A stretch of DNA of 64,000 nt from Antedon bifida (lineage: Eukaryota; Echinodermata; Crinoidea; Comatulida; Antedonidae), in assembly GCA_963402885.1 (NCBI GenBank), contig OY727095.1, positions 34,167,001 to 34,231,000 of the forward strand. Direction: 5' to 3'. Below, piece by piece: positions 1 through 64,000 of this stretch. A program made the translations under genes and the position numbers. Numbering within the stretch: position 1 is the stretch's first letter; each line of letters opens with the position of its first letter. A model generated the notes under the pieces. The model was not told where the DNA came from, did no database searches, and worked only from the letters and a program-made list of their open reading frames with translations.

Positions 1-3000
1 GCAAGAACAAAGATAGTAAAATTGTGTGACATGGCCCACAGGATGTAAGAAGCAACAATCCCAATCTGAAGAGGAAAGAAAACATTTGGTTCAATTCATC
101 TTTGTTGGTCTAATTCATATATACAGAATACACACTCAGAAACTCTTTGTTTAAAGACTGCAGATAAAATGTAAAAAAGGCATGAACAAAATCGCTTTAT
201 ATATAAACTCTGTCTACACTATCAAACTTTATGTGACAAAAAAAAGAAACAGGTTGAAACATCGCACACGTATGCATCTTGTTATGGTTTAACGTAAAGA
301 ATTGTATACAGATATTATATAAAACCAGCTGAAAACATTTTTGAAGATTTAATTATTATGCTCACATCAGTAAATATTGATTTAAATACAGTATTCATTG
401 TTTGTATTTACCATTGATATGATCATGAGTGGTCTTCTACCATAATAATCAGAAGCCGCTCCACAAACTGGACAAATTATAAACTGAAGAAAGCTGAACA
501 ACGAACCTATAATACCTGCAAATTAGAAATAATCATAAACTTGACTAGTGTCTTCATTTAGTAAATATGACCTACACTACATATGGCTCTGGGTATAACA
601 TTAGGGGAAAACAATGGATTATATACTCAAGTATGAGGTTACACTTTGTCATATAGGCGTTTGGCACAGTGTTTTGGATGTTGGACTATTGATTGTGAGA
701 TCTTGGGTTCGAATCCAACGCTTGTCACATTGCTTGTATCATCCTTAGGCAAGGCACTTTGCCTCTGTCCACCCAAGTGTACAAATGGGTACCTGGTAAG
801 GTTAAGACACAACTTTGTGCTGATTACTAGCTGTATTATATGGGAGTACAGTATGTTTCCATATGTGACCAGAAATGACTTACCGTATATTTCGGTGTAT
901 AAGTCGCACTTTTGACACGCAAATTTGACATCTAAATTAAGGGTGCGTCTTATACACCGAACATAAATGCCTCACCACACAGATTGTACATATCGTCACC
1001 TCGCTGGCTAGGCCTGCTGAGTAGGCTAGGCCTAGCTACAGTGTACTAACCGTAACGTAACGGCAACCTGCTTCTGCCTAGTTTTCAAGGCATTTTAGCG
1101 TGATGTTATACTAAATATGATGAAAAGATTTGTTCATTATGGAGCTGTTTTAGGCGCTCCGATAACATTTCATTTGTAAACGATTACGATTGGAATAGTA
1201 TTTATTTATAGTTATACGCACGATCGCCGACCGCCGTACCCCTAGCGCAAGCCCTTCTTGGCGGCCACATGGTGTACGGTATTCGACTAGTATATTCTCC
1301 AGTTGATTATAGCATGGACCTAGCGTACACACTTCTCGGATACATAGATACTAATCGAATACGATTGTCCGTGAAAACGTGCGCCCTCTCGAAATGATCG
1401 AGCGAGGCTAGCCCACACACGTGCGTGTTACACACACGGTCATGCACTCGATGTTGCGGGTGCGGCCGAGCCTAGGTAAGAAAAAAACCTAAATAAAAGA
1501 CGCCGTTGTAGATATAACAAAATATATTATGGCGCTAGTTCCGTTTCGCACCTGTCATTTATTTCGACTCAAAATTTGTTAAATAAATTTATCGTGAGTA
1601 CCACACCTTAGAATTAGGCCTCAAAAATACTTTTATGAAGGAGATCACACAAAAAGTAACAAATAAATGCTTTAAATTGATGAATATACAGACGTGTTTC
1701 TCGCACATCGGTTCCATACGCCATGTTCAAGGTTGTTGTTTCTATGGAGCGCCAAAAGAGCAATCATAATAGATCATGAGGGCTAAAAACTCAATATAAT
1801 GCGTATATTTAATGCATTTATTGGTGAAAATTACGTTCAATTTTAATATATTTTGTCAATGTCAATGCAACAAAAATGTTACTGTTGATACTGTACATGG
1901 TTTTCGCAGTTTTCGTTAACTAAGTTTTAAGAATGAAAATCGACAAGTTCATCATCATATTACATGTACTGTAGTTTATACCTCAATGATCTAAATAATA
2001 TTCCTCTTAGTCTTAGGCCTAGGCTAGGTAGTGATGCTGATTTAGGCCTAGGGTTTTGTTGCATTGACAAAATATATTAAAATTGAACGTAATTTTCACC
2101 AACAAATGCATTAAATATACGCATTATATTGAGTTTTTAGCCCTCTATTATGATTGCTCTTTTGGCGCTCCATAAAAACAACAACATTGAACAAATTGAC
2201 GAACCGATGTGCGAGAAAGACGTCTGTAAATTCATCAATTTAAAGCATTTATTTGTCACTTTTTATGTGATCTCCTTCGTAAAAGTATTTTTGAGGCCTA
2301 ATTCTAAGGTGTGGTACTCACGATAAAGGTTCTTAACAAATTTTGAGTCGAAATAAATGACAGGTGCGAAACGGAACTAGCGCCATATATTATTACAATA
2401 ATATTGATTACAATTTAAAAAAACCTTGTTTTGATGAAATATAAAGTGCGTCTTATACATCGACGATATAAAAAATACCGATATTTTACTCCAACTTAGG
2501 GGGTGCGTCTTATACACAGGTGCGACTTATACACCGAAATATACGGTAAGTGTAATATAAATGATTTAAAACAGATTTTAAAGAGTTGAATATAGCTGTA
2601 TACCTCCAAACAGTACTGAATTATATTTCTCTGTGTCAGGTATTCCCACGAGTTCTCTGAATGCAGTGCATGAGGACAGCATACTGTTGTACAATCCGCT
2701 CTGTAAAAAACATTAAAATAAAACATAATGCTATTGAGTGAGTGGCCGAGCGGTTAAGACAGTGGAACCGTAATCAGCTATACTAGGGTTGGAGGCTAGT
2801 TCTGGTGGTAGGACAATTCTTCTCGGATAAGGAATATAAAACATAGGTCCAGTGTACACACCTTGTTTGTGTGCACTTTAAAGAACCTCTTTTGAGTCGA
2901 GTAGGGAGTTACCCCGGCGTACTAGTTCACACACAGCCACTGTTGTGGACAGATGAGGGAGCTCTTTAAAGTGACTACACTGACATGATGTGACCCATAG

Positions 3001-3844
3001 GGAAGAAGCATGTACTTGAAAAGTGTAATATCTGAGTCCACAGCACCATGAGCAATGATCCATTCGTTGGAATTTGGCGCTTATACAAGAACTTGTATAT
3101 CATGAACAAGATTTTATAAGTATGATTTTAATGACAGTTCATAGACTTTTATTACTATGTTTTATCTGTATATTTTTAATTAACATCTTCTTTAAAATTG
3201 TAAATGAAAGCATATAGTTTTATATTGAAATCAATCACCTTTTATGTAAATATGCCTACTTTTTAACTACTTTTAACACTGTAACAATCTTAGTAATATA
3301 GAAAGAGAAATATTCATACAAATAATTAATTGTTACAAATGTACCTTTATTTTTATATAGAATATATATACAAATAAAACAGAAAATTATAATAAAAGTG
3401 GGACGACCCCACACAAGACAAAAAAAAAAGAACTTGTATATCATTATTATTAACTAATTATCTTAAATACTAACAGGAAGTATAACTGTACTTAAAAGCA
3501 TTTTTTTTTTTCGTTATACTGTGTTAAAAAATAAAAATAATGATAAGTAATAAAATACTAAATGCTATTGTGATACGATTCAATATTTTGACTGATTATA
3601 ATTTGATAATATATATATATATATATAACATAATAATATAACTGTAATGTTTTAAACAAAGTTTTGTTTTTACCTGATCAGTATTACCGTAGTAGTCAAG
3701 AAGAGAAGGAAGCAATGGAAGAATCATGGTAAAGGCTAACAGATCAAGGAGTAGCGATACAAACACTATCTTCACCATTCCTGACATCTTCTCTTTGTCA
3801 ACACCAGCCATCTCCTTCTTTTCTGAAAGTGCTGATCCAGCCAT
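1..3844 (-). CDS. MFSD10: MFSD10-like major facilitator transporter, 5' part (partial)
   Basis: Four coding exons read leftward: 3674-3844 (start codon at 3844), 2604-2700, 412-515 and 1-65, the last cut by the window edge. Phases join cleanly (171, 97, 104 nt). The protein opens with a charged cytosolic stretch, then a first membrane helix (VSLLLDLLAFTMILPLLPSL) typical of the drug:H+ antiporter-like MFS proteins. Exon 2 gives TEKYNSVLFGG and exon 3 gives FSFLQFIICPVCGAASDYYG followed by RRP, which is the MFS loop 2-3 motif G-x-x-x-D-x-x-GRRP. These blocks match vertebrate MFSD10, an organic-anion/drug transporter-like protein, from memory of that family. An acceptor-like site just upstream of the start (about 3872) suggests a non-coding first exon. 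The 3' half lies outside the window. Intron 2-3 carries a large nested transposon. Confidence 0.88.
208..245 (+). repeat. End fragment of palindromic MITE family T (TCTGTCTACACTATC)
   Basis: A solitary copy of the terminal sequence CTCTGTCTACACTATCAAAC followed by TTTATGTGACA, identical to the ends of the complete copies at 47.1, 51.4 and 58.1 kb. The rest of the element is missing. It lies in an MFSD10 intron. Confidence 0.7.
650..880 (+). repeat. tRNA-derived SINE (fragment)
   Basis: A possible pol III A box region (GGCGTTTGGCACAGTG) is followed about 45 bp later by a good B box (GGTTCGAATCC near 711), then a conserved body with GGCAAGGCACTTTGCCTCTG, a CACCCAAGTGTACAAATGGG block and TACCTGG. 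This body is common to dispersed SINEs of marine invertebrates (from memory). It abuts the transposon that starts at 878. Confidence 0.6.
878..2551. mobile_element. Non-autonomous DNA transposon with long terminal inverted repeats
   Basis: The ends are perfect inverted repeats: 881-909 begins TACCGTATATTTCGGTGTAT and continues AAGTCGCAC; 2520-2548 is its exact reverse complement, and the match extends to ACTTA/TAAGT at the edges. Subterminal relatives of the same motif (GTGCGTCTTATACACCGA at about 942, and a variant near 2446) repeat inside each end. No transposase reading frame is visible. A TA target duplication is plausible but cannot be separated from the inverted repeat. A second element (1530-2385) sits inside it. 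The whole composite lies in an MFSD10 intron. Confidence 0.8.
1523..2392. mobile_element. Foldback element with about 340-bp inverted arms and TSD
   Basis: The left arm (1530 to about 1875) and right arm (about 2052 to 2385) are long imperfect reverse complements with a spacer of about 175 bp. Ends are TGGCGCTAGTTCCGTTTCGC and its complement. A perfect 7-bp direct repeat, TATATTA, flanks the element at 1523-1529 and 2386-2392, a target-site duplication that defines the boundaries. No coding capacity is visible. It is inserted in the 878-2551 element. The spacer contains TAGGCCTAGG-type sequence. Confidence 0.85.
2738..3110 (+). repeat. tRNA-Ser/Leu-headed SINE
   Basis: The head GAGTGAGTGGCCGAGCGGTT followed by AAGACAGTGGAACC resembles the 5' half of class II tRNAs (Ser/Leu), including the A box. 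The body carries CTTCTCGGATAAGG, CACTTTAAAGAACC, GAGTAGGGAGTTACCC and TACTAGTTCACACA. The same blocks occur on the other strand at 9.2-9.56 kb and 52.44-52.65 kb. The 3' end reads TTGGCGCTTATACAAGAACT, a SINE tail seen elsewhere in the window. Confidence 0.75.
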
Positions 3845-5047
3845 TCTCTTTCTCTCTAATCCAACTAGGAAAAACCGACCAAAATTTACTAATTAAATTT
3901 AAGGGCATTGAAATAAAAAAATCTAAATACTCTAAATCCAAAGCTTCGGTTATTCAATCTCCATGATATTGAAACAATCATTAAATTTTTGGATGGAATT
4001 TCATTTAAAACAAACAACATGCTAGTACTTTCTAGGCTGCTTCAGCAGCAAACAATACAATACAAGGCATTGTTATAGCATACTTTAAATGATCTCAGAG
4101 TGCTCTTATTATATCTACACCATAAGGTTGAACAGACATGCTGACACAGTAACTCTTAATAGCATTTAGTCTTTGTAGGACATTTACCAAACTTTCTACT
4201 TGGAGAGTTGGCCCTAATAATACAAATATATAATACCATATTTCTTTTTTTATTTAAATACAGTAGCTGCAACTCCTGACACACATAAATAAAATATTAA
4301 AAGTACAAATCATTCATTCATAAGTTTTAGTTTAGTTCCTGATACAGGATGAATGAAACATAATAGCATTTTGTGCATTGTCATCATTGATACACTTCTA
4401 TTCAATAAAAGAAATTTAAGAAGCTTATGATTTATTAACAATAGGCCTATTGTCTACCTGAGGCCTCCTAGGTAGTAAGTATACTATTCTATAAACAATA
4501 TTTTTATAAATAAAATGTAATATTGGAAAGAAAAATATTACAAAGAAAAAAGGGTAAATCATTAAAAATAGCGACTGTCTCACTTTTCTAATCCTATTAC
4601 TATTTTGATTGGATGTCCCATTTCAACAAACACACTCCTCCTATCGAAGACCTACCACGTACACTTTTTTAGAGGCAAAAAATGTGATCTTGTGATCTGC
4701 ACAACTGTCTGCACACGTTACACAGAATCAAACGCGTTACATACTACTACTAGGCCTAGCCTACCTAACTGTGTACGCCATTACAAATATTTAATATAGA
4801 TTATTATAGTGTATATAGAGTATGCTTACTTCCTTGTGTTATACACCACGCCAAACAGGATATAACAACTACCTGTGCTGTGATCGTCCTTCCACTAAGT
4901 TAGGCCTAAAAATAAGAAGCAAGCACTACTACACACTAGCACCACCTTCCTCTTTTGTTGACTTTTGAAACGCATTCGAGCGTGAACGTAACCCTTGAAC
5001 TTTCAGTCACGTAATAATTTAATCTGGCGCACATGGCATGTGATTCG
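3845..5047. promoter_or_regulatory. Bidirectional promoter region between MFSD10 and TATDN1
   Basis: The two start codons (3844 minus, 5048 plus) are divergent and 1.2 kb apart, so both promoters must lie here. The interval contains several TAGGCCTA/AGGCCT motifs (4443, 4462, 4752, 4903) and a short more GC-rich stretch just before TATDN1 (about 4860-5050). A possible minus-strand donor near 4822-4828 with the acceptor at about 3872 would make a 5'-UTR intron for MFSD10. No TATA box is convincing. Confidence 0.5.
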
Positions 5048-8000
5048 ATGGCTAAGCAAATATCAACTTTAAAATTAATTGGTAATTATTATAACCTAAG
5101 TAATTTAAGAAAGTAGGCCAATTGTTTTTTTTGTAATTACGCGACTTTAAACTGCTAAAAAATGTGCATCTAGCTAGGCTAGTTACTACTACACAAGCTA
5201 GGCTAGTAGTAGTAGTAGCCTGTGTAGGCCCAGCCCTATCTAGGCTAGGCCTCCTAATCTAATTTTAGCCTAGCTAGGCCTACTAGGGGCCTAGAGTAGT
5301 ACAGACAGTAGAGTAGTAGTAGGCGTAGGTCCGGCAAAGAAATCTGTGCGCAATTTGATATAATATACTTGTTTGTTAATGACTACGCGAACACAGTCAC
5401 GGAGACTAATTATTATAAAGTAATTTTTTATTGTTTTGCAGATATTGGTGTAAATCTGACAGGTAAGTTGTTTACCAACGATTAAAAATGAGCTAATGTT
5501 CAATAAATAGTTTGTAAATTTAGATTTCTACTGTGTTTTGTGTAGTAGTAGTATAGTACTAGCAAGGATGGCTCACTAAAAAGTTTTATAATATAATCTT
5601 TTATTTCCTTAGATAAAGTTTTCAGAGGACTTTATCACAGGAAACAACGACATCAAGGTATATAACAATTTTTAACATTTTTTTACTATTATTTTATACT
5701 AAATAAATATTTACCATGAATTGATATGAAAATAAGATGTATTTTCAAACAAAAACAATTGTGATTAAATCATAGTTCACTTAAAATTAAAAAATAATAT
5801 CAGACATCTAAATTAGAATTATTAATGCTGCTATTTGTCTTTTTTTTAAATTATCCTTAGATGACTTACTTGAAGTTTTACAAAGAGCTCATAATGTGGG
5901 CATTCAAAAGGTATTGTATGCAATTGTAATTATTTTAACTGTAATATATTAAACAATTAATATTAAAAGCAATACTATTAAGCAATTTTACTCTTCAAGA
6001 AAAACTGCAACTAGTGATGTGCCCAAATATGGTAGTGATGTCCATATAAGGGCACATCACATTTTGTTGTCACATAATGTTTGATAGTGTAGACAGAGAT
6101 TAATGTATGCTTACAACAAAGTTTGTGCAATAATTAATCTATTATCAACTGTTCAAATGTATCCTTACGACTGTTTTTCTGTAAATATTTTGTAGGTTTT
6201 AAATAATTCCTGTAATTTAGCAGATTTGTTGCTAATTGTTTGGTTTGCTATTACTATTTTAACTATACTACATTCCGTTATAAACAACTACTTAAATATT
6301 TTTCTTTATTATATATTTATTTTTCACATTTTCCCTCATGTTTAAGTTACAGAGCAGCATACAGTACATACTATATAATATATATTTTTCCTGCTTTGCT
6401 TTGTCCTTTTTTTCAAATTTTTCATATTTTTCATTTTCTGTTTTTCTATCTTATGTGTACCATTGCCTTTAATACATAATTAGGAATTCCTGAAATAATA
6501 AACTGAAATTGAAGACATATATGTAAAAACCTGTTTTAATATGATATGTTTATATTGGTTTTTATCTTAATGAATACATCTTTTTTATTACATTACAGAT
6601 GATAATAACTGGAGGTAACCTTGAGGACAGCAAAGTGGCACTGGAGCTAGCAAAAACAAATGGTATATACATTTAAATTATTTTAAAAACAATCTTACAT
6701 TTGTACATGCATTTTATGAGATCATCATTCATTTTGATACATAGAGGTTGTATTATACAATTAGAGGGACAACATTACAGCTCAAATAATGTCCCACTGT
6801 GGGGATGGACTGTCCAATATGGCTGCTTTACTCTATCAAACAAGTTGGCAATTTCAAGTGAGTTCCTGGCCTGCACAGTTACGCACCAATTTTTGATAAT
6901 TATAAAACTGTCCACGAGAGGACATTCGACGTGAGCTACTTGCGTAGTGCATTGTTTCTATCTTTTTATCATAATTTACCGTAACATGTGCATTTAAGAC
7001 AAGGAATGACCTGTTTTTAAAGTATATGCGTTATTTTTACAAAACATCAACAATTGTAGGGATAGTGTCTTTATTATGAATATTCAATATTTTTTAATTC
7101 ATATAGATGCTTTATACAGTACAGTAGGATGTCATCCAACAAGGTGCAGTGAATTTGAGAATGAAGGATCAGAGACCTACATGCAGAAGTTGCTTGGATT
7201 AATCAATGGTGCAGAAGGCAAAGTTGTAGCTGTAGGTGAATGTGGTCTAGGTATATACTCTAACATTGGTGTATAATGCTACACTTTTATCTCCCTTTTA
7301 GCAGCCATGCTCTTAATCGGTACTAGCAAGGCAATCTAACAACAGAAAGCTGACCTCTGGTGTTCAAAGGGTTCATCTTTGGTTGCGGTGCGATCAGTTC
7401 CACACCCCTTAACAGTCACCGCGCGCCGTAGAAAATATGTACATAGTAACAGTACTGTTGGTATTTGTTGCAGCCAGACATAAGATCAAAGGACTGTTAC
7501 AAATTCCTATCTTGGCAAGGTGAGCTCAGTGTCATGTTGTTAGATTGCCTGGGTACTAGACACCTTTCGATTTGTGATGCCATACAACTTATATATTGAT
7601 GATCTTCGGTCGACGTCTGGACCTAGAAACATGCGCAGAATGGATTGACATGACCCAGCTTGTTACTAGGTTGTCAAAAATAATATGACCAATCTTGGAT
7701 ATACTGTAGGTTCACACAGCGATGAGAGATATTTTTCCTTATTTTTCAACTATTTGTTTTTTATTGTGCTGTATATAAATATATGAATCAAGTTGACTAT
7801 TAGATTTAATATCTTTACCTTATAGATTATGACAGGTTACACTTTTGTCCAAAAGAAACGCAGTTAAAGTAAGTTTTATATAGAAATTATTGACTTATAT
7901 GAGGCTCTGTGTACCATTTTGACAAAAAGTAATGTGAGCTCCGTTGAGCTTTCATTTGGTAAACATTCATCATTAACACACATGGTTTCTCGTTTTGGCT

Positions 8001-10966
8001 TAATGTATTTAGAATGCATAACAGTGGAATGCTTTCTAACATTGGCTCTCTTTATGTGAGTGTACAACTATTTCCACTTTACTACTTTTTCTGTAAGATG
8101 CTTTCTTAGTTTGTTATTATTTTTAGCGGTTGTATGTTGTTTATTTGCTGTATGATTTGGATTAACTTGCCTCTGTTTGTTTTATAGATATTTTGAGCAG
8201 CAAATGGAATTAGCAGAGAAGTCAAAACTTCCAATGTTTCTTCACTGTCGTAACTCGCATACCGATTTCATCGGTGAGTTCTCAAATAAAGTTTACTTTC
8301 GCAATGCTGAACATCTTTTCCTAACCATTAACATCAGAATTTCTGAAATGCAGACGTATTTGGTTAGTTTCAGGTGTTCAGTTGAGAAAGTTAGAATCAA
8401 GTCATTGATATCGGCAGTCAGTGGTAAAATAGTGACCTTTAACCCCACTTCCAAATTTGGTTTTACCTTGGCCTAAGTTAGTACTAAACTGAAGTATTAT
8501 TATTATGCAAATTAGTGAGTTCATTCATCCATTCATCAGTGGAAAATTACTTCAATTTATTGTCATTTGCATATATAAAGTATACAATTATGTTTGCTCT
8601 GAGATATACAAAAACAGATAAATGAAAAACTAACAAAAACAATTACAAAGTGTCACATCACTCTCGTACGGCATACTGACAAGCATTCAGTGCCCGAATG
8701 GCAGCTGGATAAAATGTGTAAGAGAGATGATGGACCTGTAACATCTACCACTACGTAACACCAACATCATCACCAATGTTTTAATTTCTTTCAGTCTGAA
8801 TAGGATAGTAGTTAGTAGTTGATAAGAATAACATAAGAATAAATATTCATTTCTTTTTTTAAAGATATTATGAAGAGAAATCGAGACAAATATACAGGAG
8901 GTGTGGTATGTATGTAATCTTCAACCATCTTTCCTTATAAAATGCTTTTTCAAAGTCAGTCTTTTTTTTTGGTTAAAAAATCTGAGTTTATCTGAAAATC
9001 CTGACAAAAAATAAACATGACTTAGAGACTACACCTTCTCATCCCAGAAGTGTCTAAGTCTTGTTTTAGATTGGAGTCTGTAGTGCCCCACATATTTGTT
9101 ACTACTAAAGCTCTGTCACAGTGATAAAAAATGTGATGTGCCCATATATGGACATGATGATGTTTTATCACTATAATATAATAATATAATATAAAAATGC
9201 GACATTTATATAGCGCTATTTAATGAAGATCAGAGCGCTGTGGTCTTAGATGTTACACCTTTTCAACAACATTCTTCTCCCCTAAGAGTCACATCATGTC
9301 ATCGGCAGCCAACTATGGCGCCATTACGTCTGTCCACGACAGTGTGTGTGAACTAGTACACCAGGGTAACCCCTACTCGTCTCGAAAGATGTACTAGGTT
9401 CTTTAAAGTGCACACGAGCAATATGCATACATAGTCCTTATTCGAGAAGACTTGTTCTACCACCATAACCATGGAGCGAATGAGTCTCAAACCCTTGCCG
9501 ATGTTATGGCTTTGGATTACGGTTCCACTGTCTTAACCACTCGGCCACTCACTCACTCTTACCATATTTGGGTATATCACTACAATAATTCGGCACATCA
9601 CACTAGTTTGTTAGTGTAGACAGAGCTTAAAGTGATACTGTAATTTGATTAGGTTCACAGTTTTGATGGGTCAAAGGATGAAGCAAAGGCCTTTACAGAT
9701 TTAGGTCTTTATATTGGAATTAATGGTTGGTAAGTTACAGTAGTTAAGTTGAGACTGAGTAAGTTAAACTGCCCCCAACTTTTATCAAATTCTTCCTCCC
9801 AGACTACTTCTTCATTATTTCTTGTGAGACTGCATTTTGGTCTGAATGGTAAAATCAGATTAAAACCAATTGTTTGACTAAATGTGTCATTTTTATTTGT
9901 TAGTTCGTTGAAAACTCAAGAAAACATTGATGCAATGTGTTCTATACCTGCTGAATGGTTAATGATAGAAACGGGTAAAAATGGCGACTTTAATCTATTT
10001 GATTTAGTAATTCTCTACAAATTTACACTATACTGTAAACTTCTATTTATTAGTTACCTATTTTAGAAATACAGTACTTCTTTACAATACAATGTATAAT
10101 GCACAGTATATTGTATACTGTGCAGTATAATATACTGTGCAATGTACAGTATTGTATACATTGCACAGTGTATTATACTGTGCAGTATATTGTATACTGC
10201 ACAGTATAATATAATGTAGAGGTATTGTGCAGTGTAGTGCATACTGTGTATTGCATAGACATCCATATTGCAATGCTATATATCATAGCTACAATGGAAA
10301 ACTATTTAACTGCATAAAAAATTAATTTTTTTTCATATGTAGATGCTCCATGGTGTGAAGTTCGGCCTACTCATGCTGGGTCAAAGTTCATACAAACTAC
10401 CTTTCCTACACGCAAAAAAGAAAAATGGGAGCAAGGGTCATGTGTAAAAAGCCGCAATGAACCATGTCACATTATGTAAGATATATTTATGCAGCATTGT
10501 GTAAAATTATCCTTTATAAAGCAAATAATACTCAATTTTCATAAATTGTTACCTTAGTACAAACATATGAAAGTGTTTCTGTGTTATCAATGTAACATTT
10601 TGCAACAACAGGCCTCAAACATTGATGCAACAGTGGTATCTGCGCATATTTGAATATGAGTTTTTTACACTGCAATTTACATTACTATATGACAAACTAG
10701 TGTGTGAAAGCATTGTAACTCAGTCAGATTCCTGAGAGACATCCATGCAACAGTTTGTTACATGTGTGAATCGAGTATTAGAGGATGTATCTCCTGTTCC
10801 AATACATTTTTTGTAGAGGCTTTTATACACGATAAACGTTGGGGTTTTTTTCATTTGTAGGCAAGTTTTAGAAGTTATGGCAGGTACCAGAGGAGAAGAT
10901 GCAACTGAACTTTCTGATATAATGTATCAGAATACACTTAATCTTTTCTTTGACAAAAGATCTTGA
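5048..10966 (+). CDS. TATDN1: TATDN1, TatD-family metal-dependent deoxyribonuclease
   Basis: Thirteen coding exons: 5048-5081, 5442-5462, 5613-5657, 5861-5910, 6599-6662, 7107-7250, 7826-7868, 8188-8273, 8865-8905, 9653-9729, 9904-9974, 10343-10475, 10861-10966. They sum to 915 nt, giving 304 aa, close to human TATDN1 (297 aa). All junctions are GT-AG and in phase. The protein starts [12 protein letters not shown] then IGVNLTD. Family landmarks in order are [22 protein letters not shown] (metal-binding Glu), [11 protein letters not shown] (His), VVHSFDG (His) and LMIETDAPW (Asp). TatD proteins are TIM-barrel 3'-5' exo/endonucleases acting in DNA processing and apoptotic DNA degradation. The first exon is only 34 nt and was chosen because it alone supplies an in-phase start and the KLID residues. 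An AATAAA-type signal lies directly after the stop (about 10968). Confidence 0.95.
5160..5310. repeat. TAGGCCTA/CTAGGC-rich tract in TATDN1 intron 1
   Basis: Dense CTAGGC, AGGCCT, TAGTAGTAG and CTAGCTAGGC words begin about 80 bp after exon 1 of TATDN1. Similar tracts follow exon 1 of two other genes in the window. Confidence 0.7.
6013..6098 (-). repeat. MITE family T, truncated copy
   Basis: Contains GATGTGCCCAAATATGGTAG and ends with GTTTGATAGTGTAGACAGAG, the reverse complement of the family's left terminus. The opposite end is missing. It lies in a TATDN1 intron. Confidence 0.75.
7319..7559. mobile_element. hAT-type MITE with 8-bp target duplication
   Basis: The element spans 7327-7551. 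Ends CAAGGCAATCTAACAACA and TGTTGTTAGATTGCCTG are near-perfect inverted repeats. An exact 8-bp duplication, GGTACTAG, flanks it (7319-7326 and 7552-7559). An 8-bp duplication with CA-G ends is the hAT superfamily signature. The interior has CACCGCGCGCCG. A second copy is at 16596-16800. It lies in a TATDN1 intron. Confidence 0.88.
9107..9630. repeat. MITE family T copy split by a SINE insertion
   Basis: The left part (about 9107-9180) has GATGTGCCCATATATGGACA; the right part (about 9561-9630) has ACCATATTTGGGTATATCAC and ends with the GTGTAGACAGAGCTTA terminus. The intervening sequence is a minus-strand SINE. Together the two halves make one family-T element, so the SINE inserted later. Confidence 0.75.
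9190..9556 (-). repeat. tRNA-Ser/Leu-headed SINE, minus strand
   Basis: Read on the minus strand, the head is GAGTGAGTGAGTGGCCGAGT then GGTTAAGACAGTGGAACC (9556 leftward), followed by the CTTCTCGAATAAGG, CACTTTAAAGAACC and GAGTAGGGGTTACCC blocks. The tail is AGCGCTATATAAATGTCGCA. It is the best-preserved copy of this SINE in the window and is nested in a family-T MITE. Confidence 0.8.
10076..10265. repeat. Palindromic AT-rich tandem repeat (TACTGTGCAGTATA)
   Basis: Alternating TATACTGTGCAGTATA and TATACTGCACAGTATA units, each nearly self-complementary, about 190 bp long. The region should form cruciforms. It sits in the last long TATDN1 intron. Short reading frames across it on the minus strand are repeat artefacts. 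Confidence 0.8.
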
Positions 10967-10979
10967 AAATAAAAATAGT

Positions 10980-11127
10980 ATTGTAACCAAAATCTGAATA
11001 TGCAGGATCTTAACCTTCAGGATTTCTTCAGCTTTTGGGCAACACTAGTGCTTCATCAGTGCAAGTGTACCTGGACAGAATTGAGAATATAAAGCAGACA
11101 AGCGTTGCCTGAGTGGACTGGAATAAA

Positions 11128-11165
<38 letters not shown>
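10980..11165 (-). repeat. Penelope/retrozyme-like remnant with (TA)n microsatellite
   Basis: On the minus strand 11064-11022 reads CACTGATGAAGCACTAGTGT then TGCCCAAAAGC; a close relative is tandemly repeated at 55.78-55.89 kb on the plus strand. A pure (TA)n run occupies about 11131-11165 between this motif and a hammerhead-like core. Assignment to Penelope-like elements is an inference from recalled association of such motifs with those elements. Confidence 0.4.
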
Positions 11166-11167
<2 letters not shown>

Positions 11168-11170
11168 GCA

Positions 11171-11205
11171 GACAGTACTGTTTCGATCTTATTAGATCTC
11201 GTCAG
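11171..11205 (-). ncRNA. Hammerhead ribozyme-like core
   Basis: Read 11205 to 11171 on the minus strand: CUGACGA (matches the invariant CUGANGA), stem II GAUC/GAUC closing a UAAUAA loop, then GAAA, then a minimal stem III CAG-UA-CUG followed by U and C at the expected cleavage position. This is the complete conserved core of a type I hammerhead with the very short stem III typical of Penelope-like and retrozyme hammerheads (established family knowledge). Stem I is poorly formed; the 3' side runs into a (TA)n tract, so activity is doubtful. Confidence 0.55.
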
Positions 11206-11435
11206 AAATGTACCCCATATATTTAGGTCATAATTTTTATATACTAAATAATATTTGTTAACAGATATACGGCAGCCAATATAAGTCCCTGACGTGTTGA
11301 CATCCCTTCGCTCTTGCCTATAGTTCACTATCTATTTAATTATATTACCTATTTGGTTTTGCATTATCCATTATAATGATTGAACTTTCACCGTGTTCAG
11401 TTAAACATTAATGATTAGATTATGAACTATAACGT

Positions 11436-12090
11436 ACTGAAAAATGAAAAGAGAAGATAGAAATGAAGAGGAAGAATAAAAAGAGAGAAAGGGAGAAAGG
11501 AAAAAAAAGATGAGAAAGGAGAAGTGGAAAAATGAAAAGAGAAGATAGAAAGGAAGAGGAAGAATAAAAAGAGAGAAAGGGAGAAAGGAAAAAAAAGATG
11601 AGAAAAGAGAAGTGGAAAAATGAAAAGAGAAGATAGAAAGGAAGAGGAAGAATAAAAAGAGAGAAAGGGAGAAAGGAAAAAAAAGATGAGAAAGGAGAAG
11701 TGGAAAAATGAAAAGAGAAGATAGAAAGGAAGAGGAAGAATAAAAAGAGAGAAAGGGAGAAAGGAAAAAAAAGATGAGAAAAGAGAAGTGGAAAAATGAA
11801 AAGAGAAGATAGAAAGGAAGAGGAAGAATAAAAAGAGAGAAAGGGAGAAAAGAAAAGAGAAGAAAAAAGATGAGAAAGAAAAAGTGAAAAAAAATGAAAA
11901 GAGAAGATGAGGAGGGAAAAGAGGAAGAATAAAAAGAGAAGAAAAAAAGGAAGACTAGAAAGGAAGAAGAGGAGGGAAAAGAGGAAGAATAAAAAGAGAG
12001 AAAAGAAGATTCAAGATAGAAAAAGAGAAAGAAGAGAAGAAAAAAGGGGAAAAAGAATAGAAATGTAAAGGAGGAAAAAAAGAGAACAAT
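11436..12090. repeat. Homopurine 88-bp minisatellite
   Basis: About 650 bp of almost pure purine on the plus strand. The landmark AGTGGAAAAATG recurs at 11523, 11611, 11699 and 11787, giving an exact 88-bp period for at least four units, followed by less regular GAAGAGGAAGAATAAAAAGA blocks. The long stop-free frame on the complementary strand (Phe/Ser/Leu/Pro only) results from composition and is not a gene. Confidence 0.9.
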
Positions 12091-12129
12091 GGAAAATGAA
12101 GAAATAATTTGACAATGCATCAAGCACAA

Positions 12130-13640
12130 ATTAATCTTTGGATCTCGGGTTATCGTCTGTCATGACTGGAATTGAGCCATATATGGTAGTGATAGTTCAA
12201 GTGCTTGATTATGGTGATTGAAAGAATTTGGTAAAGCAGAACAGACATCGTGAAAATAATTATAAACAATTTAAGTGGTGCTACAGCACTTTCTTTTATG
12301 TTATAAGGTAGTAATTTTCTTGATTTTCAATTACTGACTATTCTTTCGATACAGAAGAAAATGCTGACGAAAATAACACTACAAGTCGAGATCAATTTTA
12401 AGTTGAAAATGTATTATTTTACAATAAACCATGTTGAACCCAGAACAGGACACTGTCTTAAATCATAAAGTACCGTGTATAATGAGCAGTAACATACATT
12501 AAAATTAATGTCTCTGCCTAAACAGAAAGTGCTATATTCTATACTATTAGACCTACCACATTAGAGAAAATTAAATTATATACGTGTATATATATGATTT
12601 TTTTTATTATTAAACTTTGTTTAATGAGGGTGACTCAAAACAGCCTTAAAAAACGGGAACGATAACAAATACAAAAAGACGAGAAAAAGGAAAACGAAAT
12701 GATGATGTGTCATAAATCAAAGAATAACATTTGAAACACATTAATATTTATTTTATGACTCAAATTAAATAGATTGGCCTAGTTAATTCTAAATTAAGAG
12801 GGTATCCAGGTTGCAACTATGATTATTAAAGGTCATTATACAGTATGGTAAACTTTTATGTGGGTAGATATAGAAAGACGTTCTATTTCAATGATTTTTA
12901 TAGTTATTACTGACGTGTAAACACCAGGGTTGGCACACTGACCTCTGATCAGTACATTGATATCAACCTACAACTGATTAAGAAAGCATTTATTAAAATC
13001 AGAATGCAATATTAGGAAACTTCATAAATCGTTTTTTAAAAGAAAAAACACAAAATTCGATGTATTTTAATGTAGGCCTACAATAAATAAAGACGAAGTG
13101 TGGCATATAGTAGGTCTAGGCTTATATATCCCTTCCAAGGTTTTTTTTCTCTTAAAATGAAACATCCCGCATTTAAAATGAAATTATCAAAGATTTTATA
13201 CCATCCTTATTTGGCGGTTTGGCAAGGAATACATTCATTATAGTTTGTGATTTTGACGAATTATTAAATCATTTTTTCGGGAGAATCTATTCTATCTAAC
13301 TGGTAAGCCTATTATTTTTTTAACAGTTATATTATTCAACGGGATTAGCAGATAGGCACAGTTGTGTTATAGTATAGTATTACTATTTTAGGCTTAAAGT
13401 GGCTCAGATAAAACATTAAGCACAGAAACTAGTAGATTACTTTAAAAGACAATTGATGGCCCTCTAGTTGACACGAAAACAGGGCAGTGTGTTAAAGGGT
13501 AACTCCGAGGGTTGAAATTCATATTGTTTATTTATTTGCAACATTTATAATGTTGTAATCCCTACTTATGTTTCGACAGCGGAAAAGCAGAACAAGTACT
13601 TTGGCGCTATCTGAACCTTTTCGTATTAATGTATAGGTTA
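12130..13640. other. Intergenic region, nothing recognised
   Basis: Between the purine tract and the 18-bp repeat element there is AT-rich single-copy-looking sequence with short open frames only. No gene, tRNA or repeat is recognised. Confidence 0.5.
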
Positions 13641-13643
13641 TAT

Positions 13644-14362
13644 TACCGTAAATCTTTTTGTAACCCCGGGACTATTATTCTTTGATTGTTTTTTAGAGTG
13701 GGTTACTATTAGAAGGTGGGTTACTATTAGAGTAGTGGGTTACTATTACTAATCTTAAATTAGGCACCTGAAAATAGTAATCCACCCCACCTTTTCCGGT
13801 CAGCAACTCATAGCAAAATAATGAAACGGTACGAATAAATAAATTTGGTTGAACTTAATTAACTTTACTTTATAAACTCAAAAACACTCAATCCTCTCAA
13901 CATGCATTATCTCCTTATCATCATCATTTTGTCAATCGTTTTTGTGACTAATAGTAACCCCCATGGGTTACTATTAGAGTAGTGGGTCATTATTATAGAT
14001 TGACTTATAAGGTGGGTTACTATTAGAAGGGGGGGTTACTATTAGAAGGGGGGTTACTATTAGAGTGTGGGTTACTATTAGAGTGTGGGTCACTATTAGT
14101 GTGTGGGTTACTATTAGAGTGTGGGTTACTATTAGAGTGTGGGTTACTATTAGAAGGGGGTTACTATTAGAAGGGGGGTTACTATTAGAGTGTGGGTTAC
14201 TATTAGAGTGTGGGTCACTATTAGAGTGTGGGTTACTATTAGAGTGTGGGTTACTATTAGAGTGTGGGTTACTATTAGAAGGGGGTTACTATTAAAGTGT
14301 GGGTTACTATTAGAGTGTGGGTTACTATTAGAGTGTGGGTTACTATTAGAAGATTTACGGTA
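13644..14362. mobile_element. DNA transposon/MITE filled with an 18-bp minisatellite
   Basis: Perfect 13-bp inverted ends TACCGTAAATCTT (13644-13656) and AAGATTTACGGTA (14350-14362) frame the region; TA at each edge is a plausible target duplication. Next to each end is GTAACCC/GGGTTAC. From about 13960 to 14350 the interior is an 18-bp tandem array of consensus GGGTTACTATTAGAGTGT (about 20 units, some with AAGGGG in place of AGTGT). Two inverted copies occur near 13780 and 13955. It ends 100 bp before the SLC5A7 copy 1 start codon. Frames reading WVTIRV repeats are artefacts. Confidence 0.8.
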
Positions 14363-14461
14363 TATTATAAGGTTTGTATACTGTAGTAATAGAAAACCCG
14401 GAGCTACGCTTTAAGTAACTCTTTCAGATTTGGTTTCAACTTCTGACGGACACATCTAGCA

Positions 14462-17400
14462 ATGGCAGTAAACTGGGGAGGTCTTATCGGTGTCGTCATC
14501 TTTTACGTCATCATCTTGGCAATTGGACTTTATGCTTCCAGAAAGAATAAAGGAAAATCATCTATGGAAGATGTCATGCTGGCTGGACGAAACATCGGGA
14601 TGTATCTTGGTGTTTTTACTATGACAGGTTTGAGCTTTTGTAGCATATAGGTCTAGTCCGTAATTATATATTTAACTAATAATACACTGTATTATACTGT
14701 AAAATATACGGTAATATAATACTATAATATCACTTATATCAAAACCATCATTGTTCATGTATCACTTCATCAAAACAAAACCACCACCATCAAAATACAA
14801 GACTGAACGAATTCGTTTTCATCAGTTAAACGGTACACTTAATTTTTGTAATACTTTTACTATTGCAGCCACATGGGTTGGTGGTGGATATATCAACGGT
14901 ACAGCACAGTCGATTGTTGATTCGGGGTTACTTTGGGCACAGGCCCCATGGGCTTATTCAAGTAGCTTATTCATAAGTAAGTTCAAATTTGACTCATATT
15001 GCAAACGTCATCAGTCATAGGCCTAACTTAGCTAAGCTACTAACATATCCTAAGATATTATTTCAATTTTATGATGTTTTTTGATCAGGTGGACTTTTCT
15101 TTGCAAAGAAAATGCGAGAAAAAAACTATGTGACCATGCTAGATCCTTTCCAGATGAAGTTTGGAAAAAGAATGGGTGGACTTTTGTTTCTCGCAGCTCT
15201 TTCTGGAGAGATTTTCTGGTCTGGATCGATACTTGCTGCTCTTGGTACGACAATAACGAAATATTTGTTGATATTTAGCAAACCGATTATTATGATTTAA
15301 AGCTATTTTCCCTCTTTTATAATTTTTTTTTTGTTTTTTTGTAAAAATCACTGTAAATATACGTTATTATGGTTACTATTATAATACCAAAACAATGTAC
15401 GATTGATTGAATAAAGTTCACATATATACAAAAACAATTAAAAAAAAGTGAGTTGACCAATCACAAGCGAAGTTCGGATGATCTATCGCGTCGTGATTGG
15501 TCAAATGTTGCGTTGTGCTAAATAATACCGGAAACACAAAGTTGGTATAATTTAGAAATCTAATGGCGGCATCTTATCAAATTAAGTGAGACAAAGGAAG
15601 AACTAAGTGAAATGGCACAATGACATTTCCCAAGCAATTGGTATAGTATTGATGAAAACATTCACCAAATATACAGTTATTGAGTCAAATTGGAGAAGCC
15701 GTCACTTGAAGTGAAAATGGCTAGAAATGATGATAATAATAATAAGTAAATTCGATGACGTTTATTTAATCTAAGTCATCAAATCGAATCAAATTATAGA
15801 TATATCTTGTTTCTTTTTTATACTAGGCTCAACGGTCAGTGTAATTCTTGGTATCGACAAAACGCTTGCTATAATCGTATCCTCCTGTATTGCCATGTCA
15901 TACACTCTCTTTGGAGGACTTTATTCAGTGGCCTACACTGATGTTCTCCAGTTAACGTGCTTATTCTTTGGTTTGGTGAGTGTTTTTTTTTTATTTTGGA
16001 AGATCAAAGTGTATATTTACAAAAAGGTAAATTGTTAGCGTAACACTCTTTTTTCTGGTGTTGAAGGTGAATAAAATTTACGAAGAATTCTATTCAAAGC
16101 AACATAATTACCAAGTTCTCAATTGCAAAGCTTAAAAGTTACTTTCTAAACTGACGTGTAATGTTTATTTGTAGTGGTTGTCGATTCCATTTGCCTTGGC
16201 AAACGAGCATGTTACGAGTATTACAGAGACGAATTGGTTTGGCACCTGGGAGAACAAATATACTGGTGTCTGGTTGGACTATGCCTTTTTATTGGTATGA
16301 TAATTATTTCATTACTGTATTCTCAAGAAAGAAATATCCAATATTTTATCTTTCTTTATTTCCATTCACAAAATCATAAACATACATAAATCATTATAAA
16401 CATACAATATGTATAATAGGTAACTGAAATTAATTGTTGAGTTTTAGAGTAATAAAATTGGGTGCAGTTGTTGAAGTTGAAAAGCAGCTAGGTTGATAAA
16501 CAAATTCCAGTTCACCATTGTTCTTTTTGATAATAGAGAGATTTTCGACCTATGACCTAGTCGGTTGTCGCAAATTGAAAGCTCCATATTAATAACAAGG
16601 CAATCTAACAACAGTATGCTGGACTCCGTAGATCAAAGGGTTTATCTGTGGCTGCGACACGATTAGCACGTCGCTTAACAGACACCGCGCGCCGCGGAGA
16701 ATACGTCCAGTTGTACAACTGTCGGTATTTACCTCAGCCAGACAAAGTACTGTTACGAGTTCCTATCTTGAGCTCAGTGTCATGTTGTTAGATTGACTTG
16801 TTAATAGTAAGCTAATATTTAAGTAAAATTAGATTATATGTTACATTAGATTTTAGGAGGAGTACCATGGCAAGTCTATTTCCAGCGCGCACTGTCTGCA
16901 AGAACTCCACGGCACGCTCAGATTCTATCGTATGCTGGTGGCTTTGGCTGCATCATCATGACCATACCATCTTTTCTGATTGGCGCCATTGCAGTTAGTA
17001 CTAGTAAGTACTGTAACACATTAATGACTTGACTTTAATTATTTTTCTTGTCTGTTTTTTTGGGGTGGCATCAAAATATTAGCAAGGCAGGTAAACATAA
17101 AGTTTTTTTTAATTTAAATTAATTGTGTATGTAGATTGGAATGAGACCGCATATGGCCAAGAAATCACAGACAGCAACATTGTACTTCCTCTAGTGCTGC
17201 AATACCTGACTCCTCAAGTTGTCTCCATCATCGGTCTTGGAGCTGTCTGCGCCGCTGTGATGTCATCAGCCGATTCGTCACTACTTTCATCCAGTTCAAT
17301 GTTCGCTAGAAATATATACAAGCTTCTAATAAGACCAAATGTTAGTATTTTTTCTCTTTTTTATTTCTTCTTATTAAAGTAGTACGGTAATTGCCAAATA

Positions 17401-18397
17401 GTTAAATTTAATTGAATAAGGTTATGGTGCGCGAAGGGTATGGTGCGCAAAGGGTATTGCAGGTCGATGTATATAGCACTGATCATTGTCATTTGCCTTA
17501 ATCGGCTAAAACATATTGTGGAATTGATTTTCCGGTCGTGTGGTTTGATTTCACATTCAACCCAAGCTATCAACCTAACTCCGTCAACGTGCACTACAGA
17601 TTTTTTTTTGCTGTTACATCATTGCAGCGCTACTTTCATGCTACCGCATAACCTGTCATTTGTATAATTGTACCATTCATCAACATGCAGTATATAAAAC
17701 AGCACTATTTTTTTCCTCTACCAAAAGTCTTTTGTTTTCTTCATACGCTGCATTACATAGTTTCTGTGGTTTTATTCCATTTGCAATTCACCAATTCCCA
17801 TAGCAACATACTGTATTTTTAATAATCCACCCACTTTATCTTCCAATGCTGCTACTTACATTTTATGATGCCGACTGTATCAACTTTTTATTATTTCTTT
17901 TCAAGGCAAGTGAAGAAGAAATCATATGGGTGATGAGATGCGCCATTCTTGTATCTGGAGCCATCTCCAGTACTTTAGCAATAACAATTAATTCAATTTA
18001 TGGACTCTTCTATCTGTGTTCCGATTTCGTATACGTCGTACTTTTCCCACAACTTGTCTGCGTGGTATATATTGACTATACCAACACGTATGGGTCACTT
18101 GTCGCGTATATTTTAGGACTAACACTACGACTCGGTGGAGGTGAACCACTGCTTAGTCTCAGTCCGTTTATAGAATACCCGTTTTTTGATAATGGCGAAC
18201 AGTTGTTTCCGTTTCGTACATTTTCTATGCTCGTCTCCTTAACAACACTTATCCTTTTTTCTTATCTATTTCACTACATATTTACCAAAAATGTCCTGGA
18301 CAAGAAATGGGACATTTTTAAATGCGTAACAAACATGACATCACCGGCGGCGGATGTCGGTCTGGATGACATATTTAGGCCTAGGTCCAAACCATGA
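14462..18397 (+). CDS. SLC5A7: High-affinity choline transporter, copy 1
   Basis: Eight coding exons: 14462-14627, 14869-14976, 15089-15244, 15827-15975, 16175-16294, 16850-17003, 17135-17340, 17906-18397; 1551 nt, 516 aa. It matches the Na+/Cl- dependent choline transporter of cholinergic terminals (SLC5 sodium:solute symporter, 13 helices): [20 protein letters not shown] start, [96 protein letters not shown] and the GGEPLL block. The protein is about 60 residues shorter than human CHT1 because the cytosolic C-terminal tail ends soon after [12 protein letters not shown], so the tail carrying the human endocytosis motif is not present. An acceptor at about 14427 implies a non-coding 5' exon. 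AATAAA lies near 18536. Confidence 0.95.
15447..15520. repeat. Degraded family-N palindromic element
   Basis: Contains GAGTTGACCAATCACAAGCG and, inverted, GTGATTGGTCAAATGTTGCG, the core of the palindromic family clustered at 21.6-24.9 kb. The GTTCCCACTAG ends are absent. It lies in intron 3 of SLC5A7 copy 1. Confidence 0.65.
16596..16800. mobile_element. hAT-type MITE, second copy
   Basis: Starts CAAGGCAATCTAACAACA and ends TGTTGTTAGATTGACTTG; the interior shares ACCGCGCGCCG and TGAGCTCAGTGTCATG with the 7.3-kb copy. Flanks TTAATAA and TTAATAG are a near-match target duplication. It lies in intron 5 of SLC5A7 copy 1. Confidence 0.82.
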
Positions 18398-18715
18398 TGG
18401 TTACAATTATTATTTATAAAAACTTCACTGCTACAAGATTAAAATCGATAAGTATAATCGATTCGTGTTAAACTTTCTTTACATTTAGTTCTAACGACAT
18501 CTTAACCAAACAACGTCATATAGTCTAATGATTCAAATAAAGAATAATAAATAGAAATAGAAATAAATAGATACGTTTATTTGATCATTTGGTATTTCTG
18601 TATATTTTACATCATCTAAAAATTCTAGAATTAGAGCACACAATCAAACAAAATAAAACTTAATTAGTGAATTGTAATCTTGATTATTTTCACGTAATGT
18701 CCGTGATTCGAGGGA
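18398..18715. other. 3' end of SLC5A7 copy 1 and spacer
   Basis: AT-rich 3'-UTR-like sequence with AATAAA near 18536 and further AATAAA-like words. No other feature is recognised. Confidence 0.5.
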
Positions 18716-18920
18716 GGTCAGTTTTTGTTCGCTCTATGATTGGTCCAAGATTTAATGATGGTCAGCTTTTGCCTGCTCTTCCCTGATTGGTCCAAGATTT
18801 AAAACTGATAAAAAATGCTGACCATCATCGCGATCGTTAGATATATAATTGAATGTTTGACAAGTTTCAGTTAGAAGCACTCGCCACTCAAGTTAACATC
18901 ACACGTCTGGTCTGGAGAAG
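18716..18920 (+). promoter_or_regulatory. Probable promoter and non-coding exon 1 of SLC5A7 copy 2
   Basis: Two inverted CCAAT boxes in TGATTGGTCCAAGATTTAA contexts (about 18738 and 18785) precede a TATA-like TATATAATTG at about 18840. A transcript starting about 30 bp downstream would end exon 1 at GGTCTGGAGAAG followed by GTAAAT (donor near 18920). The acceptor TTTGTCAAG at about 19398 then leads into the start codon at 19421. This is inferred from spacing and splice signals only. Confidence 0.5.
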
Positions 18921-19420
18921 GTAAATATAATTTAGAAAAATGGATAGTTTATCAGCACCATATCATTCTATAGGGCTACTGTAAATCAGTGAATGTTTAG
19001 GGCAATTTTATACAATTTAAAGGTAAATTTAAAAATAAATATTTATATATAGAGTTTAGTGTTTATTTTAGAATGTATATTAGATTAAACTTGTATTTAT
19101 TTTATATTTTACGGCGGTATGATTCATGTTAAGTGTGGTCTGACATAGCCTGACCCTCTGTATAAATCCACTAATTTGCCGGTGTAGTGTTTACGTAGTT
19201 ATTTATGTAAATAGCCTACTAGGTCTGCAAGTTGCATTATTTGCATATTGGTCTACAGATAATCAGTCCTTTATAACGGTAACGGGGACACACATATAGC
19301 CTTGGTTATAGATGCGTGTGACCCTTGTTGTTATCATTTCAAATTCTTTATTTTCTAAAATAAAACTCTTACTGTTTTTGTTTGTATTTTGTCAAGATTT
19401 GAACGATTTTTGCAACAAAC

Positions 19421-22400
19421 ATGGCGGTGAACTGGGAAGGTCTTATCGGTGTCGTCATCTTTTACGTCATCATCTTGGCAATTGGAATTTATGCTTCCAG
19501 GAAGAATAAAGGAAAATCATCTATGGAAGATGTCATGCTGGCTGGACGAAACATCGGGATGTTTCTCGGTGTTTTTACTATGACAGGTCATAATTATTGT
19601 AATATCATAATTTTATAAATCTGAGTCGTCATTAAATTGTATTATACTAATTGATCAACTTAAAGATATATTGTCCCTTTAAAAAAATAATTTTTAAAAA
19701 TACCTAAATAAAAATTAATATTTGTTAATGTGATGTTTTAAGAGAACTATATGTACGGTTTTCTTTTTATTTTATTGAAATCAATTGAATATATTTTCAT
19801 GCTTTAATTTAATTAATAATTTATACTTGCCATTTTATACATTTATCACCATTTTTGGTAAGTTGAAAGAAAATGTATGTTTATTTATGGAAAAGTCAAC
19901 ATTTAAATGTCACTGTCTACAAAAGTATATATTACCAGTATTTAATTTTTGGGTGGCTATCATGCGGCCTTTGACCTTAATGAAAGTCTCCCTGATCCTA
20001 CATTGTTTGCTTCTTTCAACTTTTAAGGAAGGCCAGTGTTTGCTCGCTCTTCCCTTATTGGTCCAATCTCGCTCTTCCCTGATTGGTCCAATCTCGCTCT
20101 TCCCTGATTGGTCCAAGCTCGCTCTTCCCTGATTGGTCCAAGCTCGCTCTTCCCTGATTGGTCCAAACTCGCTATTCCCTAATTGGTCCAAGATTTAAGA
20201 TTTAAATCAACTTGTGGCCTGTCAGACAAAGGTTTTTGGTTAAAATTAACCGTTTCTTTTGTCTTTTTATAAATGAAATAATTATGTTTGTTGATTTTTT
20301 TTCTACAGAATTAAAGTGAATACGGTAACTTTATTAAAACTGCAAAATGGCATATTCAAAATCTGATTTTATTAATCTAGTTTTTCATGTTTTTGGGGAC
20401 ATACATCTTTATTTATTCTTATAAGACTATAGTCTTAACTATGGCGGCGAAGAGCGTTGTTAAATTGCCTTATGCTATCGGTCTCAAACGTTCTCTTAAT
20501 TAACTGCGTTTAATTAAGAGAAAATGACCTCACTAATTTGATGCTAATCTGAACTGCTTCAATCCTAAATAAATATGTATATTTTTATTACTATTACAGC
20601 AACATGGGTTGGCGGCGGGTATATCAACGGTACAGCACAGTCGATTTATGATACTGGCTTAATTTGGGCACAGGCCCCATGGGCGTACTCTCTCAGCTTG
20701 TTTATAAGTACGTGCTTTACTTCTTTTAATTCATTTAATTTTACGTATAAAACATCACACTGTGCAATTAAGTAGGCCTAAGTTTTGACTTTCCCCAAGT
20801 CTGTAGTTATTCTCTTTTTATGTTAGTGTTAACGTTTTGATTTTTGTTTGAGCTCAAGTATTATACATATATGAAGTATATGTCAAACACATTCTAGAAC
20901 TTAGACTAGTCAAATATAGGCCTACTTTATGAAAATCACGACAGAAAGAAGCATTGTGTAATAATTATAGCTGTAAATAGTAATTATTATTTCTTGTCTT
21001 TTAAGATGGACTGTTCTTTGCTACCCATCTAAGAAAGCAACGTTACGTAACCATGTTAGATCCATACCAGATTAAGTATGGCGACCGAGTCGGTGTACTC
21101 ATGTTTTTGGCAGCTTATTCTGGAGAAATATTTTGGTCAAGCGCCATTCTAGCAGCACTTGGTGAGTGACTTTTATACAGTAAATATCGTAATCTTTTAT
21201 TTTATAATTCCTGAAAATTTTAAAAGTGTGAAATGTATCTTAGGACTACAATTCCACTAGTAGTCGTTCACTTCTCTGAACAAGACTTAATTGGGGAATC
21301 CTTAAATATTTACTGACTTAAGTTCAATACCTAGTATTTAAGAGAAATATCTCACTTAAGTATGGTTGATGAATACATGTTTTTTCTTTCAATATCTATG
21401 ACGTATATTTTGCAGGTTCAACATTCAGTGTAATCCTTGGTATCGACAAAACGCTTGCTATAATCGTATCAACGTGTATTGCCATGTCTTACACTCTCTT
21501 TGGAGGACTTTATTCAGTGGCCTATACTGATGTCCTCCAGTTAAGTTGTATATTTTTCGGATTGGTACGTGAATTGAAATGTTCTTTTAAGTGTCATATT
21601 TATTTGTAAAAACGGAAGACAACGCTGAGCTTATATAAAAATTAATAACTGTCGTCCTCCAGTCCATAGTAATGCTTGGTTCCCACTAGAGACGCAACAC
21701 AAGGACGTAACGCAACGCAAGTGAGTTGACCAATCAAAAGCGATGGATTATTCGAACTGTCACTTGCCATTGGTCAACACGCTTGCTTTGTGTATAAATC
21801 CTTCCGTTGCGTCCTAGTGGGAACAAAGCTTTAGGCTTAATCTGCATCTGTATCTTGCTCTCCAGTTTAACTTTAATAACTTTATAATTGTCTGAATTAT
21901 TTGTTTGTGTATTTTTAGTGGTTGGCGATTCCATTTGCTATGACAAACGAGCATGTTACGAGTATCACAGAGACGAATTGGTTTGGCACCTGGGAGAACA
22001 AATACACTGGTGTCTGGATCGAGGGTGTTTTGCTGTTGGTACGTCGGATAACTTCTTTGTAAACTATAGTTAACATATGTTTTCAGCATATATGCATATG
22101 AAATTTTAGTTGTTTTGGCCATGTTATACTTCTTGGTTGATTGGATCATATCAGATAAAATCAAACCACACCACCGCCTGTTGTTATAGTCCTTGTTTAA
22201 AGATTCATTTTCATAATCTATTAATATCATTCCTAATAACATTCCTAATATCATTCCTAATAACATTCCTATAGGCCTAGTTTTGCCACTAGCGGATGGT
22301 TCATTATTTTTCTCAATTGATTTAATTTTCAGAGTCTAGGTGGAGTACCATGGCAGGCGTATTTTCAACGTGTTTTGTCTGCCAAAACCCCTCGTTATGC

Positions 22401-23763
22401 ACGAATTTTGTCGTTTGCTGGTGCCGCCGGATGCATGATAATGACAATTCCATCGTTTCTCATGGGCGCCATTGGAGCTAGTACTAGTAAGTACATTTAT
22501 GGATAAAACTGTGATGTAACTAAAACTAGTACGCAACGTACGCAACTTAGAAAATGCCCTTCCAATAATTGTATTTGCCCCCACCTGCATCAATTCAAAT
22601 CTGCGATGTTTGCAGCACTGTTGCGTCGTCTGTTGCCACTTGTGATTACGAAATAAAGAACTTTGCTTCAATACGTCCTTTACGTTGCGTCGCTAATTGG
22701 AACCAAGCTTATGGAAAATTCTTTTATGGAAATATTTACTGTAATTATCTTAAAATCTTGTTTGCTGTATAGATTGGAATGAGACCGCATATGGCCAAGA
22801 AATCACAGACAGCAACATTGTACTTCCTCTAGTGCTGCAATACCTGACTCCTCAAGTCGTCTCCATCATCGGTCTTGGCGCTGTCTGCGCCGCTGTCATG
22901 TCATCAGCCGATTCGTCACTACTTTCAACAAGTTCGATGTTTGCTAGAAATGTATACAAACGTATAATAAGACCAAATGTAATTATATTTTTATTCTTTT
23001 AAATTTTAATTGTAGAACACATTATTTACACATACTATATTGTTGGTTCCAACTATAGAAACAGCAAAAGGACGTAAAGCAACGTAAGTGATTTGACCAA
23101 TCACAAGCGATGGATTATTTGAACTGTCGCTTGTCATTGGTCAACTCGCTCACGTTGCGTCTACACGTCCTAGAGAATAAGGGAAACAAGTTGTTTTTGT
23201 TAATTAATTTTCCCTATTGTATTTTCTTTTTCTATTTCAAGGCAAGTGAAAAAGAAATCATATGGGTTATGAGATGCTCAATTCTGGTATCAGGAACTAT
23301 CGCCAGTACTTTAGCAATAACAATTGATTCAATTTATGGACTCTTCTATCTGTGTTCCGATTTCGTATACGTCGTACTTTTCCCTCAACTTGTCTGCGTA
23401 GTGTACGTCAGTTTCTCGAATACGTACGGTGTGCTTGTTGGTTATTTTCTCGGGCTGATACTGCGGCTTGGGGGTGGTGAACCGCTTTTGGGCCTTAAAC
23501 CTTTTATAGAATACCCGTTTTATGAAGATGGCGAGCAATTATTTCCGTTCCGGACATTTGCGATGCTCGTTTCACTAACAACGCTGTGTGTCGTCTCGGC
23601 TCTATTTCATTACTTATTTACTAATAATATTTTAGATAAGAAATGGGATGTGTTAAAATGTGTGACAAACATTCAGTCTGAAGATGAGGGGAAAAACGCT
23701 TTCAAAACGCAAAACGGTCTGACTGTTGACGTGGGGTTATCTATGCTAACTAATAATGAATGA
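19421..23763 (+). CDS. SLC5A7: High-affinity choline transporter, copy 2
   Basis: Eight coding exons: 19421-19586, 20600-20707, 21006-21161, 21416-21564, 21919-22038, 22333-22486, 22773-22978, 23242-23763; 1581 nt, 526 aa. Exons 1-7 have exactly the same lengths and phases as copy 1 (166, 108, 156, 149, 120, 154, 206 nt), so this is a tandem duplicate. Function is as for copy 1: Na+-coupled choline uptake for acetylcholine synthesis. Exons 1, 4, 5, 7 and the first half of 8 are nearly identical to copy 1, while exon 3 ([20 protein letters not shown] against [20 protein letters not shown]), exon 6 and the tail ([19 protein letters not shown] end) differ clearly. The stop is followed by AATAAA near 23848. 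All helix-core motifs ([36 protein letters not shown]) are intact, so the product should be functional. Confidence 0.95.
19661..20411. mobile_element. MITE family G (TAAAGATGTATTGTCC ends), diverged copy with internal CCAAT repeat
   Basis: The left end TAAAGATATATTGTCCC and right end GGGGACATACATCTTTA resemble the perfect ends of the 39.3- and 40.2-kb copies. The internal block AAAATGGCATATTCAAAATC also matches them. It contains the 25-bp tandem array at 20038-20186. It lies in intron 1 of SLC5A7 copy 2. Confidence 0.6.
20038..20186. repeat. 25-bp tandem repeat, GCTCGCTCTTCCCTGATTGG-TCCAA
   Basis: Six consecutive units of about 25 bp, each with ATTGG (inverted CCAAT box). The same unit occurs singly at about 18720-18800 upstream of this gene. 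The minus-strand open frame through it is a repeat artefact. Confidence 0.85.
21672..21832. mobile_element. Palindromic MITE family N, complete copy
   Basis: Left end GCTTGGTTCCCACTAGAGAC, right end GTCCTAGTGGGAACAAAGC. The inner arms carry CGCAACGCAAGTGAGTTGAC and CCAATCAAAAGCGATGG, with their complement after ATTATTCGAACTGTC. The element is nearly one long hairpin. It lies in intron 4 of SLC5A7 copy 2. Confidence 0.8.
22525..22711. repeat. Family-N element, degraded copy
   Basis: Ends in TACGTTGCGTCGCTAATTGG followed by AACCAAGCTTA; internal GTTGCGTCGTCTGTTGCCAC. The left arm is partly lost. It lies in intron 6 of SLC5A7 copy 2. Confidence 0.6.
23041..23176. repeat. Family-N element
   Basis: TTGGTTCCAACTATAGAAAC at the left, TTGACCAATCACAAGCGATG and its complement in the arms, CACGTTGCGTCTACACGTCC at the right. 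It lies in intron 7 of SLC5A7 copy 2. Confidence 0.75.
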
Positions 23764-23964
23764 TTTATTAAACATAATACACTGATAACGGTATGTTAAT
23801 GTTGGGTTAGTAGCTAAGTAGGCCTAGATCACAATGAATGATCTACTCAACAATAAAGCACTGATAATGATTTACGGATTTACATCATTTATAAAAATTG
23901 CAAGCATAGAAAGAAACTCATTCTCACAAACTTCATCTTTAACCGTTTAATTATTATTCATAAT

Positions 23965-24321
23965 GCGTGGTTCCCACTAGAGACGCAACACAACGACGTA
24001 ACTCAACGTAAGGGATTTGACCAATCGATGGCTTATTCGCTTGTGATTGCTAAAGCTTGGTTCCCACTAGAACGTAACGCAAGGACGTAAACGCAACGCA
24101 AGCGTTTTAACCAATGACAGACGAAGTTATAGACAGTTTGCAATCACAAGCGAATAAGCCATTGCTTGTGATTGGTCAATTCACTTGCGTTGCGTTACGT
24201 CCTTGCGTTGCGTCGCTAGTGGGAACCACGCTTAACTGTCTATAACTTCGCTTGTCATTGGTTAAAACGCTTGCGTTGCGTTTACGTCCTTGCGTTACGT
24301 TCTAGTGGGAACCGAGCTTTA
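23965..24321. mobile_element. Two interleaved family-N palindromes (A-B-A'-B')
   Basis: Arm A 23965-24050 (starts GCGTGGTTCCCACTAGAGAC), arm B 24051-24138 (TAAAGCTTGGTTCCCACTAG start, GAAGTTATAGACAGTT end), arm A' 24140-24231 (complement of A, ends AGTGGGAACCACGC), arm B' 24234-24321 (complement of B, starts AACTGTCTATAACTTCG). B and B' are almost identical in sequence; A and A' differ at scattered sites. Confidence 0.85.
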
Positions 24322-24483
24322 TTTGTATTAACGCTAGACTCCCGTCAGGTACCGTCAGTTTGTTAATTAAGTGTACACAATAGATTCAATAAATTGTATA
24401 TCTAATTTTAAATAAAAATCATGTTTTAAGTGATATAAAGACTGATTTTGGAATTAAATAGTTCAGTAGGCTTACATATCATT

Positions 24484-24660
24484 TGGTTCCCACTAGGCTA
24501 AGACGCGACCGCAACACAACGTAAGCGCAAACCCCAACACAACGTAACCCCATTTAACCAATCACTACCTGTTGATTGTGATTGGTCCCCGGGATTGGCA
24601 GCTCATTTTCGTTGCGCGTATATGCTTACGTTGCGCGCAAATAATAGGAATCAAGCTTAT
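24484..24660. repeat. Family-N element, diverged copy
   Basis: GGTTCCCACTAGGCTAAGAC at the left; CCAATCACTACCTGTTGATT and GTGATTGGTC in the middle; CTTACGTTGCGCGCAAATAA then GGAATCAAGCTTA at the right. Confidence 0.65.
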
Positions 24661-24750
24661 TATGAGTCATCAATGTCATTAATATACTCCTTCAATAAAC
24701 TTACTTTATGATAAATATTGTTTATTTTTCTTTTGTTTAACATAATATTG

Positions 24751-24895
24751 GCGTTGCGTCATTCCCACTAGAATGCAACGTAAGCAGCCGCAAATTGACC
24801 AATCAAAGCGATGGATTATTCGAACTGTTGCTTTACTTGGTCAATTTGCTTGCTTTGCGGCTTGCGTCACGTTGCGTAGTGGGAACCAAGCTTTA
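24751..24895. repeat. Family-N element
   Basis: TTCCCACTAGAATGCAACGT at the left, AATTGACCAATCAAAGCGAT and its complement in the arms, CACGTTGCGTAGTGGGAACC then AAGCTTTA at the right. Confidence 0.75.
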
Positions 24896-25019
24896 TTGGC
24901 TTCATCATGGATTACAACTGTTATACTGTATAAAACACAAACAAACATATATTTACTAGGCTGCTACGTACAGCTTGGTTTTCAAAGACAAGGCAAAAAC
25001 GCATTTCACCCTAATAAGG

Positions 25020-25334
25020 ACATGATATAAACATCTAAAGGTTCTCAATTGAGAGATGCAGCGCATAAAAAAACGATAGACGCGCAAGGCGGTGGTACGA
25101 GTTGACAATAAGCCGCGCGACAGGGTAGGATGATCGCGTCGCGATGGTGGTCATACATGGACATTGTAGTGTGCATTTATCGCGTCAGACAACCAAGTTT
25201 TTCGATATAATTGTTTTCAGAGCCTAAAATCAGTGATAAATGTGCATATTGCCGTCATAGGCTGTAAAATGAGTCGTAGTCGTAAAACTACACATAATCA
25301 TGATTTAAAAACATTAACAACGGTATACTTCCCA
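25020..25334. other. Intergenic, nothing recognised
   Basis: Slightly CpG-richer sequence (GACGCGCAAGGCGG, GATCGCGTCGCGATGG) without gene or repeat features that I recognise. Confidence 0.4.
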
Positions 25335-25720
25335 GCAAACACGTAACGTTCAGCTAACGTTAATTTTGGTTATCGTTAGTTCACTATGAATGTTCGTATA
25401 ACAATGTTCATTCAGAGAATGTTTTTTCATATTATCATTTGAACGTTATAAGAACGTTCTGAATAACATTATGTTATTTACAAAGCATTATTAGGCCTAT
25501 TGATAACATTTACCTAACGTTTTAAGAACGTTCAAAATAACGTTAAAATAATATTTACATAACGTTATTGATAACATCTAACTAACGTTATAAGAACGTT
25601 CAGAATAACATTCAAAATATGTTATTTACATAACGTTATTTATAAAATTATAAGAACGTTCAAAATAACGTTTAAAATAATATTTACATAACGTTATTGA
25701 TAACTAACGAATGTTCATTC
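25335..25720. repeat. AACGTT-rich tandem repeat
   Basis: At least four units spaced about 58-73 bp, each with TAAGAACGTTC followed by AAAATAACGTT or GAATAACATT and an ATTTACATAACGTTATTGAT block. Units are rich in the palindrome AACGTT. Confidence 0.8.
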
Positions 25721-25739
25721 TGCAATCGAGAAGCATTAC

Positions 25740-26090
25740 CAACCTTATAATGAATAATAGGCCTACCAATATTCATATTGTGTGTTCCTTAAACGTACGG
25801 GGATTAAGACAATCAAACAAAAGGAGAGAACTCTTTTCATGGTTATGGAAAAATTACCATAATATCATTTTTCTTCACAAGAAACGCACATTGACGTAAG
25901 CTGTGAACATTATATTGCTGGTGGAAGAGTTGGGGTCTAAAATCTATTTTAAATCATGTTTAAAAAAATAGTGCAGGGAGCCGTAATGAACATGGTAGAT
26001 TTTTTTTATTATAGAAGAAGAATTATACGCTGGTCAATGTACATGACCCAAATAAAGATGATTCAATTTTTTCACGCTGCTGCTCTAGCC
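25740..26090 (+). pseudogene. Broken LINE endonuclease (APE-type) fragment
   Basis: 25768-25880 encodes IVCSLNVRGLRQSNKRRELF then SWLWKNYHNIIFLHKKRTLT, matching the start of LINE apurinic-type endonuclease domains (SLNVRGL...I..LQE.H). The catalytic Glu region is altered to HKK. About 150 bp later another frame encodes TLVNVHDPNKDDSIF, the family's conserved LVN-Y-PN motif. The frame changes and missing residues show a dead fragment; no reverse transcriptase is visible downstream. Confidence 0.65.
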
Positions 26091-26449
26091 CGCTACGTCC
26101 CATTAGGACTACTCAATCAAAAGCTAAAGCAGGCAGCAGTTATAGTATCTAAGGACGACAGAAATGCGAAAATGTAAACTCCACTATAATTTATTGATTC
26201 CAGCTGCTACACCCAAAAAACGTCTGGGAAAAGAGTCTATTAGGACATGTCATGCTAAAATTACAAATCCCAAAAGCACTTCTTGTATTTATGAGTCCCA
26301 TTTGACTATAATACTGACTTTTGGCTGTAATCACTGTCAGATATTCATTGAATTATTATCAAAACAGTCCATTAAAGTTTGTGTTTGTAATAGGATACTT
26401 CACACTTGAAATATCTAGGGTGAAGAAGTGACCCCCAGACTTGACCTTA

Positions 26450-26680
26450 GCAATAAAATTAACTAAAGTGACAGAAATTGAGTATTCACTTCTGTAACCA
26501 AAAAATAATATTTATTCACATATAAAAAGAGAAAAGAAACCCAAAAACCATTGTCTGACAGACAATTTAGTATTTGTTGCTTTAAATTACATTTTTTTCA
26601 GGTAAAATAACTATTATGTGACAACAAAATGACACATTCAAAAACAAATTTGAAATAAACAATATTTTTCAATAAGCGAG
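26450..26680. repeat. Possible family-G MITE remnant
   Basis: Shares ACCATTGTCTGACAGACAAT-like spacing, TTCAGGTAAAATAACTATTA, TGTGACA and AAAATGACACATTCAAAAAC with the interior of the 39.3- and 40.2-kb elements, but lacks the terminal repeats. Confidence 0.4.
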
Positions 26681-26689
26681 CAGCGTTTT

Positions 26690-27015
26690 TTGTAAGAAAT
26701 ATTTCTTGTTTATTCATATGGCAGACCAAATTTTAAACTAAGATATCTTTATTTCCGAATAAATGACAGCTTGGCGCGCCATACTTTACAAAACATTCGT
26801 GGCGCTATATAGATCGTTTTCCGGTTCCTGCCCCACCCAACAAAGCAAAAATAAATGGCGGATGGCCGCCAGGAGTAGCTCATTATTCTGATATATATAT
26901 CAGATTGTTAGATATAAAAAGCTTCAAAATTGAATGTTTGTACGCATTGCGCGGGATCCCTGAAAACGAAGAGGTGTTTGAAATGTTTTTTTACTGAAGA
27001 TTATTATTAGGATGA
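26690..27015. other. Gene-free stretch, possible regulatory region
   Basis: Contains AAATGGCGGATGGCCGCC (about 26853) and a CpG-containing stretch. No exon was recognised. It could include an unseen non-coding first exon of the NLR gene. Confidence 0.3.
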
Positions 27016-27019
27016 TTTA

Positions 27020-27235
27020 GTGGGCCTACTACTACCTAGGCCTACTACTACTAGGGCCAGGCCTAGGCCTAACTAGGCCTAGGCCTAGCCTAGGCTAGGC
27101 CTACGATAGAATGTCGTTTGAGTGGCAATTGAGACGCATGGCCATGGTTACGGTAGTTTTGCCTAATTTTGTTAATGTTGGACACATTCAGCATTTTTCT
27201 AGACTACTACTAGGCCTAGGCCACTACAACATTAT
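27020..27235. repeat. TAGGCCTA-rich tract
   Basis: Dense repeats of CTAGGCCTA, CCTAGGCC and TACTACTA. By analogy with the tracts after exon 1 of TATDN1, the ARM/SPRY gene and PWWP2, it may mark the first intron of the downstream NLR gene, whose first coding exon is preceded by an acceptor site. Confidence 0.65.
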
Positions 27236-28617
27236 TATTATAATAGTGACATTTTATTAGGAATATTTGTTTTTTGTGCACAAGAAATACAATTAAAAAC
27301 AAAATAAAGATAAGCAAGTCTATTAGTATTAGCGCATTTTTATGCGATTTAATTCAAGGCGCAGAATATTCCGCTTGAGTGAGTTTCAAGAGTGTAAGAC
27401 TAGAGTTAATGTTCTTTCACACCGGCGGCACGGTTACGGTCCAATGCCGGTGTTCTAAAATTTTAGGTACCCCCGTAATTGAGTGCACCCCCTATAGTCC
27501 ATATTGTTGTTGTAATCTTTCTTTTAATTGTATAACTCCAGTGTTGTTAATTTGTCCAAAGTACAGTACGCCTTTTTACATCCATTTATTTTTAACATTT
27601 TTCACAATTGTGTCGTTTTGGGAGTGTTCAAAGTGCCCTCAATTTTAAATAAGGTTTCCATTTTATACCATAAAACCTTACCAGGCAATACCGCAATACT
27701 TCTGCATCATTTGTCATTATTTTCGTGTTTTTAGGAGGTACGTTTTAAGAGGTATAAAGAATCGCACATTATCGTAGTTTAAATTGTTGAAATTTGCAAA
27801 TTTTCGACACAATTTGCCATACCAAGTTTTATGATTCTAACCAAATTTGAAGTATTTTAGGTCTAAGAAGCCTCACCTACACAATTGTGTATCACATTTC
27901 AATCTGTAGTAGAATGACATAATCTACAATTTACCAAGCATTTTGATAATACAATTTTCACTGTACATATTCACTTATACAGTAGGCCTAGGCCTATTCT
28001 ATAAAAGTTTTTAAATGACGCCTTACAAAGAACATATCGCACAACAATACTAGTACTAGGCCTAGCATTATTATTAATTAAAAAGAAAAATTTGACTTTT
28101 AAATAGAGGTGCCGAATTGTGTTTTTTTTTATAACAAGTACTGTGGTCTTAATGTATTATATTAGATTATTATTTTTTTATATTAAATAATGTTTTTGAA
28201 CACATTTACGGCCGCCATCTTGTTGGTTCCCCCTCCTGTTGGAGGAATCACTTTTCAGTCTGGAGTACGTCCTCTAGTCTTCGGCTTATTACATCTCTCT
28301 GGTTTTCACGCGACTATATGCAAATCACTTGGAGCGTCGAGAAAACAAAATCTTGAAGTTCAATTTGATTTTTTGTTCAATTTGTATTATTGTTAACAAA
28401 TTACATCTGAAGTATTTCACTTTTTATCACCAAATATTCCCTAATGCAATGTTAATAGCTAAAAATTATTGATGATTCGATTTTTATCTTTGAGAAAATT
28501 CAAAGTAAATGATGAAGATAAATGTGATTGACCATGCAATGGCCACTGTAATTCTTATTACTCATTCTTGTTAATTATGTTTTTTTTTTTGTAGGAAACA
28601 GAACGCACGCGTTTTAA
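27236..28617. other. Region upstream of the NLR gene
   Basis: AT-rich, no coding exon recognised. GGCCGCCATCTTG near 28210 matches a YY1-type initiator motif on the minus strand. An acceptor TTTTTTTTTTGTAG at about 28594 directly precedes the 5'-UTR remnant of the NLR coding exon, so at least one non-coding exon lies upstream. Confidence 0.4.
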
Positions 28618-31600
28618 ATGGCAGTGTCTAATAAAACTAATCGAGAGTTCACCAATTTGAAGTCTGATCTTGGTCGACTTTTTGACGGCGACCGGTTGCT
28701 TTGGTTAAAATTCTGCTTATTCGAGCATTTACGTATAGGGGTCCTCACAAAACCGAATGTCGTTGGAAATGATTTTTTCAATGAAATACATGACAATGGT
28801 AAAATAACACCTAATAATGTTAATCTTTTATTGGAGATTACAAAATTATGTGAATTAAAGAAAGCTGAAGAGCTTGTACTCCAGTATATTAGAGATAATG
28901 ATGCTGAACATACAGAAGAAAACATATCACGTCGTCGAAAATTTATGTTTACAAAGTTGCGAAATGTTGATCCAGATGCGTTAAAGAGGGTTATTGCTTA
29001 CTATGATCTGGCAAGATATAACTACACCAACATTTGGGATGTAACATTCAGATTGGAAACCGACCAACCTTCGAAAGAACCAGACAAGAAAGATGTGTTT
29101 GATGATCTTCTTCGACTGATTGTACATCATAGAAATGAACCACCACGTAGTGGTGTGCATAGAAAGAGAAAAAGAGAAGAAGGTATTAAATTCAAACAAA
29201 ACTTGGTCATATTCATTAACTTATAATCTTCAAACTATCACAACTAACAGTTTGTTGGATTTAGTATGTAAAAATAAAAGTTATACATAAAGTTGTTTTT
29301 ATTTTCAGTTTATTTTTGGGGTATTAACATTTTTTTAAATTTTCATAGGAGTTAGTGAGTATGAGTATGACGATGGTAAAGCATCAGGTTCTAATAAAGG
29401 AGCAGAAGGTAAACGTGAATTGATATTTATATATTAGCAGTTATCAATTTCCAACATTTAACAGAAGACTGAACGAAAAAAAATGATGTATTTTACGACC
29501 TTTTACAGCCAATTTTACACAACAAAAATGAACCATCCCTTTTCATAATAAATTTGGATCTTTAAACCATGGCAATAAATTGTTTTTTAATTGTGTAAAC
29601 ATTAACAAATATTATTAAGGTTTGTTTTTTGTTGTTTTTTAGGAAATAGAGAGGATAATGATGACAAATGTGTACCATCTAGTTCCAAACATCGACAAGA
29701 AGGTAAAAAAAACAAAAACAAAACTTGTAGCCGTCTTCTTCTGAAGACACATGGCTGTCATTGACGGATACTTAGTATCAGTTGACTTCACTGCTGGTGT
29801 ACTCGAGATCTAAGTTTATACACGCTATACACATTTATTTTAATTTTTTATTTATACAACTTTGAGAATAAGAGGTAATCAATAATAATTTTAATTAGCA
29901 ATAATCTAATCTAAGAAGTCAAATATTAACCTATAAATTAGTATTTTATTCATAGAAACCTATATTGACTGCCTAAAGAATCCAACAATTCTATAAGACA
30001 TTTTTACCAGGTTTAACATAGAATATTTCTGTAGAACTGTATAACTATTAAAACTTATTAAACATTAAAATATTTATATTTATTCCTACACAATTGTATA
30101 GAAACCTTTCTGATCATATGACATTTTTTGATAGGATTAAATTTATAAAATCCCTATTTGTTGTACACTCAAAAAGAAATAATGTGATACAACGTTGGAA
30201 TTTCACAATAATTCTCTATTCTCATTACAACTCTAACTTGATGTGTATTTTGTTCTGTACAGATTTTCCTGTAACACTTCAAGATGAAAGCCATAGTATG
30301 TATACTTCTTATGACCACTTTGACTTAAATGTTGCTGTTTGTCGGCAAATGCCTACAAACAGCAACCTCTTGTTTTGGTTACATTTGTATTCTGTAATAG
30401 TATTCTAGATAAGATCTCAAATATTGACATTAAGTCATTTTAATGTACAGTAACTGACTATAATTTCTTTGCCATTGGTATTGTTTATACTTCTTCACAT
30501 AAATTTAAAAACAAGAAATGCTAACCTTCCACTGTAATACATTTTGTTTTAACAATAAAAGCTCTCATTTCATTTCTCAATTTTTGCATTCTCGCGGACT
30601 GCAAAACTCTGATTTTAATTTTTTTTAAACAAACATTTGTATGTTTATGGCGTAAACGGATTAAATTTTCATCATATTGCATGTTATTAGGTGATCATTT
30701 AGAATGCTAAATGATCACCTATTGTTATTGTATGAAATCTTTATTTTTTTTCTTTTTATTGTTTCTGTACACTATTTTGTGTAACAATTATCTCAAAAAT
30801 TTTAATGTCAATGATTACCAAAATTTCAGAATATCTTTCAAATAATATAACTTAATCCTAATAAGCTTTCCAGCGTGATCACTCATCCGTGACGACATTT
30901 ATACGCCATTTTGCGAAATCACATTATCAATCATATCTCCATAATTCATTATCACATATTAATGAAATTCACTACACGTAAACTTCAGGTCAAGGGTAAA
31001 AATATTAGCAAATAAAAAGTTGCGCGTTTCAAGGTCATGTACGTGAAATCGCGCGTTAAAAATTTAGAACGCTCAAAATTAAGTTTTGATCAATTTAGAG
31101 CATGAATTAGGCCATTTGCGCGTTTCAAAAAATTACTGCACAAAAACGCGTTTTTGCGCACGCGATTCTTAGAAAGCGTAAAAAATAAAATTTGATGTAT
31201 AAATCACAATCTACTCACAATTCTTAGTACATTCACCGATTTTGAGTCCATTCCGACTTAAGATAACGCTATACGAGCACATTAAAAATGACAAAATGCG
31301 CAAATTAATTGCATCAAAGTGCTGAAAATGGTGAAAAATAAGGCATTTTTAAAATGAAAATAACTCTTCAGGATGCAAGATGACCCCCAATTTTTTTAAC
31401 TTATTCGGGAAGCCATTGAGTTGTAGATATGAATTCATGTGCACATTTGACGTACAAAATGTTGTGACGTCATCAAATGGCCACTTGAATTTAAAATTAA
31501 GTTTTTTTTCTCTTTTGTCATATTTTATCACATTCAATAGAACGCATCTCTAATAATTTGTACCTGATTTTCGCTCAAATTTTAGTATGTGATTGCTCAA

Positions 31601-34600
31601 TTAATTGACTTTCTCATGACCTGCCACTATTTTTATTTTGATGACGTCATCACGCGTAAAACTTGAATAACGTAGGTTGTGTAATTTCACCTTCGCCGTA
31701 AATTTGAATATCTTACAGCTCTTCAGAATTAAAGGTTACCTTGATAATTATAATTTATTATGAAAGCTGATGAAATGTAGATATGAATTCATATAAAAAA
31801 TAAGCCTATAGGATGTTGTGACGTTAACATATGGCCAGTTGAAGTTTAAAAGTAGTTTTTTCATCTTTTTCGTCAAAGTTATACAAATTTCAAAGAGCGC
31901 GCACAGCGCTTCTACATGCCAAATTCTCTTCCAATTCTTATATTTATTTGCTCAATTCATTATCTTTCGAAATTGTCATCTTCGAGTTTATTTTGATAAT
32001 TCCATCATACCAAAAAATTAAAACATGATGTGTGTCCCGTAATTTCACCTATGCTACACTGTATATAGATATACATTATATACTGTACATAATGTATATG
32101 GCATATAATAGGCTCAACTCAACGCTATAAGCGTATAATAGGATGGCATACATCAACATTTTCTGATCATATGTTAACGTACGTGCATGTAAAAAAAAAA
32201 ATTAATTTCATTAAAATGATAAAAATGATCACCTATAATTCGTCAAAGTGACGAATTAAATTCTAGTTTTTAAATTATTATTTGTCATTGTTGTGCCATG
32301 TATTTTATTTACTTTTTCAATTCTCTTACAGAAAAAATAAAAGTATATCTACTAAGTAAACAAGAGATATTTCTGCAAAATGCCAAGAAATTTACACCAG
32401 CAATATTTAATAAATTGTACCAAGTCGATGTTTCTGAACTATTCACAGAGTTGGATCTACTCAAAGGAAATATAAAAACGAAGGAGAGTGAGTCAACTAC
32501 ATTAAAAGATGTGTTAGCTACCATCAAATCCACACCTGCGTGCAAAGTCCTAATAGATGGTGAAGGTGGTATAGGTAAAACTACACTATTAAGGTACATA
32601 GCATATAATGCAGGTACAGATAAGTCATTTGATATATTTGAAGGTAAAATTGTTTTTCTGTTGAATATAAGAGATTTAGAGAAAGATCAATCAATTTTAG
32701 ATCTCATGATAAAGCAACTCGATATGGAAGAATTTGAATTAAAAACAAATATTGCAAAAGGTACATCATTAATCAAAGAATTCATTGTAAACAATGATAA
32801 TAAAATTGTGTTGTTGTTAGATGGATTAGATGAATTAAAATTTGAGAATAAAAATTGTATTCGTCTTTTCAGAAGGGAAAAATTAAGGAGTAGTGTAGTG
32901 ATACTCACCTCGCGAACAGAAAACACAGATGCATTCATAAATGCGTGTGATGTACACGTAAGAGTAAAAGGGTTCAAAGAAAGTAACATTGAAAAATATA
33001 TTGACAATCACTTTATGCATTTCGAAAAACCTGACTTAGGAAAATCCCTTAGAGAAGAGTTATTTGGTGGTTTTGAACATGAAGAAATATGTTCAATGTG
33101 CACAAATCCAATGTTACTTCTCACAATTTGTGTTTTGTGGACAGACAACCAAAATCTTCCTCACGATAAAACTGATCTTTTTAAAGAAATGTTTCGTAGT
33201 ATTTTAAATCAGTTCATCAAAAAGCAACAACAACACAATTTTATTTCTAAATTTGATGATGCTCCAGAAGAGTATATCAATGCTATGATTTGTTTAGGGG
33301 AATGCATGTATCATAGCTTAAAAAGAAATCAACTTTCAATAAAGAAGAAAAACCTTCTTGGTGACAAAAGTATGATTGATATTGCTCTGAAACTTGGGTT
33401 TGTTTATGAAGATGCACCAATTTCAATGTCTAGCTTTGAAGAGAATTATATGCCTCCACACAAATTAATAGTTGAGTCATTGGTGGGATTTTATTTATAC
33501 AAACTCGGTGAGATTGAAGGTATGGAAAACACATGCACTCGCGTAAACCCATTATTTGCGCCATTAGATGAAAAAGAATGGAAAGAAATCAGACAAAGTG
33601 ATTATTTTGAAAGGACAAGGGAGTTTGCAATTGGGTTCCTTGGAGCTGATGCTGGTACATTTTTAAAGCATTGGATTACAAATGATTTGACAGCATATCA
33701 ATCTATTGATAGTTACTTGGGATTGGTAAAACAGCATCATTTGGATAATGTTGAAAAAACATTGATTAATCACATATCTAATACAACTTTAGAAATAAAA
33801 GAAATTTTGGAAGAAATTTCAAATTTATTAAGAATGTTCATCCAGTTTGTAAGAAAAGATGACAACGTTGATAAACATTTTTTAAATATTTTGAGGGAAT
33901 TTCATAAAACACTTGATCCTTTTAAATATTTACAGAGTTTTTTTAATGCAATATCATTATCACCTGATGGTAAAGGAAAGGCTCTTGCACACATTTTATG
34001 TGTTTCAACATATGCTCAAAGTGACATATTTGACATGCACAATTGTAATCTATCAGGTACTGTAATGAATGCTATGAGTAGAGAGTTTTCTAATAGAGGA
34101 GTTCAGTTGGGAGTACGGCGCTTCACTATCAGTGGTAATAATCTTAGTGACATTGACGTTGCTTCACTGGTTTCTGTATTGAGTATGATGAATCCTTATA
34201 GTAGACTTGACATGCACAATTGTAATCTATCAGGTACTGTAATGAATGCTATGAGTAGAGAGTTTTCTAATAGAGGAGTTCAGTTGGGATTACAATACTT
34301 CAATATCAGTGGTAATAATCTTAGTGGCATTGACGGTGCTTCACTGGGTTCTTTACTGAGTATGATGTTTCTGTTGAATGTACTTGACATGCATGATTGT
34401 AATCTATCAGGTGCTGTAATGATTGCTATGAGTAGAGAGTTTTCTAATAGAGGAGTTCGGTTGGGATTACAAAACTTCAATATCAGTGGTAATAATCTTA
34501 GTGACATTGACGTTGCTTCACTGGTTTCTGTATTGAGTATGATGAATCCTTATAGTAGACTTGACATGTACAATTGTAATCTATCAGGTACTGTAATGAA

Positions 34601-36089
34601 TGCTATGAGTAGAGAGTTTTCTAATAGAGGAGTTCAGTTGGGATTACAATACTTCAATATCAGTGGTAATAATCTTAGTGGCATTGACGGTGCTTCACTG
34701 GGTTCTTTACTGAGTATGATGTTTCTGTTGAATGTACTTGACATGCATGATTGTAATCTATCAGGTGCTGTAATGATTGCTATGAGTAGAGAGTTTTCTA
34801 ATAGAGGAGTTCGGTTGGGATTACAAAACTTCAATATCAGTGGTAATAATCTTAGTGACATTGACGTTGCTTCACTGGTTTCTGTATTGAGTATTATGAA
34901 TCCTTATAGTACACTTGACATGTACAATTGTAATCTATCAGGTACTGTAATGAATGCTATGAGTAGAGAGTTTTCTAATAGCGGAGTTCAGATGGAATTT
35001 AGTGACTTCAATATCAGTGGTAATAATCTTAGTGACATTGACAGTGCTTCACTGTGTTCTTTACTGAGTATGATGTTTCTGTTGAATGTACTTGACATGC
35101 ATGATTGTAATCTATCAGGTACTGTAATGAATGCTATGAGTAGAGAGTTTTCTAATAGAGGAGTTCAGTTGAGAGTACGGTGCTTCAATATCAGTGGTAA
35201 TAATCTTAGTGACATTGACGGTGCTTCACTTGGTTCTTTACTGAGTATGATGAATCCTGATAGTACACTTGACATGTGTCCGTGTCATACACTTGACATG
35301 CATGATTGTAATCTATCAGGTACTGTAATGAATGCTATGAGTAGAGAGTTTTCTAATAGAGGAGTTCAGTTGGGATTTAGTGACTTCAATATCAGTGGTA
35401 ATAATCTTAGTGACATTGACTGTGCTTCACTGGGTTCTGTATTGAGTATGATGTATCCTTATAGTACACTTGACATGCATGATTGTAATCTATCAGGTAC
35501 TGTAATGAATGCTATGAGTAGAGAGTTTTCTAATAGAGGAGTTCAGTTGGGATTTAGTTACTTCAATATCAGTGGTAATAATCTTAGTGACATTGACGGT
35601 GCTTCACTGGGTTCTGTATTGAGTATGATGATTCATTATAGTACACTTGACATGCACGATTGTAATCTATCAGGTACTGTAATGAATGCTATGAGTAGAG
35701 AGTTTTCTAATAGAGGAGTTCAGTTGGGAATTAAAGACTTCAATATCAGTGGTAATAATCTTAGTGACATTGACGGTGGTTCACTGAGTTCATTACTGAT
35801 TATGATGCTTCAGTTGAGTACACTTCACATGCGTGATTGTAATCTATCAGTTGATGTAATGAACGCTATGAGTAGAGGGTTTTCTAATAGAGGAGTTAAG
35901 TTGAGAATAAAACACTTTTTTATCAATGGTAATAATCTTAGTGGCATTGACAGTGCTTCACTTGGTTCTTTACTGACTATGATGGATGAGTGGGGTACAC
36001 TTGACATGTATGATTGTAATCTATCAGGTGCTGTAATGATTGCTATGAGTAGAGAGTTTTCTAATAGAGGAGTTCAGTTGGGATTATAA
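28618..36089 (+). CDS. NLR-type receptor: DED - NACHT - leucine-rich repeats (ends at an early stop)
   Basis: Model: exons 28618-29182, 29349-29408, 29643-29702, 30263-30295 (33-nt exon, less certain) and 32332-36089; 4476 nt, 1491 aa. All introns are phase 1; the two 60-nt exons encode a hydrophilic linker (EGVSEYEYDDGKASGSNKG and similar). Residues about 10-90 look like a death effector domain (LKFCLFEHLRIG, FFNEIHDNGKITPNNVNLLL, EITKLC). NACHT follows: Walker A GEGGIGKTT (about residue 315), Walker B KIVLLLDGLDELK (about 400), then helical subdomains. From about residue 807 a 59-residue unit (two ribonuclease-inhibitor-like LRRs) repeats. NLRs are cytosolic sensors; a DED would recruit caspase-8-type adaptors. 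The TAA at 36087-36089 arises where sister units have CAA, cutting unit 12. The array continues in broken form to 37655. It is either a shortened receptor or a recent pseudogene. Confidence 0.85.
30687..32266. mobile_element. Helentron-like (Helitron2) non-autonomous element
   Basis: The 5' end is a hairpin, AGGTGATCATTTAG with its complement CTAAATGATCACCT (30689-30720). The same arm recurs near the 3' end (AATGATCACCT, 32224-32234), followed by a terminal hairpin AATTCGTCA-aag-TGACGAATT and the end CTAG (32263-32266). This asymmetric terminal repeat plus 3' hairpin and CTRR end is the Helentron pattern. The interior shares segments (TTGTGACGTCATCAAATGGC, TCTTTTGTCATA, CACATTCAATAGAACGC) with the 41.4-kb element. 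It occupies the NLR intron and ends 65 bp before the NACHT exon. Confidence 0.72.
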
Positions 36090-37556
36090 CACTTCAATAT
36101 CAGTGGTAATAATCTTAGTGGCATTGACAGTGCTTCACTGGGTTCTTTACTGAGTATGATGTTTCTGTTGAATGTACTTGACATGCATGATTGTAATCTA
36201 TCAGGTGCTGTAATGATTGCTATGAGTAGAGAGTTTTCTAATAGAGGATTACAAAACTTCAATATCAGTGGTAATAATCTTAGTGACATTGACGGTGCTT
36301 CACTGGGTTCTTTACTGAGTATGATGCATCAGCGGGGTACACTTGCCATGCATAATTGTAATCTATCTGGTGCTGTAATGATTGCTATGAGTAGAGAGTT
36401 TTCTAATAGAGAGTTAAGTTGGAATTACAACACTTCAATATCAGTGGTAATAATCTTAGTGACATTGACGGTGCTTCACGGGGTTCTTTACTGAGTATGA
36501 TGAATCCTTATAGTACACTTGACATGCACAATTGTAATCTATCAGGTACTGTAATGAATGCTATGAGTAGAGAGTTTTCTAATAGAGGAGTTCAGATGGG
36601 ATTTAGTGACTTCAATATCAGTGGTAATAATCTTAGTGACATTGACGGTGCTTCACTGGGTTCTTTACTGAGTATGATGTTTCTGTTGAATGTACTTGAC
36701 ATGCATGATTGTAATCTATCAGGTACTGTAATGAATGCTATGAGTAGAGAGTTTTCTAATATAGGAGTTCAGTTGGGAGTACGGCGCTTCAATATCAGTG
36801 GTAATAATCTTAGTGACATTGACGGTGCTTCACTTGGTTCTTTACTGAGTATGATGAATCCTTATAGTACACTTGACATGAGTCCGTGTCATACACTTGA
36901 CATGCATGATTGTAATCTATCAGGTACTGTAATGAATGCTATGAGTAGACAGTTTTCTAATAGAAGAGTTCAGTTGGGATTACAACACTTCGATATCAGT
37001 GGTAATAATCTTAGTGACATTGACGGTGCTTCACTGGGTTCTTTACTGAGTATGATGCATCAGCGGGGTACACTTGCCATGCATAATTGTAATCTATCAG
37101 GTGATGTAATGAACGCTGTGAGTAGAGAGTTTTCTAATAGAAATATCAGTGGTAATAATCTTAGTGACATTGACGGTGCTTCACTGGGTTCTTTACTGAG
37201 TATGATGCATCAGCGGGGTACACTTGATATGCATAATTGTAATCTATCAGGTGATGTAATGAACGCTGTGAGTAGAGAGTTTTCTAATAGAGGAGTTCAG
37301 TTGGGATTACAACACTTCAATATGAGTGGTAATAGTCTTAGTGACATTGACGGTGCTTCACTGGGTTCTTTACTGAGTATGATGCATCAGCGGGGTACAC
37401 TTGACATGCATAATTGTAATCTATCAGGTGATGTAATGAACGCTGTGAGTAGAGAGTTTTCAGTTCAGTTGAAATACTTCGACATCAGTGGTTATAATCT
37501 TAGTGACATTGACGGTGTTTTTGGGTTCTCTATTTTAGTATGTCCTCTCAACTGAG
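34030..37556 (+). repeat. 177-bp LRR tandem array, about 20 units
   Basis: Unit consensus over 59 codons: LDMHDCNLSGTVMNAMSREF, SNRGVQLG, a variable 3-residue site, FNISGNNLSDIDGASLGSLL, SMM, then a variable 5-residue site. Variable site 1: GVRR, GLQY, EFSD, GFSY, GIKD, RIKH, VRC. Variable site 2: NPYSR, FLLNV, YPYST, IHYST, LQLST, DEWGT, HQRGT. The rest is nearly identical at DNA level. Units 2-3 and 4-5 form a 354-bp duplication (34204 and 34558). Units 7 and 16 share an extra 8 residues (LDMCPCHT/LDMSPCHT), indicating a larger block duplication. Units 13, 18 and 20 have internal in-frame deletions. Confidence 0.95.
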
Positions 37557-37655
37557 TTTTGCTTAACAATAACATGCATGATTGTTGTTTATCAGATAGT
37601 GTACTTAGTACAATAATGAAAGACTGTTCAAACAGAGGAGTAACATTTTTGTCAT
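36090..37655 (+). pseudogene. Broken 3' part of the NLR LRR array
   Basis: After the stop at 36087-36089 the same frame stays open to about 36410, where one G is missing (AATAGAGAGTT against AATAGAGGAGTT in sisters), shifting the frame. The new frame is open to the stop at 37555. A further shift near 37530 separates it from an apparent C-terminal capping unit (MHDCCLSDSVLSTIMKDCSN, then RGVTFLS and stop, ending at 37657). Three lesions, all single-base, therefore lie in the last third of the array, while the first eleven and a half units are intact. Confidence 0.8.
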
Positions 37656-37659
37656 AAAT

Positions 37660-39296
37660 GCACACAATATCACTGTCAGATGTGAATGACATTATCCTCT
37701 GTAACTCGAGGCTAACTCAAGGGTTCTGCTGTGAGTAAATCTATAATAATAATGGCGGCAAAAAGCATAAAAACAAAAAAATGAAAACAGCTAAATTAAG
37801 CCTACAAAATGAAGTCCGTATTGAACCCACAAATGTGATAAAGATGCCCACAAATGTGATAATGCCCATAAATGTAAAAGTCAAGTCAAATTTAGTGCTA
37901 TTTTCGAGGTTGAATTGGTTGAGTTGCTTCAATATTTGCATGTGCACGATACGCGTGCAGTTATGATCGTCCTTAACGCGTTGGATACTATTAAGTCGAT
38001 ATTTGCTATTTGTTGCTCGCGCGCACGATACTACATGGTTATAGTTACAGTATTTGCATTATGTACGTATAGTCAACATTTTTTGCTGCGTGTGCGTGTA
38101 CGATACTACAAGGTCAATGTCCTATACCGTTGCATGCTACTATGTACATAATAGTAATCCAACAAATTACCAACCACGCACTACGAGTAGCATGCAATAG
38201 GAACTTGATCTTGTAGTATCGTGCATGCAACAAAAACTGAAAATCGACTTAAAACTATACGTACGTAATATTTAAGCCTGTTTTCCTTGTTAACAAGAGT
38301 TTCAGTGGAGAACCACTAGCTCTAGATATTATTATGTTGTTTACGTATCAAGGCTCTGTAGATTCTAATGTATTTTATTTTAAAAACAATTACACTTTTT
38401 TGACTGTATTTACTAGCTGTTTGATATAATTCTTACAATGTGTTAATGGAATGCAACTAAAATGGTATAAAACAGTGGTCAGACCCTCTGTGGTCAAACG
38501 CTCTGTGGTCAAACCCTCCGTGGTCAGACTAAATAATGTAAATAAGTATTAAGATTGAACATTTGTATTTTATTTTTAAATTATGTAAAAAGACTGAATT
38601 TTTAAATACATAAAATGTTAATTAAATTGATTTATAAGCAAGAAATAACTATTATTTATACCATTGGAATAATACTAGAATATGTAGGCCTTATTTGATC
38701 TTTATTTATGATAGTGATAAAAATAAAAAATAAATAGGTTACTAGTATTTTATAATTTATTTTTATTGACTTTGTAGAAAAGAATATTTTTGTGATAGCG
38801 ATGTGATACAATGTGTATTGGACAAAAATCAAGTTAGAATTATAGAACGAATGGACTGTTGCATAGCATTGTATCAATTGTTAACAATTTAATATTAAAC
38901 TCCTTTGCTTAAAGACTGACAGTGAGGTGTCTTGAACATCAGGGAAGCAATGTATTTTAACATAATGTTATCAGCAAACCTTTACTTGATGTTTACTTTG
39001 ATTCACAAACTGACATAGTATTAGATTATAACTATTGTATTTGTAGTATTTACTTGTTTACTTGGTACAATAAACTTAGTGGTGCATTATGTATAATACT
39101 ACGCATTTATTAATATATTTGTTTTAAGGTTAGTATTTAAGTATTTAGCTTCATAGAAAATGCATTTACAAGTGTTTTTGAAATAATAGTTTAGTTCAGT
39201 TTAGATGGGTAAGTTTAAACGGATATAATATTACACCTACTGGCATTGTAATGTATTGAATTTACATATTATTTTGTTGAATTTAATCATTTGGTG
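37660..39296. other. Intergenic region
   Basis: No gene recognised. Notable items are CACGATAC/GTATCGTG words around 37940-38230 and a short 16-17 bp tandem run of CCCTCTGTGGTCAAA (about 38474-38529). Confidence 0.5.
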
Positions 39297-39636
39297 TAAA
39301 GATGTATTGTCCCCCAAAAACATGAAAAATGAAGATTAATTAAATCAGACTTTGAATAGGTAATTTTGTAGTTTTAATAAAGTGAATCACTTCCGTAAAA
39401 AATAATGTTTTCACTTTAAAATAACATGATAAATGGTTAAATTCAACCAAAAATCCATTGGCTGGCAGCCAATTTGACCAATTTTTGCTTTAAATTCCAA
39501 TATTTTCAGGTAAATAAAAAGTTTTTCGATCCAATTTTTCGTCGAAGTCAATAACTATTATGTGACATTAAAATGGCATATTCAACAAAAAAAATTGTAA
39601 AAAATTATTTATTTTTCGGGGGACAATACATCTTTA
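39297..39636. mobile_element. MITE family G, 340 bp
   Basis: Perfect 16-bp inverted ends TAAAGATGTATTGTCC and GGACAATACATCTTTA. The interior contains TCAATAACTATTATGTGACA and AAAATGGCATATTCAACAAA. No coding sequence. Confidence 0.88.
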
Positions 39637-39674
39637 ATGTATTGTTTGAATAAACGAACCGAAACAAAAGCAGT

Positions 39675-40110
39675 TATGCTTACTTTTTATTTATTGTCAA
39701 GATTGATGTATCTATAATGAATGTATTCATGTTTTACATTTGACATTCTTCATGTACCAGCCATCGAATCGTCACTTGCACTCGACACATTAAAATGTGA
39801 TGTGCCCATATATGGACACAATGATGTCATATCACTTTTTATTTATTGTCAAGATTGATGTATCTATATTAATGTATTCATGTTTTACATTTGACATCCT
39901 TCATGTACCAGCCATCGATTCTTCACTTGCACTCGACGCATTAAAATGTGATGTGCCCATATATGGACACGATGACGTCAATCACTTTTTATTTATTGTC
40001 AAGATTGATGTATCTTTATTAATGTATTAATTTTTTAATGATACATTTGATATTCTTCGTGTACGAGCCATCGATTCTTCACTTGCACTCGACGTATTAA
40101 AATGTGTTTT
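39675..40110. repeat. About 152-bp tandem repeat carrying pieces of MITE family T
   Basis: TTTTTATTTATTGTCAAGAT followed by TGATGTATCT recurs near 39682, 39835 and 39986. Units include CATGTACCAGCCATCGATTC, CACTTGCACTCGAC, and in two of three a family-T core (AATGTGATGTGCCCATATAT then GGACAC). Confidence 0.85.
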
Positions 40111-40191
40111 TACATCGAACAATAATCTATGTCCAATTTCTGTTATGGCACTATTTTCATTGTATGTTCATTATTCCAATACTTTTGTAAT

Positions 40192-40728
40192 TAAAGATGT
40201 ATTGTCCCTTGAAACACAAAAAAATGAAGGTCAGAATATTCTAAATTTAAATTGGCCATATCAAAGTAATATTAAAGTTATATTCACTTTAAGTCGAAAA
40301 TTCGAGCCAAAAACAACAATTTTACGTAATTAACAGCTAAATTAACTTGATTACATTTCTTCTGGAAAATCATCGTGAGCGAAAGTAAACAAAGATTTCA
40401 TGCATGATGCTAATTAGGATTGTTTACAACTCGTCACGGTTGAGAAGGTGTTTTCACACAGATCGCGAGGAAGTTTTATGATTATGCATACAGAGTAGCC
40501 AAATAAGCGCGTTGCATTATGAGATATGTTTTGATCGAAAACTTTGACTGGAAGTCAAAGTTATTTTTTGAACCAAAAAACGTCTGTATTTCAGTTAAAT
40601 GATTTTTTTTTCGACTAATTTTTGGTGAAAGTTAATAACTATTATGATACTTCAAAATGACACACTTTTTTTCGAAATCTTTTATTTTTAATTTTTTTGG
40701 AATTTGACAAATGGACAATACATCTTTA
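40192..40728. mobile_element. MITE family G, 537 bp
   Basis: Perfect inverted ends TAAAGATGTATTGTCC (40192-40207) and GGACAATACATCTTTA (40713-40728), with the family interior TTAATAACTATTATGATACT and AAAATGACACAC. It ends 121 bp before the ARM/SPRY start codon, so it is part of that gene's upstream region. Confidence 0.88.
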
Positions 40729-40849
40729 AATTAAATATGGATAAAAAAAAACCATTGAGGTCATGACCTTAGTTTGACGACGAAAAAGGAGGGCGCCGTC
40801 TAATCAACAACAAATCACAAAAACATGGTGGGCCCCCACCCACAACACC

Positions 40850-43800
40850 ATGATTCATATACCAAAGAACAATGTGTTTTTTGTTATAGGTAGTACCTTG
40901 ATAGTTGCTGGAAGTGCATCATTTATATTGTATAATATACGCTATGTTCTCAACAGGTTAAAAAAGTCTCGCAAAATTGAAGATCGCATCGAAAATGGTC
41001 AGTTTAGGCTAGGCCTAGGCTACATAATGTCGAATAGGCCTAGTCATAGTAGGCTAGTAGTACGCCTCCTAGGACTAGCCTACTAGGGCCTAGGCCACCC
41101 AGGCTAGATAAGTCTTGCTAGCCTAGTAAGTAGGCAGGCCCTAGGTAGTAGGCTTGGCCCCAGAGTAGGCGGTCTACTACTACTAGGTAAGCCTAGGCCT
41201 ACTTATTATTAGTAAAATGAATTGGATTAGCAGACAGAGCGTTAATTTAATATTTTATTAGAATCAACCTGAGTTTTTGGCATGTATTGAAAGCAGGACT
41301 GTTCCATTATTTTTTATTTATAGTGGTGTCAAACATATTATTATTATGATATTATAGGCCTATACCATATTATTATTGGTTATCCGCACTTGGCGGATAA
41401 CCCCTTGTTATTGTCAGGATCTTTTTTTTTTTTTTTTTCTATCTTATTCTTCTTTCTTTCCCAGAATTTTGTGTCACGTGTATCTCAAATTCTGATCAAC
41501 ATTACATCGTATAACTTTGTCAGAAGATTTACCTCTATCTGTAGAAGTGCAGGACAGTTCGTTTTTTTACCTTAGAGTCGCGCAGCGTAAGCTACGCGCG
41601 ATTTTATGAATTTGGCGTATTTAACATAGACTAAAAACTAAAAGTCATTTTGTAATGACACTTGTGAACATTTAAGTAATATCAAGGGCAAACTTTCTAT
41701 GGATTAAAAATGGCATGTTTCAGAAAAAGTTACGCGCGCACGCGCGTTTAAAATTTCAAAATGCGAAACATCAACTTCTAATCAACTTTCTACGCGTTTC
41801 ATGTCATTTTGAGCATTTCAAAAATTCCCACGCACGCGCAATAATTTCACGCGCGCGTGCGCATGTAGCGCAAAAATATAATTTTTTTGCGTGATTTATG
41901 TTTTTTCAGCCTTTTCTAGTAATTTTACCAACTTTTAAACAATTTCGACTTAAAATTACGTCATACGAGCACGTGGAATTGGATAATTTGCGTGCGTTTT
42001 TGATGAAAAAGTTCAAAAATTCGTCAAAATTGTGCCTTTTTTTAAACAGTCATAGATTCTAAACTACAAGGTGAATTTTATTTTTTATTACATATTATGG
42101 AAGATGATGAGTTGTAGATATAGAATCATGCATCGATATGGCTAACTGGACATAGTGACGTCATCGTATGGCCACTCGAATATAAAATAGCGGATTTTTG
42201 TCTCTTTCGTCATAGCTCATCACATTTAATAGAGCGCCTCTCCACTTATCCGTATTCCATTTTCCCCCATTTTTTTATATTGTCTAGGCCAATCAATTAT
42301 CTTTCGCATGATATACCGTTTTTTAAATTGTGATGACGTCATCATGTCCAAAAGCGTCAATAACTTGGGCCACTTATTTTCACCAATTCTTCACTGTATG
42401 TAGTACGTATACAACATATAGTGTAAGCTGATTATACTTAGACGTGACACAAAATAGAGAGCGCACTAACATTTTTTCAATGGCATAATCGTTTTTCTCT
42501 GCGCAATATTCTAACGTATGACGTGCGCGTGGCGTTTGCTCTGCGGATAACCTAACTCGTCCGTAGTGACGAGTTCAAATCTAGTTATCCTTATATCATT
42601 ATACGCCTTATTCATATTGTGCAGTGAGTATGGATAATTACTGTACCTTTAGTTTTTAGAAGTATGGATACAGTACTGTATCTCTAGACAAACATTTTAA
42701 GATATTTATTATTTATATATTTTTCTAGTATATTTTTATATATGTGCCTGTGAGAATTCTAAAAAGTGTCTTTGTAATTTGAATTTGCTCAAGTATTGTC
42801 TTGCAAAATGTACAATTCAATACCTGAGAGGTGAACACAAAATAACACAGAACATAGGCCTAGGCAAGATTCTTGAACACCAACAAATTGTACAAATCAT
42901 TAAATCACGTGTCTAACGTTTTAGTTGTTTGTTGTTCCAGAGATCAGTATTGATGATCTTTCGGTGCTCACAAGATCTCCGAATGCAAGTCTAAGAAGAA
43001 GTGCTGAGCAACTGCTTCTGGATAGAATAACTCAAAGTAAGGGTCCAGGAAGGTTTAGAACTTGCCTCATCTTATGCAGGGTCCTCCTAAATACCAAGTC
43101 CTATAGATTATAACCAAGTATAAAGTGTAAATTATACAAATATATCCTCCATGATAATATACAGTTGGCTAAAGCGGTGGTGGTAGCCGCCTTGTTGTGC
43201 GCTGAACTGTGAAATACCATACGTTTCCTCTGGTCCACTAAATCGAATCCTGTTGGTCCCATATACAGTGCAACTTAAAGAATGCAGTACACTCTTCGAA
43301 AATGAGTAAGGGACTGTCTCCTGGTGCACTGCTCAATTTACCACCAGAGGAACCTAACCAGAAATAAGTCTACAGACTTAGTGGGCTATCCCTGGTGTGT
43401 AACACCATAGTAACAACAAACAAGATAAACTTTTTTGATACATTTCCAAATTTCGCACAATAGTGGCAGACAATTTTATGCCACTCATGTTCCTTAGTCT
43501 CTAATTGTTTTTTTTTTAAAGTTCTCTCAACGACTTAAATATTACGCCTGACGCTACATCAAGTCGTCTCGTCAGGACCTTGTCGTGTGATGCTGTCTGA
43601 GTTACATTAATTAACTTTTCTTTATTCAGAGTCACAGTTTTGCTATGTACTCAAAGAATGCTACAGTTCAGACAGTGAGCGTGCTCACAAAGGATGCACT
43701 GTTCTTTGTGTTATTCTTAAAAGTAGTAAGTGCTGTATAATTACTTTATTGTGTTATATCAAAGAAAAAACATTTTGTAAGAGCCTCAAAAAACTGTTAT

Positions 43801-46800
43801 TTGTTACTGCTAGATACCGCCACTATTTTTTTAAACCACAGCTGAATTATGGCATAGAAATATGAGCTTCCTCATCGCAACAGAAACAAAATGTGACAGT
43901 AATTATAAAACGATTAAAATGCTGCGCATGCGTATAGTATAAGCCCAGTATGCTTCGTTCTGTTGATTGTTGCGACTGACATTCACTCTGACCTAAGGCC
44001 ACAGAACGTTCTTAAACATGCCCGCCCGTCTGTTAGCTAGGCCTAGAAAAAGGCTTACCATCGTAAGTTTTTGTCTTGAAAGCTAACACATTTAACAATA
44101 GAATGGAAATCACTTCATACTCTAATTTACCGTCTCATTTCGTATTTTGTCTTGATGCAAAAGCTCACTAGGCTATATGATTACAGTACTTATTTTTTGT
44201 ATTATCTTGCTACATTAGTCAAGCTTCCTTTTACACAGGGTACTACGCTACAACATCACTGATACATTAGCTCTGGTTTGATTGAAACATTTAACTGAGA
44301 ACACGGGGCCATTACAGTTACATCCAAACATCCAAATATTTGTGTTTCCATATATTTATTTTTGTAAATCAACAATTTCAGCCTTCGTGCTGCATGTTTT
44401 TTACTATATTAAACCTGAATAAATAAATAAAAAAACTTCTTATAATGATTCTTATAAAAATATGTTTTTTTCTCTAGTTGACTGTAGATATCTTAATTTA
44501 GACCGTCAGGTTGTACAAACACTTGGCTATTGTTTGCTTCGGTCTTTACAACCACGCTCTAACATTAACAAGCGGCAGGCAGACCATCAAGCGACGTGTG
44601 AGCGAATTCAACGTATGACACTAGCAGCCATCTTTGATTTCGTGTGTAATTCAGGTAAAACAAGTTTTAATTTCAAGAAAGTCTGACTTTGAGTTTGTTG
44701 CTAAGGAAAAGATAGGCATGATAAATTAATGTTAAGAAATCAATCTGATATTTAAGAAGGCATGGTTTAGAGACTTTCGAAGTTGTAATCTTCTAAACTG
44801 AGTTTTAACTGGGTCATCTTTATTACATACAGAGGGCTGAGGCAACGTAAAAAGGCTACTTCAGCACACCACCCGGCCAAATTTGACCCGGTCCTCGAGT
44901 AGCCTTTTTAAGTATCCTTTCCCGGTAGTTTTTTAATTACACGTAATCTCTTTCTGTTCAGTTTATTCTACACCCCAACCAAGAACCATGTTGAATTAGC
45001 GTGTTGTATAAACGGGCCCTAATTTACATATATTAAAGAAGTAAGTTTGGTCTCAATGTGAATGGTAGCCACTTTTCCCATTCTGATGTAGTCCCACATG
45101 GCTCAATTTGCATTTGAGAATCATAAATGTTTATTACCAATCATAAGGACATGGCCAAATGATGATAAGAAGTAAGTTTGGTCTCAATGTGAATGGTAGC
45201 CACTTTTCCCATTCTGATGTAGTCCCACATTCCTCAATTTCCATTTGAGAATCATAAATGTATATAATCATAAGGACTTGGCCAAATGAGCCAATTATCT
45301 AACTGCAATTATGTTATGTTTTATTAGATTTCAAGAAAGATGTATTAGTTGAGGAATGTCCTCTGTTTATTGAAGTTCTTCTAAAACTTCTTCAGAATAC
45401 AAGATGTAAGGAGGTGATTCGCTTTGCTATATTTGTTATTCATCAGTTAAGTTTACATGGTAAGAAATATCAAATTCTTTCAAAGTTTTATGTTTTTAAA
45501 AATATTTCTGTAAAACGCCAACAAACGGAAATAAGCCGCAATGTATAATAATAATAATGGTAGTGTTATATAGCACCTAATACAATGTTTCTAAGTATTT
45601 TAACAATTTTTTTCCAGAAACGTTAGTTGAGGAAATCATTGGAAAAAATGGGTTGGAGGTTGTAGCATCAATGATGCAATGTAACTATGGTGATAATATT
45701 ATTCAGAGATTATGCCTTCAAATTCTTGTGATTTTTATCAATAATCTACAACAAGGTTTGTTCGAAGCATTCTTTTCTTTTTTCTTCACTATCCTTGTAT
45801 CTTCGTTATGCTTACAAATTAATTTCATTTTCCCTACTGCGTTGAAATTATATGTGCACACTGAATTATAAATTTTTATTGTTTATTTTAAATAAAGCTT
45901 TTGATAATGGCATGGGTCTTATCACTAGGAAGCCAGCCTTTGTTCAGAAAATTAAAGATCTAGGCTAGGCCTACTAAACTACACACTTAGCTGGCCTAAG
46001 CCCATACACTTCCACCGGACCAGGATCTGTGGAATAAGCTCCACGGATGAGCATGCTACTAGAGATTACAAGATGATCCCAAGGTCATTACATCATATGT
46101 TCACTGGCACGTCAGTGTAAATGTCCACTTAATGTAATCTGTTGACGAGTCCATGTGGACATGCACTTGTTCACTCAAATCTAAAAGTCCCTAATAGTAT
46201 AACAAGAGTTAATTCAAAGTGAGGCTAAATTTTGTGCTCTCACGTTTATTGCCAAATCTTCTATTTATCATTACAGAGAAAAAAAAGAGCAAAAAGGGTT
46301 TACAAAAAATAGCTGATAGTGGTATGTTGATGCTGACAGTCACATGTCTGAAGTCAGGTGACACAGAGCTTGTTTATTGGGCTGCAGCTCTTATTCATGA
46401 ATTCTCCATTGCTGGTAATCAACATTTTTTTTCACATTCTTAAATAAACATTATTCAATCTGTTACCGTACTTATGTATCCATAAATATATTTTATTTGT
46501 TTTAACAATAAATTTGATATTTGTATCTGTAGTTACAATGCCCTTTTAAGGGGATGCTTTAGTGTGGAACAAATGTGGGGAAATATAATTATGTTTTAAC
46601 ACTACGGTAACCCTATCCAGGAGATACTGCTATTAAGTGGTCTTTAAAGTGTCCCCTTTATAGAGTTTATACTGTATTTGTATGCTTAAACTAAATCCTT
46701 TTTTCTCTTTTATTTCAGATTTCATGCATGATGAAATATGTGAGACACCATTTTTGATAAACAGTTTACAGAAAGCTCTCCAGACAGGTGGAGAGGCATC

Positions 46801-49800
46801 AGTACAGCTTCTTGTTCTAAGAGTTATCTGCTTCTTGTCTGCTCATAATGGTAAATATACAATTCTCCTAAATCAAGATCCCAATTCTTTCCTATTACAT
46901 TACATACTGGAAATTTAAATATAACTTTTTTAACTTATTCTAAAATGTTTTTAGGCTCTTTCATGAAGACAAATTTCAAATTATGTTATCTTGACAATAA
47001 AGTTATCTTGAATCTTATTTTGAATCTATATATTAAAACTGAAAATCTGGGTAACCAAGTATTTTGAAGCAGAGTTCCTTTTTTGGTTTTAAAAATTAAT
47101 TTTTCACTAGCTGTCTGAAGCTCTGTCTACACTATCAAACTTTATGTGACAACAAAATGTTATGTGCCCATGTATGGAAATGATGATGTCATATCACTAC
47201 CATATTTGGGCATATCACTACCATATTTGGGCATATCACTACCATATTTGGGCATATCACTACCATATTTGGGCATATCACTACCATATTTGGGCAAAAT
47301 TGTTTTTTTAGAAAATAGTTTGATAGTGTAGAGCTTTACAATCGGAAATTGATTTAATAACAAGTTAATTGAAAGATATAAATGTTTCCAAATTACTAAA
47401 TGCAATAAATTTAATGTATTTGAACATGATGATGATGATGATGAGAAACTACAGTTAAAACCCAAGCATATTTCATTTATTTAACTTATTTAATTCTTTG
47501 ATTTTGACAGATAAGTTCAAACAGCTATTGATAAACCAGACAGGTTTGATTGAGCATATCCCAACATGCCTTGCAAGTGGTGAAAAGGAAGTGATGCATT
47601 GGTCACTTGACTTGGTGCATGGTATCGCCATGACCGGTACGGTGTTGAATAGTTATTTTAACTAATACTATTGTACTGTACTATTCTACAAATTATTAAA
47701 TTAGTCAACTCTCCCAATAGCAGACTGTCTCTGAAAACCAGAAATTCTTTCCTTGAGGTCAAAAGTTCCCAACTTTTTTCCTAACATTTAAACTCATTCG
47801 TGTTTACAGCCACCCAGACATATTAGACCAGCCCAAGTGTGTGTCTGGTATTGTTAACTATATATAGTGTAATTTATGCAACACCCAACTTTTTCAGCAA
47901 TGCTGATCTAGTTTACAAATCATTTTAAATATCAAAAGTAATATTTGTAATAATTTAGGTAGAAGAGCTCTGGAAAACCTTCTTAATTTTACCAATGATA
48001 AAATAATAGAATCACTTATCAGCATCATAAGGACGACGGACGACACTGTTCAACTGCGCCTCCTTGCTGAAACGCTTGGCTTCTTCTGTTCGTGTGGTAA
48101 GCTCTACAATAAATACAATTTGTAATAATTCCAATAACTGGCTTTTAGCTAGCAACCATGTTGTTAAACATTACTGTATTTCTATCAACATTAAAGATCT
48201 ACTATATCTTCCATCTAAATTATACAGTCAACTCTTCCCAAAAAAAATACATCAAAGTTTTCTTTTTATACATTGTGAAAAATTTTATAAAACTGGAATT
48301 TCTGGAAAAGTACTACTGTACATCATTTTTTGGAGAGCATGGTATCGTCTCGTTAATACCCAGCTATTTAAATTCTTTCGTTCTACTACAAAGTCAGTCA
48401 TATATGTAGGCCTTATGGTCGTAGGGAGATGTTAAAAACAGACAAGACAAAGATGTGAACACTTATTAAGCCAGTTAATATTGATTTTTTTTTCCGTTTT
48501 CAATTTTATGTACAGAAAGTCTTCATTTACGTGTAGTAAAAGCTGGTGCATTAGTTGGTATTTTAAAGTTCTCTGAAATGCATGATCCTGACCTGGTCTT
48601 CTGGTCTGCTGCCTTGCTGCTTAACCTTGCCATGACTTCAGGTATAATACCCTTTTTCACATCTGCATAGATTGTTACAACTTGCAACCAGCTTTGAACT
48701 CCTGATTTATTAAACGTTTTCATGTGCGAACAGTGAAAAATCTCTGGAGAAATTGCACACTATTTGATTACTGTAATTGCTCAGTTTAATACCAGGGCAA
48801 TACATGCATGCATGCAGTAACAACTCGGGACATCTCGGAACAAACAAAAAACAGACTCTCATCAGTGTGTTTTTCTCAAGGGACCCCTGTGAAATCTTGA
48901 GAGATTTTCCACAAAATTGTCTTCGCACTATGCAAACCTGGTTACAACTTGATACAAGTTGTTACTTTTTGCAGATGAGAAAAGTCCAGTTTTTGTGTAT
49001 GTTAAATGTTAAGTTATTTAAAAAATAGTATAGATCAATAATAGTGTAGTTATCTGATTTTCACAGATAAAGTAAAACTGTGTATTCTGAAAGCTGGTGG
49101 TCTTCACACTTTAATGGAGTTAGCACTTGGTGACTATGACAACAGTCAGGTGACTACAATGGCCGCCAAAACTCTTGTCATGATGGGATATGTAGGTATG
49201 TTTTATTTTTAGTTTTACAGTGAGTCATTGCCAAAAATGTGGGATGTGCCCAAATGTGGTAGTGATATTCCCAAATATGGTAGTGATATGACAATCATCA
49301 TCATGTCCATTTATGGGCACATCACATTTTGTGTCACATAGATAGTGTAGGCAGAGCTTTAGTTCATGTATTTGTAATAAGCCATGATCAAATTAACCAG
49401 CACTATTTATTGTTACAATTATTTTAGGTTTTATTTTATATATTGATTTTATTTTTCTTTCTTTAGAGGGTGCTCTCCAAATTAAAGTTCATTGTGGCGT
49501 TGATATTGCCAAAGTCTGTGTTGTTGACAAAGATTTTAACCTCAACTCTCAGGGGGTATGTCATACTGTAATTGGTTTCTTTTGCATTTTGCTCCTTTAG
49601 AACTGAACAACATACATCCAAAATGTCTGGAAGTTTTAGAAAGTGATTTTAAATATAGTTATTTGTGATAGTCATAAACATATTCAGAATTTAAAAAAAT
49701 AATAATCGTAACTTTGTTTTAAGTCAATTATTTCAAAATATCATAAGGAAAAAATGTTTACATAGCTCTTCAATCTTAAATGATGCAACTCTTTTTATAA

Positions 49801-52800
49801 GATAAAAATCTGATTTGATGATAAAGCCTCCCCTCAGATTGTTACTTAAGCATTGTGCTTAAAGGGAGAGACAGAGAACAAATTATGTTTAATATTTGAT
49901 ATTTTTTCTAATAGATCAGCATTATGATGTGGGATACATTGCATAGCTGTCAATCAATTCATCAAAGTTTCAACTTTGACACCATGTCTGATGACATGAC
50001 CGCCATTAAGATACCTTGTTTGGAGGAAGCTGGACCAAATGCCATTGGCAATCTTGTATTTATGATAATTAAAGGAGAATTTGGACCAAGACTTCTCAAA
50101 GGTAAAGCTCTGTCTACACTATCAAACTTTATGTGACAAAAAATTGTGATTTGCCCATATATGGACATGATGATATCATATCACTACCATATTTGGGTAT
50201 ATCACTACCATATTTTAAGGCACATCACACTTTTTTTGTCAAACTAGTTAGTCATCATTATTATCTTGCTATAAGTTTGATATGAACTGGCGTAAATTAA
50301 ATGAAGTTTAATTTAACAGAGATGTTAAATTAAATATGAATGATTTTATTGTTTATTTATGTCTTTATATTATAAATATGAATAATATTTTTGCTTCAAA
50401 ACAAAGAAAAATAAAGCCTTATATTATTGTTGTACTGTTTTATAGACTTGAAAGAAACCTTGAAATTCAGTGAGCACACCACAGTAACTGGCACATTAAC
50501 CTCTGACCTTTTGAGCCTTCCTGTTGATCATATGTGTGTGATTGTAAGCATTTTAGAGGATGACAAGAAACTTGATGTTTGGCATATTAGTAAAAGTTGC
50601 AAAGAGATAGATCTGCAATTAAAGTTCCCATATGGTAAACTATCAACTGGTTTGAATTGTGTAGCTTTAACCACCCTTAAATAGAATAGATGAATAGATT
50701 CATTTGTCATTGTCAAAAATAGCTATAATACAATTAGTGTCCTTGTGTTTTATTAAGGCCACACCAAGAGTATTTTAACATTTATGCAGTAAATAATTTG
50801 AGTCATCATTCATTTTTGTCATTTGGTCATTTAGTGTTGGTCCACTCAATGACCTTTATGCGATCAAACAAAGTGACACATTTAAGCTATTAATTTCATT
50901 TTACAGACAGTAATCAAATAAAGATCAAACATGGCTTCCCTCGGAATCTGTTTTATTATACTATGTTATTTTAACAATATCAGTGCATCATTAAGCAATA
51001 CTAATTAGCAATTTCAACATTTACTAAATAATGACCCAATTTTCATTCTTGGTTTTATATGAATCATCCAATGTTGTTTTTTATTTGGCAGAACGAATTG
51101 TAAAGAATCGTGTCATAAGATTAGTATTGGATCCAGAGTTAAAGCTGCTACTGTCCTTACCGCTGACCTGTCCAATCAGCCGAGCGTCCAGTCTAGAACT
51201 TGTAGAGATTCTAGCAAGACCGGATTATTACATTGATGTTCTTTTACAGTATCAATTGCTTCCTCATTTAAGCTCTCCAATTTGGTAAGTACTCTTTCAA
51301 AGTTCTCATACACCATAGAGATAATTATTATAGTGAACTATAATATCTCTATGCATACACTAATGCACAGTATTTGTTTTATGCCCAAAGTGCATGATGG
51401 TCCACTCCTCCTTAACCTCTGTCTACACTATCAAACTAGTTTGACAAAAAAAGTGTGATGTGCCCAAATATGGTAGTGATATGTTCAAATATGTTAGTGA
51501 TATGGCATCATCTTGTTCATATATGGGCACATCACATTTGTTTGTCACATAAAGTTTGATAGTGTAGACAGAGCTTTAGATAAATCAAAATTGAGCTATA
51601 TAACACATGTAAGCTACAGTATGTGAACTTTGCTTGAGATCTTTAAAAAAAAGTAGTACAAAGATTACTTTTTATTTATTTTGTAGGTATTGTTCAAAAA
51701 AAGGTGTTGATGAAAGCCAAGGTGAACCGGTTTTAGTGGCTCATTGTCTTGGTGCCCTGAAGCTTCTAGTTGTCTTGTCTGTCAATGGTATTTGTTTTTA
51801 TTAATGTTTTCAATTAATTAATATTGTGTTTTTTAAAGTAAGAAAGAGTTATCAGTTAAACATTTATTTACACTATGTTGGCCAGTGGAAAATCCTTTGC
51901 AAATGGGTATAGTGTTGGATATTAAAATAAAACGTTTAATTCAAATTCTGTTATGATGTAAAGAACATCGCTTAAAGAACCATCATGATGTTTGTCCAAC
52001 CATAGAGATAATAATATCTCTATGGTTGGACAAACATCATAGAGATATTATTATCTCTATGGTCCAACTACTGAGTAACCTTTGGCTATGAAATGGTTAA
52101 ATAAAAAACCTAACTTTGTTTCCTATAATATGACCATTTTATTTCATTTTTAGATGTATATCGTAAGAAAATACTTTTACATGATACGGTCAATGCAGTT
52201 GCATCTTTGCTGTATGAACTTGTTAGTGTCTGGCTTAAAGCTACGCTGGAAGGGAGTCTAGCATCCACCAGACCATTCAGCAGGTCTGGACATGAGTCTA
52301 ATGTACCCAGCAGTTTGTAAGTTTTCCAAATTGTTGTTATTTTTATTGTATGTCTTTAGGCACATGTGGCCAAGAATTACAAATAGCAAATTAATCACTT
52401 GCTCTCCTATCAGGTAGGTGGTAATCCCCCTGATACAGGGGCTATTTTATGAACCAGTTCACCAGGGTAACCCCTACTCTTCCCGAATGATGATGGGTTC
52501 TTTAATGTCCACAGGTTATAACTGTGTACACTAGACCTACGGTTTATAGTCTGAGAAGACTTGTTCCACCACCATAACTGAAGCGAGTCCCCCCAAACCC
52601 ATGCTGATATTGTTGCCTCTGCCTTAACCTCTAGCCAATTTCACTGATTTTGACTTATCCATGGTATTAAAAACGAAAAACTCTACTAAAAAATTGTTGC
52701 CTTTTGTATATATACAAATTTTTTTTTGAACTTTTAATGAATTAGATATTTCTGTGAAACACGGCAGGATAGTCTAGCAGACAGCATTAGTATAGACAGT

Positions 52801-55800
52801 ATCCAAGATGCATTATCAAACGTCTCTACCAGCACACCGTTCAGACCAGTTGCAAATGTTGGTGGCGCTAGCACTGTGGAGAATGTTGATTATGGCGACA
52901 GTACGATGTCCGAGTTACCAGGAGGTACTGTAGTATCATAAATGTTCATATTAATACTATTACTAGTTAAATGCATATTATATTAAGAGTCTTTCACACC
53001 TGTTCCGGTCCAGCGCCAGCAAATCAAAACAAACGTCAATGCTTTGTTTTCATACATCTACGAGCATATCGATTGGCACATAGCTGTGTGGAGATTCATG
53101 AAAACGAAACATATACTGAGAATAAATACCACAGGGAACTGAAAGGAATTTGAATTAAAAGACTTAAATGTATAATGGGATATTTATTTACCAGCTTTAG
53201 TTTTAAACCAAAGCTTATTGAGATTGATTAGGCAGAGTAAGCATGCAGTTGATTGTAGTTAAAACTTAACCCAAAACCAGCTGTGAATTCTTCCACCACG
53301 CCGACTAGTTCTGTGATGATTGTGGAAACTCATAATGATGAAGATGAAACTTATTTACATTTTCTTGTAGGATTTGCTCAAATTGAGCATGCAGATGTCT
53401 ACACTTCGTTAACACTACATTCCATACAATTTCTGGTTAATTTAGCTGCAGTACAGGATAAAGGTAATTCATGATACTTGTAACCAAAATTAAATAAATA
53501 AACTACATTCGGTTGAGTTGTCCGATGATGAGGCTAGTAACCCAAACTTGTGTGCTCACCCTGCGGAAAATCGACACAGCTTAACAAAGTGCAGAACTAT
53601 GATTAATTTAAGGTCTTTCACCTTGCATGACTCCAATAGAAACTGGTCTTCAGACTATTTAGACTACCCTCGATAAATAAATAAAACCGACAAGCATCGT
53701 ATTACTATTTTGTTTATTTATACAATTTTTTATTAGAATTGTTTAAAGTTGTGCAGATGTTGTTAATAAAGACGGGAGCAATACATCTCATATGGGCGTT
53801 ACTTCTGAGTCAGGACAATTTGAAGAAATCTATCAGCGTAAGTTTTCAATCGTACAGTATTTATTCTTAGCCCCTTCCACACAAAAAGCTGAAAACATAT
53901 GAATGACTCTCTTTTCTGTTCAGGCATCTTAGCTTTTGTATCTTTTATTTTTCGAAAATCTTCAAATTTAAACTGAAATATTTATTAAATTCAAATACAT
54001 AATCAGTTTAATTTAATCACCCTGCATATTATTATTTTAGATAGTACTACTATAATTTGTTTTCCCTACAGCTTGCTATCTGTTCAACGTTGTCACGATT
54101 GTCAACAGTAGAACTAACTCATTGTGATAACAGTACAGTTCGATTAGACTTGACAACTAAAACGCCAGCGTTGATTTGTAGTGGCAATGCATTGGATGTT
54201 CGCAATGATAGCTGGACATTTGAAAGCATACTTGGAAATATTTCTGTACCAAGTGCAGGCAAACACTTACCAATCGGATGGTACTTTGAGGTACGCTACC
54301 CTGTATACTGTATTGTTGTATATAAGTTTATTTATTCAGGTTTTTATATTGAGACAACAAAACCACCTATTATTGAACTTTATTGAATTCATTTTTGAGG
54401 ACAGAAAAAGACCTCCTTTATGTAATTATGTACTACTACTGAACCTCAAAAAAGATGAAACATGGGAAAAGAATAGCATTGATGCTATGAAGAAATTAGA
54501 TTTTAAAATGGACCTAAATCCACAAATATAATTACTGTACTATATCACAATATAAAACAATCAAACAAGCCATTTAATGATTCAATACTTCAATTTGATT
54601 TTTTTCATTTTCAGGATATATTAGTGGACCCTGTTATAATTATTAAATATCATTACAGTAGATCTAAATGTAAATCTTTGTACTGCATTATATGAAACCA
54701 ATTTGCTTTTATATAAGTTAGTCACATTTATTTATTTAGGTAGAACTATACTCTTCTGGAATAGTACAAATTGGTTGGGCAACCAGACAATGTTCTTTAG
54801 AACCTGAAAAAGGTAAGGCTCTGTCTACACTATCAAACTAGTTTGACAAAAAAGTGTGATGTGCCTAATATTCAGCGCTTAGAGGTTTCACAACATTAGG
54901 CGCTATATAAATCCAGGATATTATTATTGTTATTATTTGTCCAGAGTTTACAGTAAATTGTAAAGCAACAACAAAAAAGTGTTTTCATTTCAGTTAAAGT
55001 ATTTATATTTCGTAGGGATGGGCATTGGGGATGACACTGAATCGTATGCTTTTGATGGAGCCAGATGCAAGACGTGGAGTGGACCAATCACAGAACGAAT
55101 GGTAATACAATAGTATACAAATAATGAATGTTTATGAGTGTAATAGTACAAATAATGGCATGAGGTGAATGATGAAAGGTTATATATCAACGAGGCGACC
55201 GTAATCTATAGAAACTAGATTAAACCAGTTACAGACAAATCTTATTAAAAGTTGAATACAACTGTAACTGTTTTATAATAAGTATATTAGAACTCAAGCC
55301 CATAGCCAAGATATTTACAGAGAGTTTTTTTTTCTCCACAAAAAGGCACTTCCCTTTCCTCATGGGGATCACCCTTGGGTACACCACCCCCACTTGATTG
55401 CCCCACTCCCACTTTTGTTACAAAAATAAAGATGATATTATTATTATAATTGCAGAACAATGATTATGGAAAGGAATGGAAAGAAAGTGACATCATTAGT
55501 TGTTTGATTGATAAGCATGGAAATGTCTCCTATTGGCTGAGAGGTCTCACTATGGGCGTGGCTTTTAAGAATATAGATTTGAAAAGATCTTTTTATCCAG
55601 CATGCTCCTTATCAACAAATCAGCAAATTGCTTTCAACTTTGGGGACAAACCGTTCAGGTAATCACTGAAGATGTTGTTAGCATCTGTCTATTAAACGAG
55701 GTTGTAGAATTAATGATCTTGAATGTAATTCACAGCTTAAAAATTAGTTGTTTAAAATTCATATTATATCACTTGCACTGATGAAAGGCTAGTGTTGCAC

Positions 55801-57894
55801 TGATGAAGGGCTAGTGTTGCACTGATGAAGGGCTAGTGTTGCATTGATGAAGGGCTAGTGTTGCACTGATGAAGGGCTATTGTTGCCCGGAAGCTCTGCT
55901 AATCTGGCTGTTTTACTTTATCGTTTTGATTTAGCTTTTTGCTTATTTTATTTTGTATCTCCTTTGAAATCCAGCCACCGATACCCACAACATTGTCATT
56001 TTTTCAGTAATTTGCCTTTGGATTTATATATACAGTATACACAGTATTCTGATTTATGTGTTCTTCATAATATTTATATACTGTTAACTTTGGTGTCTCA
56101 TAGTTATATTTCACTTCACCAATTATGTAGCATAAAATAAAGGTTATGTAATTTTGATTTATTGCATAGATATGGTAATCTTATGCCATCTGGTTACGTT
56201 GCCTATCGTGAAATCATCTCCACCCCAGTTACCTTCTCATCTCGTTACCATGACGTTCCTGGAGTGTCATGGTGGGTTCCATTTCAAGAGGAGGAGGAGG
56301 AGGAGGAGGAGGAGATCGACATTGACCTTGAAGATGAGACTTTGATTGAAGGAGTAAATGGAGGTGGAGAAGAAATGGCAATTATCACAAATGAGGAAGA
56401 TCACACTTTTATTGAGGATAGTATGGATTTGATGGGAGGAGGAGGAGACAGAATGGTACCAAAAAATGATGGTGGTATGAAACGCTCACAACCTAAGATG
56501 ATTTCAGATAGCACTTGTGATTCGTCGTCTTATTTGGATTCCAGAATTGAAATACAACCAATGAAATCAGTTGATGATAACACTGATTTGAATCAACCAA
56601 TCAGACATCTTGATGAGAGCCCTTCATTATATTATGAAGTAGTAGTGACAGCAGATTCACCAAAGTAAGTCTAGGGAGATGGGTGGGACCAGATGGGCGG
56701 TGGTGAGAAATTAAATGTGATTCAGACATTCTTAACAAAGAGTTTATATATTGATTGGCTAGAGGGTTGACTCCAATGTTAGCGCAGTTAAAAAGTGATT
56801 CTTCATGGAGAAGTAACCAATAATATGTCGCCTTGAATCAACCATTTCAATACACCAGTCACACCTCCTACGCAATCACGCAGTACTACGTCTGTGTTGA
56901 GAAAGCAAGAACATATTCTATAGATCATTGTATGCAAAATTGCTAGAAATTTACCAAGAAATTATTCATTTTATTGTGAATTAGTTTTATAAAATTTTTC
57001 TGTGCTCCCAGTCAGGGGTCCACCCACTAGCCAATCTATATATAAACTCTTTTTTTTACAATTTGTTTCTCTTTTTAAGATCGGTTGCTGTTGGATACAG
57101 TAGTATTGAGGGCACTGATCAAGTTTGTGGTATCTACAGTTTTGATGGTAGTCTCCAGTTACCAGATGGTACTAACATTCAGGTATTACAGCCTTCATTT
57201 AAGATATTTTCTTCACCCTACCAAGAAACAGTGCTAGGTTTTCGGTGATGAAATATTTACAATTTATTTTTTTTATATTCTAGTTTGGATGTAATGATAA
57301 TACAACTATTGGATGTGGTTTACAGCTTCCTGCCGGCACAATATTCTTTACCGTCAACGGACATTCAATAAGTAAGATTTAATTAAATTTTAAATAATTG
57401 TTATCAGCTGGGCAGAATGAGTATTTTCTCTCCTGCATGTGTTCTGTGTGGAAACCGCCGATTGTTTGAACGTTACCAAAGCTCAGTGTTTTGAGGGGTG
57501 TGGCGTTGGGACTTCCCTGACAAATGAGACAGTAAGATCAATGTGCATAGGCCTGTAATATGCCTATAGACATACAGTATTACACTAGTATTCACCGATT
57601 GTGATCAATAAAAGTTATACATAAACATCATAAGATGAAAATGTTTTTTTATATATATGTTTATAAAATATGTATTAATTACATTAATAATTGTTTTGAT
57701 TTTCAGATAAATTGTTCTTCTTTTCTAATGAAGAAGTTGGTGCGTCACCAATTGTTCCAATCACGGACACCCAGTTGTTAGACTTCAATTTTGGCAATAG
57801 GGTGTTCTTGTACAGTCCAGCAAACTCGCTGGAACAGAGACTATCAATGGCTGCACTTCTGCATGATTTTCAGCAAGGCAAAATAGAGTCCTGA
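40850..57894 (+). CDS. Large ARM-repeat protein with N-terminal membrane segment and two SPRY domains
   Basis: 29 coding exons sum to 4416 nt (1471 aa): 40850-40997, 42941-43036, 43630-43725, 44478-44654, 45328-45459, 45618-45755, 46277-46414, 46719-46850, 47511-47636, 47959-48096, 48516-48641, 49067-49195, 49467-49555, 49915-50101, 50446-50634, 51092-51284, 51687-51787, 52154-52316, 52746-52924, 53281-53463, 53737-53837, 54072-54290, 54740-54812, 55016-55101, 55456-55658, 56170-56664, 57080-57182, 57284-57371, 57707-57894. Residues 9-29 form one hydrophobic helix followed by basic residues, suggesting a membrane anchor. Residues about 80-525 are armadillo-type helices, one unit per phase-1 exon. 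SPRY 1 is near 1054-1190 (GWYFEVELYSSGIVQIGWAT, GIGDDTESYAFDG), SPRY 2 near 1346-1415 (VAVGYSS, TIGCGLQLPAGTIFFTVNG), with an acidic linker between. I do not recognise an ortholog; SPRY 1 resembles that of RSPRY1. A scaffold or ubiquitin-ligase adaptor role is inference. AATAAA near 57940. Confidence 0.88.
41000..41200. repeat. TAGGCCTA-rich tract in intron 1 of the ARM/SPRY gene
   Basis: Starts within about 10 bp of the exon 1 donor: GGCTAGGCCTAGGCTAC, TAGGCCTAGTCATAGTAGGC, CTAGTAGTACGCC and so on. Confidence 0.75.
41376..42584. mobile_element. Second Helentron-like element
   Basis: The 5' hairpin is GGTTATCCGC-actt-GGCGGATAACC (41378-41402). Its arm GCGGATAACC returns near the 3' end (42543-42552), followed by a terminal hairpin ACTCGTC-cgtagt-GACGAGT and the end CTAG (42581-42584). 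The interior shares GTGACGTCATC-ATGGCCACT-GAAT and TCATCACATTTAATAGAGCG with the 30.7-kb element. It is rich in ACGCGCGCACGCGCG-type sequence. It lies in intron 1 of the ARM/SPRY gene. Confidence 0.72.
42585..42940. other. Intron 1 remainder, nothing recognised
   Basis: AT-rich intron sequence between the Helentron-like element and exon 2 of the ARM/SPRY gene. Confidence 0.4.
44845..44920. repeat. Small inverted repeat in an intron
   Basis: GTAAAAAGGCTACT and AGTAGCCTTTTTAAG flank about 45 bp. It lies in intron 4 of the ARM/SPRY gene. Confidence 0.6.
45038..45290. repeat. Tandem duplication, about 129-bp unit
   Basis: AAGAAGTAAGTTTGGTCTCA onward is repeated once from about 45167 with a few substitutions and a small deletion; both copies include ACATGGCCAAATGA-like ends. 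Confidence 0.85.
45548..45597 (-). repeat. SINE tail fragment
   Basis: On the minus strand, CTTAGAAACATTGTATTAGG then TGCTATATAACACTACC, followed by ATT repeats: the same tail type as near 54.88 and 58.38 kb. Confidence 0.5.
47121..47336. repeat. MITE family T with internal 20-bp expansion
   Basis: Starts GCTCTGTCTACACTATCAAA and ends AATAGTTTGATAGTGTAGAG. The unit ATATCACTACCATATTTGGG (followed by C) is tandemly repeated five times in the centre. Confidence 0.85.
47703..47865. repeat. Palindromic element related to the one at 60.9 kb, degraded
   Basis: AGTCAACTCTCCCAATAGCA at the left, CCAGCCCAAGTGTGTGTCTG then GTATTGTTAACTA at the right; this matches the TCTCCCAATACCAGAC-ended element at 60922-61084. 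Confidence 0.5.
49232..49362 (-). repeat. MITE family T
   Basis: GGATGTGCCCAAATGTGGTA, AAATATGGTAGTGATATGAC, ATGTCCATTTATGGGCACAT and the terminus ATAGTGTAGGCAGAGCTTTA. The left end is truncated. Confidence 0.8.
50103..50250 (+). repeat. MITE family T abutting a splice donor
   Basis: The terminus TAAAGCTCTGTCTACACTAT begins one base into the intron after exon 14, so its first bases are part of the donor GTAAAG. The right end is truncated after TTTTTGTCAAACTAGTT. Confidence 0.8.
51416..51581. repeat. MITE family T, complete copy
   Basis: TCTGTCTACACTATCAAACT at the left and AGTTTGATAGTGTAGACAGA then GCTTTA at the right, with GATGTGCCCAAATATGGTAG and CATATATGGGCACATCACAT inside. Confidence 0.88.
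51985..52065. repeat. Perfect 26-bp hairpin plus a third alternating copy
   Basis: Arms 51985-52010 (ATGATGTTTGTCCAACCATA then GAGATA) and 52015-52040 are exact complements around a 4-bp loop. The sequence then continues AGAGATATTATTATCTCTAT followed by GGTCCAAC, another turn of the same motif. A related CCATAGAGATAATTATTATA lies at about 51311. Intron 17 of the ARM/SPRY gene. Confidence 0.9.
52437..52645 (-). repeat. SINE fragment (tRNA-Ser/Leu family)
   Basis: Contains, in plus-strand reading, ACCAGGGTAACCCCTACTCT, GGGTTCTTTAATGTCCACAG, GAGAAGACTTGTTCCACCAC and a decayed tRNA-like head near 52625. It is collinear with the SINE at 9.2-9.56 kb. Confidence 0.7.
54814..54868 (+). repeat. MITE family T fragment forming a splice donor
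   Basis: TAAGGCTCTGTCTACACTAT starts one base after the exon 23 boundary, giving the donor GTAAGG. After GTGTGATGTGCC the element stops and a SINE tail follows. Confidence 0.8.
54869..54945 (+). repeat. SINE tail with ATT repeats
   Basis: TTCAGCGCTTAGAGGTTTCA, then TTAGGCGCTATATAAATCCA and GGATATTATTATTGTTATTA, a typical 3' tail of the SINEs in this window. Confidence 0.6.
55780..55900 (+). repeat. 22-bp tandem repeat with hammerhead-like motif
   Basis: Five units of GCACTGATGAAGGGCTAGTG followed by TT. The last unit continues GAAGGGCTATTGTTGCCCGG then AAGCTCTGCTAA. CTGATGA (55866-55872), a GGGC/GCCC stem and GGAAG resemble a hammerhead core, though GGAA replaces GAAA. The element is related to the minus-strand motif at 11.02-11.06 kb. 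Confidence 0.7.
56289..56314 (+). repeat. GAG trinucleotide run encoding poly-Glu
   Basis: A pure GAG run of 8-9 codons in exon 26 of the ARM/SPRY gene encodes the acidic stretch between the two SPRY domains. Confidence 0.9.
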
Positions 57895-59103
57895 CAAATG
57901 GAAAAACAACAATAGGATTTATAAGAACTAAAAATTGCAATAAAAATAAAAATGTTTAATTTAAGGAATAATTTAGGAATATGAAAAATGAAATTGTCCT
58001 TTCAATGAATGACAATATACCAATGCAATCATCAATCCATTTAAGTAGATCTAATGGCTAAAGCACTTTCTACACTATCAAACTTTATGTGACAACAAAA
58101 ATTTGATGTGCCCATATATGGACATGATGATGCCATATTACTACCATATTTGGGCATATCACTACCATATTTAACGCATTACACGTTTGTTGTCAAACTA
58201 GTTTGATAGTGTGCTTGAAGCGTGCAATAGACCTGGTTATGCAACCCCAATTCTGTGTGTTTTTGAAGTGTGTGTGAATCGCAGCTGTCTTCCGATAAAA
58301 TAACATTCCTTACTCAAGACTTTTGTTAAAATTCCAGTTGTATATATTTGTTGGTATTTATGTTAATAAAATTATTATATTGGTAGTCTTATAGTGCCTA
58401 ATACAATTTTTCTAAGCACAAAAATTATCTATTAAATATCCTAAGAAAGAAAAAAAAAAGGAGCAGAGGAACCATTTACATCACTTGTTCTCCAGCACTT
58501 TTAAGCTCCCATATGAGAGCTTGCTGGGACAGAATTCACAGGAGCATCTGTCTATTGTATCCTACCAAAATAAGAAGTAAACAGATGTTTCTAAAGACTT
58601 TTTTAAAATGCTGCAATGTAGTTAAATCAGTGGCGTAATGGTTATGAGCACAATCATGGCCTGGAGCTTACTGTAAAGCAGTACAAATACAGAAGAAAAA
58701 GTTTAGCTAAAAGCATACGTCGAAAACATCGAAAGAAAAGGACTTTTTAACATAAAAAATCAAAAACAAAAACACAATACAGTACAAACAATAAGTTTTT
58801 TATGGATGCCATTATTTATAATCACATAAAACAAAATTAAAAACATTTTAAATTTAGAAAAAGTAAAACTGTTAATAGTAATACTGCACTAGGCCTATAT
58901 AATAATAATACAGATTATTTAAATAAAGGTTATCAAAAGCACTATACCCCATCAAATTTACAATAGCACCCTTTCATAATGCGCATGCGTACAAATTCCA
59001 CACTTTCTACTTCCACACTCGTACACCACCACAAGCTTTCTTCATTTCGTACGGTTGTTGTGGTGTGTGGTGTAGATAGCGGAGGAGGCCTACTTTCGGG
59101 AAA
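57895..59103. promoter_or_regulatory. Spacer between ARM/SPRY and PWWP2, with MITE and PWWP2 promoter
   Basis: Contains the ARM/SPRY 3' end (AATAAA near 57940), a family-T MITE (58062-58213), a SINE tail-like piece (about 58378-58425) and, from about 58975 to 59103, a more GC-rich stretch with GCGCATGCG that is the likely PWWP2 promoter/5'-UTR. The segment AGTGGCGTAATGGTTATGAG at about 58629 looks tRNA A-box-like but has no partner. Confidence 0.5.
58062..58213. repeat. MITE family T
   Basis: Starts AAGCACTTTCTACACTATCA and ends AAACTAGTTTGATAGTGTGC; interior GATGTGCCCATATATGGACA. Confidence 0.85.
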
Positions 59104-60881
59104 ATGGCCACCGAAGACAGTAAACAAGCTCCACAAAAAGGCACAGTATATCTTGCAGAAGTTGAAGATTCATTAAATGATGTTCTTGTTGTGTGCCTGA
59201 GGCATGGAGATCGAGTATTTCGGGGTGTTTTGATCGATGCACTGAAAAGGTATTCAAAAAAGTTAATTTGTTTTTTTTGGTGTCATTCTGTTATGAGTGT
59301 GTAGGCCTAGCTGAGCTATATAGATAGTACATCAGTAGAAGGCTAGCCTAGTTAGCCTGCTAGTAGTGCTCGCCTCCCTGTCTAGAGTGTGGCCTATGGT
59401 ATTGGTAGGCCTAGCTTTGTTTGGTAAGACTAAGTGTGAAATGAATGAAAATCCAGAATTGATTGATTATATTATTATGTGATTTTGTATATATATTCTA
59501 ATAATTATATTCCTTTTGACGTCCCAGCAGTGGTCCGATTGGAGTGACTCCACCAATTACAGCACCAGTCAATCCAGCTACTCAAAGTGATGAAGAGAAG
59601 TCGATGACATCGGCTCTGGAATCCAGCGTACCAAAAGCCACTGAGGGTCACACAACTTTAGCCTACAGACAAACGTACCATCAGAACTTGCCTCTTCCAC
59701 CTCCAAGACCTCTTTTAATGTCTCCCAAACGAAATTGCAGCAGCGATCCGAAACAACGAATGAGTACAAGAACGCGACCTTTTAGGTTACGTCCAAGAAA
59801 CATTTTGTGTAGTCGCTGTAAACATAGTTTGAAAGACATTCCAAGTCCAATGAAACTTGTAAAACCTATGAAACGCAAGACCGATAATGACTTTACTGCA
59901 AATAAAAAGAAGAAAAGCGACTCTATAGAGACGCATACAATATGTAACGAAAAACAAGTAATAAAAATATCATATGCAGCACCAAAGAAAGAGAAAAAGG
60001 ACATTATTGTAAGCCTTCCACTAAGTCAATTTGTAAAAACATCAAAGCAAAATAAATTAGAACGAGCAAAAACTGTTTTAAAAAAAGCGAAGTCAAAAGC
60101 AAATGAGAAAACCACAAAACTAAAACCGAATAACAAGCAAAACATTTGTGGCGTTAATAAATTGGCAAAGAGTAAAAATATTGGTAAAGTTGTAAAACGA
60201 AATGGGTTAATAAAAGACGTTTGTAAGAAATCAACGAAAAAGGAAATCGTGTCAACAAAATTGACAGGTAAAAACTCAATTTCAGATGAAACTTCAAAGA
60301 AACCGGTTGAAAATAGAACTCCGAAAACTGCTCCAAAGAAAATGAACGGAAATGGAAGTACGAACTTAAAATTAAATGGCAAAATAATTGCACAAAATGT
60401 TAATGTTTATGATTTCGATTCTGATGATTCTGAATCAGATGTAGAAGAAATCGAAATTGATTCAGATAAATCGGACGGAAAGACTCCATCACGCGTCAAA
60501 GTCAACGTTCATAAAAAGAATATCACGCGGGTTGTGTTGGGTGACGGACGTATAATGTGTATAGGTGATGTCATATGGGGAAAGATTATCGGGTTCCCAT
60601 GGTGGCCAGGACGAGTTGTCAGAATGAACGTAAGCCGCCAAGACAACGGGACGGTCGTCAACCAAGAAGCGCTAATCAAGTGGTTTGCGGCCAACACGAT
60701 ATCGTACATCAACGTCGAAAAACTGTTTCCTTTTCTTCAATATTACAAGTCTAGGTTCGATAAGAAAAGACGAGGCGTTTACAAAGAAGCAGTGAAGATG
60801 GCAAACACAGAGGCACTTGCTTTGACACCTGAAGTACGAGCTCTTAACACCATGTTTGAAACGTCTGCTCTGCAACCGTGA
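59104..60881 (+). CDS. PWWP2: PWWP2-type chromatin protein (PWWP2A/B ortholog)
   Basis: Two coding exons, 59104-59249 and 59531-60881 (1497 nt, 498 aa); using the alternative acceptor at 59528 adds one Ser. The N-terminus (LNDVLVVCLRHGDRVFRGVL, IDALK, SGPIGVTPP) matches the conserved N-terminal block of PWWP2A/B. Next come FRLRPRNILCSRCKHS (about 140) and VIKISYAAPKKEK, both diagnostic of the family, then a long Lys-rich disordered region and an acidic patch (DFDSDDSESDVEEIEIDSD). The C-terminal PWWP domain (about 385-495) has GDVIWGKIIGFPWWPGRVV and LFPFLQYYKSRFDKKRRG. In vertebrates PWWP2A/B bind H2A.Z nucleosomes, H3K36me3 and DNA and recruit a NuRD-like deacetylase complex (family knowledge). 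A single such gene is expected in an invertebrate. Confidence 0.95.
59300..59415. repeat. TAGGCCTA-rich tract in PWWP2 intron 1
   Basis: GTAGGCCTAGCTGAGC, GGCTAGCCTAGTTAGCCTGC and GGTAGGCCTAGC lie within 60-160 bp of the exon 1 donor. Confidence 0.7.
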
Positions 60882-60921
60882 TCTTAGGTTTGTATGTTTA
60901 CACTGTTCAATGAATTGAATA

Positions 60922-61084
60922 TACAGTAAACTCTCCCAATACCAGACACCTTTGGGCTGGCCTAATTTGTCTGGTTTTCTGGAAAGTCTGGTATTCGCAA
61001 TGCGTTTCTAATGGTATAAATGAATTTTGGTTTTTGGAGAGTTTCTGGTTTTCAGAGAGTCCAGTATTAGGAGAGTTGACTGTA
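60922..61084. mobile_element. Palindromic MITE (CTCTCCCAATACCAGAC ends)
   Basis: TACAGTAAACTCTCCCAATA then CCAGAC at the left and GTCCAGTATTAGGAGAGTTG then ACTGTA at the right are imperfect inverted repeats; the middle contains TCTGGTTTTCTGGAAAGTCT. It lies in the PWWP2 3'-UTR or just beyond. Confidence 0.7.
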
Positions 61085-63678
61085 TTAACCTCTTTCGATG
61101 CCATAATAATTTTTTTTACAAACATCATATTTTAGTCAAATGTTTACTTTGTACCATTACAGTAGGTTCCTCATGATAAATGCTATTATTATTATAAGTT
61201 ATGTTATTTTATTGTGCACATGACGTGACATTGGGATGTGTTCCCTCGATGCTCGATCCCTCTGCAATTTTTTTTTAGCAGAATCTAAGTCCAGACAAGA
61301 GCCAATGACATGCATATGCCCTTTGTCATTGCAGATCGAACGCTCCCTATTCTACAGCATGTAATTAATTTTTACCGATAATGTCTTTTTCAATAACTTT
61401 TATTTTTTATAGATCATTTTAATCACATGTTCATACTGTATTTTTCAGGTCTTTTCGTGAAAATTAAATTTGAAACTTGCAGTCGATGTATTGTTTCAAA
61501 CAACCAATGGCATACTGTATTATTTGTACATTTTTATTAATCAATCATAGAATTCTTCTCTTAGTTAACGGCGCTTCAGTTGTGCATTTAAATAAATCAA
61601 ATTATATTATCTTTTTTTCACAGGTCATTACTATAGAATGAGAGTTAATTATTTTTTTATAAGATTTAGTTTAGATATAACAATATCATCCAGGAATTGT
61701 GAAACTTGTTTTAGCATTCAGTATAACAGATTGAAAATTGTTGGACAAGTTGACTGTGCATTCATATTATTCACTTTTTATTTATCTTCTGATGTTTGGA
61801 TGAGCTTAACAATTTAGTAAGTAGTTGTTTTTTCTTATTGAGTACCTCCCATCAACCAATTAATTGTTAAAATCACTATAGCAACAAGAAATTTGAAATT
61901 TTCCTAAAAAAGAAAAGGAACAAACCCACTTTCAAGCTTATTTTTAAGCAACAGAACTTAATTTTTCATCTAATTTTTTACTACAGTACAAAGTTTCAAG
62001 TAATATGTACTGGATGTAAATGGAATTCCCTCATGTCTGCTATGGTTGTTGACCCTTTTTGGTATTTTGTCTCCGCACAAAAAGATAAATTATGATAAGA
62101 ACAGATAAGAATTATACAAACAGTTTTTAAAAACATCGTTTGGGATTTTATTTACTTGGTCTGTAGGAATATTATAATTATGAAAACAATTGTTTAAAAT
62201 GTAATTGGTTATTTTGCCAAAATTGTTGTTGGGAATTCTAGTCATATAATAAAAATATTGTTATTCAATTTTCAGGAAAGAAACTGAGATGAGAATTTTG
62301 AGAGAGCCAAGAAATACAAGGTAGGCTTCATAGCTATTGTAACCATAATCAACGTATGTCTGTAATAATGCCATTGATTTTAAGGATTTGTCTAAACATG
62401 ATTTTGTAATAGTGTAAATAGGTGACGGGGTGGTCGTCATTTTTAGCGGTTGGTTAACGTAATAAAGGCTGTATTTTAGCTTTTGACTCACAGAATGTAG
62501 ACTTCCCCTCCTAATTCAGTAATAATATGATCATAGTTTTATAGCATTTGAAAAATTTTCTTAATTGCTATTAATCTTGTTACTCTATAAACCCGATTTA
62601 AAAAAGAAATAAAATACAGAATGTCTAGCTTTGTAGGAAAATTAAATCTTTTTCTGCAACATATTACCATACTATCTTGGCTGTTTGCCAAGAGTTAGTC
62701 TCTGCGATCCATCCTTTTCGTGGTTATGTGGTGTGCTTGCATTTCCTGCTGCAGTAGAGTAGAATCCAATGCATTACACATCAAGCTACTGTAACATAGT
62801 ATATAATATGAATATTAATGGTCAACTTTTATTGGTTTATTTGACCTAAAGGTATAAAATATCTACAAATCAAATTAAACTGAATGGTACAGTTGGCATA
62901 GCATTTAACAAATTCCCAAAGGGTACGTTTATAGATTTTCCAACTATATAACCTATCTTTTCATATAGAATTCAGTATCCTATTTTTAGCTGTATTGAAT
63001 TTTGTTGAGAAAAAAAAATCCAAATAATATGTCTGTGACCTGATCATCATTCATCGTGTGTGTTCAATGTGAACTTGATCAACTTGAGTCAATGTTTTCT
63101 TTGTTCATTTTTTAGTTTCTTTTTAGTTAGTAAATTCAGTGTTGTGGAATATAATAACATATTATATCCTTGCTAGAATGTTCTATACATACTTGGATCC
63201 ATCCTCATGATTGAGTGGTGCAACTAATGTTGTGTAGTTAAAGATGTGCCCTCTTATGACAATGTTCTCTCCATTCTATTCTTTATTTGTAAACTTGTTT
63301 GAAACACATTTTGGTTAGACATTTTGAGTACATTAAATGTCTATTTTGGTAAATTTCATCCACATAAACTGTGAGCAATTCTAGTTGAATATTTTATTAA
63401 TCTCTTATCAACCCAAACCCTGATTTAATTAAGATTTCTCTATGTATTGATTAATCACAACTTTAGAAGGTGAAATTCTAATAATAAGGAAAAATAATTT
63501 AACAGTGACTGCAAAGTATTTGTATTTAGGCATGATTTTTAGTGCAATTCAAGTGAGAACAAAAACCAATGGCTGTGAGTAAATTTGTGTATAACACTTG
63601 GGTTATTTGATTTTAGATATTAGTTGTACTTGATTCCTAAAATCTTAAAAAAACTTTAAAGTTTGGCGATAGACTTTA
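61085..63678. other. PWWP2 downstream region, no gene recognised
   Basis: AT-rich sequence with no convincing exon on either strand. It may include a long PWWP2 3'-UTR; an AATAAA-type signal is near 61590. Confidence 0.4.
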
Positions 63679-63749
63679 TGACCCCAACATGATTTGAACA
63701 TGCACTTTCTGATCTGGAGACAGACGCGCTACCATTGCGGCATAGACAC
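63679..63749 (-). pseudogene. tRNA-Trp(CCA)-like sequence, decayed
   Basis: The minus strand reads GCAATGGTAGCGCG, TCTGTCTCCAGATCAGA and GTTCAAATCATG then TTGGGGTCA, matching tRNA-Trp with anticodon CCA. The 5' acceptor strand (GTGTCTA) no longer pairs with TGGGGTC, one D-stem base has changed, and the anticodon stem has a T-T mismatch, so it is probably a pseudogene or a SINE head. Confidence 0.7.
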
Positions 63750-64000
63750 GGTTTCGTCCAGATCAAACTTGAACTTTTCATTCATCGGCTTTTCTTGTGG
63801 TATTCAGTAATGTCTAATTCTTCTAGATTCACTGTAACTCATCTCCAAGACTCGCATGTATTCAATTTTAATCATTGCTTTGAAAAGAAAACCCCACATA
63901 TTTAACAACTGTAGTGTACGTATGGTATATATCATTTCATCATTTTAGAGATAAATTGTGACTAACAAAAATGTCAATAATAATAACAGCCCTGTGCTTA

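Follow-up and report, generated by a model that had tools for sequence, protein, structure and literature searches.

A crinoid NLR-type gene with an array of near-identical leucine-rich repeat pairs and replacement changes concentrated in two short cassettes

How can a receptor gene that is built of almost identical repeats vary at a few sites in each of them, and is such an array part of a gene that still works? This question is raised by a locus of the crinoid Antedon bifida, which lies in a stretch of 64,000 nucleotides, hereafter the window (C8:34167001-34231000 in a host genome of 315.6 Mb and 27 contigs, with at least 103 NACHT matches). A first, sequence-only reading described an NLR whose diversity sits in two short cassettes per repeat unit. 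We analyzed the gene model, the array, its relatives in the same genome and crinoid database models, and found that the observation holds with corrections and that the interpretation holds in part.

The plus-strand gene (28618-36089) is probably a crinoid NLR in which a DED-like exon precedes a large exon with the NACHT domain and the LRR array, this degree of confidence being a joint one for the whole explanation reached below. Its predicted parts are as follows.

28618..29182, + strand: predicted exon 1, N-terminal DED-like effector region, its end inferred from a GT donor
29183..32331, + strand: predicted intron, GT...TTCTCTTACAG, phase 1, donor GT at 29183
32332..36089, + strand: predicted exon 2, NACHT and LRR array as far as the stop (acceptor AG at 32330-32331; ORF 32298-36089)
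32547..33014, + strand: NACHT domain, ORF residues 84-239 (PF05729, E 6e-18, 65.7 bits against a cut-off of 26.7)

If the two exons are spliced as predicted, the frame is kept and 1440 residues are followed by a single terminal stop. C-terminal to NACHT, LRRs were detected by profile (LRR_1, PF00560, 67.5 bits) and are also borne out by a structure model and its fold matches; the NLR identity proposed from the letters is thus upheld by profile matches to both NACHT and LRR. Exon 1, a separate ORF at 28618, shares 38% identity over about 157 residues with the N-termini of the crinoid NLRs P0003 and P0016, which give a weak DED match under the curated cut-off, and a profile search of exon 1 itself returned no DED match and no Pfam domain of its own. 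The best database matches of the gene are from the crinoids Anneissia japonica and Antedon mediterranea (P0001: 43% identity, 99% of the query covered), and all 42 of the 42 among the matches listed for an LRR-region query are named from these two species. NACHT identity between other host NLR loci and A. mediterranea models reaches 91% (L022 and P0060), and the nearest A. mediterranea NACHT relative of the window is P0013 (57%). These uncharacterised models have the NACHT family and the unit of the window; they differ in that the window array carries cassettes of its own, and P0013 has only 5 units.

The array and the features that bear on its history are located as follows.

34029..37562, + strand: 20 tandem units (u01-u20), each a pair of RI-type LRRs, placed by spacings, LRR_1 matches and structure model
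34206..34913, + strand: recent two-unit block duplication, u02-u03 / u04-u05, 99% identical (pairwise identities)
35268..35291, + strand: 24-nt insert in u07, LDMCPCHT (letters checked)
36872-36895, + strand: near-copy in u16 of the u07 insert, LDMSPCHT

Tandem Repeats Finder (TRF) reported a period of 177 over 34030-36880 and one of 354 as far as 37461. The 20 anchors give 19 spacings, of which 14 are 177 nt, two are 201 and one each is 165, 176 and 150. A unit of exactly 59 codons, as had been read from the letters, therefore describes 14 of the 19 spacings, but not the two units with a 24-nt insert nor u13, u14, u18 and u20, which contain deletions. The description of about 20 almost identical units stands, since the pairwise nucleotide identity averages 89.4% (range 79 to 99) over the 19 units that could be codon-aligned, the degenerate u20 being left out.

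In itself, the 59-codon unit is nothing unusual: it is a pair of LRRs of the ribonuclease-inhibitor (RI) type. Its best sequence and fold matches are ribonuclease inhibitor and vertebrate NLRP, its strand-helix repeats of about 28-29 residues alternate in pairs, and the AF2 model of the window LRRs (pLDDT 84) contains two strand-helix pairs per unit. In the accessible part of one study, each 171-bp LRR exon of human NLRP3 codes for a pair of LRRs, 28 and 29 residues long (PMC6642158); a two-LRR unit is therefore ordinary, and twenty in one exon are not. The statement that NLRs are not known to have such an LRR layout can accordingly be dropped, given the RI and NLRP matches, the NLRP3 exon structure and the near-identical units in the A. 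japonica models P0121 and P0001 (86% and 80% mean identity), which pass unremarked in the database. The window gene and vertebrate NLRP or ribonuclease inhibitor genes thus share the alternating LRR pair, but NLRP genes have one exon per pair, whereas the window has 20 near-identical pairs in a single exon; no report of homogenised arrays in NLRP genes was found in the portions of the NLRP3 literature available to us.

Two short blocks of each unit, exemplified here by u02, have the highest amino-acid entropy.

34287..34298, + strand: cassette 1, codons 28-31, GLQY of u02 (top-entropy block, letters checked)
34368..34382, + strand: cassette 2, codons 55-59, FLLNV of u02 (top-entropy block, letters checked)

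Over the 19 aligned units, codons 28-31 and 55-59 hold 7.2 and 9.2 (16.4) of 32.9 bits, and none of 20000 column shuffles produced two blocks that strong. The claim that variation sits at two spots per unit is hence correct for half of the entropy, but codons 4, 5, 11, 14, 44, 48 and 50 are variable too, and the variation at codons 44 and 48 includes no synonymous difference. Likewise, the concave residues are mostly constant, as had been noted, though not wholly (0.64 bits per site, compared with 0.29 for the rest). The cassettes, with 14 and 9 states, occur in 17 distinct pairs among the 19 units (three of the 19 rows contain a gap or a stop), which agrees with the proposal that they are reshuffled between units.

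The suspected excess of replacement changes was also found. The dN/dS values (Nei-Gojobori, all pairs) were 2.27 and 4.83 for the two cassettes and 0.99 elsewhere, values that give the direction and only roughly the size of the effect, because they are pairwise counts over units that are not independent and exchange sequence, and in which multi-base codon changes are present. When units were bootstrapped, pN-pS ranged from 0.216 to 0.322 at the nine cassette codons, and the intervals of the other two codon classes included 0.

The array does not form one open reading frame. Two lesions had been overlooked, and an older end of the coding region is probably preserved downstream.

36087..36089, + strand: in-frame TAA in u12, with CAA at the same codon in 8 other units
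36408..36420, + strand: site in u14 where the loss of 1 nt causes a frameshift; the next open frame is 36419-37555
37574..37657, + strand: diverged half-unit ending in CSNRGVTFLS-stop (letters checked)

The stop and the frameshift rule out a 20-unit ORF. Beyond the TAA, the frame is open into u14. Deletions of 12 nt in u13, 1 nt in u14, 27 nt in u18 and 9 plus 6 nt in u20 all lie past the stop and all at codons 21-32, and u20 breaks down further at its end. These lesions are what a decaying pseudogene would accumulate, in which the array would be a tandem-duplication by-product in an unused gene and the unit differences would reflect drift; the position of every deletion past the stop fits this idea, as does the dN/dS of 0.99 outside the cassettes, which carries no purifying signal. 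We nevertheless regard it as unlikely. The NACHT match is intact and 1263 codons of exon 2 are open, and drift leads one to expect a dN/dS of about 1 throughout, not 2.3 and 4.8 in two blocks only. Moreover, the replacement excess is similar in u01-u11 (2.19 and 5.58) and in u12-u19 (2.06 and 4.50) and is therefore older than the lesions, and intact paralogues exhibit the same pattern. Decay may describe the gene as it is now, which would leave the origin of the array unaffected.

Because the second half is broken, the present function of the gene is not assured, although a receptor of 1440 residues that ends in u12 may still be made. The half-unit at 37574-37657 probably represents the former end of the protein: of 64 crinoid homologues, about 15 (judged by eye, some being partial models) end at the unit position of CSNRGVTFLS. 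In the structure model, the truncated protein ends at a similar unit position, where one helix has been completed and the following strand has not begun. It is thus possible that the u12 stop forms a natural protein end, a coincidence with the homologue ends that carries little weight because a stop arising by a C-to-T change needs a Q codon, and one is located just there.

We further compared other members of the family. Twenty-six host NACHT loci were sampled, with 5 or 10 kb each; at least 7 units were present at 22 of the 26 (L025, L027, L029 and L032 had fewer), a proportion in which arrays are over-represented because loci were picked mostly by the longest open frame. Some host NLRs contain unbroken arrays of 21-36 near-identical units, with unbroken frames of 2647 aa at L011 (36 units) and 2431 aa at L012 (33 units). 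Two other intact genes, L016 and L023, lie on the contig of the window, about 0.9-1 Mb off. For units of standard length, we defined the pre-strand codons as class A and the concave positions 5, 7 and 8 as class B. The window (19 units) exhibited a dN/dS of 3.56 for class A and 0.55 for class B. A similar tendency was observed for class A at L016 (19 units, 2.77) and L023 (8 units, 3.5), in both of which six concave codons were without change, synonymous or not. The opposite was observed at L011 (33 units; class A 0.27, class B 8.13) and L015 (21 units; 0.59 and 2.54), both classes were elevated at L012 (24 units; 4.97 and 2.37), and neither class was in excess at L017 (7 units; 0.48 and 0.87) or L014 (14 units; 0.52 and 1.08). 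Since the class A columns of L016 and L023 had been drawn post hoc, the tests were repeated with the nine columns of the window carried over unchanged; of 20000 permutations, 0 reached the observed entropy at L016, 18 at L023 and 627 at L012, compared with 6264 at L015 and 15422 at L011. The contrast between L016 and L023 on the one hand and L011 and L015 on the other indicates that one genome holds both pre-strand-varying and concave-varying arrays.

A survey covered 54 arrays with at least 7 HMM-aligned units from the host genome, A. japonica and A. mediterranea. Mean internal identity exceeded 75% in 12 of them, and 8 of these 12 vary more before the second strand. The idea that all crinoid NLR arrays share the pattern of the window was rejected, as the other 4 vary more at the concave positions. 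P0001 was nearly tied, with 1.13 bits before the second strand and 1.10 bits at concave positions.

These comparisons bear on whether the cassettes are simply loops of low constraint whose diversity is unselected, which we consider rather improbable. The AF2 model places them in the loops that lead from helix to strand, together with the first residue of the strand, that is, mostly in loop, and length differences within the family fall there too, L012 having units of 54 and 57 codons that differ in the cassette loops. Relaxed constraint, however, would raise dN/dS up to 1 and not to between 2.8 and 3.6, and the same loops are conserved at L011 and L015 (0.27 and 0.59), where the concave face varies instead (8.13 and 2.54).

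The proposed exchange between units was corroborated by several signatures. The u02-u03 and u04-u05 blocks, each 354 bp long, have already been noted as 99% identical, and u06-u07 and u15-u16 are 97-98% identical and have the 24-nt insert in common. Four-gamete conflicts were observed at 141 of 406 informative site pairs in the window and at 115 of 253 in L016. When only scaffold columns were compared, the nearest relative of a unit was in its own array in 16/16 cases for the window, 21/21 for L016, 34/36 for L011 and 7/9 for L023, and in 3/7 for L034, 3/7 for P0034, 3/5 for P0031 and 3/9 for P0004, the arrays compared not being true orthologues.

Whether unit number and order are the same in related species, which had been put forward as a check, received a divided answer. 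The numbers of well-covered units differ between host loci and their nearest NACHT relatives (L012 33 and P0029 7, NACHT identity 76%; L016 21 and P0031 6, 76%; L015 29 and P0003 13, 73%), the counts for the relatives being taken from database models that are possibly incomplete. The 33 units of L012 fall into two sets: the four at the start correspond one by one to units 1 to 4 of P0029, in that order, and each of the remaining 29 matches P0029 unit 6, which indicates that one unit was amplified. In contrast, the unit order of P0004 (10 units) is conserved at L034 (8 units), with best matches to units 1, 3, 3, 4, 6, 6, 7 and 8; because this order is retained and the nearest relative lies in the same array for only 3/7 L034 units, exchange is not universal, and the own-array counts of P0031, P0034 and P0004 point the same way.

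That unit number, order or lesions stem from misassembled or uncorrected long reads is very improbable: near-identical NLR repeats assemble badly from short reads, according to the available portion of one report (PMC12222747), and one lesion is a single-base deletion, but these contigs are tens of Mb long, unlike a short-read assembly, diagnostic bases distinguish the units, paralogous arrays with 21-36 units have uninterrupted frames, and the other lesion is a substitution.

Taken together, our favored explanation, which we hold to be probable, is that the window gene is a truncated copy from a crinoid NLR family; unequal exchange or conversion would homogenise the LRR arrays of this family, while selection diversifies one face. 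Against this homogenisation, replacement differences in two short segments of each unit would be retained by selection. In the predicted fold, the cassettes should align along one edge of the LRR horseshoe, and this edge would most likely be the recognition surface of a receptor that is presumably expressed, binds a ligand and serves in immunity. Other host NLRs would follow the same logic, L016 and L023 at the same edge and L011 and L015 on the concave face. The window copy would have grown to about 20 units, with truncation by the u12 stop coming later, and the shortened protein may still work.

Several known systems invite comparison. The variable lymphocyte receptors of lampreys are also LRR receptors that derive diversity from varied repeat modules, but they are assembled somatically and are extracellular. 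The likeness to other repeat-shuffling immune receptors, which had been suggested in general terms, is best expressed by the fungal NLRs of high internal conservation. In the accessible parts of the relevant reports, the near-identical WD40 repeats of the Podospora NWD genes evolve in concert, are polymorphic in number and include four codons under strong selection (PMC1805685, PMC12222747). The ANK and TPR NLRs of fungi resemble them; there, most selected sites lie on the concave side, and LRRs were not found in fungal NLRs (PMC4986451). Both the fungal genes (NWD/HNWD het-d and het-e of Podospora; ANK; TPR) and the window gene have a NOD followed by near-identical tandem repeats, and the fungal repeats, as far as the available text goes, evolve in concert via unequal crossing-over or conversion with few positively selected codons in each. 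In the window, we likewise found hypervariable codons with a replacement excess in near-identical repeats after the NOD, together with the nearest-relative and four-gamete signs of concerted evolution. The fungal repeats, however, are WD40, ANK or TPR, whereas the window gene, from an animal, has LRRs of the RI type; the ANK and TPR sites under selection are mostly concave, whereas those of the window, L016 and L023 lie before the strands; and repeat-number polymorphism has been shown in fungi, whereas the window is known from one genome. By analogy, the window array would thus work like these fungal NLRs without being one of them.

Among animals, the zebrafish NLR-B30.2 genes are similarly expanded, undergo gene conversion and include one group with extensively duplicated LRRs, but in the available sections of the report the LRRs are termed not particularly variable, and diversity is located in B30.2 (PMC4852459). 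A sea cucumber reportedly has a single NLR with LRRs, according to a source available in part (PMC8913654), and within the accessible open-licence literature we found no crinoid NLR paper on such arrays.

In the portion available to us, fungal NLRs are a well-described case of diversification via exchange between near-identical repeats, and LRRs are absent there (PMC4986451). That several LRR-bearing NLRs appear to do so in one crinoid genome suggests that animals evolved the strategy anew. We tentatively propose, as an idea that could well prove wrong, that these crinoid genes are an LRR-based animal counterpart of the fungal repeat-shuffling NLRs, namely a germ-line repertoire made up of arrays that lie within a single exon and have as many as 36 homogenised LRR pairs, where cassettes are dealt out by exchange and diversity is placed, depending on the gene, on the concave face or on a new recognition edge before the strands. 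The wider interest would lie in the intact neighbors of the window gene and in how the diversified face changes from one gene to another, since the contrast between concave and pre-strand variation within one genome would allow the face used by each receptor to be read from sequence.

The window also holds an upstream pair of ORFs, several minisatellites, a PWWP-domain ORF and a tRNA gene:

17846-18397 and 23110-23763, + strand, ORF pair encoding closely similar peptides
11439-11944, minisatellite, period 88 bp
14012-14350, minisatellite, period 18 bp
20042-20192, minisatellite, period 25 bp
39682-40106, minisatellite, period 151 bp
47190-47296, 49249-49289 and 51455-51504, 21-bp minisatellite, CATATCACTACCATATTTGGG (tandem-repeat search)
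59544-60881, ORF with a PWWP domain (PF00855, 48.3 bits)
63679-63749, minus strand, tRNA gene (Rfam, 39.8 bits)

Additional short copies of the 21-bp repeat lie nearby in the opposite orientation. The paired ORFs, which lie upstream of the NLR gene, gave no Pfam match; their peptides resemble a choline transporter exon, and the pair probably reflects a tandem duplication.

Elsewhere in the Antedon bifida genome, NACHT matches are densely clustered on contig C7 (about 31.9-36.0 Mb), and open frames near 670-740 aa were found at many of them; this cluster is a candidate second large NLR group. Four further NACHT loci (L009, L010, L013 and L022) form a divergent NLR subfamily, in which a single frame reaches 2720 aa. 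Far longer composite repeats, with a NNLSDIDGVSLSKLVN segment within, were observed at these loci.

Within the LRR array of the window gene, units u13, u14, u18 and u20 (36177-37562) carry deletions, all four within codons 21-32, adjoining the variable cassette 1. Length differences across the crinoid NLR family also fall in this region beside cassette 1. Codons 21-32 of the unit may thus far be read in two ways, as a site prone to deletion or as a hinge where such changes are tolerated.
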